A DNA stretch of 64,000 nt from Bolinopsis microptera (taxonomy: Eukaryota; Ctenophora; Tentaculata; Lobata; Bolinopsidae), in contig NC_087075.1 in the NCBI RefSeq assembly GCF_026151205.1, forward strand, positions 11,950,303-12,014,302, given 5' to 3'. Position 1 is the stretch's first letter. Every line of letters starts with the position of its first letter. The notes beneath the pieces were generated by a model. The model searched no databases. It saw only the letters and a list, made by a program, of their open reading frames with translations, and was not told the origin of the DNA. The position numbers and the translations under genes are program-made. Positions 1 through 64,000 of the stretch are shown here, in pieces.

Positions 1-105
1 ATTTATTTTAAATTTGATTAGTTCGATAATTTCAGTTTTAAGTTCAATTTTTTGCATAATTTTTGATTTTGATAAGTTCAGTTTTAAGTTCCATTTTTTG
101 CATTT
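1..105. repeat. AT-rich direct repeat of about 50 bp
   Basis: Two adjacent diverged copies of an AT-rich segment; both contain the string cagttttaagttc followed by a T-run and tgcat. It lies just before the mobile-element coding fragment and may belong to it. Nothing else is visible. Confidence 0.5.
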
Positions 106-112
106 ATAGTAA

Positions 113-784
113 GTTTTTAGTGCACTAAGACAGGGACGTTTCAACTGGCGCCATGATCAGGTCCTACGTGAAATCATGAAGACTGTTTCATCACAGATTG
201 ACGAGTTTAATTCCGACATCGCCAAGGAATCGAAGAGGGCACCGTCGGTCTTTCACAAGGCAGGCAATAAGCGCGAGAAGGTTACCTTAGCTGACCCAAC
301 TCATCATAAGACCCAAAGATATTTCTTTTCAGATGCCAACGACTGGAAGATAATATTTAATGAGGATGAGAGACAGAGGAACTTCCCGCAGCACATTGCA
401 GCTACACCACTAAGACCTGATGTAGTGATCTATTCAGATAAAGCAAAGAAGGTTTATCTAATGGAGCTGACTTGTGGAAATGAGCAGAACTTTGCTGATC
501 AAGAGAAGCGAAAGATGAAGAGATATCAGCAGCTGACAGAAGAGATAGAAGCCAACGGATGGGCTTGCAAGCTCCAGACAGTAGAAGTGGGAGCTCGAGG
601 CATTTACAACTATAGCCTCCCAACATTTATGAACCACCTGAACGTAAAGAACAAAGAGAAGAAGAAGGCCTGCATGAAGATCGCTGAGATCAGCCTGAGG
701 GCATCGTATACCATCTATTTGTCCAGAAACACTACCATATGGACAGATGATTGGGAGTTAGTCAAGAGACCAGTAATAGCATAG
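113..784 (+). mobile_element. 5'-truncated mobile-element ORF with a PD-(D/E)XK-like endonuclease domain
   Basis: The open frame encodes the C-terminal part of a protein type that is abundant in invertebrate and fish genomes as the tail of reverse-transcriptase-bearing elements. It begins with a WRHDQVL block, then has a central block reading RPDVVIY..KKVYLMELT, then a Q..KRKMKRYQ..EIEANGW block and a VEVGARG motif. The spacing P-D ... E-x-T followed by a basic K.KRYQ helix resembles a restriction-like (PD-(D/E)XK) nuclease core, as in the REL domain of some non-LTR retrotransposons. No polymerase domain lies upstream in the window, so this is an isolated tail. The element class is inferred from memory of the family and is not proven. 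About 225 residues are readable. There is no host-gene context. Confidence 0.6.
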
Positions 785-1091
785 TAGGAGCGTAGAATGT
801 TTGGGCCCAGAAAAACATGTTTAATACCGCTATGAACCCGTCATAAGCCGGGGACTACTATGAAAATGATGATGCTGTGTTGTTGAAAGACCTTCGACCA
901 ATCAAAGATGTACCTCATCACGCCAAGCAGTTATGCTTGTAGGTGAATATACACTTATAGAGTACAACAACTTTATAACACTCCTACAAGTCTTTTAAGT
1001 AGACTTATCAGGTCTTTAGGATGTTCTTAGTAACTACTTTGGATTTGTGTAAAGTTTGATAAGATAGTTTTCAATCTTTTGATTTTATAAG
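785..1091. other. No gene seen
   Basis: Sequence following the mobile-element ORF, probably its 3' trailer or ordinary intergenic DNA. I see no repeat boundaries, polyA tail or open frame worth reporting. Confidence 0.5.
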
Positions 1092-1886
1092 TATACAGGG
1101 TGTACCATAGAAAGTGTGACTTTTTTGAGAAATGATACAAAATATTATGAAGGAGCAGTTGCTAAAAACTCTTCATCACATTGTGTCACTAGGTGTCGAA
1201 TTTATGCATACCAAATTTCAAGTCCCCATCAATTTTTGATTTCTCACAAATTGCTATTTTGTTATGGTGCTAATTTAGGAACTTAAGCTTGCTGTAATTT
1301 AGGGGTCTCAAGAAAAAATTTTTCGAAATCAATATTTTAGCTATTTTTGACAGTAAAGAGTAATGTCTATCATCTGCTTTTGTTCCTATTAAAAAATTTT
1401 GTTCCTAGCCGAAGTTATCGCTGGTCAAAGGTCAGCGCTCATAAGTAATTGTATTGTGCGAGCGATTTTTTATCACGCGTAGTGAAAATCGAGTTTATCT
1501 GGCGTAGTGAAAATCGAGTCTAAAAATATTTTTTCTCCGACTGTTTTTGATTAATCACCCTGAAACATTCAAAATATGTGTTAGGGATCATTTAGAAGAG
1601 ATTGTCCGGGCAGAATTTTGAGGAAGGTCTTTAAAACGTTTTTATTATATTTTGAAAATCTTGGACCTCAGCCATGAATAATGTCAATTTCAGACTAAAA
1701 TATTTAATTTTTGGGAAGGGTGGCTTTTTTTGGAAGGTGCTTCACTATTAACCATATTTTTTATTACTATCATTAATTCAAATATATTTCCAACAAAATT
1801 TAGTTAAAAATAACTATGAAGTTTGATTTTGTAAAAAAATTACAGAAGTGGAAAAAAGTCACACTTTCTACGGTACACCCTGTATA
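1092..1886. mobile_element. Non-autonomous TA-flanked DNA transposon (MITE-like), about 795 bp
   Basis: The left end reads tatacagggtgtacc and the right end is its reverse complement, ggtacaccctgtata. The inverted repeat continues for about 33 bp (…agaaagtgtgactttttt) with one mismatch. The outermost TA on each side fits a TA target-site duplication, the hallmark of Tc1/mariner-type insertion. The interior is AT-rich and has no transposase ORF. Near the middle, at about 1473-1520, a short direct repeat (cgtagtgaaaatcgagt) occurs twice. Superfamily is inferred from ends and TSD only. Confidence 0.8.
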
Positions 1887-2283
1887 ACTGCATGAGCAAA
1901 AGAATGGTCTAAACCGGTGAAGTGGTACTTGTAATTACAACCAAACCATGCTTAAACATTGTTAAAGTGATTGTACTTTACTTGACGCAGTTAAATAAAT
2001 ACGCTAAACATATTCCCACTTTGACAGATTAAGTTAATAAGTCAATACGTTTAGATAGTTTTGAAATCGTAATTGTCAATCTCTTTACCATGAGCATCCG
2101 AAGTGGAACTTGCAATTATAACCAAAGTACCTGCCAGAAAGTGATTGCTTTTAAATTATATCTCCATATTTAGTATGGGAAGCAGCATGGTTTCATTCTA
2201 CTAACCAACAGGTTACAGTTCATGTGTTGTTCATGAGTTGTTCACTGTTCAGCTAGTAATTGCCGGTACCAGTAAAATCGCAG
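1887..2283. other. No gene seen
   Basis: AT-rich intergenic DNA between the MITE and the 9-bp minisatellite. Two loosely similar stretches (about 1910-1960 and 2095-2150, both containing 'accaaa' after 'gtggaacttg/gtggtacttg') suggest an old local duplication. Confidence 0.4.
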
Positions 2284-2526
2284 GTCATCATGGTTATCAT
2301 GGTTAACATGGTTACCATGGTTATCATGGTTATCATGGTTATCATGGTTATCATGGTTATCATGGTTATCATGGTTATCATGGTTATCATGGTTATCATG
2401 GTTATCATGGTTATCATGGTTATCATGGTTATCATGGTTATCATGGTTATCATGGTTATCATGGTTATCATGGTTATCATGGTTATCATGGTTATCATGG
2501 TTATCATGGTTATCATGGTCATCACA
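2284..2526. repeat. 9-bp minisatellite (atggttatc)n
   Basis: About 26 head-to-tail copies of a 9-bp unit, nearly perfect, with edge units carrying single changes (aac, acc, gtc). Because 9 is a multiple of 3, every frame on both strands stays open, giving artefactual MVI/MIT/NHD repeat 'proteins'. There is no flanking coding support, so it is treated as simple tandem DNA. A looser echo of the same motif lies at 7416-7472. Confidence 0.95.
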
Positions 2527-3364
2527 GTTATCTACTATGGTATTTAAAACCCAATTTAAAACTGAATCATGACCCCCCATGGCTAACTACTAAGTTATCC
2601 AGTTATCAAGTTCTAACACAAAGGGCAATTCGGTAATCTGTCGATGGTCACATACCGCACGGTTAAGATTTAAGGCACGGTTAAGGCAAACTTAACGGAC
2701 ACTTAACGTATATCACCTGTAAAGTACTATAAATCGCAGCATGAAAATATCAGTCACGATTACATAATAATTACATAATAATTACAAAATATTGCATTAT
2801 CATAATTTTGGTCGTATTCTTGTCATTCGAAATTCAATTTTTTTAAATCAAATCCAAATTCAAAAGCCTAATTTAAGTAAATCGTTTTGTCACGTAAAAA
2901 TATGGTGATGAAAAACAATTTTAATTTCCTTACTGGTCCATTACTTACTAGTCAAGATATCGTAACAGAAAACTATCGAGGGATGGTGTCCTTTGAACAG
3001 CTCAAATACTGTCTTCTCGTTCTCAAAGTTACGACTTTGCACGTGTTGCTTCTTCACCAGCATCTTACCACCTGACACAAAATTAAAGCTAAATGTCGTT
3101 TAACTCAACATATTTATTAGTATACAATTCACCTCATTACATAATTCATGACATAATGAATATTAATTATATCACAGTCGGCAAGTAGGTACAATGCCAA
3201 CAGGCTGTTATATCAAAATATTAGACGGCTTATATTAGCCGGCAATTTAAACCTTCACAGTCTTATTACAAAATTATACTCGAAGGACTTAGCCGCTTCG
3301 ACGCGCCGCGCAAACTATCAGTATCGTTCTTACTTCGCATCAAAGTAATCAATGAGATCTGACG

Positions 3365-3400
3365 AGATCGTTGCTCTGTTAATTCGCAGAGCAACGATCT
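3365..3400. repeat. Perfect 14-bp inverted repeat, 8-nt loop
   Basis: AGATCGTTGCTCTG at 3365-3378 is mirrored by CAGAGCAACGATCT at 3387-3400. It could form a hairpin. No gene or transposon boundary is associated. Confidence 0.7.
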
Positions 3401-3572
3401 GGAAGGGTTGACATCGTCAATCAAGATTATACATGAGTAATTATTGAGTATACCAGTACCACCTTGCTAGTGTGAACTTGCAGCTGTACCTCTGTGGACT
3501 GTGTGTACAACAGTCTACAATAACTCTTTACTTCAAGGGTACGCCAGATGAGGACAATAGGCTGGCTATTTA

Positions 3573-3586
3573 GTTGCCATGGAGAC
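3573..3586 (+). promoter_or_regulatory. X-box-like RFX site
   Basis: GTTGCCATGGAGAC fits the degenerate X-box consensus RYYNYY-AT-RRNRAC bound by RFX factors. I see no convincing gene next to it, so it may be fortuitous. Confidence 0.3.
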
Positions 3587-6500
3587 AATCAACATTCTGC
3601 TTTACCGTGCGGTGGGAATAAATTCGGGCGTGTCTCATGATAAGCGATGTTAACTTGTTAATTGCTTGAGCTGTTACTATGACACCGCCCGTCGTTACAG
3701 AACCGCCTCTCATGCTTTTGATTTGTATTATAATTCTTTGAATTTTGCACATTTTTTGTGAAATAGATGTGGGGACGAATCAGAACCCAGGATCACTATC
3801 AGGTGCCAAAAAATATATGGTTTTCAAAACTGAACTTCAAAGATGGTCATTAGATAATTATTACATTACTCTGAATGTCCTCCAACATTTTGTGATGCCC
3901 TCATAGCATTTTAGTATTTAAACTCAATCAGAGGTTGAATTAGCTCTAACAATACCAGAGTGGTCTACATATAATAAGTTAATTGATTAAATGATCAAGG
4001 AGGCAGACTACGATCCAATTTAAATTAGAGTTTACAAGGTTTACCAGGTTTACAAGGTTTAAAGTTAGGAAGATCGTTTTGCTTTAACGCGTCCACTTAA
4101 GCACTTATAGGCTATAAAGCTATAAGCTTGCTTCTCAAGATTTGATTGAGAGAGCCATGTAAATTAAACATTTTACCATTTCCTAAATAGAGCGTATTAG
4201 GAAAAATAGCATAAATAGAGTATATAGAAAATTGAATGAATTCAACCTGTTCAACTGAACCAACGAAAATCTACGCATAAATATTTAAGTTATTTACAAC
4301 TGTGCTTAAATCATCGTGTGCGGATTAAACATGTGCATGAGCTCTTGGAACAGACATTAACCATTTTTTGATATTTTTAGTTTGACAGATGCTTAAATCT
4401 GAACTCTGGAAATATTAACTTTTGATGGCTACAATATTTACGATTACAATTAAATCTTCGTTATTTGTAGCCATGTGTTTGCTGCATAGTTGTCGAGTAC
4501 AGTTTGCTGGTCATTTTCTGTTGTACAAGTTCCAGCTTGGTATTGTGGTGAGGTCATCAATAATAATAACCAGCTCATGTTGATGAATGATGATCTTATT
4601 GGAAATATGCGGTGAGTGGTGAGTAATTCTTAGTTTTGTGGGGTACTTTTGTTTTGAGGAATGAGGACTGATCATTGAGCTATTACAGTTGATTTATAAT
4701 TATATCTAATGAATCCCGGAAAGAGGCATGGTTTAGTTTCGTCAATTACATTACGATATTTTATCCTGACAGCGTCACAACTCACAGCGGCACAATTTCA
4801 TAATTCAAATCATTTCCTCACTATATCCACCACTAAAAGACCCGCGCCTCTAAAGCACGTATAATTTCCTGATGATTAAGTAAACTACCACGCGAGCAAA
4901 CCGAGCTGACATCATACTAACAACTCGTCAACTAACCCTCACTTCACCACTACTTCAGCACCAGCGGTAAAGTGGTAACAGCTCTCTCGTTTTCTGCTTA
5001 CAGTTTGTAACACGTCACGTGACTAACCCGTTTTCTGTTAACAGTAGGCATTACGAGTCTAATTGGCTCTGTCAAGATGACGTGATTGTTAATCTTGCAG
5101 CTCGTGCAATGAAATGCAGGGAATATTCCGTAGAGAAATGGTTTTAGTCTGCAGCTGTTTGTAATGTGTCACGAGACTTTATGCCCACGTGTCGGTACTA
5201 ACAGCCCACGTGTCGGTACAGACAGCCACATTTATCTCTATCTAACTGACAGGCGGTGCCAGTCAAATTGGAACTGCAGTTCTTTTGGACGAACTTTTTC
5301 TACTCGTGTCACAATTACTGCATCTAATTTGCTGCTAAATGACATCTCATTTTTGGAATGGCTCTGCGTGGAGCCGTGTGCATTGGTATATTAGTGCAAT
5401 AAGGGCAATTATTTTTCTAGTCGCTTTGCTCAATTTCTTATAGGTTTGCTTAAAAAGGTGCAAATGCTAATGAACAGTTTAAATGCAGTTCTGCACTAAA
5501 ACCCCTGTTAACATCACAATCGTGGTGCTCTGAAAGTTTGACTCTGATCGCTTTGACGTTATACATTAGTAACTGTCTCTACATTTACATTTGTTGTATT
5601 TGCAAGGCAGCAATATAAAATGGCAGTCGATAGGGTTAAAACTAATTGAATGTGATGGTTTCTGTCACACTTGTACGGTTGCTGTCATGGTTGCACTGTC
5701 ACAGTCGTATGGCTTGCTCTAGAAAAGTAGAAACTGTTAGAAATTAGTATTTCGTTTGCTTTGCTTTTCCTGCATCGGCAGAAGTGCCCATATATTACAT
5801 GAGCTGTGAACAAAGGTCGCTATTGCAGATATATTTGTGATAGGTACCAGTATGTGTTCACCTTTCCAATACAGCCATCAGTTTCCTTGTTTTACCATTT
5901 TATGTAATACGTTCACCTTAAATCAACCTTTATTACAATGTTACAGCCCCCAATCCTCGCAGTAAAGTAATAACTGAACAATTGTGCCAACTCTCATTCG
6001 AACTTGAAGGGCTGTCTGTAATAAAGTCTGTTGAAATGAATCCAATATAAATGTCACCTGTGAGCTGATCTATACAATATCAACTTACATCTTTTGTCAA
6101 AAGGAAGTCTGTCTGATCACGGCCACCTGCTTATGGTATTATGATGTAGTTTTTAGTAGATGCACTAGAGAATGGTGTCATTCAGTGAGGAAGGTTCCAG
6201 TTCGATTTGTCTCGAACTAATTGTGCTACTGTAAGCTTGGTAATGGTTAGCACGAAGATTCCATCTGCGGCTTTTTTGATTTTATCGTCATGACTTTAAT
6301 ATACTTTTGGACTGTAGACTGTCAGACTTACGTCAGCCGAAAGTGATTAAGCATTATTTCAACGTTTTATTGTTAAATAAACTAGTGGACAGTGACCAAC
6401 TTTAACAACAAGGTATTGTAAAATACTAATAGATGAGTATTGAGTAAAGCACTATTGAAGGAAATAGTGACCTAACATATTATCATGATTCTATATTCTC

Positions 6501-7768
6501 TGTCAATTCCCGCTGATCATGCAGGTCGGATCGAATTATTTTCTTCTAATCCATCTGGTAAGGCCCCGAATGATGTTTGATCTAGAAGCCGTTAGAATCA
6601 TGCCGGAGGCCTCAATTTTAGCTCACACTCTGTATCGAGGACGGCCCAAGTCCCCTGTAATCCTCTAATGTGTCTAATTTGACCCAAATTATCACGTAGT
6701 TAGAAGGTAATGAAGAGTTAACTATCTAGCAGCTCACTATTTTACAACTTTGTGTGCCTTTTGTATGGCAGAACTGAGAACACGCGTTATTGATCTGTTA
6801 GACTTCACGGGAGTGGTGGACAGTCCGCATTCTATTTTGTTAAATAATATTTTGCTCGTACTCGCAGCAAAATTCGATTGTTTTTTGCAAAGCCAACAGT
6901 TAAAAAACAATGCAATATATTTTCTACGGAGAACCATTACTCATCTACTACTACTGTATATGATGCAATATGGTCACTGTAAAATTCTATATTTACTCGG
7001 TGACCCCTGGAGAAAACACAGCTTAGCATTTCTCGTTCCAAGCTATTCACATACAATAATCTCTTTAAAATCTAAATTATAAGCAAAGTACTCTTTGAAC
7101 TTTGGATATTGCCTGTAATTCGCTTTGTGTGCAAATGATGTCGTGCTTAATTTAAAACCAGCTTAGCGTTCATTAAATTCAAAGAGCCTCAAGGTTTTGG
7201 GCAGAATGTTTTTGTATATTTCAACTCATTGTCGACCATTACATCATTCTCGACCACTGAAGCATTGCAGCATCGTAAAGTTGGAGTCAGGATTATGTCT
7301 CTGTTAATGGTTTTAAACATGTCCAAAATGAGATGTCTCATTGAACATGGTTACCGATGTCAAGACAATCATGAGCATTACCCTTGATCCGTTTGTCTTG
7401 GTCTTGGGCAAGTGATTACATGGTTGTCACATGGTTACAATATGGTTGTCATGGTTAAATGGTTGTCATTGTTCAAGGGACGACTGATATCAAGATTGAA
7501 GATGACAGCAAGACTTATTTTTCATGAAGAAAAAGGTTTTGTGATAGGTAATCATCTGACGGTAATACTTGACTCCTACATTTCTTTTACAACTCTGAAT
7601 ATAAACCGTGGTGCTGTAATTTCAGACAGTAACTGTATACTTTATTTCTTAACTGTGTATTGAAGTGCTGGCATGGTTACATGTCAGACAACTGAAAATA
7701 AAACACTTATTTTTGTGAGTAATAGTACAATGCATTAGACTAATTAGCGTATAATTAGGGCACCAGTT
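3587..7768. other. Long stretch without a supportable gene
   Basis: No coding exon, RNA gene or transposon ends could be supported here. Small items seen: a two-copy CCACGTGTCGGTAC repeat at 5188-5217, a short ggtttacaa repeat near 4035-4060 and a cluster of 'atggttgtcac' motifs at 7416-7472. Open frames at 6750-7082 and on the opposite strand at 6737-6937 show neither a known domain nor splice-site support. Confidence 0.45.
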
Positions 7769-9374
7769 TCATCTGTTGCATGTCCCTTTGCCTTGAGAGC
7801 TTGAGGCCGGCCATATTCTGCCTAATAAAGTAATCACATTATAATGGAAAATTACTATTCTGACAAATTAAATTATTAATTTGACAAATTTGCAGCATTT
7901 GCATCCTTCAACACCACACTACTACTGTATTACCTCAGCGCTATAAATATCTGTTTTTGAATTATAAAACATATTATGCCCTTTTAATTGATGTAGTTTT
8001 GTCCCAAATAAACTAACAAAGTCTTACTTCAGTCATTATTACTTCTTACGACCTCAAAATTCCTTCTTTTAGTCCTATAGATATTCGTTTTTTGAATTTA
8101 AAAACATATTTTTATTATGCCCTTGTAATTGATGCAATTTTGTCCGAAACAAAGGCTTACTATACAGTCATTTTTACTTTGTACGACCTCACAATTTTCT
8201 CTTTTTGTGCGCCTTTTGTTGCAATTATTCTTTTGCAAACAATTTGCATTCTTAATTCTTCGAAACTATTGTTATATATTTTTATAAAACTAACCTCTAG
8301 TTTTAACGAGAGTAATTTTACAAAATCGCCCATTCTTGATGAAGATCTCATCTTGAAAGTTAGCAGTGTCATCCTCAGGAGAGCTGTGCTCTGACTCCCC
8401 GACTTCTATATCTCCGTCTACCTGGAAGTTTAGCAGTAAGGGACTACTATAGGTGCAGTGTTCAAGCAGCACGACCCTGTGTGCGGACTATTTATGACAT
8501 GATGGTATCTATCTAGTTGGATGCAATTATTAGACTGGGCCGGTAGAAGGCCGCCTTCTGAGAAGGCGCCGTCCTAATCACTAGATTTTCATCTACTTTC
8601 CGGAGCTAAAGAGTAGTGCTAGGTGCTTTGGTGTACGCGTCAACTTTTTTTTTCTTCCAGAATATGAAAATTTATGCAGTCTTATGGACTGATGCCTGAT
8701 AGACTCATATGAACTATGAAGTTGAACGGAAGGACTAAAAGTGTTTCACTTTATTCTGTCTCGTTCCTCTGTCTATGGAGCCATGTGTTGCATCTCTTTA
8801 TATTAATACCTCTGGGCCAAACTCCAGTGATGTATACCAGATGAAAATATTAATTGACAAGACCAAAATAAGTTTCAACACGTAGCGTTTTTCCTGGGAA
8901 ATTACCATGTTGAAAACCTAGATATGTGTTTAAATCTAAGCCAGTCAGCATATTTCATCACTATCAATAATTCAGAGACTTCATAACTTTATCCCCATTA
9001 AGCATTAGCTCATCAAATAAAATCCGAATTTTGGCCCATACATATTACATTTTATAAGATTGTTAACTTTATTTTTGTTCAATACATAAATATAAAAATA
9101 TTAATTGTTGAATTTAAAACAACAACAGACTAACTTGTTTATAACTTGCTACCTTCCGTCGTCTCCGAGTTCTGAAGACAAAGTAACTGAGCACCAGGAT
9201 AGAAGTAACACATACTGTCCCCATGGTGATAAGAACCAGAACTCTGACTCCCAGCCTCGCAACTTGAACAGGATCATGACTCAGTATGGGCACTGATGAC
9301 GAAACTGTCATCAACGAAACTGTCGTCAATGAAGCTGTCGTCATAAAAACTTTCGTTATGGAGGCTGCCGCCAT
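7769..9374 (-). CDS. Possible spliced gene for a small single-pass membrane protein
   Basis: Not recognised as any family. Exon 1 (9374-9135) starts at an ATG and encodes 80 residues. A Ser/Thr-rich N-terminus with short internal repeats is followed by one hydrophobic segment (about residues 42-66) and a stop-transfer cluster RTRRRRK. It ends in a canonical donor (CAA|gttagt). Exon 2 (8421-8322) follows a good acceptor (cttccag|) in the same phase and encodes a strongly acidic tail (GDIEVGESEHSSPEDD). Exon 2 can end at a gtaaaa donor. A possible third exon (7821-7769), after acceptor ttattag|, would add 17 residues and a stop, but is much weaker. The predicted product is about 130 aa, probably a membrane protein with an acidic cytoplasmic tail. 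Real splicing is inferred from phase and consensus only. Confidence 0.35.
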
Positions 9375-10305
9375 GTTAACTTGATAAATTAGAACATTGC
9401 CGTTATTATTATTTGAAGATCAGTTAAACCTTAGTGGTTATGATTTATAACTTATAAGGCCACGGCGTTCAATTTAATTTGACAAAGACATTGATCTATT
9501 TGTGTTTGGTCAATTGTGCGTTTATGATTTAAACCAATCATAATTTTTTAAACACATTTTACCCTCCAATGAATGATGAATCATTGCCCAAATATAATAC
9601 GGTATTTCGTTAGAAGAACTACTTAAATTAGCTGACAATTGTTATAATATGAGAATATACTCACGACTGGAGGAATTATGGAACTTCTCCTGGAGATTAA
9701 TATTGGAGAAGTTCTCCACTATTAATCTTTCGTTGCAGTTGTGTGCGTTACAATAGTAGTACTGGGTTGATGGTTCTCTCTTCGTTCTATTGAATCTGAG
9801 GAATGGTTTATTAGGAATATTACCATATTTTTTTCGAGAAAATAGCTATGTTTGTTGATCATAACAAAATCAAAGATTGCACATGTAATAGCAATATCAT
9901 GATCATCTCGAATTAAGGCAGAGTAAAAGATTCTTACGATAAACTTAACATAAACTTTATAAGAATCTAAAAATCCACTCACCTATAAAAATTGTCCAAC
10001 CGAGTTTCAATCGGAGAATTCGAGTAATCGTCGGTTTTAATATTCTGCAATTTAGCATAAAGTTTGTAGAAACCCCATTCAGGATTCTGCACAACTCTTG
10101 CACTGAGGATTAATTAGTCATTCAATTCATTAGTCTAATTAATAGTCAATTATTATCGACAGATTTATCGTAACGTTGATTTATTTCCAGGATATGATAT
10201 TGTCAATGATAGATCATTTCCATAAAAACCTGCAGTAGCTGTAAATATCCTTCATTTGTTTTTCTGAACACCCCTCCGCCCCTCGTAACAGTTCACCGAT
10301 ACTTC
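9375..10305. other. No gene seen
   Basis: Intergenic sequence upstream of the minus-strand candidate gene. It may hold its promoter. A 10-bp inverted repeat (gaacttctcc / ggagaagttc) lies near 9680-9713. Confidence 0.4.
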
Positions 10306-10530
10306 TTGTATTGTTTAATGGTATTCGTAGGTCACATTGCCAACAACTTTTCATTTTATCTAAAAAAGTATATCGTTTGCCAAAACCAAGAGTTCATTGA
10401 TTATGGATGGGAGATAAATGGAATGGATGAACCAGCGATCAGGGATCACAACTTTAAGATTCTCCGCCACTATTTATCGATAGACCTCTCCCGCGGAGAT
10501 CAATATCTTCTAAAATACAACATATTGTAG
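10306..10530 (+). CDS. Unassigned open frame, possible terminal exon
   Basis: Not recognised. The frame has no ATG at its 5' end (it opens with TTG; the first in-frame ATG is at 10318) and finishes at a stop at 10528. The last ~50 residues are polar and look protein-like (for example FIDYGWEINGMDEP and ILRHYLSIDLSRGD). This could be the last exon of a gene whose other exons I cannot find, or chance. No domain, signal or operon context helps. Confidence 0.2.
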   Translation: MYCLMVFVGHIANNFSFYLKKYIVCQNQEFIDYGWEINGMDEPAIRDHNFKILRHYLSIDLSRGDQYLLKYNIL

Positions 10531-13500
10531 CACTATACATCACTGTTTCATTTAAAGTAATACCTATAGATAACATCATAGTCTGATCGGGGGGCCAATT
10601 TATAAACTAAGATACACATAGTCTACCCAATAATAACGACTAGACAGATCCTGAACTCGTAAAGGCCTACTCACGGACAATGTTCGGTAAAAATAAAAAT
10701 AAAATAAAGTTTAGAGCGGCCCCAGTATATCTGGAGTTAATAAGGGACTCAATTACCCTGGAGTTATCAAGTAGTTGGGGAGTTAAGATCAGGGAGATGT
10801 CTCAACAGGAATTAAGATGATCAGGAAATGTTTTCATATATTACTAAGTGACTGTGACTGAAAATGTCAATAGTGAAATTTATAAGTGACAAGGGAGGGG
10901 GGTATAGCGTGGATTAAAAACTAACATTCAAAATCTTCATTGTTTACCTGTAAAGTTTGTTTCTGTGTAGTAAGATCTTCTGTTGTATTTTAAAAAGTTA
11001 GTCTTGTTGACCAACTTTGTATCAACAAGCCTTTTGTAGTAGAACTTATCAACTCTTCCCACTGCTGAAATATGAGGTTAACTTTAGCTCACTGTAAAAA
11101 TGACAAAAAGTTCCAGACTTTTACAATTGACTACACAATAAGTTAATCAAGTAAAGAAGTAAGTGCTTAAATGTTCATATATTAGATGCTCATAAAATGG
11201 TACGTAATTTCTTATTTTAAATCGTTTTTAGATTAAGTCAGTTGGAGTCGTGGGAAAATTAGTCTAATGTCGCTGTTTCATTTTTCTATTTGCAGTAGAA
11301 AGAACAAAACTAAGGCTTCTCGCAAATTATTGGGGTTTCTTGGGAGGAAAGGTTATGGTTATTTTAAGGTTTTTATATGACTTGCTCGGGGAGAGAAAAT
11401 ATAATCATTGATCAGTTCTCTGTCTCACGACGCGACTTAGCTAGAAATATACCTTTGCATTTTAGTAAACTTGCTTTCTTCTTTCTCCGCTGACACTCGA
11501 TTAAAGTTCCGCCGTCTTTTGACTTTGACTTTTTAACCCTGAGACATAATTCAAGTGACGGGGATGTGGGAGAGAGTTGGTACCTGACTACCCAATTAAT
11601 ATGGTCTGAAACAAGTTTCCGCGTGACAGCTATTTGTCTCTATCAAACATGAGGAAACGTAACTTATCAGGTTCCAATGCACTGATACTGTTTTTAGAGC
11701 AAGTTCAGTAACCAACAACCATAGTCCATATTGCTCATGGATACGTAGCTCTTACGAATTTGATACGTAGTCATGGCGACATGCGAAAGAATCTTGACGA
11801 CTGCCCTACACTTATGTCGAGCATTGTAGATAAGTAGATTCCCTGTGCGTGATTCTACGTATTTCTAAGTTAATCTTGAATAAAAGCAAAATTAATTGCT
11901 AGAACAGCGACAAATCTTTCATTTAAATTGTTAACAATCACACTCTTTAAATATGAGCATATTCGACAGAAATCTTCCTGTACGAGGGCAATTCGGAGGA
12001 AGTCTTGAAAAAAGTCTCCTTTATAAGCTCATATTATACATAATTACAAGTCCAGCTCATAATACAGCGCCTTTTTACTAAAAATACCCTTTAAAAGCTT
12101 CTATTTCCATACTTTTTCTACCTCTGGGAGCTATAACGCGACTGGTCGAGCTCCTACATTAACTCTGAGAGACAGAGCCGTGTCAGAGCAATAAATACCC
12201 TCTCTTAACACACGAGAAACTTTTACAGAGGTGATTTCATCTCCCGGCGAGTTGCTTTTATGATGAAACATTCCAGAACTTGGAGCTCTCCTTACTTGCC
12301 GGTCTTTAGACTTTTAGACCAATTCTTTCAACACTTTGACATTAATATGAGCCGTGTTTCGTGAAATGTTCCTGGATTTCTGCCGTGTGGATTGTAACCG
12401 GTGCCAAAATTTCTTGCGACTTTGTCGAACGTTCTCTCCAAGGTTAATGTTTGTAATTGTGCAACTGTAAGTCTCCTAATTTTGTGTATTACTTTATGAA
12501 GATAGAGCAATCATCACGTTTTCAACTTTTCAGTGATTCACGGTTATTAAAAGCTGAGAGGCCCTGTCAGGAAGTATATAGTCTGTGTGTAGTCTGAATA
12601 ACGTGTATCACCTGTCTGCACTTCATTTCAAAGTTTATAAGATTATTACACGTTCGTTTAAGTTCTTGTTTGATTTTCATATTTTATACCTGCATTTGGA
12701 TGTTTTATAGTTTGTTGAGTAGTCTTTCTTTCCTACTGTTTCCGTCTGATCTTGAGGCTTTCTGGAAAAAAATGTAAAGTCAACGCAAATAAGCTGAGTT
12801 TAAACATTATTTGTAAAAATATAGTCTTGATACAGTTCACACATTTTTCTCAAAAATGAATAATGGCATAGGAAAAGGCAATTTTTTGACATAACTAAGT
12901 AACTAATGCAATTTGTATCCAGTGCCTGGATTGGTAAGAAGAAATCCATTAAAAATCTGGCAGGATTTTATTTAACTCGAATTGGACATTTCTAGAGCAT
13001 GTAAGGATTCAATTTAGCATGCTAAGTGGATATAAGAGATATATTTTATTTTGAGTAGTAATATGATACAATTAGCCCCGTTACCGCTGCAGTAAGTGGT
13101 TTAGATCGCAAACTGCTTCTCCGATTCCTGATTCCCAAATTGTATTGTAAATCGGGGTTTTACGGTTCCCCATTATGGTATTGCAGTTGTTAAACCCCCA
13201 TTTACCGTATTATTTCCTTTTCCCCCAGACTGTACTGTGAATCGGGGTTTTATTTGTGTATGAACTATCAACTCTATTTTGTTCGATTTTTATCAGTTTT
13301 TGGGAGAACATTCCACAGTAATGTTGTTTGTCCCTGTTAAGTTATAATTTTAAAACGGAGTTGATATCCGTTAAAATGGATTGGTGTTGGTTGTGTCAGA
13401 TTCCGTACAAAATGCTTCGACATCGAATAATCACCTCCGCTACAGTGAAAACTAGTTGAGGTTGAGCTTTTAAATTATCTGGAACATGGCGCCTCTTACC

Positions 13501-13556
13501 GAAAACCATTTATTCTTTGAAGTCAAAGTGTCCCAGTGCGGCCGTTAAATATAATT
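10531..13556. other. Long stretch without a supportable gene
   Basis: No exon pair, transposon ends or RNA gene could be supported. Only short open frames are present, with ordinary AT-rich composition. Confidence 0.45.
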
Positions 13557-13599
13557 TTGTCGAGTGACAACGTACAACTTGTACGTTGTCACTCGACAA
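13557..13599. repeat. 21-bp perfect inverted repeat with 1-nt spacer
   Basis: TTGTCGAGTGACAACGTACAA is followed, after one C, by its exact reverse complement. An outer pair, CCGTTAAAT (13542-13550) and ATTTAACGG (13627-13635), is also inverted around it. A second stem lies just downstream at 13703-13748 (agacggaaaatt / aattttccgtct). This could be a degenerate short foldback element. Confidence 0.8.
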
Positions 13600-14130
13600 C
13601 ATCTACAAGATGGCCAGAATCTATGCATTTAACGGTCACAAATTTTAAGGTGGTTGAGTATATCGAATTGTACGAACTCCATATGGTACAGTTTTTGTAA
13701 ATTGAGACGGAAAATTGTCACTATTAGCTACGTTTTAAATTTTCCGTCTTATATTAAGACTAATAAGTCTGCTGTGAATGTATATAATTACTGATGTGCT
13801 TGGCTTCTTTATGGGCTTCCCTATTTTATGACTAAGTTTATAAATATTGATTTTCCCCGTACCTTTTTGACTCGTAGGAGCAGTTAGCAATCCATTCGGG
13901 CACCGGTTGTTCTGCGAGTTCTTCAACTTTGTTTCGGCATTTTCTTCCGGTACACTTACTGGATTCTGTAATTAGTATCCGACGTAAAATATATAAAACG
14001 TCAAAGACTTATGACTTTAATTGAGCTTCAAATTAAGACTTTCACTAAGTTTGCGCAACCGCTATAAGAGCAAAACGTTGCTTATAAGTTTAAGGCTTCG
14101 TGAATAAGAAATATTTCAAACTAAAATAAA

Positions 14131-14235
14131 ATGTTGGTAGAAAACGATCAAGACCAATTTCCCTGCCAGAGACTTCCAAAGACTAAGATTCCTCAGACGC
14201 TAGTATATGCTTATATGAAAACCAGAGCCAGTGAA
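14131..14235 (+). CDS. Possible first exon of an unidentified gene
   Basis: An ATG opens a 35-codon frame (…QRLPKTKIPQTLVYAYMKT…) that ends exactly at an optimal donor, GAA|gtaagt. A candidate continuation after an acceptor near 14426 is ambiguous in frame. No homolog is recognised. The support is one good donor and protein-like composition only. Confidence 0.22.
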
Positions 14236-15344
14236 GTAAGTATCACTTCATTATTCGCTCATACAGTCATTAAAGAAATATACTATCATAAGCTGACCTG
14301 AACATAAATCTAACCATTCCCAAACCATTGTCCAGAGTATGATTTATAGACAAGAAAAGTATAAAACGTATAATAGGTACTAACTTTGTTGACTGATCTC
14401 AAATTCGATGAGAAGTAAAACGGTAGCAAATAAACGATACATGGTTAAACTTATGGTTCATCCCAGCCATCTTGACGGTAACAGGTTCTTCTCGTCTGAA
14501 CCTACTCAACTCGAAGAGGGATCTACTAAGGGTCTAACTAAAGTCTACACAAATTCAATGGGTCATAGACGGCACTTTTACTCAACGTGAGATTCTGTAT
14601 TTCTGAGAAATCTGGAATGTATACACAAGGGGTATTTTTTTGTGAAACTTGATTTTGAGATAGCAGTCTGACCAACAAACCAGGACTGGTGACCGAACTT
14701 TTGAGGGGGTCCCGGACCCCAACCGTCCACGTACCGGTGACCGCAGCCCCGCAGGGCAGGCGCGCCCATATTTGATCCCAATTTGACCAAATAATGGGCC
14801 AAAAACCATATGCCCATATTTAGGTATGAATACCAAATTTTTTCCATCGCCTAAAAAGGCAATAGATGGTTAGAAGTGGTAGGATTTGAGAATGGGTATA
14901 GTGGGTATAGGTTTTTCGTGGTGTCACAAAGCAAAACATGCATTAACCTCCGCAAACACGTGCTCCTTTACAAATTATCTTTTGATGGTCGCGCGCGCAT
15001 TTTACAATGCTTTTATGTCAAGGTGTACTCTATACCAAGAATCGAGCTAATAAATCGTGTACGGCGCGCATGTATATCTCTTTTCGCTATTACACATTTT
15101 GATTCGCATTGATATTTGTCGTTTAAGCTTTCGTTAACTTCATGCGATACAAACTTCTCATTTTGTTGTGGGTGCTTGGTGCAACCCGATATTAGTAATC
15201 CGTTATGTTGTTGTATAAATTATGATGTTATGACTATCATGTTGAACATGATTGCCCATAGATTGATTCATTATATTTAGACGAAATGAACGATACATTT
15301 TATTATGATTCACATTGTATTAACTACCACAGATTTGATTGGGT
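14236..15344. other. No gene seen; local GC-rich patch
   Basis: Mostly AT-rich. At 14690-14770 there is a short GC-rich patch that stands out from its neighbours and may be the remnant of a repeat. Open frames covering it on the minus strand lack any recognisable domain. Confidence 0.35.
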
Positions 15345-15886
15345 GACATCTGTCCGACAGTCGAATTACCGGTTTCGGACAAGAGTCGCTGTCAGATAGG
15401 AGTCGTTTTTGGCGACATCTGTCCAACTTTCGGATCACAATCGCAATTTCAAATCACGTTCGTATTTCACAAGCTCACGTGTAATCTTGTGACGTTGCTC
15501 CCACAGTCCTAATATAATGCTGATTTGATCCATTGAGATCTGATCCATCGATACGTGATTGACTATTTGAGGACAGGATCATGCTATACTAGCCGTACAC
15601 TAACAAGCTGTAACAAGCTGCCAATCACATCACAGCCTACATTACACGCAGGAGAGCGGTATGGAGATCAGTTATTTATATAACATTTAAACTATTGTCC
15701 AATTTTTGACATCAAATGAAAATAAACTATGGTAGAGTTCAGCTCAGGTCATATCTCAGTTCAGATCATGTCTCTAATTGGAAAATGGAAATGTGTCTTA
15801 TTGCAATTAGATCACGATTTCGGACAGATGTCTTTTTTTTCTGGTAACATATTGAGTCGGACAAAAGTCGCTGTCGGACAGATGTC
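15345..15886. mobile_element. Inverted-repeat element of about 540 bp
   Basis: GACATCTGTCCGACAG at 15345-15360 is exactly mirrored by CTGTCGGACAGATGTC at 15871-15886. Shorter internal copies of gacatctgtcc (about 15414) and ggacagatgtc (about 15824) and of 'agtcgctgtc' repeat the motif, so the ends are built of subterminal repeats. There is no transposase ORF. The target-site duplication could not be fixed. It is probably a non-autonomous DNA transposon. Confidence 0.6.
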
Positions 15887-18800
15887 CTTTTAACTGCATC
15901 ATGCATATCACCGCACAGGCTACACTACGGTGTCCGGTCGTTTAACTTTCGATTCAAATAATTGACAACGGCAATCCCTCCATTTTGTTCTCTGTAACGC
16001 CCCAAAGAAATTTGGTAATTTAACCAATATGAAACAATTGTTAATTGTAATTAATTACGTGGCGATGGAAATCTAGCGTCCGCTAACCGGCGCAATTCTT
16101 GTTTCATTTAGGCCTCCAAAGAAATTTGGTGGCCACTATCCGAAATCTCCCCGGGAAAATTCAGATTTTGGCCGCCATGTAGGTCGATAACTATGTCAAC
16201 TATATTTATTGTTTAATGTGTATAAATTATGCGAATACAAAGAGTTGCATGAGCTATTTCTCTTGAGTCTTGATCATACGGTGTATCTTTATTCTTTAAC
16301 CTTCTTAGGTCTAGACTAGCTAAATAGCTGCGCCCACTATCTTCAAGCACAATTTATAGACAGTCAGCATCGTAGGTGGTGCTGTATAAATACTGTTTAA
16401 GCACGCCCCAATAATAAAAGTAAAATGGCAAAAAGGCGGCACTAAATAAACTGGTTAGTAAGTTATGTAGCTAAATCAGGTGGGCACCACGCCCCCGCCT
16501 GATCGTGCCTAAACTACCCATTTATCCATGTCACTCAAACACCCCCAAAAACGACAATTTTACTATTAAAGCTTTGGTAATTGGTATGGAACCATTTGAC
16601 AAACTTTGGCTTTTTGAACTACCCTACTGGTTATGTAGAAACCCTGCCCCCGCCTCGTGCCCAACCTGTCCACGTGCTCCTGTGGACTGTGGAACAACCC
16701 CCCCCCCCCCCCCCGTACAGTATTTAAAATTAAATAAGTATTTAGCTGAACTATATGGTAGGCGGGCGTTTTTTGGTGCTGTATTGCTGATTGGAGATGA
16801 AATTACTCATGTTTTAATTTATAAAATTATATTCGTTACGGTCGATTCATGCCACATGAGGGGACAGCATTCAACTAGTTTTCAATGAAAGAAACAGTAA
16901 CATTGATTGAAATACTGTTGCCCTGTTCGCAGTTCCTCAGAATCAACCCTTATAGTAGCACCTCGCAGAATACTGTGTATCTTTTATTAAAGTGTATTGA
17001 TGCATTTCACTTAGAACATTCTTGATTCCTCTATATACTCATTTTCATTCTTCGGTATCATCTGAGCTAATAATAATTTTAGATCATCCAAATATGCTCA
17101 AAATGGAGCTAACATCACATGGCCTGATCACCTCTGAAGTATGAGCTGAACAAAACAGATCATTTAATTAAAAAGAGAAAGCTTTAACTCTTCTCTTGCA
17201 GCATTTCCCATTTATGGAGCCAAAACCTCCTCTCTTTGTCAAGCTCGCATGCTTCTGTTAAGACATGTTTATAGATACCAATGTTTTCCAACTACGCATA
17301 TCATCATAATGACGCTCAACATTACGACAAAACAATGAAATGAGCATGTTATAAATCACAGTTAATAGTTAAACAATAACCAGTAGTACTGTATACGTGT
17401 TATGATGATGACACGCAGGAAACTTGACTCCTGACTCAGAGCTGCAGGACTTATATAGTATCTAGCGGGGATTGTTCCTCATTCCGCAGACAGGCTGCTT
17501 CCTCGCTTCCTGGCTGGAACAGTTTTCTGGCAAACGTTTGTTTTTAGATTTCCTGGTTATTGGTTGTTTTGTATAGTGCTAACAGCGTTTTAAGATTGCC
17601 AAGTTCTTTATAGATGTTTAATAGGTGTGTTGATGTCAAGCTAGTGTCTAAATTTTCATACGATTGTCTACTATTTCAAATTTGGCACAGCTATACTATT
17701 TAAATTAGCGTCTGATATTTCAAGACGATGACTTTACAGACTTCACATTTTTCTTCACATTTTTCTTCATATTTTTCTTAGAGCATCGCCGACAATGGAT
17801 AGTGACTGTGAGAACCAGCCGATGCTTGAAAACATTTTTTATTTTTTATTGACACGCATTACGGCATTATATAGTTGTGTTACTGTTAATGACGGATCTC
17901 AAGATTTCCTGTTTTCATTTTTTGATGGGTTTAAAAGCATTTTTTCACACCATTCTTTGTAGTATAAAAGGGCCCGAACTTTTCAGTTATTACATATCAG
18001 TATTTATTAGTTTATTGATTACCACAACTTTGATGGTTTTCCTAGGTTCTTTGTCATCATGTTTGGGGTGTATTAACTTTTAAGCGTTTGATAACCATTT
18101 TCTCAATTTCCTCAAGTACAGAAGAAAAATAGTCGCTTATAAAATGAGTAACGATCGATGGCCACTTCCTCGCAGACACATTTAATCTTGGCCAAAATAA
18201 CTTTGGATTTATCGCCCATTCAACCACATATTTGATACTCATAAATAATTCTAATAGTGATACTTGATTCTAAAGAACGCCACCAACGTCTGAAAAACAC
18301 CCGCGTCGTCATGGCTGAGACTGCATATAAACAAGATGATTTACTACTTTGGTAAATTATGTCTACAAACATCTCCTATTATAGTAGCATTCCTCTTTTT
18401 CCGTTGTAAAATCTTTTTACCTTCGTCGCCACTTAAACACGCTTTCCCAGAACAATGCATTTAGCTAATATATGTTGTTGGAGTTTTGCCATGTTTTCTG
18501 TTGCTTCCTAACTCTGGCTATTTAAATATCTTTAGTCGTTCGAACAAACAATTTATCGCTTCCATTATATGAGTCATATTCTAATAACATTCTTTTATTT
18601 CTTGCCACGTTTCTTTCTTTTCTCCGTGGATTTATAATCGATGAGCACCCAGTACCGTGTGACACCGCTCAATTCTCAAAATGTTGTCTCATTTGAAAAG
18701 GAATTGTACACCGACAGAGAAACAAATTGATTCAGTCCCAAATCAACCAGATATGTGATAACTTGTGATCTCTTGTAATATCTTTTGATGTCTTGTACCT

Positions 18801-21800
18801 TGAGCGATAAGTATTGCAATCTCCTAAGTACTGACATTCAGTCCGAGCATCTGATTGGCTCCGAGCAAATCATGACAAATACCTTCAGCTGAATTTAGGA
18901 TTAAAGTTATTATATATACTGTCCATTTTGCTAGTGGTGTTGGACGACATTCATTTTGATTAAACAAAGCTTTTACATATTATAATGTGTCTAGTTTTGA
19001 ATAAGACAATATATTTAAACACACGTGATATATAATCTTTGACGTAAAACTATAATTTGACGGATAGGGTGAGGCTATTTAACCGTAGTACTGCACAGCT
19101 GCAATGCATCAGCTGCGAGCAGTGCTCCACTACCTTCTACTTGTCTAACGAGAGTCAGTCGATATGGTTATCAAGTTTGACCGTTATTGACATTATTAAA
19201 CCGAACTTGCACAAATTGTAACGCACCAGCACTCAGCAGTGATCAATGCTCCGATACCTGTTTCAATCGTTCTAGAGTCTAGACTGGCTATCAAGTGTTT
19301 TCTTTCTTTTTTTTTCTTTGCTGATTTTGTTTCGATTTCGGTTTGCATTGCAGATGTTCCTAGTAAAAATTCTTTTAACCTTTATAGTGGATAGTAACAT
19401 TCATCAAATCTGTGACAAAGTAAGCAGTTGATTCTGATAGGACTGGAACCTCTAGTACTCAATCGTTAAATGCCTTTTAAGGCTTTTTGTTTAATCCGTC
19501 AAATAACGCATCTAGTCTCATAAATTATTGAATAATGCACATCATCATGTTAAAGACCCAGAAAATAAATACATGGAAGTATTTAAAAGGTTCGCCGACA
19601 GAGAATTACTGAAATTACTTGCTCAATCACTAAATCATTACGGATACACAAAGATTTCTAGTTATATTACTGGGTAACCCCCGCACTTCATGATCTTTTG
19701 ATAAAACAAGTTAAGACGTCACAACTAGGATAAGGAAGTATTTAAAATTATGAAATATTTAAAAGCCTCTCTTTAATAAAATTTCATCAAAATAAAGTAT
19801 TCGGCAAGCTAAATTAAATGACGGGTATGTCCTACAGCTTACGTTTCTGAATTTGAGCGAGTTGGTGATCTTTGGACTTTGACGCATGTTCTGGGCACGT
19901 TATCAAGTCACAGACTCAACAAGCTTAGTGGGTGGTCCCCAATCCTAAGTATATAATACCCGTGTTCAACTCTTTGGTAGAAGTAGAAACCTTTACTCGC
20001 CTGTCAGCGTAATAGAATACGCGATATCTTGCTCGATATCTTTTGGTGCTGCAGATACGCTAATGTTGTTTTAATATATGAACTTGAGTTGTGGAGCATA
20101 TTAGTGACCTCAATGATAAAATTGAGTTCAAGTTGAGGTGTGCGACATTTTAGTGCAATCTTAGTATTTGTAGTGGGGTAAAACTGTTGTGAGATATACT
20201 CGTAGCACACGTGACAACAGGACGCAGTAAACGCGACGCTCCGCGAGTATTAGATTATTATCTCTTGCAGTCCTGCATTCCGCTCAGTTCTTAGTTCACT
20301 ATTTAAGTCACTTATAATTCTGGTGATGGTGGAGGTCCTGAAATATCATTCTCATGCGGCACTGTCAAAACGGGTTTTTTCAGATTTAATTGAGATGGCT
20401 GGAGTAGTACTATCTTCTTATTTTAAAATAATTTAATCCATTTCATGCCTTTATTGCCTTTGGTTCAGTTGGAAACGTAAAAGTAATATAATTTATTAAA
20501 CTAAATGGAACCAGCTCTTGTAAAATTACTGCACCACTTTCCCCCCTTATTGCAACGTGACACGTCCGACGGAACTGCGTTACCAGGGTTACCGTCCGTC
20601 CGGCACGTCTCAGAGGCAATATCCCAGCCGCGTGATCTTAATTTTAATGACAGTTATAGCGCCTGAGATGTGTCAGGATAAAAATCATTTCCACACGAGT
20701 TGGTATATATTTCGTTTTCCTATCACATCTGTTCCGTTTTCTTTACTATTTTCCGGGCATATGGTATATCCGGGCAATTATTCTCTTTGTTGATTTCTTT
20801 ACATTTGTTTGGGTTCCACAATTATAATTATACACGCTGTCCTCAGTCGTTTGTACATGTGAGCTTTTTTCTGACTCCTGGACCAGGACTATTATATATA
20901 GCCTTGGACGAGCTCTTGCCTCTTCCCAAAGTATTAAAAGTTTAGTAAGTGAAACTAAATTGCAAATTTGACTACTTTCTTTCGAGCCTAAAACGCAATA
21001 ATGGAAGTTTCTAGATAACCTCGCTACTATACACTGTCCGCTGAAGTGATGAGCTACTATCACACTGTACTCAGTGCTCAACGGCAATCTATTTGTGTAT
21101 TTGTTTGCTTACATTCACAGTACTTCGTTATTGCGGTGGATTATGATGCATGTCACTCTGTCAATAGAGCAATAGCAAACAATCGTCTGAGATAATTTTC
21201 CGCAATAAAAATACGGCCTTTTTCTTTGTTATGCTGCGGTAGCTATTATTATTTAATAGCTATTTGAGTTTACTTTTTTGCTATGTTTATAATCAAGTTA
21301 ATGATCCAAAGATATTGAATATTCCTTATAGTAATCATTTTTAATGGTACTAATTTTAATCTAATTCCGACTTTCCCTCAAAAATATTCAAATCGTTTAT
21401 TTGTTGCGATTAACAAGTAATTCACAGCAATTCCCTGAATTATTCTCAATTAAGTTCATATTAAGTCATGCCATTTTTAATCTACTCAAAAATACTTGAT
21501 TCAATTGCTTAATGCTTGCCAAATATTTGAATTATTTTGCACTTTTAATCGGAAATCTGCATTCTTATCTATGACTCTATCCAATTCTTATCCTTATTCT
21601 CTTACTTCTCGGAATTCTGAATGACTTAAATATTGAATATTTTTTTAATTTCCTTTATAAGCTATACTTATAAGCTATCTGTTCCTTCGGTGCATGGCAA
21701 ATTACCAAAAATTGACTTCCCTGACTACCCCATTACTGACGACAAACTATTTTAAACTTCCGTTAAAAGTCCCTATATCTAGCTACCTCGGCCCAACTAG

Positions 21801-21984
21801 CTGTCACTCTCTGCTCATGTACCTTCGTCATTAAACTGATGGTTATAGTGGATTCTTCGTGGCTGGTAGGAAACCATGGAAGCAATATATTTAATTTAGC
21901 ACTATAAATAGTTTATAGTGACTATAATGTCAAATACTTGGAGTTGGAGGCTTAGGATTCGTATTAGTATTATGTAATATATAA
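15887..21984. other. Long stretch without a supportable gene
   Basis: Nothing codable could be supported. Items seen: a run of 17 C at 16698-16714, a three-copy 14-bp repeat (cacatttttcttc) near 17750-17778, and two loosely similar stretches near 19090-19150 and 19220-19280. Open frames here have no recognisable domain or paired splice sites. Confidence 0.4.
16698..16714. repeat. C17 homopolymer
   Basis: Seventeen consecutive C bases. This type of tract is often length-polymorphic and often miscounted by sequencing, so any frame crossing it is unreliable. Confidence 0.9.
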
Positions 21985-22041
21985 TACCAAATACTTTGTA
22001 ATATTGGTAATGTAATTACCATTATTAGAAAGTATTTGGTA
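21985..22041. repeat. 57-nt near-perfect hairpin
   Basis: A 27-bp arm beginning TACCAAATACTTT pairs with its inverse ending AAAGTATTTGGTA, with two mismatches and a 3-nt loop. It has the size and shape of a microRNA-like or tiny foldback element, but there is no evidence of expression. The loop is short for a miRNA precursor. Confidence 0.7.
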
Positions 22042-24408
22042 GGACCTGTCCTGCGATGCCGTACTAATGGTAAAATTGATAGTTTCGTAGATCAGACTGC
22101 ATAACTACAGTACTCGAGACGGTTTACCTAATGCACCACCAGTTTAAGCTTTTAAGTTTTTATTTTAATTTTAATTCACAACGTGCATGGTTGTAACTAA
22201 TTATAAGTAGTTTAGCGGGGCGAGGTGTTCCTATTTCCTTGGAGGATAGTTATACTATTTAAGTAATGTTTTATTAAACTCGGGGACACTATCAATGATC
22301 ATGATAATATAATGGTATCATGATTCCTCGGTAATTTTTATATATTCATAATGATTTTATCATGATTTCAGATTTTCAGATTTTCATGATGTTGCTCAAC
22401 AGGTCTATTTAACTATCTAATATCCGGATAGGACCAAGTCCGTTAAGAAAATCACCACAAAGTCACCACATCATCAATTGTTTAAGCTTTCTACTTTTTA
22501 AAAGTAAATATTGGCATCAATCATCGAGGATATATTATGTGATGACGAAATCCACAAATATGCCAACAACAGTTAGGATCATGGCTTTTAAGGTACATCA
22601 ATGTAAGTCAGCAGCTATAGCTTGCATTTGTGAATATGATTACATCTGACAACAGTCACTTAAAGTGCCAATGAGTTGGCAAATAAAGCCCGCCTTTGTA
22701 TGTCAACTCTGAAGTTGTCAGTCGGCCACGAGTGTTAACATTAAGTCATACCATATAGGCAATAAACTAATGTACCACTTAGACATCTCACATTATTAAC
22801 CACTTATTTACAATATACGAACGTGTATATTATTTTACATATTAATATTCATCTCCGTATATTAGAAATATATTCATGACCCCAAGATAGCGAGTATTGT
22901 GTTCTGTTAAATAACTTTCTGGGCCCCACTCATTTCTCTTATTTACATTCCTCCGTCGTGGGTCGTACAGGTCTGTACTATAAGTCACTCTTGTTCAGAG
23001 ATATTGGGCCAAAAACCCACCGTCTAGACCCTAAAGTATGTGTCATCGAAACTTTTTGACTCAAAGTCAGATATTTCATATCCAATAACCTTGTTAAGTC
23101 TGAAATGAAATGAAGCATATTGATATAATATAGCCCCCGCACCTATACTAATAAGTATAATAAGTAACAAGGCAGCTGTCCGCGATCTCATTGTAATCCA
23201 ATTCAGTGCTGACACCCACTTACTGCATTTGCCCCACTGTTAGTGCATCATGGGGGGCAGCCCCATCTCACCCTAACAACGTCACACAATGACGTCACAG
23301 GTCACGCTACCACGTCACTGCATTGCAGCCCTCCTGTTACCATGTTAGCTCTCTGACACGGAAACAGATGCTAGTATACAGTATTTCGACATATAGATTC
23401 GTCACTTGTAACGGCTTCATGTTGCGAAGGAGTATTATTATGAAGGACTATAATTATTATACCGTTATTAACACAAGTAGAGCTTTGTAATTTCTTATTA
23501 CGCAATTGTAGTGCTTGGTACTTGAACTAGAGCTGTTGTTGGTTCATTCTGCATGCACATATTATATCCGCGACTTGTTGTGTGTTTTAACTTTATTTTA
23601 TATATAGCCGATGACTTACAGAGGGTAAAATAATTGTAGTAGTTACGAGTGTTGCGAGGCAGGTGTATTTATATATACAGGGAGACCTTGCAGTTGAGAG
23701 CCGACAGTGTTACATAGTGCTGCTTCTGTGCCGGGTCGTTAGAAATGTTTGTCTTTTCTTAAAGTGGGGGCTTTGCAGTTTGCCTTTGTCGCTTGAGGGG
23801 GGTCAGCGGTCAGCCTGATCTTGATCATACCTTATATACTCAACAATACTTACAATATTGGCGATCGGCCAGCGTTGATTTGTAATAATACCTTTATTCA
23901 AAAATAGATCTTAAATGTCAACTGATCATCAGTGACCTATTTTTGTCTTTTGAATTGGTGTTTGATGTTCAATCTATTGATGGTAAACAGTTAACAGCAT
24001 AGACATCCATATAAGCAGCTACAGGACGCAGTTATCCCATTCTATTTCCATTCGCTACCTTGTTAGGTACCAACTCAAGTAGAGACTGAGAATTAAACAG
24101 CTAACGTATGCTTCTCTTAAAATGACGGCCGCGGTCCTCCAGATAGTTTCACCGTGTACTCTAATAAGGTTACGTTTATGGTGCGGGTATTTTGTTTTAA
24201 TATGCGTCCTCACTATAACCCACTGCGTGCTTAAAGCCCACGCACTGAATTACACGACGCACGTCAGTTAAAATAGGAAGGGTATACTATATCTGCTCCG
24301 TGATCTAGCTTATGATTAATATTATATTTTTACCTATAGTTTACCTAGCGTTAGTATCCTGCAGTCAGCTTGGGTTCTGTTTGGTGGTGCTGCTGTGTGG
24401 TGTACAAT
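22042..24408. other. Mostly non-coding; one short membrane-type open frame
   Basis: Apart from the minus-strand frame at 23024-23191 (listed separately) I see no gene. A TGACGTCA palindrome lies at 23290-23297, about 100 bp upstream of that frame's ATG. Confidence 0.4.
23024..23191 (-). CDS. Short open frame with a signal-anchor-like segment
   Basis: Not recognised. From the ATG at 23191 the frame encodes 55 residues: a short basic head (MRSRT), a hydrophobic segment of about 20 residues (AALLLIILISIGAGAILY) and a polar tail ending in DDTYFRV. This is how a type II membrane enzyme such as a Golgi glycosyltransferase often begins, but the frame stops before any catalytic domain and I find no donor that would continue it. 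It may be an isolated micropeptide frame or chance. Confidence 0.22.
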   Translation of the reverse strand: MRSRTAALLLIILISIGAGAILYQYASFHFRLNKVIGYEISDFESKSFDDTYFRV

Positions 24409-24460
24409 AATAAAACACATTTACAAATCTCATATATGAGATTTGTAAATGTGTTTTATT
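24409..24460. repeat. Perfect 52-bp palindrome
   Basis: AATAAAACACATTTACAAAT… runs for 26 bp and is followed immediately, with no spacer, by its exact reverse complement. Each arm carries AATAAA or TTTATT at the outside. Such a spacer-less palindrome can extrude a cruciform. Confidence 0.92.
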
Positions 24461-24610
24461 TTGGCCAGTTCTTTTGGCAGCTCTGTATTTTGATAACTCA
24501 GGGATCATGCTTCAGTTCAGTCACCTGTCTCTTGCTCGATTGTTAAAGAATTGATTTTACCGTTTGCATTCCTCACCTTGTCTGTTTGTATTGTCCCGAT
24601 CATGAATTGA

Positions 24611-25549
24611 TTAGAACTTTGCATGAATAAATGGAATTTGATCAAAAATTCCTTTTTGCCGTCGTTTTGAGGCAATCGCCTCTTGATTAACAAAGGAGTG
24701 CCACAAATTTACAGTTCTCACGTTCACAATATTAATAATATTCGTACCTTTCCAAATTTTGGGACATTTCAAATCCAATCTCAGTACATTCCATCCGCGT
24801 TCCAAATGACCAGGTATTCAGAAGATTAATAACATTGACTGCATTTGGTTTCGTCTTATAACGCTGCAATATGCAGGTCATACCGCACATACTACGATCT
24901 GAAAATCTAATCATTCCCACCGCAGAACTGTTCAATCAGATTAGAGTTGACCTGGCATAATTCATGGTGCTGCTTCCTTTGACATGTGTATGCTGTTCAG
25001 AACTGGCGCAAAAGTTATAACGTTTGCGCACGTCAGCATTTTCAAACCTTTTAGCCAGAGATTATTGCCCTTCCTTATTAATTCCATCCCTCCCATATAC
25101 TTCATTTAATCTTGACCGTATGTGCTGATCGTAGTCATTTTAATATTCCTACTTTTCTTCATACTCCCTGGTTTTTTGCTTATCATCATTTGACTTGAAG
25201 TTTAAAAGGCTTTATCACTTATATATCAGACCTGAATGATGTGTTAAATAAAACCAATCAGCGCAGTATTAATCCTGTCTATCTCCAGATAGACACATTA
25301 CGCATACACACGGTCTACTGCCCGCGTGTCTTGTCACCATAATGCTGCATTATAATACGTCTGGAACCACCCACAGTTAACAGTATATGGACTAGCCATA
25401 GTATAGAGTAGCCTAGTGTGTCTTGAATTTGTCCTACAACTTTTAAACGGTTCTCGGTTCCAAAATTTATATCGCTGATATTCACTTCTTGGCCGATGCA
25501 TGATCATGTAATTTTTGTAATACCATCTGTAATGGAACCATTTTCCCAT
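24611..25549 (-). pseudogene. Minus-strand coding-like fragments, unidentified
   Basis: Two stretches look protein-coding but belong to no family I recognise. One is an ATG-to-stop frame at 25549-25334 (71 aa), rich in aromatic and basic residues (RYKFWNREPFKSC, NCGWFQTYY). The other is 24870-24614, where a frame reading NVINLLNTWSFGTRMECTE after an acceptor-like tgcag is followed, one frame over, by TVNLWHSFVNQEAIASKRR and a stop. The frame change inside the second stretch with no room for an intron suggests decay, or else chance. The two may be parts of one old gene or mobile-element ORF. Confidence 0.22.
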
Positions 25550-26298
25550 TAATTAAGATCCCCCATGGTTAGTAGGAGTGCAGCGAATTAATTTTATTAC
25601 AATTACGTGAGGCATCAGTTACAGGATGGGATTTCTCCTAAAATTGCTTGGAATTTGCCCTAATTAGATTCCAGTCAGGGCCTGGTTCAGGGAGCCCAGT
25701 CATTATTCTAATTTGATCATCCAATCCAACCAACATTCGAATTTTTTGAGTAATGGTAACAAAATGGTGTAATAGTGTAACTGATTCAATTATAGATACA
25801 CTGGATCGTTGCCCTTCTCTCTCTTTCCACCTTAGAGCACAGAGGTCAAGGAAATATAACATGAAAAAAAGTAGAACACGAAATGAAAGTATTGAGTAAA
25901 ATAAGAGTAACTAATGTATATTGTAAACGGTAATAGTACTTAATGTACGTAAAGTTAAGTCGTGATAAAGGAATGTTAATGTTATGCTGTAATAATATAT
26001 AATATACCATAATCAATGTAGAACTCATAGTTGGATAACAATGCGATTAAAATAAACATGCTGCTAAGATATCATAGTAGGCATACAAATACGATTCGTT
26101 TATTTGCCCAATTCCTGTAAACAAGATGCACACGTCACACACTTTCATCAAATGTTTCTTGTTACATTTTGCTAGTCCAAATTTCTCGCATCTAGTTGTG
26201 GGCTTAGAGAGCCCGTTTATTTGGGTTCTCTTTGCCCCACTAGTAAGGCCTTTCGTGAAAATGTCTCGTTTACAGTCGTCTTTTCCAGTTTTCAAGGG

Positions 26299-27250
26299 CA
26301 TTTTTATGCCTAAAATGAGCGCTTAGCTCCATCAGATGATTGTACTAAGTGCATCAGGCGCTTCTCGCAAGAGCGTAAAAAATGAGGTCTGACCTAATAA
26401 CTTAGCAACCTGGAAGTCTGTAGACTTTAAAACCATCCTCTACCCCACTCAATGTCGTGATTTTGACTATTTTTATGCCCAAGATGAGCACTTAGCTCCC
26501 ATCAGAAGCTGAGATATCTTGTATTGTGATAAGTACATTAATTGCGACTCACGAGAGTGTAAAATGAGGTTTTGACCCAATAACTCAACAACCTGAAGTC
26601 TATAAACTTTGAAACCTTGCTTTACCCCACTCAATGTGATGATTCTGGCCATTTTTATGCCTAACATGAGCGCTTAACTCCCATCAGAAACTGAGATATC
26701 TTGTGAAATGTGATAAGTACATTAATTGGAACTCGCGAAGAGGAAAATTACGTTTTGACCTAATAACTCAACAATCTGAAGTCTGTAGACTTTAAAACCA
26801 TGCTTTACCTGCACTTAATGTGATGATTTTTACTATGTTTATGCCTAAGATGAGCGCTTAGCGCCCATCAGAAGCTGATATATCTTGTGATAAGTACATT
26901 AATTGCGCCTCGTGAGAGCGTGATAGCGTAAAATTACGTTTTGACCTAATAACTCAACAATCTGAAATCTGTAGACTTTAAAACTATACTCTGCCCCAGT
27001 CAATGCGATGATTCTGACCATTTTTATGCCCAAGATGAGTGCTTAACTCCAATCAAAAGCTGAGATATCCTGAAATAAGTGTGATAATTGTTACTCGCGA
27101 GACCGCAAAAGGGTGTGGTCATATAACTCATCATCCTTAAATGTGAGGACTTTGAAACCATGTTCTACCCCCCTAAATGTGATGATTCTCGCTATTGTCA
27201 TACCCAAGTTGATCTCCTTTCTCCGATCAGAAGTGGAGATATGTGGGTTT
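26299..27250. repeat. Satellite-like tandem array, ~180-bp monomer, about 6 copies
   Basis: The block 'tttttatgcc(t/c)aa(g)atgagcgcttag…catcagaagctgagatatc' recurs at about 26300, 26469, 26650, 26833, 27020 and 27193, giving periods of 170-187 bp. Monomers are diverged from one another by many substitutions and small gaps, and the last is the most degraded. Open frames on both strands across the array have no independent support. Confidence 0.85.
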
Positions 27251-29428
27251 AGTGTTCACGAAAAGGGAGTGGTCAATTGCTCAAAACTGCCCCATATTCA
27301 GAAAGTCTACCAAGCCAAATTTGTTTCTAATGGATCCCTTGAGTCGGTCCAGGTCTCAAATTCCGGGCGGAAGATGTTTCTACGGGAATATTCTCAGATC
27401 CATTCTTATGGGCCGTACCACATACACGCACTCCCAGATATTTACTATTATCAACAACAATTTCAACGTGGATGACATAATTGGTTTTGATACGGACTAC
27501 TGAGTGTAATCTATACTAGTCAACTGCTCCCAAACTCCCAGTAATTTGATCAAATTACATGAATTGCTATTTCATATTTGCTATTTTGCTTCCTTAGTAA
27601 ATAAGCACTCAGTACGGGACATTAGGTCATTACCAGAAGTAAATTGATGATGATACAACTTCCAGGGAAGATTGAATAATGAATTCAATTACGCTTCCTT
27701 TGATGTTGTAGGATAAATTTGCCACACAGTAGTTTTAAGGTCCATTTTTGTGACTAACATCAATCAAATTAGCTGTAATTAGTTATCTGAAAATTTTACA
27801 ACGTACATTTTTAGATCAACTTGTTCAGAATTTTCAAAAACTAAGCTACCTGAAAAACCAACCAAAAATATTTTATACACAATGTTCTGTGGAGCTGGAC
27901 AGGTGGTCGCGGACTTTTTCAAGACACACTAGGCTAAATACTGTTAAACATCTCATTTACCTGGAAACCCAGAGCTTCATGCTCCACCAGATGCGTCCTC
28001 TAGTACCGGAACATTCTTTTCTCCCTAGTCGACCTGAAGCTGTATCCTGACAGGTGACATTATTACGTTATTTGCGGTCTGCTCTCGGAGTACGCTGCAG
28101 TTAGTTGTGTACTGGCTAGTTGTGATGGGCTGGTAAATGTACTGGCTTTCCGCGCTTTGAACTTGGCTAAGTGAGAGTTGTTTCTGCATAGTGTTACTGT
28201 TAGTGTGCTTTGTTCTGTTTTCTATGGTTTATTGTGTTAGTAATGATAACGGATAATCACACACACCTTGCTTCATAGATTAAGGTTCTCTTATTTCACG
28301 GCTTGATTCCCTCGTTCCCTGATTGGTTGATTCAACAGCAACCATGATTTCATCGACAGTCGCAAAAGAAATGGCCATTGTTTGTAAGTGAATAATTGTT
28401 TTTTCCAGTCAATATTTCTGAGAAATTTGGTAACAAATCTCAATCTAATAAAGCAATAACTGATAATCTTATTGTGATCCACTGGACCAGTCACTGCTCA
28501 CGTTATCACGCTCAATATTAGGGCCCTCCGACACCTGCTTTAAAGAATATATAACCCGGTTAACCGTTCCCTCGAATATCATATTTCCCAGTAATAAAAA
28601 AGATAAGTAAATTGTAACGCTGCCAGGGACAATTCTTAAGAACCCTCCCACCCTCTCCTTCTACGTAACTGGCTCACATTTATACTAATTAGTGGGACTT
28701 CGTTTGGTTCTCCTTTCTTATACTCTACTTTTTGTGAGTTGCTGTGGACTTTAGTGTGTAGGTCTCTGTGTTTTTTGTTTTTTTGGTAGCTTCAGTTACT
28801 TCCTTTTAAAGTTTTAAGTGACTGGTAATACTTTTAGTTTTGACCTGCAGCTGTGGTGCAATATGAGCATATCCGTATATGCATGATAGTGTTCACTCCC
28901 TCGCAAGTCATAGCGACTCAACTTTGTATTTCCAACCTTCACAGCTCACGCACTAGATTCTAGAACTTAAATTTTATCAAACTTGATAAATATTTGTGAT
29001 ATTTTGTGCGAACCAAGTTTTCACGAGCAGATAATATTGATTTGAGTAGTATCATACGTCACGATCTGGGGCCGGGTTGTTGGGTTAGCCCCTGACGTTA
29101 ATTCAATGGAGCTACGTGCTACGACGTAGATACCTACCATTGTCTGTCAATATTTCTCAATTCCAATCATCATGTGATGGTATATTCGCGTCAGTCTTGC
29201 ACAATTCTAGCCGTCGTCGTTTCACCATGAATATATTATACTACTGATTGTATATTTCTAATTTGCATTGCATTGAAGTTGCTATTATTGTTATATTTTA
29301 ATCTCGTAATTATAAAAACAATTATCAACATATGTTGACCTGTGTACCAGTCCGAGCATTTTCCTAAACATTCTTTGTCGCCATCGATATTATTCAAGTT
29401 TCCTTGCTGTATAATTCTGCATAATTTG
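27251..29428. other. No supportable gene
   Basis: A minus-strand frame at 28469-28651 includes one hydrophobic stretch (VTIYLSFLLLGNMIF) but opens with GTG and has no clear partner exon. I do not annotate it as a gene. Confidence 0.4.
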
Positions 29429-30242
29429 ATGAAAGTTTTAAACCAAAATGCTAACCAACCCACCATTATAGCGATCAAACTGAATACAATGATGCTAGAA
29501 CGATTCCAAAGCGAACCCCGACAATTCCAGCACCTGAAGAGCAAGTTGTTTTGCAAAGCAGCCGTCAACAACAAGCTAACCATTATTGAGGTAAATTCAT
29601 TGTTCAGATCATAGAGATGGTGAACTAAGATTTCGAGAATAATCTTTAGATTTTTACTTTATGGAGCTTTACTAATCCAAGCTGGACGACCAGCATTTTC
29701 ATTTGTTAACCTAAACTATTTTTCAGGAGTCCCGAGCAGAAGTGTCACCGAAACTTGTACAAAGGAAACTGAGAAGACTAGGACTCTCCCCCATGCCTCT
29801 CGAAGAGCAGTAAGTTACTTAGCAATATTTAAAATTTTATTTTTTAATCATCTTAGTTTTTATTTTTTGAAATTAGATGGCATAATTTCAACTATTCGTG
29901 ACCTTTTAATTGAGCCAAATGTGTAAAATTGTACCATCCAACTTCAAACATTTAACAGGCTATTTGATTAATTTGTCTGTATGACACAAGTATGATCGCG
30001 GTAAAATCATTAACTGTTGACGTAACTTCGCGGAAGTTGCTTAACTAGTTAACTGCAATCAAAAATATTCGCCTTATTTCCATAATTTGTCGAAACATCA
30101 TTGACGATTCTAAATATCAGTTAGCTAACCGTATTTATTTTTCAGGATCACGTCAAACATTAAATATGTGTCTCTACGAAAGCAGTCAGCAAACGCCATC
30201 AAGATTAATCTGGAAGCTTTGTCAGAAACCATGGAGATATAA
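29429..30242 (+). CDS. Small three-exon gene, unidentified 113-aa basic protein (or 3' end of a larger gene)
   Basis: Exons 29429-29590, 29727-29809 and 30146-30242 join in phase across clean GT-AG introns (GAG|gtaaat…tttttcag|GAG; GCA|gtaagt…tttttcag|GAT) and end at TAA. The product is helical-looking and charged: KLNTMMLERFQ, then VQRKLRRLGLSPMP, then ITSNIKYVSLRKQSANAIK. There is no signal peptide or membrane segment. I do not recognise the family. The ATG at 29429 is the first in frame after a possible upstream acceptor at 29469, so these may be only the last exons of a longer gene. A long 3' UTR may run to an aataaa near 31152. An uninterrupted 115-aa frame on the opposite strand overlaps exon 1 and is rejected as a shadow. 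Confidence 0.5.
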
Positions 30243-32400
30243 AGGAAGACCGGGATCCTTTCATCCTATAATCCTCATTTAACCATATTGGTGGAGAACA
30301 AAAAGATCTGCTTTGATATTTCGGAGACTGCATGACAGCACCAGTCACAGAGTCACAAAAGTTACACATACGTTACAGAGTCCCAGGAAAGACAGACAAT
30401 CTAAACAGATTCTATGAGTGAAGATTTAGCAACGATTTGATAATATATGGAGATTTATTGTGATACTTTAAGCGGGGTTCCAGACAGTTTTATATTGTGG
30501 AATGTTGTTGTTAAGTCAGAGTTATTTTTGTAAAAATCTTTTAAGGGTTTTTTTCAAAGATGATTACTGATACAGCCATCTTAAGATAAGGTGGGATTTA
30601 ACTAATTGTATTTTAATTATTATGAAGACCCGATTTGCAGAAGTTAATGATTGTAAAGAAATTTTTGTTGATTTTTGGCGAGTAGCAAACGGTGATACAA
30701 TTTGCAAGTCTTAGTGATCTAACTAACTTGAGTGATATAACAGCAGAACATCATCGATGACATTCAGTTTTAAGTGATTTGTTAATGTTGATGACACTCT
30801 CTTAGACTTATATTTATAAATCATCGCTAAGAAAGGTTGAGTTGTTATGATTTAAACATTGGTGAGGTTTGGTCTATCTTTACTGACCATTAAAACATTG
30901 GATTTTATTCAAAAAACTGCAGAAGCTTGTAAATCAGTTACTCGATCTAAATGAGCATGATTCCAGATTATTTTATTGAATTTATTTATTGTAATTGTAA
31001 TTTTGTAAATTTTATTTCACCATGATTAAGTTTTGTAGTTTTATTTGTGAATAGTTCAAAAAATACCAAGTAACAGTAGTCAGTAACCAAGTAACAGTCC
31101 CTAACATACAGTTTAAGAAAGCTGTGTTTTTCGTAGAAAATTAGAAGCACAATAAAATTGTTGTTAAGCTCATGTGTATTTGATGCCACGTTAAGTGTTA
31201 ACAGATCCACCACTCTCCAGGATCAAGGATACTTCCCTATTAAAATGCCAAGTCATAAGTTTAACAAAAGTTGTTTTGTCACTCCATTTAAGGAAAATAT
31301 CTTTACGCACGATTTCAAAGTTAAAAGCTTGGTAAGTAGCGAAACCAATCTTCATAAATTTATATGACGAAAATTTTATGAACATTAAACAATTACCATT
31401 TATTTAAAATGTAAGCATTTATTGACTAGCAACTTAGCAAAAATCTCGATAGATGTCTAAATTGTGGTGTGGCAGTCGGCAGTGGTATTGCAAGTTATGG
31501 TGGTATGTGGTATAGCAAGTTATGGTCATGTTCATTGTGAAGCTGTTTCATAGTTCTAAGGATACTCAGATAGCCTCAATCTTACAGATTGCATTGTTCT
31601 TCACATGAGTATCCATTTACAGTAATTTATGGCATACAAATTTCATTATCAGATTATCATTGAGGTACTTACATTAGAAAGATTATGTCATTCACATGGC
31701 ACTGCCACTTATATTGCCCACCCTCAGATGTCATTATTAATGAACATGTCTGGCACTCTGATTCTTTAACAATGTAAGGATGCTGAAACCTGAGCATGAA
31801 GTCACCTTTATATGGAGTTATAGGGCCTGTCGTGATATCTTAGATCAAATTAATTCCACCGTGATCTGGTAGTACTCATCATTCTGCGGCCTCTATATGT
31901 ATCGTCATCGCGCACAACTCCTTAAGAAAAATAGGTCATCTTCATGTAAATATTTGCAGTTTTCCAGACATTGATTGGATTAACGAAATATAGCAAGTCA
32001 TCTCGAGATCAGGTAACAGGGACAGTAAATTTAAGTTAACAGTTGACCTATCAACTGTTAACTTGAATTTATCCACACTTTCTCTCAGGGTATATTCTGT
32101 AGTTTATTCCATTGTGTAATTTGTATGTAATTGATTAATTCAAAAGATTTCAATAAAAAAATTACCAAGTTTCCTCCAGACAGGATGTGACTGTATCTGT
32201 GATCTCAACCATGCAGACAGCTGTCATTAAGATTTGTCAAACATAATTCGCTGGTCACATGACCAAAACATCGTGTCTCCATTATTTTTAATTGTATTGT
32301 ATTTTTAATGTTATTGAGATCCTTGCGGGATCAGCTGCATTAAACGAATTCGTCGTATGAGACTGCGTTTACTAAGCATTAGCTAGCAAAACCACAGAGC
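30243..32400. other. Probable 3' UTR then intergenic; no gene
   Basis: No coding exon seen. A 20-bp inverted repeat with one mismatch lies at 32027-32070 (arm ending AAGTTAACAGTTGA, 4-nt loop), and a short duplicated 'agcaagttatgg' motif at 31487-31524. Confidence 0.4.
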
Positions 32401-32590
32401 AAACATTGTATGTCCATTGTCCCATATTTGGACAAACCCATGAGAAAGTAAAACTGTCTGACACTATCTGACACATACCAAACATTGTATGTTCATATAG
32501 ACCATATTTGGACATGTTTGGTACCCATGAGAATATTGAACTTTCTGGAATATTACAAACATTGTATGTCCATATTTGGACATACCATGT
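32400..32590. repeat. Degenerate ~77-bp tandem repeat, 2.5 copies
   Basis: The block caaacattgtatg…catatttggac…catgagaa recurs at about 32402, 32479 and 32556. The monomers are diverged. Overlapping minus-strand frames are by-products. Confidence 0.75.
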
Positions 32591-33235
32591 TTTATACCCC
32601 TGAGGATAGCAGGTGAAATACAATTGAAATAAGAATTTTGGCCATCCATATACAGTCGATCAAGACAAAAGTTGATTGACAATGACATGCGCAAAAACGA
32701 ACGCAAAAGAAATTCACTCAATGAATAGAATATAAAATATGGCAACATCATCATAGTGATTATGTAGATATGAAAACAACGTATCTTGAGGCGACCCTGG
32801 TTTATCTTAGGACAGTAGGACGACTGCGACTGCGACTGAATACCATCATTACTGACTTGTCAATTTCATATCAAACGTCAGCTATAACTAACTATCCTTA
32901 CATTGCATTTCTTTCTTTTATGTTGCCAAAGACGGCGAATGCCAAAGGCTGAATTTCAAGTGTCGGGAGGTCGTCAGACCTATACCATAAGAGACAGCCA
33001 GTAGTCAATATTCTGTAATCGACAATGTAGTAGGCTCAGCCCAGGCCAGATCAACGATAATTGTCTGAGAGTTTCACAATTATTATGTCACTAAGCACTT
33101 CCTGTACCACAGCAGTAGGTGGCTCAGCCCAAACTTGGGAGTTGTCTCAAATATTTAAAAAAGAAAAACCTTGCACCTTATCTATGCTACAAACACTGTA
33201 ATACGTCATGACAAGTGTTTCACAAGTTTATTTAG

Positions 33236-33345
33236 CACTACCAGTACCTGTACTACAGACCTCTATTGTTATAGCGAGGTGAAGTTTCTGCACTACCAGT
33301 ACCTGTACTACAGACCTCTATTGTTATAGCGAGGTGAAGTTTCTG
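33236..33345. repeat. Perfect 2 x 55-bp tandem duplication
   Basis: The 55-bp block starting cactaccagtacctgtacta occurs twice head to tail without differences, so the duplication is recent or conserved by assembly. No gene is involved. Confidence 0.9.
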
Positions 33346-33879
33346 ACTGCCTAGTGGCGAAACGACCACTGAAAGCTGTAGGGGTGACAAAAATAAGGCC
33401 CGACCTTAACATGGCTGTTAGACAAAGACTCAGCATTTTTGTGTGGTATTCCTTATACTCTTGGTATATGGTATAGTAAGTGAGTATCATGTTGCAAAAT
33501 TCAAAAAGGAGCATTTAGATAAATTTATGAACTTTTGTTGCTCGGTAAAAGTTTTGCCAATTTCGGCTCTTGTACAGATTGGTATAAAATGCGACCAGAA
33601 CACAGAAGTGACAAACAAGGATCGACCGGGACCGCTTTTTATCTACAAGGCAACTGTTTTTATTTGTAGAGAGAAATCTCAAGCCGCCAAAGAGTTCCTG
33701 ATATATAAGTCTAAGAGAGAAGTGCAGGCTTCCGACAAAGAAAGAGTACAAGAATCAGTGTAGACAGTGATGTCGAGAAGGGAAGAAACAGTGATACTGA
33801 CGACTCGGTCAGAGATATTGACGATGATGCAGCGACTTCGAGCCAACTGACAAACTCCTACGCAGTACTTCAGACGAGC

Positions 33880-34000
33880 CCAGATCTCCGAACAACTTGG
33901 TATGGAACGAGGTTACCAAATATTTGAAGGAAAAGCTGGAGCCCCAGAGACGTAATCACCTGGAGTTCTGGCGAAAAAACCACACTCTGTATGTGAGTTT
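33880..34000 (+). mobile_element. Possible hAT transposase dimerisation-domain fragment
   Basis: A short frame reads NEVTKYLKEKL followed by RNHLEFWRKNHTL. This resembles the C-terminal hAT dimerisation signature, in which an E..YL helix is followed by (D/N)PLxWW/FWxxN. The upstream frame at 33505-33763 could be part of the same relic, but I cannot identify it. No terminal repeats were found and the fragment is isolated. Confidence 0.35.
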
Positions 34001-34990
34001 TCATATTACAAATACGAGTGTTGTAACTTCTGTAGATTTATTCAAACTTGTTTGAATTATTTATACCTTCTTTATGTCATAACGTGATGGAAAATCTGGA
34101 ACTTGCAAATCAATTCAATATCAGATAATCGCATCGAATTTCATAAATTTTAGCATACTCAAAATTTTGAAACTTTTTAAGTTGGGTATTTTTATAAAAT
34201 TTTTGAGACGATATATTATAATCATTTCACAAACCAGGATATAAATTGTGCCAAAAAACTCATTTAAAAATTTGTTTTGATGTGGTGGTGCACTGTAATG
34301 AATTATTTTTTTTATCATTAACGTTATGGTTAGGTTGGAAATAGAATTAGGGTTATATATCAGTACGAGGTTGATTAGGTTAAGGGTTGGGTTTAAGTCA
34401 CTACTACCTGTGTTAAGTCACTGTTATATAAATTATCACAGAATGCTAGTTAATAACAGTAAAAAATGCCGCACATTCTTTAACAAAGTGTTGTTTATTG
34501 AACTCTCATCTCAGCTGATCGTAACTTCATCAGACACAACAACTGTACAACAAGTTTGAATTTTATTATTTATATCTATCTGAAGTAGTTAACAATAAAC
34601 ATCCAAAAGATCTGATAAGTCTACAAAGAAGATCGGTAAAAACATGATAAATGGCAATAACTAAAACAAGTTTGAATACGTGATTGAAATTATTCTGCGG
34701 AAACATAATCAGCAGTTGCAGTATCTGATGATTGACAAAGACAATTACTTGGCACAGCTTAGGACGGTGAAAAGCCGACAAAACTCATCAAAAATAGATA
34801 AACAATTTTTGATTCTAATCTTGATATGATTAGATATGATCGAGATACTAATTACCAACTTTGCTATTATTCTGATATAAGTAATGAACTGCAGCGGCAC
34901 AATGACTTAGTGATTGTTGCACCGCTGCCGTCTCATCTGCATGCAACGTTACTGTTTTACACAATAATCTCCTCTAAATATGACAAGCTG

Positions 34991-35004
34991 GTTGCCAAGG
35001 CAAC
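34991..35004. promoter_or_regulatory. Perfect palindromic X-box (RFX-binding site)
   Basis: GTTGCCAAGGCAAC is a full two-half-site X-box (GTTGCC…GGCAAC). It lies 563 bp upstream of the RFX start codon at 35567. A second, weaker match, GTAGCATGGCAAC, sits 33 bp further on at 35024-35036. RFX proteins bind X-boxes as dimers, so this fits autoregulation of the gene that follows. Binding is inferred, not shown. Confidence 0.65.
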
Positions 35005-35566
35005 GGCATGCTTGTTGAACGGAGTAGCATGGCAACCATTGCACGCCAACGTTCGCCTTATACTTATCACATCGTTTTAGCTTGATATTCTCGTTTTCAT
35101 TATTCGATTGTTAACTCTATCAGCTCAGCTAAATTACATTTGTTGTAGTATCGTGTACAGTGTTTTCTTGTGTGATCAGCTCTTTATTCTGAGTTTTAAA
35201 ATCAATGTATACGATAAGTAGACGTACACTATTGTGCTGTTTTGTATCACATGCGGCTGGAAACTCTTCTCAGCAGTTCAGTTTGCTGAATACTCAACTT
35301 TATCTTGGATTTGCCAACGTGTTTTCAAATGTTTTTAATGCTTTTTCTAAGCGTTTGTATGCTTGACCAGTCCCTGTAGACTGTAGAGTGCTGACAAATA
35401 GTGACCTTCCCAAGATGTTGCACGGAAAGACCAAGAGTCGAATCCAGCAATTATCAACTATATCGCTTGCTGGGGAGTGTTATAAATCAAAATTTACCAA
35501 AAATAATTGACGAGCATCTTGTTTTGTTGAACGGTATTTTAAGTGTTTTTACAAAAAGATAGCAGA

Positions 35567-38500
35567 ATGCTAGGAGGATTTCCGTTGAAGGTGGAGGTGG
35601 AATCAGTGCATTGGGAGGACCAGAATTCAGGATACAGTTTTCTAGGTAAAGTACTGTCGCTAATTAATTACTTAGATTAACTACTGGCTGGTCATTATCG
35701 GAATTTGAACCTAATTGTATCAGCCACAGTAAATAAAAATAGTGAGTCATCTCATTTTGCCGCCCAATTTTCACGGATTTAAATTTGTATATCTGTGAAC
35801 CAAATTTCCGTCACTTATAGACGCAGTTGATGGCTTCATAAGCCATAAGGAACTTTCCATCGCTTAAATATTTTAAAACTGTAGAAATATAAAATATTGA
35901 TTATAAATATGTATTAGATAGTTGATTGGAGACTTGTAGTAACAGTAAATATAAAAGTGATACACTTGTGTATAATTCTTTAATTAACAAATATGAACTC
36001 TCAGCAGCGGCAGATAGTCTCAGATCAACCTCAATCCTCTCCCCCTCATCCCTGGGTACTGGCACTATACTTTCCTCCCCTCTTGTTAATGGAGCTATTA
36101 TATCACCTTCACCTCTCGGTAATATTTTATTTCTAATAAAGTAATAAGATGATATAAGACTAGAGATTTATGCAAATTTTTCATCTTACATGCCGTGGAA
36201 GGGAAGTGTTTAACAAAATTTCGCCAATACCATCATGTTCAACTATTGTTTTTTAAACTATAGAAAGGTTAGTTTGACTCCACTGTTTCAGGAGGGAGAA
36301 TGAGAGGGATATGTGAATACGAAGACAGAGCTCGCCCTCAGCCACTCAGCAGGCTCATATCACCTGTCACTCAGCGCTGGTGGGTGCATCATTCATTATT
36401 ATCTGACTGAGATATTCTGACTGTTATTGTATCGGATTTGAGCTCTTATTTCTCAATTGATGTTTTGTTGTAGTTTCACACCTCGCGATGTTAAAGTTTT
36501 GTTAACGAATAAAATCATTTCAACGATAAACTATTCTGTGTAAGATAACTTTTAAAATCAAATGTGTGGATATTATAGGGTCTCCAAAATAAAATAGTAA
36601 TACTTTTAACAAACAAGGGAGAACCCTTTCCAATCCTAACATGGTAAAAAAGGGTTACAAATATCACAACAATGGCTCCATTATGGCTAATAGGGCAAAC
36701 AGCGACCACCGCTTAAGAGCCGGTTAAGAGCCGTTTAAGAGCCGTTTAAGAACCGCTTAAGAGCCGCTTAAGAACCGTTTAAGAACCGGCTAAGAACCGG
36801 CTAAGAACCGCTTAAGAACCGGTTAAGAGCCGGTTAAGAACCGGTTAAGAGCCGGTCAAGAGCCATTATATGAAGGACTTGTTTTAATTCTTAATGAAAA
36901 TCTCGAATAACAAACCAACATGGCAGGTTATCAGAAAATTACGAGGTATCAGAAGGGTGCAGTGTACCCCGGAACGTTATCTACGAACACTACCTGGACT
37001 TCTGTGTGAGAAACAGCGTGCAGCCTGTTAATGCTGCTAGTTTCGGCAAGGTTGGTTGCAGTATTAGTTTGTTAATAAAGCACATGTTGTTAGCGCCATC
37101 ATGACGTCATCTGACATTTATCTTCTACGAATATTGTGGGATAACTCGTGGTTTTCGTGCAGAGGTCATGATAGTCATGACATTTAATTAAAGAATCAAC
37201 CGTTGCAACTTCAGTGAGATGTACATGACATTATGATTAAATGAGTCCGAGTAAAAACAATACTTTCTCACTATAATGTATTGTTTCAGATTATTCGACA
37301 ACATTTCCCGACCCTCAAAACTCGGAGATTAGGATCTAGAGGCCAATCTAAGTAAGAATGAAATAAAGTTTTGAAAACAGTGGTCGTGCATATTAATTAC
37401 TTTCCAGGAGAGCCTAATTAGCTAATTATTGTACCAGTACTTATTATTGTATCAGTGTTTAACCTTGTGTCTCTTTCCATGCACCGGACAGAAAAGTCAT
37501 GTCCCGGCCGTTTCCAGCTCTAAATCATCATTCGTTCAGGTACCACTACTACGGGCTAGCGATAAAGGAGACCTCCCAGTATCACATGAACGACTACACT
37601 TACAGCTCCCCCGCCAGAACCCAACCCCTTAAATCTAACATCGTATCTCCCGTAAGAATAGACATTTTAAAATTATGCGGCCACCCACGTTGATAGACGC
37701 TCATTTTGTTTTTAGTGATAATTTTTGTGATATATTGCACAATTCACAACTACTAGACGACAGTACGATGGTCCATATTTATAAATAGTGCTCTCGAGCA
37801 TCATCTCGACTGACTGGTTACTGACTGGTTACTGACTGGTTACTGACTGGCCACTGACTGGCCACAACATCATCTCGACGGCTACTCACGGCGGGGAGGG
37901 CATTGAACCCCGATATTTTAAGTCTGATCGCTATTGGTTTCTTCTCGAGTGAAGGATCGAAATTTGCATTACGCCATTGCTGGTGATCAGAATGAGAAAC
38001 CAATAATATCCAAACTGAGTGCTCAACTTAAATCCTAAGATAGTTCTCAAGCACTAATATGGGCCCATATTGAAGGGGGTTAGGAAATACTCTAATTTAA
38101 CAACACCAACAGACTCATTTACTTAGTGATACTTAATCTTTTAAGAACGCAATTCCAACTTATAGTTATACTTATACCAGTGGGTGCCCGGTGCAGTGAG
38201 CAGTCATTAATCGTACCGATTAAGTATTCTCAATTTTTACCAAAATTGGGCGTCGTAAGTATAATCTGTAAGATTTATGGTCGATTGACTGGTATTTCTG
38301 CAGGTGAAACCAGTTCCAGCAGATGTGCTTGCGTCACTACTGCCAGACTTCCCCAAATCAGACGTCCTCAAAATACCAAAACAGGTAAAATTCTACCTTA
38401 TTTAGGGCTGATAAAGCAAAAATTACATTATCATTCAGTTGTTAGATGGTTTCATATTTATATATGTATAGACAATAACGATAAAGTCGCAGCTGTTCGA

Positions 38501-41500
38501 TCTTCTGCAATTTCATTAAATTAACTTGATATTGGGTAAATTTCCAAGGAAATGGTCGAGATATCTCAAGTCACGAGTCAGTACAGTTATTTGATGAGTC
38601 AACGATATGATAACATACATTTTGCAGGCAAAGATTGCGCACATAACCACATTTTTAGAGCAGTACAGGATCTACTCCCACAATGTTCTGGAAGTTATAG
38701 TGAAGGCCGCATTCTCAGAGGTACTCATGATATTCTTCATGTTTTACAAAAAAAATGCAGTGTACCATTTTAATTTCAACCACCAAGGTTATTTTGTGTT
38801 CCTCAAGGTCGTAACATAGGTCCAGTTTTAAAATATGCATTCTGCTACTGGAGGAATTAATTTAATTTAGTTCGAGGAGTTCTCAATCTCCTCGCGTCCT
38901 AAGATGGCGTTTCTCTTGTCGCATATACCAGGAGGTATAGTGTATACCAGGAGGTATGGGGATAATTGTAACAAGAAATTCTTACTCTTTAGCGCTAGGT
39001 TGAACCACTGTTGATGAAATTCTGGGGTAGCTTCTCAGACGAGGTGCTCTCTTCACTTAACCTCTTCTCTGATGTTGTTGCTTACTGCGATATTTTACTT
39101 TCAAAGGTACGTTATGTTACTTACTATCCGATTAATTTCAGAATTATCTTATCAATAAAAAGATTTCATAGCTTACTGCTTAGTACTATTGTCTATTACT
39201 AATAAATTAAAATTTCACGAATTAACTAATTTATTAACTAATTAACGTTATTGAAATTCAGACAATAATCTCACTCCTTCTCCCGACACCCCTTCATCCG
39301 ATACCTTCATCCTTAACACAAACTATAAGGAGCTTTTGTAAACAATATGGCGGCTGGACCAGAATGGCTGTTGCAGGTATCAAAATCTTTTTGTGAAATG
39401 TTTTTAGTTATTAATCAATTGTTAGTTCGTAAGTTAAAATTTCCTAGCTACTAATTAGATGTTACAGATAGTGGATGCACATTTATGGGGTTTTTCCAAT
39501 AATTGTACAACTGCAACTTTTAATAAGACATCATCGTCAAAACTCATTTATCTCTCTTACAGGATTACCAGGAAACATAGTCCAGGCAGTATTGCAAGCC
39601 TCTGATATATTCGTAGCTATGATGAGGAGACAAACCACTCTAACTCACATTGCTCAGGCAACCAGGTAAACTGAAGATCTGCCTACACCAGTAACCATGA
39701 CTACAGTACCAGTAACCATGACTACAGTGCCAGTAACCATGACTACAGTACCAGTAACCATGACTACAGTACCAGTAACCATGACTACAGTACCAGTAAC
39801 CATGACTACAGTACCAGTAACCATGACTACAGTACCAGTAACCATGACTACAGTACCAGTAACCATGACTACAGTACCAGTAACCATGACTGCAGTACCA
39901 GTAACCATGACTGCAGTACCAGTAACCATGACTACAGTACCAGTAACCATGACTACAGTACCAGTAACCATGACTACAGTACCAGTAACCATGACTACAG
40001 TACCAGTAACCATGACTACAGTACCAGTAACCATGACTACAGTACCAGTAACCATGACTACAGTACCAGTAACCATGACTACAGTACCAGTAACCATGAC
40101 TACAGTACCAGTAACCATGACTACAGTACCAGTAACCATGACTACAGTACCAGTAACCATGACTACAGTACCAGTAACCATGACTACAGTACCAGTAACC
40201 ATGACTACAGTACCAGTAACCATGACTACAGTACCAGTAACCATGACTACAGTACCAGTAACCATGACTGCAGTACCAGTAACCATGACTATAAGGTTAC
40301 TTATCTCAAACCACTCTAACTCACATTGCTCAGGCTACCAGGTAAACACCAGTTAAACTGGGTCTGATGAGCATCTTGTAACTTACACTACTAGTAACCA
40401 TAGTTACACAAATAGTTACCATAGTTACACTCCTAGTAACCATAGTTACACTACTAGTACCCACTCTAACTCACATTACTCAGGCTACTAGGTAAACACC
40501 AGTTAAACTGGGTCTGATGAGCATCTTGTAACTTTGTAATAAGTAATGTCCAATGTCCATTGATAATGGACTCTTCCTGTGCACGCTACTTAACGTCCAT
40601 CAAGTGCATAATATGAGGAAGCTTTCATATTTATCCAGTTGTTTAATTAACATTGCTAATGACCCTCATTAGTACTTCAAGAAGGCTCGATATTTATCCA
40701 GTTGTTTAATTAAAATTGCTAATGACACTCATTCAGGACAGTACTGAGTAGCAGCAGTGCCGTGAGTCAAATGATACATGACTGGTGTCACCTTGATATC
40801 GATAGTATGACTCACCAGGTATATAAACATGACTTTTTAATCTTTTTGTTAACATCTAAAACTGAAGATATGCCTACATACCAGATTCTCAGTCAGTGAA
40901 CTGGTCAAGACCAAGTTTAATTATCTCAAAAACACCTCTACTTTTTTCACTTAAAAGACTCATGAACAAAGGATCGGAACCAATATTTACTTTAACACTC
41001 CGCAGGCAATGTTCCTATTCACAAGTCCAGAAGGTGATATGAGTAGTGGGACACTGAAGAGGATCCAGAGTGAGTTCAGTGAGTTGCTAGGGGAACAAGC
41101 AAGCGTGGAGGAGTACGCGGAGTGGATCAAGGAACTAATTGACAAGTTCGTGGTCAAGGTTAGTAGAATTTAGAGATTATATAGTAGATTAAACCTAGAT
41201 CCAATCCAAGATCTACTCACAGTCAGTGATTTAAACTGTTAACTTTGTGGGGTTCAAAAACACACGAGGATAGGAAGGAGAGGTTACTGAAATAAAACTG
41301 GTTTGGTTTACTAACACATTTTCAGAAGAGCGACAGTGAGGAGACGTTTAAAAACCACGCCCAGAAGTTTGTATCACAGTGGTCCTACTTCATCTCCAGG
41401 ATTGTGAGGGATCTCACCTTGCGGAGTGCTCCCAGTTTTGGTACAGTCAAATAAAGTCTACCTTGTGAAGTTAATAATCAATTACAACGAATGACTTTTA

Positions 41501-44500
41501 TATAAAGTGAATTTATTTCTTGAATAATTGAATTTATTTCTTGAACTCCTCTTGTTATAGAGTTATAGCATTTTACGAGATTCAAATGATTCATTATGAT
41601 TTAACGTCAACGGCTGTTACAATACTTTAAACTCCCACTTCAGGTTCATTTCACCTGCTCCACATGCTGTTACAATACTATTAACTCCCACTTCAGGTTC
41701 ATTTCACCTGCTCCACATGCTGTTACAATACTATTAACTCCCACTTCAGGTTCATTTCACCTGCTCCACATGCTGTTACAATACTATTAACTCCCACTTC
41801 AGGTTCATTTCACCTGCTCCACATGCTGTTACAATACTATTAACTCCCACTTCAGGTTAATTTCACCTGCTCCACATGCTGTTACAATGCTTTAAACTCC
41901 CACTTCAGGTTCATTTCACCTGCTCCACATGCTGTTACAATACTTTAAACTCCCACTTCAGGTTCATTTCATCTGCTCCACATGCTGTTCTCCGACTACG
42001 TGCTGCATCTTGTAGAGGAGCATCAACAAAGTGCACTGCAGGCTGAGCTGTGGTTAGTAGCATTGCCATTATATATTTTTTGTTTTTATTTTGTTTAGGG
42101 AACAAACTTGCTACAATGGTAGATGGCCTCCAAAGGTTCAGAAAAGGTAAGCATGTGATGACACCATGAGGTTTAATTTCGTGTTGTAGTCACGTGTAAA
42201 ACCACAAAGTGCTTAGTTTGTATGGGACCCACTCAACTATTAACTAAGATCATCATTAATAGCAGATGGCCTTCGAAGGTTCAGAAAAGGTAAGCATGCG
42301 AGTTTTTAATCTCGTGTTGTAGTCATTAGTCACGTGTAAAAACGACGAAGGGGGTTAACCCCTAATTGCGAGTGATAAGGCTGAAACATTTTATACTGGA
42401 TAGTTCTATAGTTAGATAAGAATTATATTCAATTAAAGCATCGTTTGAGCCCAAGAAGCTGCTCGGTACTAGGCAGAAAGTTGTCTTGGGATCGTTGCAA
42501 TGTGTTCCACGTGTTGTAGGCATTGGTAGCTTGATAGTCATGGGTAGTTATGGCGACACAACCCACTTGCTCTCTGTGTTTACAGATCGTACCTTAACCC
42601 TCCCATGCCCTACCCTTATATTACTAGCACCTGCTCATTTTATAATTTGTAATTAACTACGCAACCCGTACTGTTATATTATTGGTATGTGATAACTTAC
42701 CAGTTGCCATGGAATAAACGGATAGAACGAGGAAAATGAAATGATCATTTGCAGCGTTAATTTGGGCACGAGGTTTTAGTGACCTGTAGTCTAACGAGTC
42801 ATGAGTGCCCCAGTTCTAAACTTATAGTTATGAATATTATAATTAGTTATAATTACAGTGAGAGGAGTTAAGTATGCAGTCTTATGTCTAGAATTTATTA
42901 TCTTACGGTCGCGCCAACATCTTCATCTTATGCTATTAAGTGTATAACATAGACCCGATAAATATTTCTTTCAAGTTTTCTTTGTTCATTTATATCTAAA
43001 AGCTATCTACAAATTTATATCAGTGCTTTCAATTAATTTGATGCACTAATTTATACAGATTATCCGTAATACTAGGTTTAATTATCAGAATAACGTAAAT
43101 TTAACAACTGCTATTCTTTATTTGATAACACCTAATTATTTTGTAGATAGACAAGAAAATGTTCCGATTATTGATACCACTAATCTCATTCACCTTGTTT
43201 TGTCTTATCAGCCCTGGTATGCCTTCCCCTCCTGACAAACCTTCTCCTGACGAACCTTCTCCTGACGAACCTTCTCCTGACAAACCTTCTCCTGACGAAC
43301 CTTCTCCTGACGAACCTTCTCCTGACAAACCTTCTCCTGACGAACCTTCTCCTGACGAACTTCTCCTGACGAACCTTCTCCCTGACGAACCTTCTCCTGA
43401 CGAACCTTCTCCTGACGAACCTTCTCCTGACGAACCTTCTCCTGACGAACCTTCTCCTGACGAACCTTCTCCTGACGAACCTTCTCCTGACGAACCTTCT
43501 CCTGGACGAACCTTCTCCTGACGAACCTTCTCCTGACGAACCTTCTCCTGACGAACCTTCTCCTGACAAACCTTCTCCTGACGAACCTTCTCCTGACGAA
43601 CCTTCTCCTGACGAACCTTCTCCTGACGAACCTTCTCCTGACGAACCTTCTCCTGACGAACCTTCTCCTGACGAACCTTCTCCTGACGAACCTCCTTCTA
43701 CAGACGAACCTCCTTCTAGTTCTAGTTACGAAACTCTTTCTACTAGTACTTCTCCTAACAAACTTCCTACAGCTGTCCCACTAACTATTCCTAACATCGT
43801 TAACCTAAATGATTATCCTGGGATAATTCCAGCCCTTGAGGAACAGTCCAAAGGAAAGTGCCAACCAACTCACAAAATCTTTATCAAATCTGGAGACTCC
43901 TCTCATCTACTCAATGTTATTAATACTAGTCGTAATGCAAATATAACGGAAGGTGTGTGTCAATTCCCGGTTAGCGCCATGGATCTTGTGCTCAGAGAAG
44001 ACATTTCTTCTTCGTGGATAATAGCAATTTCTGAAGTACCCTGGTTCTGCAAACTCGATAACAACAACCGATACTGCGACGCAATTTCTGATTGCCTCAC
44101 AGACGAATGTGGCTGTACCAGTAAAGAAGTTTTCTTTTGTCCAAAACGCACTGGATGTGTTACCTTTCCACAGTTGTGTGATGGTAAGAATGATTGTCTT
44201 GATGGCGCAGATGAGTGTTTATGCGAGGGTTTTGTGGAAGTAGAATGTCCTATCCTAAACTCCTCAAGTATTTGCTTGTCACAAAGAGAATACTGTGAAA
44301 AAAGAACTCCATTTCAGAGTTAAACTATTCATGCACCTTTCATAATATTGAAAATGTTGACTGCTCTGCAGTTTCGGATAATGAAAACCGTCTCATCAAC
44401 CCTATCAACCGATGCCTCAACGATAATATCATACACCTCTTCGAAGTCGATAATAATGAAGATATTTCCAGCTACTGTAAAACAAACTGCTCTGAGACTC

Positions 44501-47422
44501 CTGACTTTGATGATGAAAAATGGGCTAAGTTTTGCGACAGAATCGTGTTAAAAAGTATGGGTAAGTTCAAGCAGATTGATTTCACTTGTACGCCCAAATA
44601 CTATGATGAAACCTGCCAATTATCTAAACTATGTGACGGAGAATTAGATTGTTCTAACGGTGCGGATGAGGCAGAATGTCCAGGTCGTTTCTATTGCTCC
44701 CTCAATACCTCTGAGAGTACAGAGTGGGTGACTCCTGATAAAACTTGTGATAATATCAAACATTGCTCCAACGGGCGTGACGAATGTGATCCCTGTAACT
44801 CAGATGGGTTATCCAATCTCCTCCTCAGTTCTTACTTTCTGCTTGCTTTCACAGCTATTGCAGGAGTCTCAGCAATAGCACTGAACTTTAGAGGGGGGAT
44901 CAGATGTTTCAACAGCAACCCTTCCACATCAGCCGGCAAAGTTGACAGATTGTTGTGTCTCCAGGTTCTTTTCTTTGATGGTAGTATGGGTCTGTATAAC
45001 TGTGGTATTGTGGTGGCAGCCCTGGTTCTTCGTGTGAATGGCAACTACTGTCTTCAAGATGAAAGTTGGAGATCAAGTATCTTCTGCCAGGCACTTGGAC
45101 TGACATTCTCAATAGCTTCACATGGATCCCTCAGTGCAATAGCCCTTATGAGTGTAGTCAGGTGTATTAATTGTGTCAGAGTACATCATCAAACCAAACT
45201 TAAAACAATATTTATAACATCTGCCATACTTATTGCCATAAATGTGATCAACGCATTGATTCCCATCCTTCCTTTGGTTGCCATACAAAACATCTTCCGT
45301 ACAGACGTGTTCTTTAAAAACTTTCTAGATAATCCCTTCATCAGCTCTAGCTATGTAAACATGACCAGGTTAGACCAAATACATGAAACATATTACTCTA
45401 ACAAAACTGATCTGTACACAACAGTCAGGGACCTCAACATCATCACCAGTAAAGACAACATATTCGATATCATAGAGATCGGATATTATGGAAACACCCG
45501 TCTGTGTGTCCACAACGTCTTTAAAGAACAGGAATCCTACTTCATCTATAAACTCTCCTACCTTATTATAGTATCGCTACTTCTGGTCATAGTTACTCTC
45601 ACTTACCTCATCATAGTTAGAAAGCAGTTAGTTTCTCGACGTGAAGTGGGAGACATTGGGGGTGGGATGAACAGACAGAACGCTGCAGCCCCCTCATTAG
45701 CTCTGAAGGTTTCTCTGATGATAGGAACACAGCTAGCAAGTTGGTCGTCTTTTATCGGGGCTGCTGTGTACTTCCAAATAGTTAGTGATAGTCCTCCTCC
45801 TCTACTGTTTGAAGTGCTAGCTCTGGTTGTTCTACCCATTAACAGCATTCTGAACCCCATTTTCTACAGTGAACTGTACAAGAATATAAATACTCGTTTT
45901 TGGAGAAGCTGGAGAGGATTCACTTCAAGAATGCACTAGTGCATTCAATCTTTATCCAACAAGACCCCAAACCTCCCGACAAACATATCATGCACAACAG
46001 TAAAGTGTACATTAAAGACCATGCATCGAGACAGTAGGAAATTCACTTTTTAAACAGGGAAATCAAGTAGGCCCGTTTTTAAATGAACAAGAAAATAACA
46101 CTCAATCTAAAAATAATACTGAACTTATCATCCTTACTAAACGTTTTATCTTTCTACCAATGACACCTTGATAAGTTCCTTATCGTTTATCTCGTGTTTG
46201 CCACACGTTGCATGATATATCATAACAATTTAGTAGCTGTATAGTTTTATCAGTTCGTATAAGTTATAAAATATAAATTTGCAGTTGTTAATTTTCGAGT
46301 GCAGATAGTTCGCATCAAATAAATATATTTTCAGAGTATGAATACGTTGTAATCAGTAACTTAATATCTACTTACCTTTATCATAACATCGTTATCACTG
46401 CGTCAAATAAAAAACAACCAGAAATGTGTTTTAAGAATAATCAAACTCAATATTACAATAAATATAAGGCTAAATAGCTAAATTTAATAACATTTATAAA
46501 TAACCGGTTTCCAAAAACCTTCAACCTGGACAAAATCTTCAAATTCACTTCTGTAAATTGTACATTTCAGGGCCTCGTTAACCGGAGAAAAGTGCCAGCC
46601 CACATTCCCCTCCGTAGCAGCTGAACACCAAACATCAACTAACCAACACATCCCAACAAGTCACAGTAAGGGGACGTCATCACCACAAAACTTGGCTCCA
46701 TCCCAGCAAAACATGATGTCATCACAACAAAACATGGCGCCATTATGTCAAAGTAATGGAACCTTAATACAACCCAGAATCAATAATATCGACAAAACTT
46801 CCCTTTCTCCTGGGCACGAAACAGAAATCTCCGTAGTTGACGATTATGTTGAAGTGACGTCACAACCCCTGGAGATTGTGACGTCATCAAATGACGTCAT
46901 GATGACTTCACCGGAGGATATGATAATGTCTCATATAATGGGGAACCCACTCGATGAAACAGAAGACATCAATATGGTAAACCTCGATTGTTTAACTAAA
47001 CTTTGCTTTTTTCAACAAAGATTTGCCAAGATACCTGCTACATTCATTGCCCGGATATCAGTAATCAAAAGACTTTCTTTTAAAGTTTTAAGATTAAAGA
47101 ATCTATTATTACAACCACATTCCAAACCAGTTACCAGATCCAGGAAGTCAATAATAATTTAATAAATAGCAGCCTGCATAATATCTAATGCAACCACTGT
47201 CTTCAGGAGGGGAACGCCAGTATGCTCTCCTCGTCCCACAACAGCATTTTCTCCCTCTCTAACGGTCTCACTATCGGTAGAACAGCTAACAGGAACATCA
47301 TGCTGCAGAACACTTCCTCTGATATCCTGACTACTCAAGATATCATCCTAAACGAGGGAGACACCCTCTCTGAGAACTTGATGGAGGAAATATTGAAGTG
47401 CGTGTCCAATAGCAATATTTGA
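35567..47422 (+). CDS. RFX4/6: RFX-family winged-helix transcription factor (RFX4/6 type), 18 exons, about 729 aa
   Basis: Exons: 35567-35645, 36005-36118, 36292-36379, 36927-37050, 37290-37351, 37540-37651, 38304-38384, 38628-38720, 38999-39106, 39262-39376, 39563-39665, 40737-40818, 41006-41158, 41326-41440, 41962-42052, 42099-42146, 46571-46976, 47207-47422. All junctions are GT-AG and all phases agree (2190 nt). The DNA-binding domain (about residues 90-168) has NAASFGK and the recognition wing [15 protein letters not shown]. The conserved B/C and dimerisation region (about 230-500) includes [27 protein letters not shown] and [30 protein letters not shown] and SAPSFGSFHL point to RFX4/6 rather than RFX1-3. 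The C-terminal tail (523-729) is polar and disordered. The product is nuclear and binds X-boxes; family roles include ciliary, neural and endocrine gene control. Exon 2 has a CAGCAG tandem acceptor. A receptor gene copy lies in intron 16. Confidence 0.9.
36292..37651 (+). other. RFX exons 3-6: DNA-binding domain
   Basis: Exon 3 ends in TG and exon 4 begins G TTA, so the first Trp of the domain (…TQRW|LSENY) is split by the intron. Exon 4 ends at NAASFGK. Exon 5 carries the basic wing ([13 protein letters not shown]). Exon 6 starts with [11 protein letters not shown] frame reading from an ATG at 37499 through exon 6 is not the true start: bases 37499-37539 are intron. Confidence 0.9.
36711..36862. 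repeat. 12-bp minisatellite in RFX intron 3
   Basis: About 13 copies of a 12-bp unit of the type (ttaagagccggt), with variants aac/agc and cgg/cgt/cgc. It is confined to the intron just upstream of exon 4. Confidence 0.9.
37812..37865. repeat. 11-bp minisatellite in RFX intron 6
   Basis: About five units of ctgactggtta / ctgactggcca head to tail. It has no coding role. Confidence 0.85.
39685..40290. repeat. 21-bp minisatellite in RFX intron 11
   Basis: About 28 copies of a 21-bp unit (accatgactacagtaccagta) with rare t/c or a/g variants (ctgcag). It starts 20 bp after the exon 11 donor. Because 21 is divisible by three, both strands stay open and give false VPVTMTT / VMVTGTV proteins of over 200 residues. 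The phased RFX reading frame jumps over it, so it is intronic. Confidence 0.95.
40306..40535. repeat. Two intronic copies of the RFX exon 11 end and donor
   Basis: The last ~35 bases of exon 11 plus donor (ccactctaactcacattgct…accag|gtaaac, real copy 39630-39672) recur at about 40308-40348 and, with changes, at 40462-40498. The two intronic copies share a further ~40 bp downstream (gttaaactgggtctgatgag…). They are followed by tandem 'agtaaccatagttacac' motifs. These are decoy exon ends and donors. Confidence 0.8.
41609..41961 (+). repeat. 53-bp minisatellite, unit 1, about 7 copies (splice-acceptor repeat)
   Basis: Each unit contains aactcccacttcag|GTTC… followed by TCATTTCACCTGCTCCACATG, then a gttacaatac linker. 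The acceptor and coding part are the same as at the real RFX exon 15 that ends the array at 41962. Each unit is therefore a copy of a 3' splice site plus the first ~26 coding bases (G-S-F-H-L-L-H-M-L). Confidence 0.95.
42263..42289 (+). CDS. Duplicated 27-nt RFX microexon (16b), in frame
   Basis: Exon 16 ends in AGATGGCCTCCAAAGGTTCA…AAAAG|gtaagc. A second copy (with TTCG for TCCA) lies about 140 bp downstream after an acceptor (taatag|C). It has the same donor and would insert nine residues (…RWPSKVQKR) without changing phase. It is a candidate optional exon. Confidence 0.5.
43159..45939 (+). pseudogene. LDL-A / 7TM receptor, copy 1, nested in RFX intron 16, disrupted
   Basis: Same architecture as the intact copy at 54939: signal peptide ([20 protein letters not shown]), low-complexity spacer, Cys-rich ectodomain with three LDL-A modules (first one [14 protein letters not shown]), then seven membrane segments. 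The spacer is a 15-bp minisatellite (PSPDE)n at 43226-43690. It contains a compensated pair of single-base changes near 43360-43390 and an uncompensated extra G near 43504, which ends the signal-peptide frame at 43521. A second frame break near 44310 separates LDL-A1 from the rest. From 44545 to 45939 the second and third LDL-A modules and all seven helices are open ([20 protein letters not shown] intact). It is read as a pseudogene, or as an allele with sequencing errors in homopolymers. Orientation is the same as RFX. Confidence 0.75.
43226..43690 (+). repeat. 15-bp coding-type minisatellite (PSPDE)n
   Basis: About 31 copies of ccttctcctgacgaa, a few with aaa for gaa. It lies at the point where the intact copy 2 has only a short PPPPPDVPP spacer. 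Length instability here is the likely cause of one frame break. Confidence 0.95.
46571..47422 (+). other. RFX exons 17-18: disordered C-terminal tail
   Basis: Exon 17 (406 nt) continues the exon 16 codon AG|G and encodes a Gln/Ser/Thr-rich tail with repeated QNM/QNL ([13 protein letters not shown]). Exon 18 (216 nt) ends [16 protein letters not shown] and stop. Frames starting at 46692 or 47222 are internal parts of these exons. Exon 17 contains three TGACGTCA palindromes (46855, 46879, 46892). Confidence 0.8.
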
Positions 47423-47805
47423 GTTTCTGATTTATGATGAACTAAAAGTTTGGGTGGTGTGTAGATAGCTTTGGGTGATTTGTACAGATTTTTAATTTTC
47501 CATCTGTTTTCAGATTATTTATGAGTTTACAGTTGATCGGTCAACCATTTCAGAAGAATTATCTTAATTTAGTGATCGTGTTTAATACAGAATGATTTTG
47601 TACAGATTTCTATTGAGACTTTGTGAATTTTAATGATGACTCTATCTTGTTTATATAGTAAGCTATTGTAGATTAAACCTAGATCTAATCCAAGGTCTAG
47701 TCACAGTCAGTGATTTAATCTGCAAGCTTTGTGGTTCAAAACAACAAGTAATGAGAGGGTAGTGGTACTGAAATAAAACTGGTTTGGTTAACACATTTTC
47801 AAAAG

Positions 47806-47917
47806 AGGGATAGTGAGGAGACGTTTCAAAACCACGCCCAAAAGTTTGTAACACAGTGGTCCTATTTCATCTCCAGGATTGTGAGAGATCTCACCTTGCG
47901 GAGTGCTCCCAGTTTTG
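47806..47917 (+). pseudogene. Duplicated RFX exon 14
   Basis: Encodes RDSEETFQNHAQKF then [13 protein letters not shown], with two substitutions from the parent. The acceptor has changed from ttcag to tcaaaag, moving the usable AG by a few bases. It belongs to the partial RFX copy whose downstream exons are broken. Confidence 0.75.
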
Positions 47918-48098
47918 GTATGGTCGAATAAAGTCTACCTTGTGAATTTAATAATCAGTATTATATCAGTATATCCCGCAATACAACGAATGAGTTTTAT
48001 ATAAAGTGAATTTATTTCTGGAATAAATTGAATTTATTTCTTGAACTCCTCTTGTTATAGAAGTATAGCATTCTACAATTCATTATGATTAAACGTCA

Positions 48099-51000
48099 AC
48101 GGCTGTTAAAATGCTTTAAACTCCCACTTCAGGTTCATTTCACCTGCTCCACATGCTGTTACAATACTATTAACTCCCACTTCAGGTTCATTTCACCTGC
48201 TCCACATGCTGTTACAATACTATTAACTCCCACTTCAGGTTCATTTCACCTGCTCCACATGCTGTTACAATACTTTAAACTCCCACTTCAGGTTCATTTC
48301 ACCTGCTCCACATGCTGTTACAATACTATTAACTCCCACTTCAGGTTCATTTCACCTGCTCCACATACTGTTACAATACTTTAAACTCCCACTTCAGGTT
48401 CATTTCACCTGCTCCACATGCTGTTACAATACTATTAACTCCCACTTCAGGTTCATTTCACCTGCTCCACATGCTGTTACAATACTTTAAACTCCCACTT
48501 CAGGTTCATTTCACCTGCTCCACATACTGTTACAATACTATTAACTCCCACTTCAGGTTCATTTCACCTGCTCCACATACTGTTACAATACTTTAAACTC
48601 CCACTTCAGGTTCATTTCACCTGCTCCACATGCTGTTACAATACTATTAACTCCCACTTCAGGTTCATTTCACCTGCTCCACATGCTGTTACAATACTTT
48701 AAACTCCCACTTCAGGTTCATTTCACCTGCTCCACATGCTGTTTCAATACTATTAACTCCACTTCAGGTTCATTTCACCTGCTCCACATGCTGTTACAAT
48801 ACTTTTAACTCCCACTTCAGGTTCATTTCACCTGCTCCACATGCTGTTACAATACTTTAAACTCCCACTTCAGGTTCATTCACCTGCTCACATGCTGTTA
48901 CAATACTATTAACTCCCACTTCAGGTTCATTTCACCTGCTCCACATGCTGTTACAATACTATTAACTCCCACTTCAGGTTCATTTCACCTGCTCCACATG
49001 CTGTTACAATACTTTAAACTCCCACTTCAGGTTCATTTCACCTGCTCCACATACTGTTACAATACTTTAAACTCCCACTTCAGGTTCATTTCACCTGCTC
49101 CACATGCTGTTACAATACTTTAAACTCCCACTTCAGGTTCATTTCACCTGCTCCACATGCTGTTACAATACTATTAACTCCCACTTCAGGTTCATTTCAC
49201 CTGCTCCACATACTGTTACAATACTTTAAACTCCCACTTCAGGTTCATTTCACCTGCTCCACATACTGTTACAATACTATTAACTCCCACTTCAGGTTCA
49301 TTTCACCTGCTCCACATACTGTTACAATACTTTAAACTCCCACTTCAGGTTCATTTCACCTGCTCCACATACTGTTACAATACTATTAACTCCCACTTCA
49401 GGTTCATTTCACCTGCTCCACATACTGTTACAATACTATTAACTCCCACTTCAGGTTCATTTCACCTGCTCCACATACTGTTACAATACTTTAAACTCCC
49501 ACTTCAGGTTCATTTCACCTGCTCCACATACTGTTACAATACTATTAACTCCCACTTCAGGTTCATTTCACCTGCTCCACATACTGTTACAATACTTTAA
49601 ACTCCCACTTCAGGTTCATTTCACCTGCTCCACATACTGTTACAATACTATTAACTCCCACTTCAGGTTCATTTCACCTGCTCCACATACTGTTACAATA
49701 CTATTAACTCCCACTTCAGGTTCATTTCACCTGCTCCACATGCTGTTACAATACTATTAACTCCCACTTCAGGTTCATTTCACCTGCTCCACATACTGTT
49801 ACAATACTATAAACTCCCACTTCAGGTTCATTTCACCTGCTCCACATACTGTTACAATACTATTAACTCCCACTTCAGGTTCATTTCACCTGCTCCACAT
49901 ACTGTTACAATACTTTAAACTCCCACTTCAGGTTCATTTCACCTGCTCCACATACTGTTACAATACTTTAAACTCCCACTTCAGGTTCATTTCACCTGCT
50001 CCACATACTGTTACAATACTTTAAACTCCCACTTCAGGTTCATTTCACCTGCTCCACATACTGTTACAATACTATTAACTCCCACTTCAGGTTCATTTCA
50101 CCTGCTCCACATACTGTTACAATACTTTAAACTCCCACTTCAGGTTCATTTCACCTGCTCCACATACTGTTACAATACTTTAAACTCCCACTTCAGGTTC
50201 ATTTCACCTGCTCCACATACTGTTACAATACTATTAACTCCCACTTCAGGTTCATTTCACCTGCTCCACATGCTGTTACAATACTTTAAACTCCCACTTC
50301 AGGTTCATTTCACCTGCTCCACATACTGTTACAATACTATTAACTCCCACTTCAGGTTCATTTCACCTGCTCCACATACTGTTACAATACTTTAAACTCC
50401 CACTTCAGGTTCATTTCACCTGCTCCACATACTGTTACAATACTTTAAACTCCCACTTCAGGTTCATTTCACCTGCTCCACATGCTGTTACAATACTATT
50501 AACTCCCACTTCAGGTTCATTTCACCTGCTCCACATGCTGTTACAATACTTTAAACTCCCACTTCAGGTTCATTTCACCTGCTCCACATACTGTTACAAT
50601 ACTATAAACTCCCACTTCAGGTTCATTTCACCTGCTCCACATACTGTTACAATACTTTAAACTCCCACTTCAGGTTCATTTCACCTGCTCCACATGCTGT
50701 TACAATACTATTAACTCCCACTTCAGGTTCATTTCACCTGCTCCACATACTGTTACAATACTTTAAACTCCCACTTCAGGTTCATTTCACCTGCTCCACA
50801 TACTGTTACAATACTATTAACTCCCACTTCAGGTTCATTTCACCTGCTCCACATACTGTTACAATACTTTAAACTCCCACTTCAGGTTCATTTCACCTGC
50901 TCCACATGCTGTTACAATACTTTAAACTCCCACTTCAGGTTCATTTCACCTGCTCCACATACTGTTACAATACTATTAACTCCCACTTCAGGTTCATTTC

Positions 51001-53240
51001 ACCTGCTCCACATACTGTTACAATACTATTAACTCCCACTTCAGGTTCATTTCACCTGCTCCACATACTGTTACAATACTTTAAACTCCCACTTCAGGTT
51101 CATTTCACCTGCTCCACATACTGTTACAATACTATTAACTCCCACTTCAGGTTCATTTCACCTGCTCCACATACTGTTACAATACTTTAAACTCCCACTT
51201 CAGGTTCATTTCACCTGCTCCACATACTGTTACAATACTATTAACTCCCACTTCAGGTTCATTTCACCTGCTCCACATGCTGTTACAATACTATTAACTC
51301 CCACTTCAGGTTCATTTCACCTGCTCCACATACTGTTACAATACTTTAAACTCCCACTTCAGGTTCATTTCACCTGCTCCACATACTGTTACAATACTAT
51401 TAACTCCCACTTCAGGTTCATTTCACCTGCTCCACATGCTGTTACAATACTATTAACTCCCACTTCAGGTTCATTTCACCTGCTCCACATGCTGTTACAA
51501 TACTTTAAACTCCCACTTCAGGTTCATTTCACCTGCTCCACATACTGTTACAATACTATTAACTCCCACTTCAGGTTCATTTCACCTGCTCCACATACTG
51601 TTACAATACTATAAACTCCCACTTCAGGTTCATTTCACCTGCTCCACATGCTGTTACAATACTTTAAACTCCCACTTCAGGTTCATTTCACCTGCTCCAC
51701 ATACTGTTACAATACTTTAAACTCCCACTTCAGGTTCATTTCACCTGCTCCACATACTGTTACAATACTTTAAACTCCCACTTCAGGTTCATTTCACCTG
51801 CTCCACATACTGTTACAATACTTTAAACTCCCACTTCAGGTTCATTTCACCTGCTCCACATACTGTTACAATACTTTAAACTCCCACTTCAGGTTCATTT
51901 CACCTGCTCCACATACTGTTACAATACTTTAAACTCCCACTTCAGGTTCATTTCACCTGCTCCACATACTGTTACAATACTTTAAACTCCCACTTCAGGT
52001 TCATTTCACCTGCTCCACATACTGTTACAATACTATTAACTCCCACTTCAGGTTCATTTCACCTGCTCCACATACTGTTACAATACTATTAACTCCCACT
52101 TCAGGTTCATTTCACCTGCTCCACATACTGTTACAATACTTTAAACTCCCACTTCAGGTTCATTTCACCTGCTCCACATACTGTTACAATACTATTAACT
52201 CCCACTTCAGGTTCATTTCACCTGCTCCACATGCTGTTACAATACTATTAACTCCCACTTCAGGTTCATTTCACCTGCTCCACATGCTGTTACAATACTA
52301 TTAACTCCCACTTCAGGTTCATTTCACCTGCTCCACATGCTGTTACAATACTATTAACTCCCACTTCAGGTTCATTTCACCTGCTCCACATGCTGTTACA
52401 ATACTATTAACTCCCACTTCAGGTTCATTTCACCTGCTCCACATACTGTTACAATACTTTAAACTCCCACTTCAGGTTCATTTCACCTGCTCCACATGCT
52501 GTTACAATACTATTAACTCCCACTTCAGGTTCATTTCACCTGCTCCACATGCTGTTACAATACTATTAACTCCCACTTCAGGTTCATTTCACCTGCTCCA
52601 CATGCTGTTACAATACTATTAACTCCCACTTCAGGTTCATTTCACCTGCTCCACATGCTGTTACAATACTATTAACTCCCACTTCAGGTTCATTTCACCT
52701 GCTCCACAGGCTGTTACAATACTATTAACTCCCACTTCAGGTTCATTTCACCTGCTCCACAGGCTGTTACATGACTATTAACTCCCACTTCAGGTTCATT
52801 TCACCTGCTCCACATGCTGTTGCAATACTTTAAAATACCACTCCAGGTTCATTTCACCTGCTACACATGCTGTTACATGACTATTAACTCCCACTTCAGG
52901 TTCATTTCACCTGCTCCACATGCTGTTATAATACTTTTAAATACCACTCCAGGTTCATTTCACCTGCTCCACATGCTGTTACAATACTTTAAACTACCAC
53001 TTCAGGTTCATTTCACCTGCTCCACATGCTGTTACAATACTTTAAACTCCCACTTCAGGTTCATTTCACCTGCTCCACATACTGTTACAATACTATTAAC
53101 TCCCACTTCAGGTTCATTTCACCTGCTCCACATGCTGTTACAATACTTTAAAATACCACTTCAGGTTCATTTCACTTGCTACACATGCTGGTATAATACT
53201 ATTAACCTCCACTTCAAGTTCATTTCACCTGCTCCACACG
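48099..53240 (+). repeat. 53-bp minisatellite, unit 2, about 97 copies (splice-acceptor repeat)
   Basis: The same 53-bp unit as in unit 1, expanded to over 5 kb. Almost every unit keeps the acceptor cccacttcag| and the exon start GTTCATTTCACCTGCTCCACA. Units differ mainly at two places: catgctg versus catactg, and ctattaac versus ctttaaac (rarely ctataaac). More diverged units cluster at the 3' end (from about 52760), next to the degenerate exon 15 copy. Because 53 is not a multiple of three, long false frames run through it. None is a gene. Confidence 0.97.
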
Positions 53241-53565
53241 CTGTTCTCCGACTACGTGCTGCATCTTGGAGCATCAACAGAGTGCACTGCAGGCTGAGCT
53301 GTGGTTAGTAGCATTGCCATTATATATTTTTTGTTTTTATTTTGTTTAGGGAACAAACTTGCTACAATGGTAGATGGCCTCTGAAGGTTTAGAAAATGTA
53401 AGTATGTGATGACACCACGAGGTTTAATCTCGTGTTGTAGTCACGTGTGCAAACGACAAAGTGCTTAGTTGTTATGGGACCCACTCAACTATTAAAGTAT
53501 TAACTAAGATCATTATCAATAGCAGATGGCCTCCGAAGGTTTAGAAAAGGTAAGCATGCGAGTTT
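53229..53565 (+). pseudogene. Duplicated RFX exons 15, 16 and 16b, decayed
   Basis: The exon 15 copy (53229-53300) follows a changed acceptor (cttcaag|ttc) and lacks five bases in the HLVEEH region, shifting frame. The exon 16 copy (53349-53397) and the microexon copy (53526-53552) both have GTTTAG where the parent has GTTCAG, a stop in the RFX frame. Unit 2 therefore cannot encode this part of RFX. Confidence 0.75.
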
Positions 53566-54353
53566 TTAATCTCATGTTGTAGTCATTAGTCACGTGTAGA
53601 AATGACAAAGGGGGTTAACCCCTAATTGCGAGTGATAAGGCTCAAACATTTTATACTGGATAGTTCTATAGTTAAATAATAATTATATTCAATTAAAGCA
53701 TTGTTTGAGCCCAAGAAGCTGCTCGGTACTAGGTAGAAAGTTGTCTTGGGATCGTTGCAATGTGTTCCACGTGTTGTAGGCATTGGTAGCTTGATAGTCA
53801 TGGGTAGTTATGGCGACACAACCCACTTGCTCTCTGTGTTTACAGATCGTACCTTAACCCTCCCATGCCCTACCCTTATATTACTAGCACCTGCTCATTT
53901 TATCATTTGTAATTAACTACGCGACCTGTACTGTTATATTATTGGTATGTGATAACTTATCAGTTGTCATGGAATAAACGGATAGAACGAGGAAAATAAA
54001 ATGATCATTTGCAGCGTTAATTTGAGCACGAGCTTTTGGTGACCTGTAGTCTAACGAGTCATGAGTGCCCCAGTTCTAAACTTATAGTTATGAATATTAT
54101 AATTAGTTATAATTACAGCGAGAGGAGTTAAGTATGCGGCCTAATGTCAAGAATTTATTATTTCACGGTCGTGCCGAGATCTGCATCTTCTGCTATCAAA
54201 ATATTAAGTGTATATCGTGGACCCGAATAATTTTCCTTCGAATTTTTCTTTGTTCATTTATATTTGAAAGCTATTTATCAGTGCGTTCATTAAATTTAAG
54301 TTGCAATGATTATATTTATTTTCAAGTTGTCCTTGTTTATCTATCGAGCGTGA

Positions 54354-54733
54354 TAAATTACTCTACACTCGATCGATCTTCGAGAATTTTCTAAAAGTTG
54401 AAACCAACTCGAATCGATGTATTTTCGGACACTGATTCCGAATCACCCCCATGACATAGGGTTTAAATGCTCTGCTCCCCTGGCAAAACATTGGCGAAAA
54501 ACTGTCGCGGTCACATGATATTACCTTATAAGCTTATAAGGAAGTTGGTCTAATTTCTCGTTAGGGTTAGGGTTTCAGCATAAGCTTTTTTTGGGATTGG
54601 ATTAGGGTTACCCTAACCCGGTTAGGGTTGGGATCAGATTAGAGGGAGAGGGTTTTCGAATAGTCGTTATGCAGGGCCAGCTAGAGAAAGGGTTGGAAAA
54701 GTCACGTGACAGTCGAGTGTAGAGTGATTAATC
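54354..54733. mobile_element. Small inverted-repeat insert with telomere-like motifs
   Basis: ACTCTACACTCGA at about 54360 and TCGAGTGTAGAGT at about 54713 are inverted. The 350 bp between them are absent from the matching place in unit 1. Inside are several TTAGGG/CCCTAA motifs (54564-54640). It is probably a small non-autonomous element. The target duplication is unclear, because flanking sequence on both sides is itself partly duplicated. Confidence 0.5.
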
Positions 54734-54938
54734 ATCATCCTTTATTTATATGATATATTATCTAAAAGTCTAAATGCTATTTATACTTGTATATCAATGT
54801 ACTCATTAAATTTTAATATGCACTTCATAAGGATTATCTGTAATAACAGCTGTAATTATCAGATCAATAGCTTAAAGTCAACAACTATTCTTTATTTGAT
54901 AACAGTAACACCAACATATTCAGTATACAGATAAAAAA

Positions 54939-57233
54939 ATGTTCCGAATATTGATATCTTTGATCGCGTTCACTTCATTTTGTCTCACCAACCCTGGCAT
55001 GCCTCCACCTCCTCCTGACGTACCTCCTTTTATAGACGAGCTTCATTCAGCTGACCTAGTAACTATTCCTAACATCGTCAACTTATTTAAAATACTAAGG
55101 GTGCATACGAAACAAACAACCTGCCAAAATGCTCAAACAGGTTTATTCATGCCTTATATCGATTATGGAAACTCATCTCATCCATATCCACTAATCAATA
55201 TTAGTCATAAAGCAAATAAAACGAAAGGTGTTTGTCAATTTCCGGTTAACGCTATGGATCTTGTGCTCAGAGAACAAATGGCTCATTCATGGGTAGTACC
55301 AATCTCTGAAGTACCCTGGTTCTGCGATATCAATAACAACTATAGTAAGTACTGTGACATGTTTTCTGAGTGCTTGACAGATGAATGTGGCTGTACTAAC
55401 AGCAGCATGGATGTCTTCTTCTGTCCAAAACGCACTGGATGTATTACCTTTCCACAGTTGTGTGATGGTAAGAATGATTGTCTTGATGGCGCTGATGAGT
55501 GTTTATGTGAGGGTTTTGTGGAAGTAGAATGTCCTATCCTAAACTCCTCAAGTATTTGCTTGTCACTACAAGAATACTGTGAAATAAAAGATCTGCATTT
55601 CTCCATTTTAAACTATTCATGCACCTTTCATAATATTGAAAATATTGACTGCTCTGCAGTTTCGGATAATGAAAACCGTCTCATCAACCCTATCAACCAA
55701 TGCCTGAACAATACTATCAGACAACTCATTCGCCTTAACAATGGAGATATTTCCAGCTACTGTAAAACAAACTGCTCTGAGACTCTTGACTTTGATGATG
55801 GCAAATGGGATAAGTTTTGCGACAGAATCGTGATATCATATGGGGGTTTGGTCGATCTGGCTTATTTCAGTTGTACACCAGAATTATATCATGAAATCTA
55901 CCCCTTATTTAAACTGTGTGACGGAAAAGTAGATTGTTCTAACGGTGCGGATGAGGCAGAATGTCCAGGACGTTTCTATTGCTCCCTGAATACCTCTGAG
56001 AGTACAAAGTGGGTGACTCCTGATAAAACTTGTGATAATATTAAACACTGCTCTAACGGACGTGACGAATGTGATCCCTGTAACTTAGATAATACATCCA
56101 ATCTCCTCCTCAGTTCTAACTTTCTACTTATTTTCACAGCTATTGCAGGAGTCTCAATGATCATACTGAACTTGAGAGGGGGGATCAGATGCTTCAACAG
56201 CACTTCCTCCACATCAGCCGGCAAAGTTGACAGATTCTTGTGTCTCCAGGTTCTTTTCTTTGATGGTAGTATGGGTCTGTATAACTGTGGTATTGTGGTG
56301 GCAACTCTGGTTCTTCGTGCAAATGGCAACTACTGTCTTCAAGATGAAAGTTGGAGATCAAGTATCGTCTGCCAGGCACTTGGACTGACATTTTCAATAG
56401 CTTCACATGGGTCCCTCAGTGCAATAGCCCTTATGAGTATTGTCAGGTGTATTAATTGTGTCAGAGTACATCATCAAACCAAACTTAAAACAGTATTCAT
56501 AACATATGCTTTACTTATTGCCATAAATGTGATCAACGCATTGATTCCCATCCTTCCTTTGGTTGCCATGCAAAATATCTTCCGTACAGACGTGTTCTTT
56601 ACAAACTTTATAGATAATCCCTTCATCAGCTCTATCTATGTAAACATGACCTGGTTAGACCACATACATATAAGATATTACTCTAACAAAACTGATCTGT
56701 ACACAACTATCAGGGACCTCAACACCATCACCAGTAAAGACAACATATTTGATATCATAGAGATCGGATATTATGGAAACACCCGTCTCTGTGTTCACAA
56801 CGTCTTTAAAGAACAAGAATCTTACTTCATCTACAAACTCTCCTATCTTATCATAGTGTCCCTACTTCTGGTCATAGTTACTCTCACTTACCTCATCATA
56901 GTTAGAAAGCAGTTAGAGTCTCGACGTGAAGTGGGAGACATTGGAGGTGGGATGAACAGACAGAACGCTGCAGCCCCCTCATTAGCTCTGAAGGTTTCTC
57001 TGATGATAGGAACACAGCTAGCAAGTTGGTTGTCATTTATCGGGGCTGCTGTGTACTTTCAGATAGTTAGTGATAGTCCTCCTCCCATATTGTTTGAAGT
57101 GTTAGCTCTGGTGGTTCTACCCATTAACAGCATTTTGAATCCCATTTTCTACAGTGAACTGTACAAGAATATATACTATTGTTTTTGGAGAAGCTGGAGA
57201 GAATTCGTTTCAAGAATGCATCAGTGTGTTTGA
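54939..57233 (+). CDS. LDL-A-module 7TM receptor, LGR/relaxin-receptor-like, copy 2, intact (764 aa)
   Basis: Single uninterrupted exon. Signal peptide (residues 1-20), short proline spacer, then an ectodomain with many Cys and N-glycosylation sites. LDL-A modules lie at about 162-190 ([14 protein letters not shown]), 309-343 ([16 protein letters not shown]) and 346-381 (more divergent, CSNGRDEC). Seven helices run from about 388 to 738: TM2 has [10 protein letters not shown], matching the LGR-type AD..MG.YL pattern; TM3 ends IVRCINCVR in place of (D/E)R(Y/W); TM7 has LNPIFY (NPxxY). Extracellular loop 2 is long (about 544-632). This fits a class A receptor related to relaxin/LGR-C and snail GRL101 receptors, but without leucine-rich repeats. 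It should sit in the plasma membrane. The ligand is unknown. It lies between decayed RFX exons 16 and 17 of unit 2, on the same strand. This is the only intact LDL-A receptor of the three. Confidence 0.88.
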   Translation: MFRILISLIAFTSFCLTNPGMPPPPPDVPPFIDELHSADLVTIPNIVNLFKILRVHTKQTTCQNAQTGLFMPYIDYGNSSHPYPLINISHKANKTKGVCQFPVNAMDLVLREQMAHSWVVPISEVPWFCDINNNYSKYCDMFSECLTDECGCTNSSMDVFFCPKRTGCITFPQLCDGKNDCLDGADECLCEGFVEVECPILNSSSICLSLQEYCEIKDLHFSILNYSCTFHNIENIDCSAVSDNENRLINPINQCLNNTIRQLIRLNNGDISSYCKTNCSETLDFDDGKWDKFCDRIVISYGGLVDLAYFSCTPELYHEIYPLFKLCDGKVDCSNGADEAECPGRFYCSLNTSESTKWVTPDKTCDNIKHCSNGRDECDPCNLDNTSNLLLSSNFLLIFTAIAGVSMIILNLRGGIRCFNSTSSTSAGKVDRFLCLQVLFFDGSMGLYNCGIVVATLVLRANGNYCLQDESWRSSIVCQALGLTFSIASHGSLSAIALMSIVRCINCVRVHHQTKLKTVFITYALLIAINVINALIPILPLVAMQNIFRTDVFFTNFIDNPFISSIYVNMTWLDHIHIRYYSNKTDLYTTIRDLNTITSKDNIFDIIEIGYYGNTRLCVHNVFKEQESYFIYKLSYLIIVSLLLVIVTLTYLIIVRKQLESRREVGDIGGGMNRQNAAAPSLALKVSLMIGTQLASWLSFIGAAVYFQIVSDSPPPILFEVLALVVLPINSILNPIFYSELYKNIYYCFWRSWREFVSRMHQCV

Positions 57234-58102
57234 TCTTTATCAAACAAGACCCTAAACCTCCCGACAAAAATAATATGCATAAGAGTAAAGTGTACATTGT
57301 AGATCATGTGTCAAGTCAGCATGACATTCACCCAAAGTTAACAAGAAACCAACACTCAATTTAAAAACAATGTTCAACTTATCAGTGGCACCATTCCCTC
57401 CGTGCGCATTCGTTTCACTTCTATCTCCCAAAGAGAGAAGTGAGCCATACACAAGCTAGCTGGGTAATGTTTGCTTATCTAGCAATAGAAATGATCGTGT
57501 TATCTTAATCTTTGATCACTCGATCAATGAGTGACATGACACCTTGATAAGTTCCATATCTTTTATCCGTGTTTGCGACACGTTGCATGATATTACATAG
57601 TTATTTAATATTTAGTATTAGTAGCTGAATAGTTTTTAATGCGCTGCCTATCAGTTCGAATAAATTCGCAAAGTTCTATTAATTTGGTACAACTATTCTA
57701 CCTCTTTAAATTTTATCACTATTTCTTCGGAGCTGCTAAGATTTGTTTTAAGATATAATGATAATATATGTTATTTTTAGATTAATTTTTAAAAATTTAA
57801 AAAAATAAATAAATAAATAAAGATTAAAAAAAGATCTGAATCGTTTCAGAGCATGAATATTACGTTGCATGTATTAACTTAATATCTACCTACTTATTTT
57901 TTTTCATAACATCGTTATATGCACTTAGTCAAATAAAAAATAATCAGAAATTTGTTTTAAGAATCATCAAACGCGAGACTTAATAACATAATTAGGCTTA
58001 ATCAGATAGTTAAATTTAATAACATTTCTAAAATAACTGATTTTCAAATACCACCAACCAGGCAAAATCTTCGAATTCACTTCTGTAAATTGTACATTTA
58101 AG

Positions 58103-58819
58103 GGCCTCATTAACCGGAGAAAAGTGCCAGCCCACATTCCCCTACGTAGCAGCTGAACACCCAACATCAACTAAGCAACACATCCCAACAAGTCACAGTA
58201 TGGCGCCATCACTACGAAAGGGGACGTCATCACATCAAAACCTGGCGCCATTATGTCAGAGTAATGGAACCTTAATACAACCCAGAATCAATAATATCGA
58301 CAAAACTTCCCTTTATCCTGGGCACGAAACAAAAATCTCCGTAGTTGACGATTATGTTGAAGTGACGTCACAACCCCTGGAGATTGTGACGTCATCAAAT
58401 GACGTCATGATGACTTCAACGGAGGATATGAAAATCCACTCGATGAAACAGAAGACATCAATATGGTAAAGTCAAATATTGATTATCAAAAAGATTTATT
58501 TTTTCATAGGTTGAAAGACAGCCACATTCCAAACCAGATCTAGGAAGTCAATAATAATTAAATAAACAGTAGCCCTCAGATCTAATTCAACAACTGTCTT
58601 CAGGAGGGGAACGCCAGTATGCTCTCCTCGTCCCACAACAGCATTTTCTCCCTCTCTAACGGTCTCACTATCGGCAGAACAGCTAACAGGAACATCATGC
58701 TGCAGAACACTTCCTCTGATATCCTGACTACTCAAGATATCATCCTAAACGAGGGAGACACCCTCTCTGAGAACTTGATGGAAGAAATATTGAAGTGCGT
58801 GTCCAAAAGGGATCTTTGA
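58103..58819 (+). pseudogene. Duplicated RFX exons 17-18, frame-shifted
   Basis: The exon 17 copy opens after aag|G GCC and follows the parent closely. A net 19-base loss near 58430 (…EDMKI versus …[15 protein letters not shown]) shifts the frame, so splicing to the well-kept exon 18 copy (58604-58819) would run out of frame and stop early. Exon 18 itself would still encode an almost unchanged ending (…EILKCVSKRDL). Its conservation suggests that the duplication is young. Confidence 0.7.
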
Positions 58820-59028
58820 GTTTCTGATTTGTGATGAACTAAAAGTTTGGCTGGTGTGTAGATAGCTTTGGGTACTGATTTGTACAGATTTTTAATTTTC
58901 CATATTATGTTTTCAGATTATTTATGAATTTACAGTTGATCGGTCAACTATTTCAGAAGACATATCTTAATTTCGTGATCGTGTTTAATACAGAATGATT
59001 TTGTATATATTTCTATTGAAGTATAAGA

Positions 59029-59898
59029 CTACCTTATCGGACCTTATTTGGACGGACATTACTTGAACGCTGGAGGCCCTAGCGTTCATCTTAATGTCCG
59101 TTCAAATAAAGTCCGTTCAATTAATGTCCGTCCAAGTTAAAGTCCGTTGAAATTTTTTTCAAAAATTTTTCCATTTCGAACTTTTTGTCCAGAATATGAC
59201 AACTTTGAGAACTTTATTGTGCCGTAAGTTAACGACGGAAAGGTTCTCCTTGGTCTGCCGGAGGCACAGAAAACTCTACTACTAGAGTATACTACTGCTA
59301 CTAGTATATGATGTTTTCAAGGGTCACTTGGCGGAAAAAAGTCAACGAAATTATGGCACTCAACAACATATTACGGTAAATCGTGTTGCCAAGGACATTG
59401 TCCGACGTTGTTATAGTTCATATTACTCGGGGGCGGTAATGAAACAGTGCTAGGAAAGCTCCACGTGATGTTAAGGTTAACCTAAAGTTGTCTAAGATAA
59501 AAACCACTTCACGCCGAATGGCTTGTAAAAGTTAACACTGAAATGCAGGACCGGGGAAGTTTGATGAAAAAAAGGTTTCCATAAAGCTAGAAATCACTGA
59601 TGCTTTAAGCATGGACTATTTCATGCACGAAAACCCATTTGATGAAGATGATATGTGATATTAGACACTGATCATGTACACATATTTTAACATTTTTACT
59701 GCTTAATGACTGCTTTTCTTACTTACTGTATAAAAAATGGATTTAAAAATCATTTGCTGAAATTTAAAAAACGTCAAAAAATATTGAAAAAAATTCGGAT
59801 TTTTGATGGTTTTGAATGCCTTCGAGCGTTCATATTAATGTCCGTTCATAATTGTGTCCGTTCATGTAATGTCCGTCCAAATAAGGTCCGATAAGGTA
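59029..59898. mobile_element. TA-flanked non-autonomous DNA transposon with 40-bp inverted ends
   Basis: The left end TACCTTATCGGACCTTATTT… and right end …AAATAAGGTCCGATAAGGTA match as inverted repeats over about 40 bp with one mismatch. Both ends carry strings of 'aatgtccgttca' / 'aaagtccgtt' subterminal repeats. Unit 1 lacks the element at the same place (near 47618), so this is an insertion after, or segregating with, the duplication. The target looks like TA. There is no intact transposase. Confidence 0.85.
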
Positions 59899-60049
59899 TG
59901 TAAATTTTAATGATGACTCTATTCTGTTTCCCCTGTTCCCGCAATACAAATTTTATCCATTTATATAATCATTTCTTAACTCTCAAGTATATTTCCGGTG
60001 CGAAAAAGAGTTGTTAGATCGTTCAAATTACAAAATCTCTACACTTATA

Positions 60050-60087
60050 TTTCTATTTCTATTTCTATTTCTATTTCTATTTCTATT
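60050..60087. repeat. (tttcta)n microsatellite
   Basis: About six copies of a 6-bp unit. Confidence 0.9.
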
Positions 60088-60094
60088 CATACGA

Positions 60095-60560
60095 AACAGG
60101 TTCATTACAGACTGAATTGTGATTAGGGACATAGTATAACAAATTATCGTAATATGTAAGTATAATCATTACTTGACACGCCAATTTCCCAAAGTCCCAA
60201 TATAACGAGCAGTGCTCTTTTCATATACGTAGCAAGTTAGGCAAATAATTATATAAATATCATATAAGTATACTATTTGCCTCATATTTACACTGGACAG
60301 TTAAACAATAATGATAATTATAAAACACTGATAAAATGAAATGTACACTATTTATAACAAACGGGCTCATTACAAACTGATTTGTGGTTAGACTTAGTGA
60401 CATATTATAACAAACCATTTTAAACTGGACAGTTAGGCAATTATAATGGTATTCATAAAGCACCGATTACGTATGCCCAAGACTGCTGGGTAGCATGGGG
60501 GCCGGTTGTCTTGGGGTTATTAGGTTATTGTTATTGTGTTCCACGTGCTGTAGGCATTTT
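60095..60560. repeat. Local duplication plus partial third copy of the duplicated segment
   Basis: The block ttcattacagactgaattgtg…ataacaaa (60100-60151) recurs at 60368-60416, and the ggacagttaaacaa block also occurs twice. At 60440-60560 the sequence gtgttccacgtgctgtaggcatt and its flank match the intron sequence at 42430-42525 of unit 1. This marks a decayed third unit. Confidence 0.6.
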
Positions 60561-60654
60561 TGGATTCCTATGCCTACGGCATAGGAAACTGCAAAGTTAA
60601 AATTACAAAGTAAAAATTACTTTTATTCGGCCCAAAATAAGACTTTTTGGGATA

Positions 60655-60770
60655 ATTGACTTGGTGTGCCACACTGTCTTGGTGTGCCACACTGTCTTGG
60701 TGTGCCACACTGTCTTCGTGTGCCACACTGTCTTCGTGTGCCACACTGTCTTCATGGTGTGCCAAACTCA
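60655..60770. repeat. 18-bp minisatellite upstream of the class A receptor
   Basis: About six copies of gtcttggtgtgccacact (later units cttcg). Frames through it (VCHTVL / HEDSVA) are by-products. It lies about 160-270 bp before the receptor ATG. Confidence 0.92.
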
Positions 60771-60862
60771 ACTGATTTTTCATTTAATGTCAGCCAGATT
60801 GAATTTTAGACCATTTTTCAAACTAAAGTTTTGTGCTATTTATGTTGTAATCGTTGAAGCGA

Positions 60863-60870
60863 TGACGTCA
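60863..60870. promoter_or_regulatory. CRE palindrome TGACGTCA
   Basis: A perfect CREB/ATF-type site 58 bp before the receptor start codon. Function is inferred from the motif and position only. Confidence 0.35.
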
Positions 60871-60927
60871 CTGACATGTAACTTTTTATTTATGTGCAGG
60901 TTTTCGACCGAATAGATTCACGAAATC

Positions 60928-62064
60928 ATGATAAGGTTCCTAAACTGGGGGTTTCATAGCTCTCCGCCTAGTGATCAAGAGCTCATATTTTTAAAAGTGT
61001 GGATGGGAATAGTACTTTTTACTTCTCTCAGCGGGGACAGTATCATCCTTTTAGCAACCATAAAATACAGGGCCATCAAGCAGCACAAGGTGGTGATAGC
61101 TGTTATGCAGCACATGGCAGTTTGTGATCTAGTGCACACGATTTTTAGAGTGATACCCAAGATTCTGGTAACCTACATTGGTCCTGATGATCTCTTCTCC
61201 TCTTACCTGGGTGAGACGCTGTTCTGTCATGTTCAAGGAAATATGACGTGGTTAACCAATACAGTGACCATTATGTTAACCTGTGCTTTAACGATCCTGA
61301 AGCTCGTGATAGTGAAGTATCCTCTCAAAACACGCTCCTGGTCCTCCAAGTTTGGACACAAAATCTGTACTGCTATGTGGCTTCTATTTCTGGGGTTGTA
61401 TGCTCCAGTCTTGGTGATGAAAATGATCCACTACTCGAATGTTAGGTTTGATAACATCTCCTCATCTTGCTGGTTTCAATCTGGACAATTTCCCGACTGG
61501 TTAGCATGGTATTCTTTTATCAGTAATTGTCTCATTACTGGCTCCTCTTTCCTGATAGTCATAGTTAGTTCGGTAATTTTGCTGGTTGTTGCGAAAAAAG
61601 CAGCAGATAGACACGGTAACAGACTGCGTTGGGAGGGAATATCTACTGTATTGCTGACTGTGGGGGTGCTGTTAGTCTCCCAGCTACCATTCATGTTCCT
61701 GTCGTACTTCATTGTTTTCCTACCTAATGTACGATTAGTTGCTTTTATTAGCCTCACATACCTGAACATAATGGCAAACTTCTTTATATATGCTCTGACT
61801 CTAAGTAGTTTTAGAGCCTTTCTGAAACTAAAAATTATCCAAATCCTGTCCTCGGTCAGACCGGCCACTATAGAACAAAGAACCAACCCAAAAGCTGCTC
61901 CCAACCCAAAAGCTGCTCCCAACCCAAAAGCTGCTCCCAACCCAAAAGCTGCTCCAGCAGAAGAAGTAGGTGAAACGTCTCTTATTCCGCCGATCCAGCT
62001 ACAAGGACTGCAGACTTCAGAGAATATAGAGCCCAACATACTGATACAGGACACTTCTCTTTAG
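60928..62064 (+). CDS. Divergent rhodopsin-like (class A) 7TM receptor, 378 aa
   Basis: Single exon with the ATG in frame after a possible 5'-UTR acceptor (tatgtgcag| at 60899). Seven helices: TM1 about 21-45 with GD in place of the usual GN; TM2 with AVCDLVH (Asp67, the sodium-site position); Cys100 and Cys181 as the likely TM3-loop 2 disulfide; TM3 ending LKLVIVKYPL, so the DRY arginine is missing; TM6 with SQLPF instead of CWxP; TM7 with NIMANFFIYAL, a relaxed NPxxY. The C-tail carries four copies of NPKAAP from an 18-bp coding repeat (61888-61959). There is no signal peptide. It is not closely related to the LDL-A receptors around it. Ligand unknown. The gene is bracketed by ~65-bp direct repeats (60585-60655 and 62268-62333). 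Confidence 0.82.
   Translation: MIRFLNWGFHSSPPSDQELIFLKVWMGIVLFTSLSGDSIILLATIKYRAIKQHKVVIAVMQHMAVCDLVHTIFRVIPKILVTYIGPDDLFSSYLGETLFCHVQGNMTWLTNTVTIMLTCALTILKLVIVKYPLKTRSWSSKFGHKICTAMWLLFLGLYAPVLVMKMIHYSNVRFDNISSSCWFQSGQFPDWLAWYSFISNCLITGSSFLIVIVSSVILLVVAKKAADRHGNRLRWEGISTVLLTVGVLLVSQLPFMFLSYFIVFLPNVRLVAFISLTYLNIMANFFIYALTLSSFRAFLKLKIIQILSSVRPATIEQRTNPKAAPNPKAAPNPKAAPNPKAAPAEEVGETSLIPPIQLQGLQTSENIEPNILIQDTSL
61888..61959 (+). repeat. 18-bp coding repeat (NPKAAP)x4
   Basis: Four nearly perfect copies of aacccaaaagctgctccc in the receptor C-tail. Multiples of 18 keep the frame, so length changes would be tolerated. Confidence 0.93.
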
Positions 62065-62267
62065 TTCACATCTTTTCATCAAGAACAGTTTAGTTTTACA
62101 AACCCAGAAAACCATACCGGCTGGTGCGGGCTCGCTAGAGGTGCTTTTTTTAAACAGCCGGTTTGAGCTCGCGCGCGACATTAAGTACAGTGATTGCACG
62201 CGTGACGCATTACAATCTTCAACTCTTCAAGCAGCACGTGACGCAATTCAGCCAATCAGAGGATAGG

Positions 62268-62333
62268 AATCCGCAAAGTTAGAGTTGCGAGCTTTTATTC
62301 GGCCCAAAATAAGACTTTTCTGGATAACTCAAA
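62268..62333. repeat. Direct repeat of the sequence upstream of the class A receptor
   Basis: cgcaaagttagagttg…cttttattcggcccaaaataagactttt matches 60585-60655. The two copies flank the 1.6-kb receptor segment in the same orientation. Confidence 0.7.
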
Positions 62334-62512
62334 TTCTACGTTTTCCTAAATTGTGCTCCCATGGAGCCAACGTTCAATTTACGAGACGAACATTTTGGAA
62401 AAAACTGGAAGTCTCTATTTCTTTTACTTTCGGAGGTAAACCCTAGCCGGCAATGTTTCCTGGAAATGACGTCACCCGGTCACCTGCCAAGAGGATCACA
62501 AAGTTCATTTTT

Positions 62513-64000
62513 CCATGTCTAACAAATATGGAGACTTCTCTCATCCACTCAATATTATCAATATCAATCACAATGCAAATAGAACGAAAGATGTTTGTCG
62601 ATTTCCAGTTAACGCTATGGATCTTGTGCATAAAATACTTCTTGCACCTTCATGGGTAGGATCAATCTCTGAAGTACCCTGGTTCTGCAAAATCGATGTA
62701 AAAAATTACTGCAACACAAATTCTGAATGCCTGACAGACGAATATGGCTGTACCAACAGCTGTATGGATTTCTTCTTCTGTCCAAAACGCACTAGATGTA
62801 TTACTTTTCCACAGTTGTGTGATGGTAAGAATGATTGTCTTGATGGCGCAGATGAGTGTTTATGTGAGGGTTTTGTGGAAGTAGAATGTCCTATTATAGA
62901 TTCTAGTATTTGCTTGTCACGAAAAGAATATTGTGACACAAAACACATCTTTTCAGAGTTAAACTATTAATGCACCTTTCGTAATGTTGAGTCTGTTCAC
63001 TGCTCTGCAGTTTCGGATAATAAAAACCGTCTCATCAACCCTATCAACCGATGCCTGAACTACACTATATCGTACACCTCTTCGAATTCGATAATGATGA
63101 AGATATTTCCAGCTACTGTAAAACAAATTGCTCTGAGACTCCTGACTTTGATGATGAAAATGGGATAAGTTTTGGCTAAACTGGCTTTCGTTTCTATTGC
63201 TACCTCAATACCTTTGAGAGTACAGAGTGGGTGTCTCCTGATAAAACTTGTGGTAATATCAAACACTGCTCCAACGGGCGTGACGAATGTGATCCCTGTA
63301 ACTCAGATGGGTTATCCAATCTCCTCATCAGTTCTTACTTTCTGCTTATTTTCACAGCTTTTGCAGGAGTCTCAGCGATAGTCCTGAACTTGAGAGGGGG
63401 GATCAGATGCTTCAACAGCACTCCCTCCACATCAACCGGCAAAGTTGACAGATTCTTGTGTCTCCAGGTTCTTTTCTTTGATGGTAGTATGGGTCTGTAT
63501 AACTGTGGTATTGTGGTCGCAGCCCTGATTCTACTGGCAACTACTGTTTTCAAGATGAAAGTTGGAGATCAAGCATTTTCTGCCAGGCACTTGGACTGAC
63601 ATTCTCAATAGCTTCACATGGATCCCTCAGTGCAATAGCCCTTATGAGTGTAGTCAGATGTGTGTACATCATCAAACCAAACTTAAGACATTATTAATAA
63701 CATCTGCAATACTTTTTGCCATAAATGTGATCAATGCATTGATTCCCATCCTTCCTTTGGTTGCCATACAAAACATCTTCCGCACAGAGGTATTCTTTAA
63801 AAATTTGCTAGATAACCCCTTCATCAGTTCTAGCTATGTAAACATGACCTGGTTTGACCACATACATGAAAGATATTACTCTAACAAAACTGATCTGTAC
63901 ACAACTGTCAGGAACCTCAACATTATCACCAGTAAAGACATATGATATCATAGAGTTCAGATATTATGGAAACACCCGTCTCTGTGTTCACAACGTCTTT
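62513..64000 (+). pseudogene. LDL-A / 7TM receptor, copy 3, broken and cut by the window end
   Basis: Similarity to copy 2 starts at about its residue 75, so the signal peptide is missing. The LDL-A1 region is well kept ([14 protein letters not shown]). Then there is a stop at the NYSC position near 62968. A deletion near 63175 removes the whole second LDL-A module, joining FDD.NG directly to RFYC. Further small losses near 63535, 63660 and 63940 shift the 7TM frame. It shares the segment reading [12 protein letters not shown] with copy 1 but not copy 2, so it is closer to copy 1 in the ectodomain. It lies on the same strand as the other copies. Confidence 0.8.

Follow-up and report, generated by a model that had tools for sequence, protein, structure and literature searches.

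A splice-junction minisatellite in an RFX gene of the ctenophore Bolinopsis microptera, with seven units in the open gene and 97 in a broken partial duplicate

Introduction

Minisatellite-like tandem repeats that span an intron-exon boundary have been described in amphioxus under the name 'mirages', with examples in Adh3 and in the globin genes BflGb6 and BflGb9 (PMC3087553), to which troponin C and PGBD5 were added in PMC3902484. As set out in PMC3087553, mirage units undergo concerted evolution within a cluster, boundaries excluded; the two BflGb6 haplotypes described have 6 and 3 units, each 150-160 bp long, Adh3 units measure 10-72 bp, and the Adh3 mirage is cited there as somatically unstable, the original mirage paper being that of Canestro et al. 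2002. In potato RdRp, a new intron arose when a segment spanning an intron-exon boundary was duplicated once in tandem (PMC4974935), and the same paper cites 24-bp AGGT tandem duplications in fission yeast that become intronic, as well as AGGT duplication in a vertebrate gene. In the interferon-induced human gene IFI6 (6-16), the repeat units of a minisatellite are used as splice donors (Turri et al. 1995, as cited in PMC4526556).

Here we describe two arrays of a 53-bp repeat unit in a window of 64,000 nucleotides from the ctenophore Bolinopsis microptera (contig NC_087075.1, positions 11,950,303 to 12,014,302 of the forward strand; coordinates below count from the first base of the window). 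The locus is a confirmed, well-formed junction minisatellite of a known class, with a high copy number. Like the amphioxus mirages as described, its units span a splice boundary in tandem, with a homogenised interior and a divergent boundary; unlike them, its arrays, two paralogues in a single haplotype, consist of 53-bp units, 7 in one and 97 in the other, and the long one lies in a broken partial duplicate of the gene. Splicing of the amphioxus mirages has been examined. The potato case as reported differs in that one duplication made an intron and no array; the fission yeast case shares short tandem AGGT units, but those units are exonic, with introns spanning four and two duplicates; and IFI6 also shows a minisatellite multiplying a splice site, on the donor side there and on the acceptor side here. 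The original prediction, which knew of no described minisatellite born from a splice junction, was therefore preceded by the amphioxus mirages (PMC3087553, PMC3902484). Although no junction array as long as 97 units was found in the open-licence passages on these systems, we claim no record; the combination of this copy number with the contrast between an open and a broken gene is unusual.

We consider it probable that the arrays are a mirage without selected function, which arose in four steps, perhaps with relaxed selection in the broken copy. Junction minisatellites pose the question of how the spliceosome picks one among several near-identical 3' splice sites, and arrays of the same origin, with 7 copies in an open-frame gene and 97 in a broken fragment, make selection against decoys directly testable through copy number in different individuals.

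Results and Discussion

The repeat unit is the 3' splice junction of an RFX exon

The RFX gene that contains the shorter array, referred to here as gene A, lies at 36927-47422 on the forward strand; we found 15 exons in it, the first of them the initial DNA-binding exon and the last ending at the stop codon (36927-37050, 37290-37351, 37540-37651, 38304-38384, 38628-38720, 38999-39106, 39262-39376, 39563-39665, 40737-40818, 41006-41158, 41326-41440, 41962-42052, 42099-42146, 46571-46976 and 47207-47422). Bait sequences of human RFX4 and RFX3 served to locate the exons, whose borders were then set by eye. When joined as predicted they encode 635 amino acids with no internal stop, and every intron reads GT...AG, the shortest being 46 nt long. 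Pfam identified the BCD_RFX (E 3.5e-78) and RFX_DNA_binding (E 5.3e-31) domains in the predicted protein, and the better of its two matches to solved structures was the DNA-binding domain of human RFX1 (PDB 1dp7; E 9.4e-23). The intron that separates 42146 from 46571 harbours a nested receptor-like gene, whose frame matches Pfam 7tm_1 below the curated cut-off only (E 0.00032) and whose copy in the duplicate described below matches Ldl_recept_a above the cut-off and 7tm_1 below it.

The open 15-exon frame sets the boundary within the repeat unit, which consists of 25 bp of intron end followed by 28 bp of exon start, both belonging to the same RFX exon. Translated, the exon half gives G-SFHLLHM, the segment with which the exon coming after PSFG opens. 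This frame and the Pfam RFX domains bear out the original prediction that the unit is an RFX acceptor plus an exon start bearing the SFHLLH motif, with the boundary correctly placed. The real exon is 41962-42052, directly after the intron half of unit 7; we retain its original number, exon 15, although it is the 12th counting from the first DNA-binding exon found.

Tandem Repeats Finder placed array A at 41613-41989 (period 53, 7.1 copies, 97% matches) and array B at 48103-53245 (period 53, 97.1 copies, 96% matches), both on the forward strand, the latter matching the 5-kb, roughly 97-copy minisatellite that had been called. Parsing array B unit by unit likewise yielded 97 units, 95 of them 53 bp long, one 52 bp and one 51 bp; 14 distinct sequences occur among the 95 full-length units, and four of these sequences make up 81 of the units. 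GCTGTT opens and closes both arrays, so that each comprises whole units followed by a 6-bp partial copy. The call of about seven copies before the real exon holds for the number of units but not for their nature: array A contains six decoy junctions and then the genuine junction as unit 7, which runs into exon 15. The genuine junction thus persists at the end of array A, and at the end of array B it is altered, the acceptor of the last unit having changed from CAG to CAA. An acceptor had been expected in every unit, and 103 units do retain CAG; the terminal unit of array B is the exception.

A wide repeat search recovered at least 60 families, and among those listed all 20 were the array in different registers. 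A 31-base piece of the unit had no exact match in the prokaryotic and viral collections genome_contigs and viral_contigs, a negative of little weight for an animal repeat. Multi-unit higher-order repeats were not supported, the longest repeated run of coded units being 6, a length equalled in 94 of 300 shuffles. Units with TATTAA and TTTAAA alternate weakly along array B (64 switches versus 54.8 +/- 4.6 in shuffles, 2.7% of which were as high), and open stretches inside this array reach 193 amino acids.

Predicted splice signals within the unit

We scored splice sites with donor and acceptor matrices derived from the introns of gene A. Scores of the 103 CAG-bearing unit acceptors lie between 7.3 and 10.6 and are as good as those of the real acceptors that are not part of the array (-0.6 to 10.0), so the DNA does form a ladder of about a hundred potential acceptors, as had been proposed. 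The weak donor that was said to follow the coding piece fared less well: written as CTG|gttaca and scored as CT|GTTACA, it reaches -1.7, the level of a random GT (71% of the GTs in the window score at least as well), and a microexon that uses it was rejected. A plausible donor lies instead at the acceptor itself, where CAG|GTTCAT scores 7.8, compared with 1.9 to 10.6 for real donors and with 4% of window GTs that score as high. Since CAG|GTTCAT is a plausible donor, each unit, GTTCAT...CACTTCAG, could constitute a 53-nt GT...AG intron that has AG|GT borders as well as donor and acceptor signals. Branch-point prediction, which had been suggested for the unit as a whole, separates two classes: units with TATTAAC carry a YTNAY motif 13 nt from the AG, whereas units with TTTAAAC (42 of 97 in array B and 3 of 7 in array A, the real unit 7 included) have none.

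These signals raise an alternative in which the ladder would erase its own errors: splicing to a wrong upstream acceptor would be corrected by further 53-nt removals, through recursive or repeated splicing, and array A would then be harmless because every splicing route yields the same mRNA. The AG|GT at both borders of the 53-nt unit, donor and acceptor scores within the range of real sites, the branch motif of the TATTAAC units and the existence of a 46-nt intron in the same gene are all consistent with this alternative, and introns derived from AGGT tandem duplication have been described (PMC4974935). However, joining the array to exon 14 regenerates TTTG|GTTCAT rather than CAG|GTTCAT, the units with TTTAAAC lack the branch motif, and the matrices behind the scores derive from just 14 donors and 14 acceptors. 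We regard such correction as unlikely. The broader proposition, that the arrays amount to some hundred potential introns of 53 nt linked by AG|GT exons of zero length, that decoy splicing in the live gene would be repaired to the same mRNA, and that AG|GT junction minisatellites would be tolerated where others are not, serving as an intron nursery, seems to us quite unlikely; if the AG|GT property does matter, minisatellite turnover would be linked to intron gain.

The decoys of array A might, alternatively, be put to use. They score 9.0 to 9.8 against 9.8 for the real acceptor, and a branch motif, missing from the real site, is present in units 2-5. The full-length gene A frame results from a single one of the seven acceptors, that of unit 7 (after 41961); with each of the other six, a stop follows 1 to 35 codons beyond exon 14. 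Variable acceptor choice could therefore tune RFX output via premature stops in gene A, or else block B, the duplicate that contains array B, could provide an alternative RFX 3' end, to which its little-altered last exon would lend itself. For array B this proposal has to contend with the state of block B, described next. We also looked at whether RNA structure might mask the decoys and rejected the idea, as the RNA of 41441-42052 has a folding z of +0.68 and 16 of 20 shuffles fold equally well.

A disabled partial duplicate contains array B

Self-comparison of the window by blastn, together with alignment, revealed a tandem segmental duplication on the forward strand. Block A (41195-47663, ends approximate) contains the RFX 3' exons and the nested receptor-like gene, and block B (47664-59022, end approximate) is its duplicate, enlarged by array B; the two align across the array flanks, exons 14-18 and the receptor gene. 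Past block B, and beyond an inserted element, likeness to the end of block A returns by eye after about 59896.

Array B does not lie in a whole second RFX gene. Block B is a partial 3' duplicate only, whose RFX part starts in the intron preceding exon 14 and is devoid of DNA-binding exons. Several disabling changes are apparent in it (copies of exons are marked with a prime): the acceptor of exon 14' has changed from CAG to CAA, with the next AG 3 bases downstream; the acceptor of exon 15' has undergone the same change, with the next AG 1 base downstream, and the stretch made up of the last array B unit and the exon-15' remnant (53187-53303, forward strand) combines this one-base shift with a 5-nt exon deletion; exon 16' contains a TAG stop; and the exon-17' remnant (58103-58465, forward strand) bears a 24-nt in-frame and a 19-nt frameshift deletion relative to exon 17. 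Exon 18' is nearly unchanged, differing from gene A at 6 of 216 positions, which gene conversion or residual constraint could be needed to explain.

Over four aligned stretches, the blocks differ at 39 of 806 exon positions and 124 of 1552 non-exon positions (Fisher p 0.0046), and the ratio of about 0.6 between the two divergences would be expected if one copy is constrained and the other free. Residual constraint on block B, instead of conversion, could also account for the lower exon divergence and for the state of exon 18', and would then speak against the neutral history below.

We joined the gene A exons to exon 14', assuming its acceptor, and then to each of the 97 array B acceptor positions and the later block B exons. 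None of the 97 gives an intact RFX dimerisation-domain segment. Four joins remain open through exon 15': three read a wrong frame, the last carries about 23 scrambled residues, and each of them runs into a stop afterwards. The variable RFX microexons envisaged for array B are thus unsupported, array B lying in a broken 3' fragment. Together with the disabling changes in block B, these joins weigh against a use of the arrays, whether through variable acceptors or as an alternative 3' end, and despite the attributes of the array A decoys we judge such a use very unlikely.

A probable neutral history of the two arrays

The edges and the internal variation of the arrays bear on how they arose and grew. 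The GCTGTT of the intron, where the first unit starts, and the GCTGTT of the exon, after the last unit, lie 53 bp apart in the inferred single-copy ancestor; junction homology of at least 6 bp is present in 0.19% of 172,533 random 53-bp segments from those parts of the window that are free of its main repeat tracts. The birth of minisatellites is usually explained by slippage between short direct repeats, a view associated with Haber and Louis in 1998. Because an array is present in both blocks, a short form of it, at the least, is probably older than the segmental duplication.

Array B has since acquired variation of its own. A G>A change at the first base of the unit occurs in 53 of its 95 full units and in none of the seven of array A; G is found at this position in 10 of 57 inner units versus 34 of 40 outer units, and the variant is clustered (28 switches versus 48.2 +/- 4.9 in shuffles, with none of 5000 as low). 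Absent from array A, filling the centre of array B and clustered there, this variant suggests that array B grew mostly after the duplication. Unit divergence amounts to 2.5% among inner units, 10.5% in the last ten and 3.7% in the first ten, with 8.0% between the blocks outside exons; inner units are thus homogenised and 3' boundary units divergent, and the contrast at the 5' edge is slight. That the 97 copies are an inflated or misjoined repeat in the assembly is highly improbable, for although the units at 48738 and 48843 contain three single-base homopolymer deletions within about 160 bp, which look like read errors, the near-uniform 53-bp unit length and the non-random layout of variants, with its older 3' edge, are unlike a computed duplication of one read.

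Of the options raised by the original prediction, simple neutrality is the one we favour, and a neutral mirage could have come about as follows. Firstly, slippage or microhomology-mediated duplication between the intron and exon copies of GCTGTT in the ancestral RFX gene, a step supported by the rarity of such homology, would have duplicated a segment in which the 3' splice site is followed by the start of the exon. Secondly, as the alignment shows, a block of about 6.5 kb with the RFX 3' part and the nested receptor-like gene was duplicated in tandem, the array probably having already begun, with conversion between the copies as an alternative. Thirdly, the RFX part of block B was disabled, as its present lesions attest, and gene A remained open. 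Finally, growth of the array would have been unopposed in the disabled copy, where unequal exchange or gene conversion may have raised it to 97 units, homogenising the centre and leaving an older 3' edge. Array A would stay short because each extra acceptor, when used, should give a premature stop, and the last acceptor of gene A would be the expected choice, as no other one precedes a complete exon that has a real donor. We offer relaxed selection as a hypothesis, since it draws on a single comparison with one array per condition (7 versus 97).

Two features of array B fit this neutral history less well. The first ten units are scarcely more diverse than the centre, which counts against the proposed history. 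In addition, variable columns number 5 of 28 in the exon-derived part of the unit versus 12 of 25 in the intron-derived part, with mean diversities of 0.023 and 0.057; on this descriptive comparison, the lower variation of exon columns is a misfit with plain neutrality and would not be predicted by drift alone.

We also considered what might have predisposed this junction to duplication. A DNA hairpin as the driver of slippage was rejected, three units folding with a z of -1.10 and 24 of 200 shuffles folding equally well. Splice junctions as duplication hot spots in gene A were rejected as well: a local copy, defined as at least 27 of 40 matching bases by a cut picked after the scores were known, accompanies 3 of 29 junctions versus 99 of 500 random gene positions, the latter including minisatellites. 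At a cut of at least 32 of 40 bases, the counts are 1 of 29 junctions versus 83 of 500 gene positions (90 of 600 in another draw, against 12 of 600 for other parts of the window). As junctions are duplicated no more often than random gene positions, nothing here suggests that splice sites attract duplication. Tandem duplications are abundant throughout gene A: a 29-copy minisatellite with a 21-bp unit sits in the intron labelled h-i, and the donor regions of exon h and of exon 16 each have partial local copies within the gene.

Splice-site regions duplicated in the RFX gene

Some splice-site regions of gene A, the rebuilt RFX gene, are duplicated. At exon h, the 3' end of the exon together with its donor (ACCAG/gtaaac) lies at 39635-39708 and has two partial copies, at 40311-40384 and 40461-40534; this is a donor-side junction duplication, and both copies are downstream of the exon. 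The 3' end and donor of exon 16 are duplicated once, at 42115-42158 and 42258-42301 (spacing 143 bp), a pair also found in block B of the tandem segmental duplication. Lastly, the intron end directly upstream of the exon i acceptor occurs at 40618-40670 and again at 40681-40733, with a spacing of 63 bp.

Unit variation in array B

Within the 53-bp array of block B (array B, 48103-53245), the exon-derived part of the unit is less variable than the intron-derived part, with 5 of 28 variable columns versus 12 of 25. Two near-neighbour units at 48738-48893 together carry three single-base deletions, all in short homopolymer runs and possibly consensus errors; the remaining 95 units are exactly 53 bp long.

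Nested receptor-like gene and neighbouring repeats

The nested receptor-like gene is present in two copies, at 43147-45939 in block A and at 54909-57233 in block B, with a third, partial copy at 62470-64000. The block B copy has an open frame of 774 codons, counted from stop to stop, whereas the frame of the block A copy is broken near 44312; the RFX part behaves in the opposite way, being open in block A and broken in block B. Near the start of the block A copy lies a 15-bp minisatellite of ~31 copies (43229-43693), which translates as a proline-rich repeat and within which the open frame of that copy switches.

Another minisatellite, of 21 bp and ~29 copies, occupies part of an intron of gene A (39687-40291). 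Its unit contains AGTAAC, which is putatively similar to an RFX X-box half-site.

Near the end of block B, inspection by eye revealed a seemingly inserted element at 59023-59896, whose two ends are inverted relative to each other (TACCTTATCGGACC...GGTCCGATAAGGTA); beyond this element, similarity to block A appears to start again.
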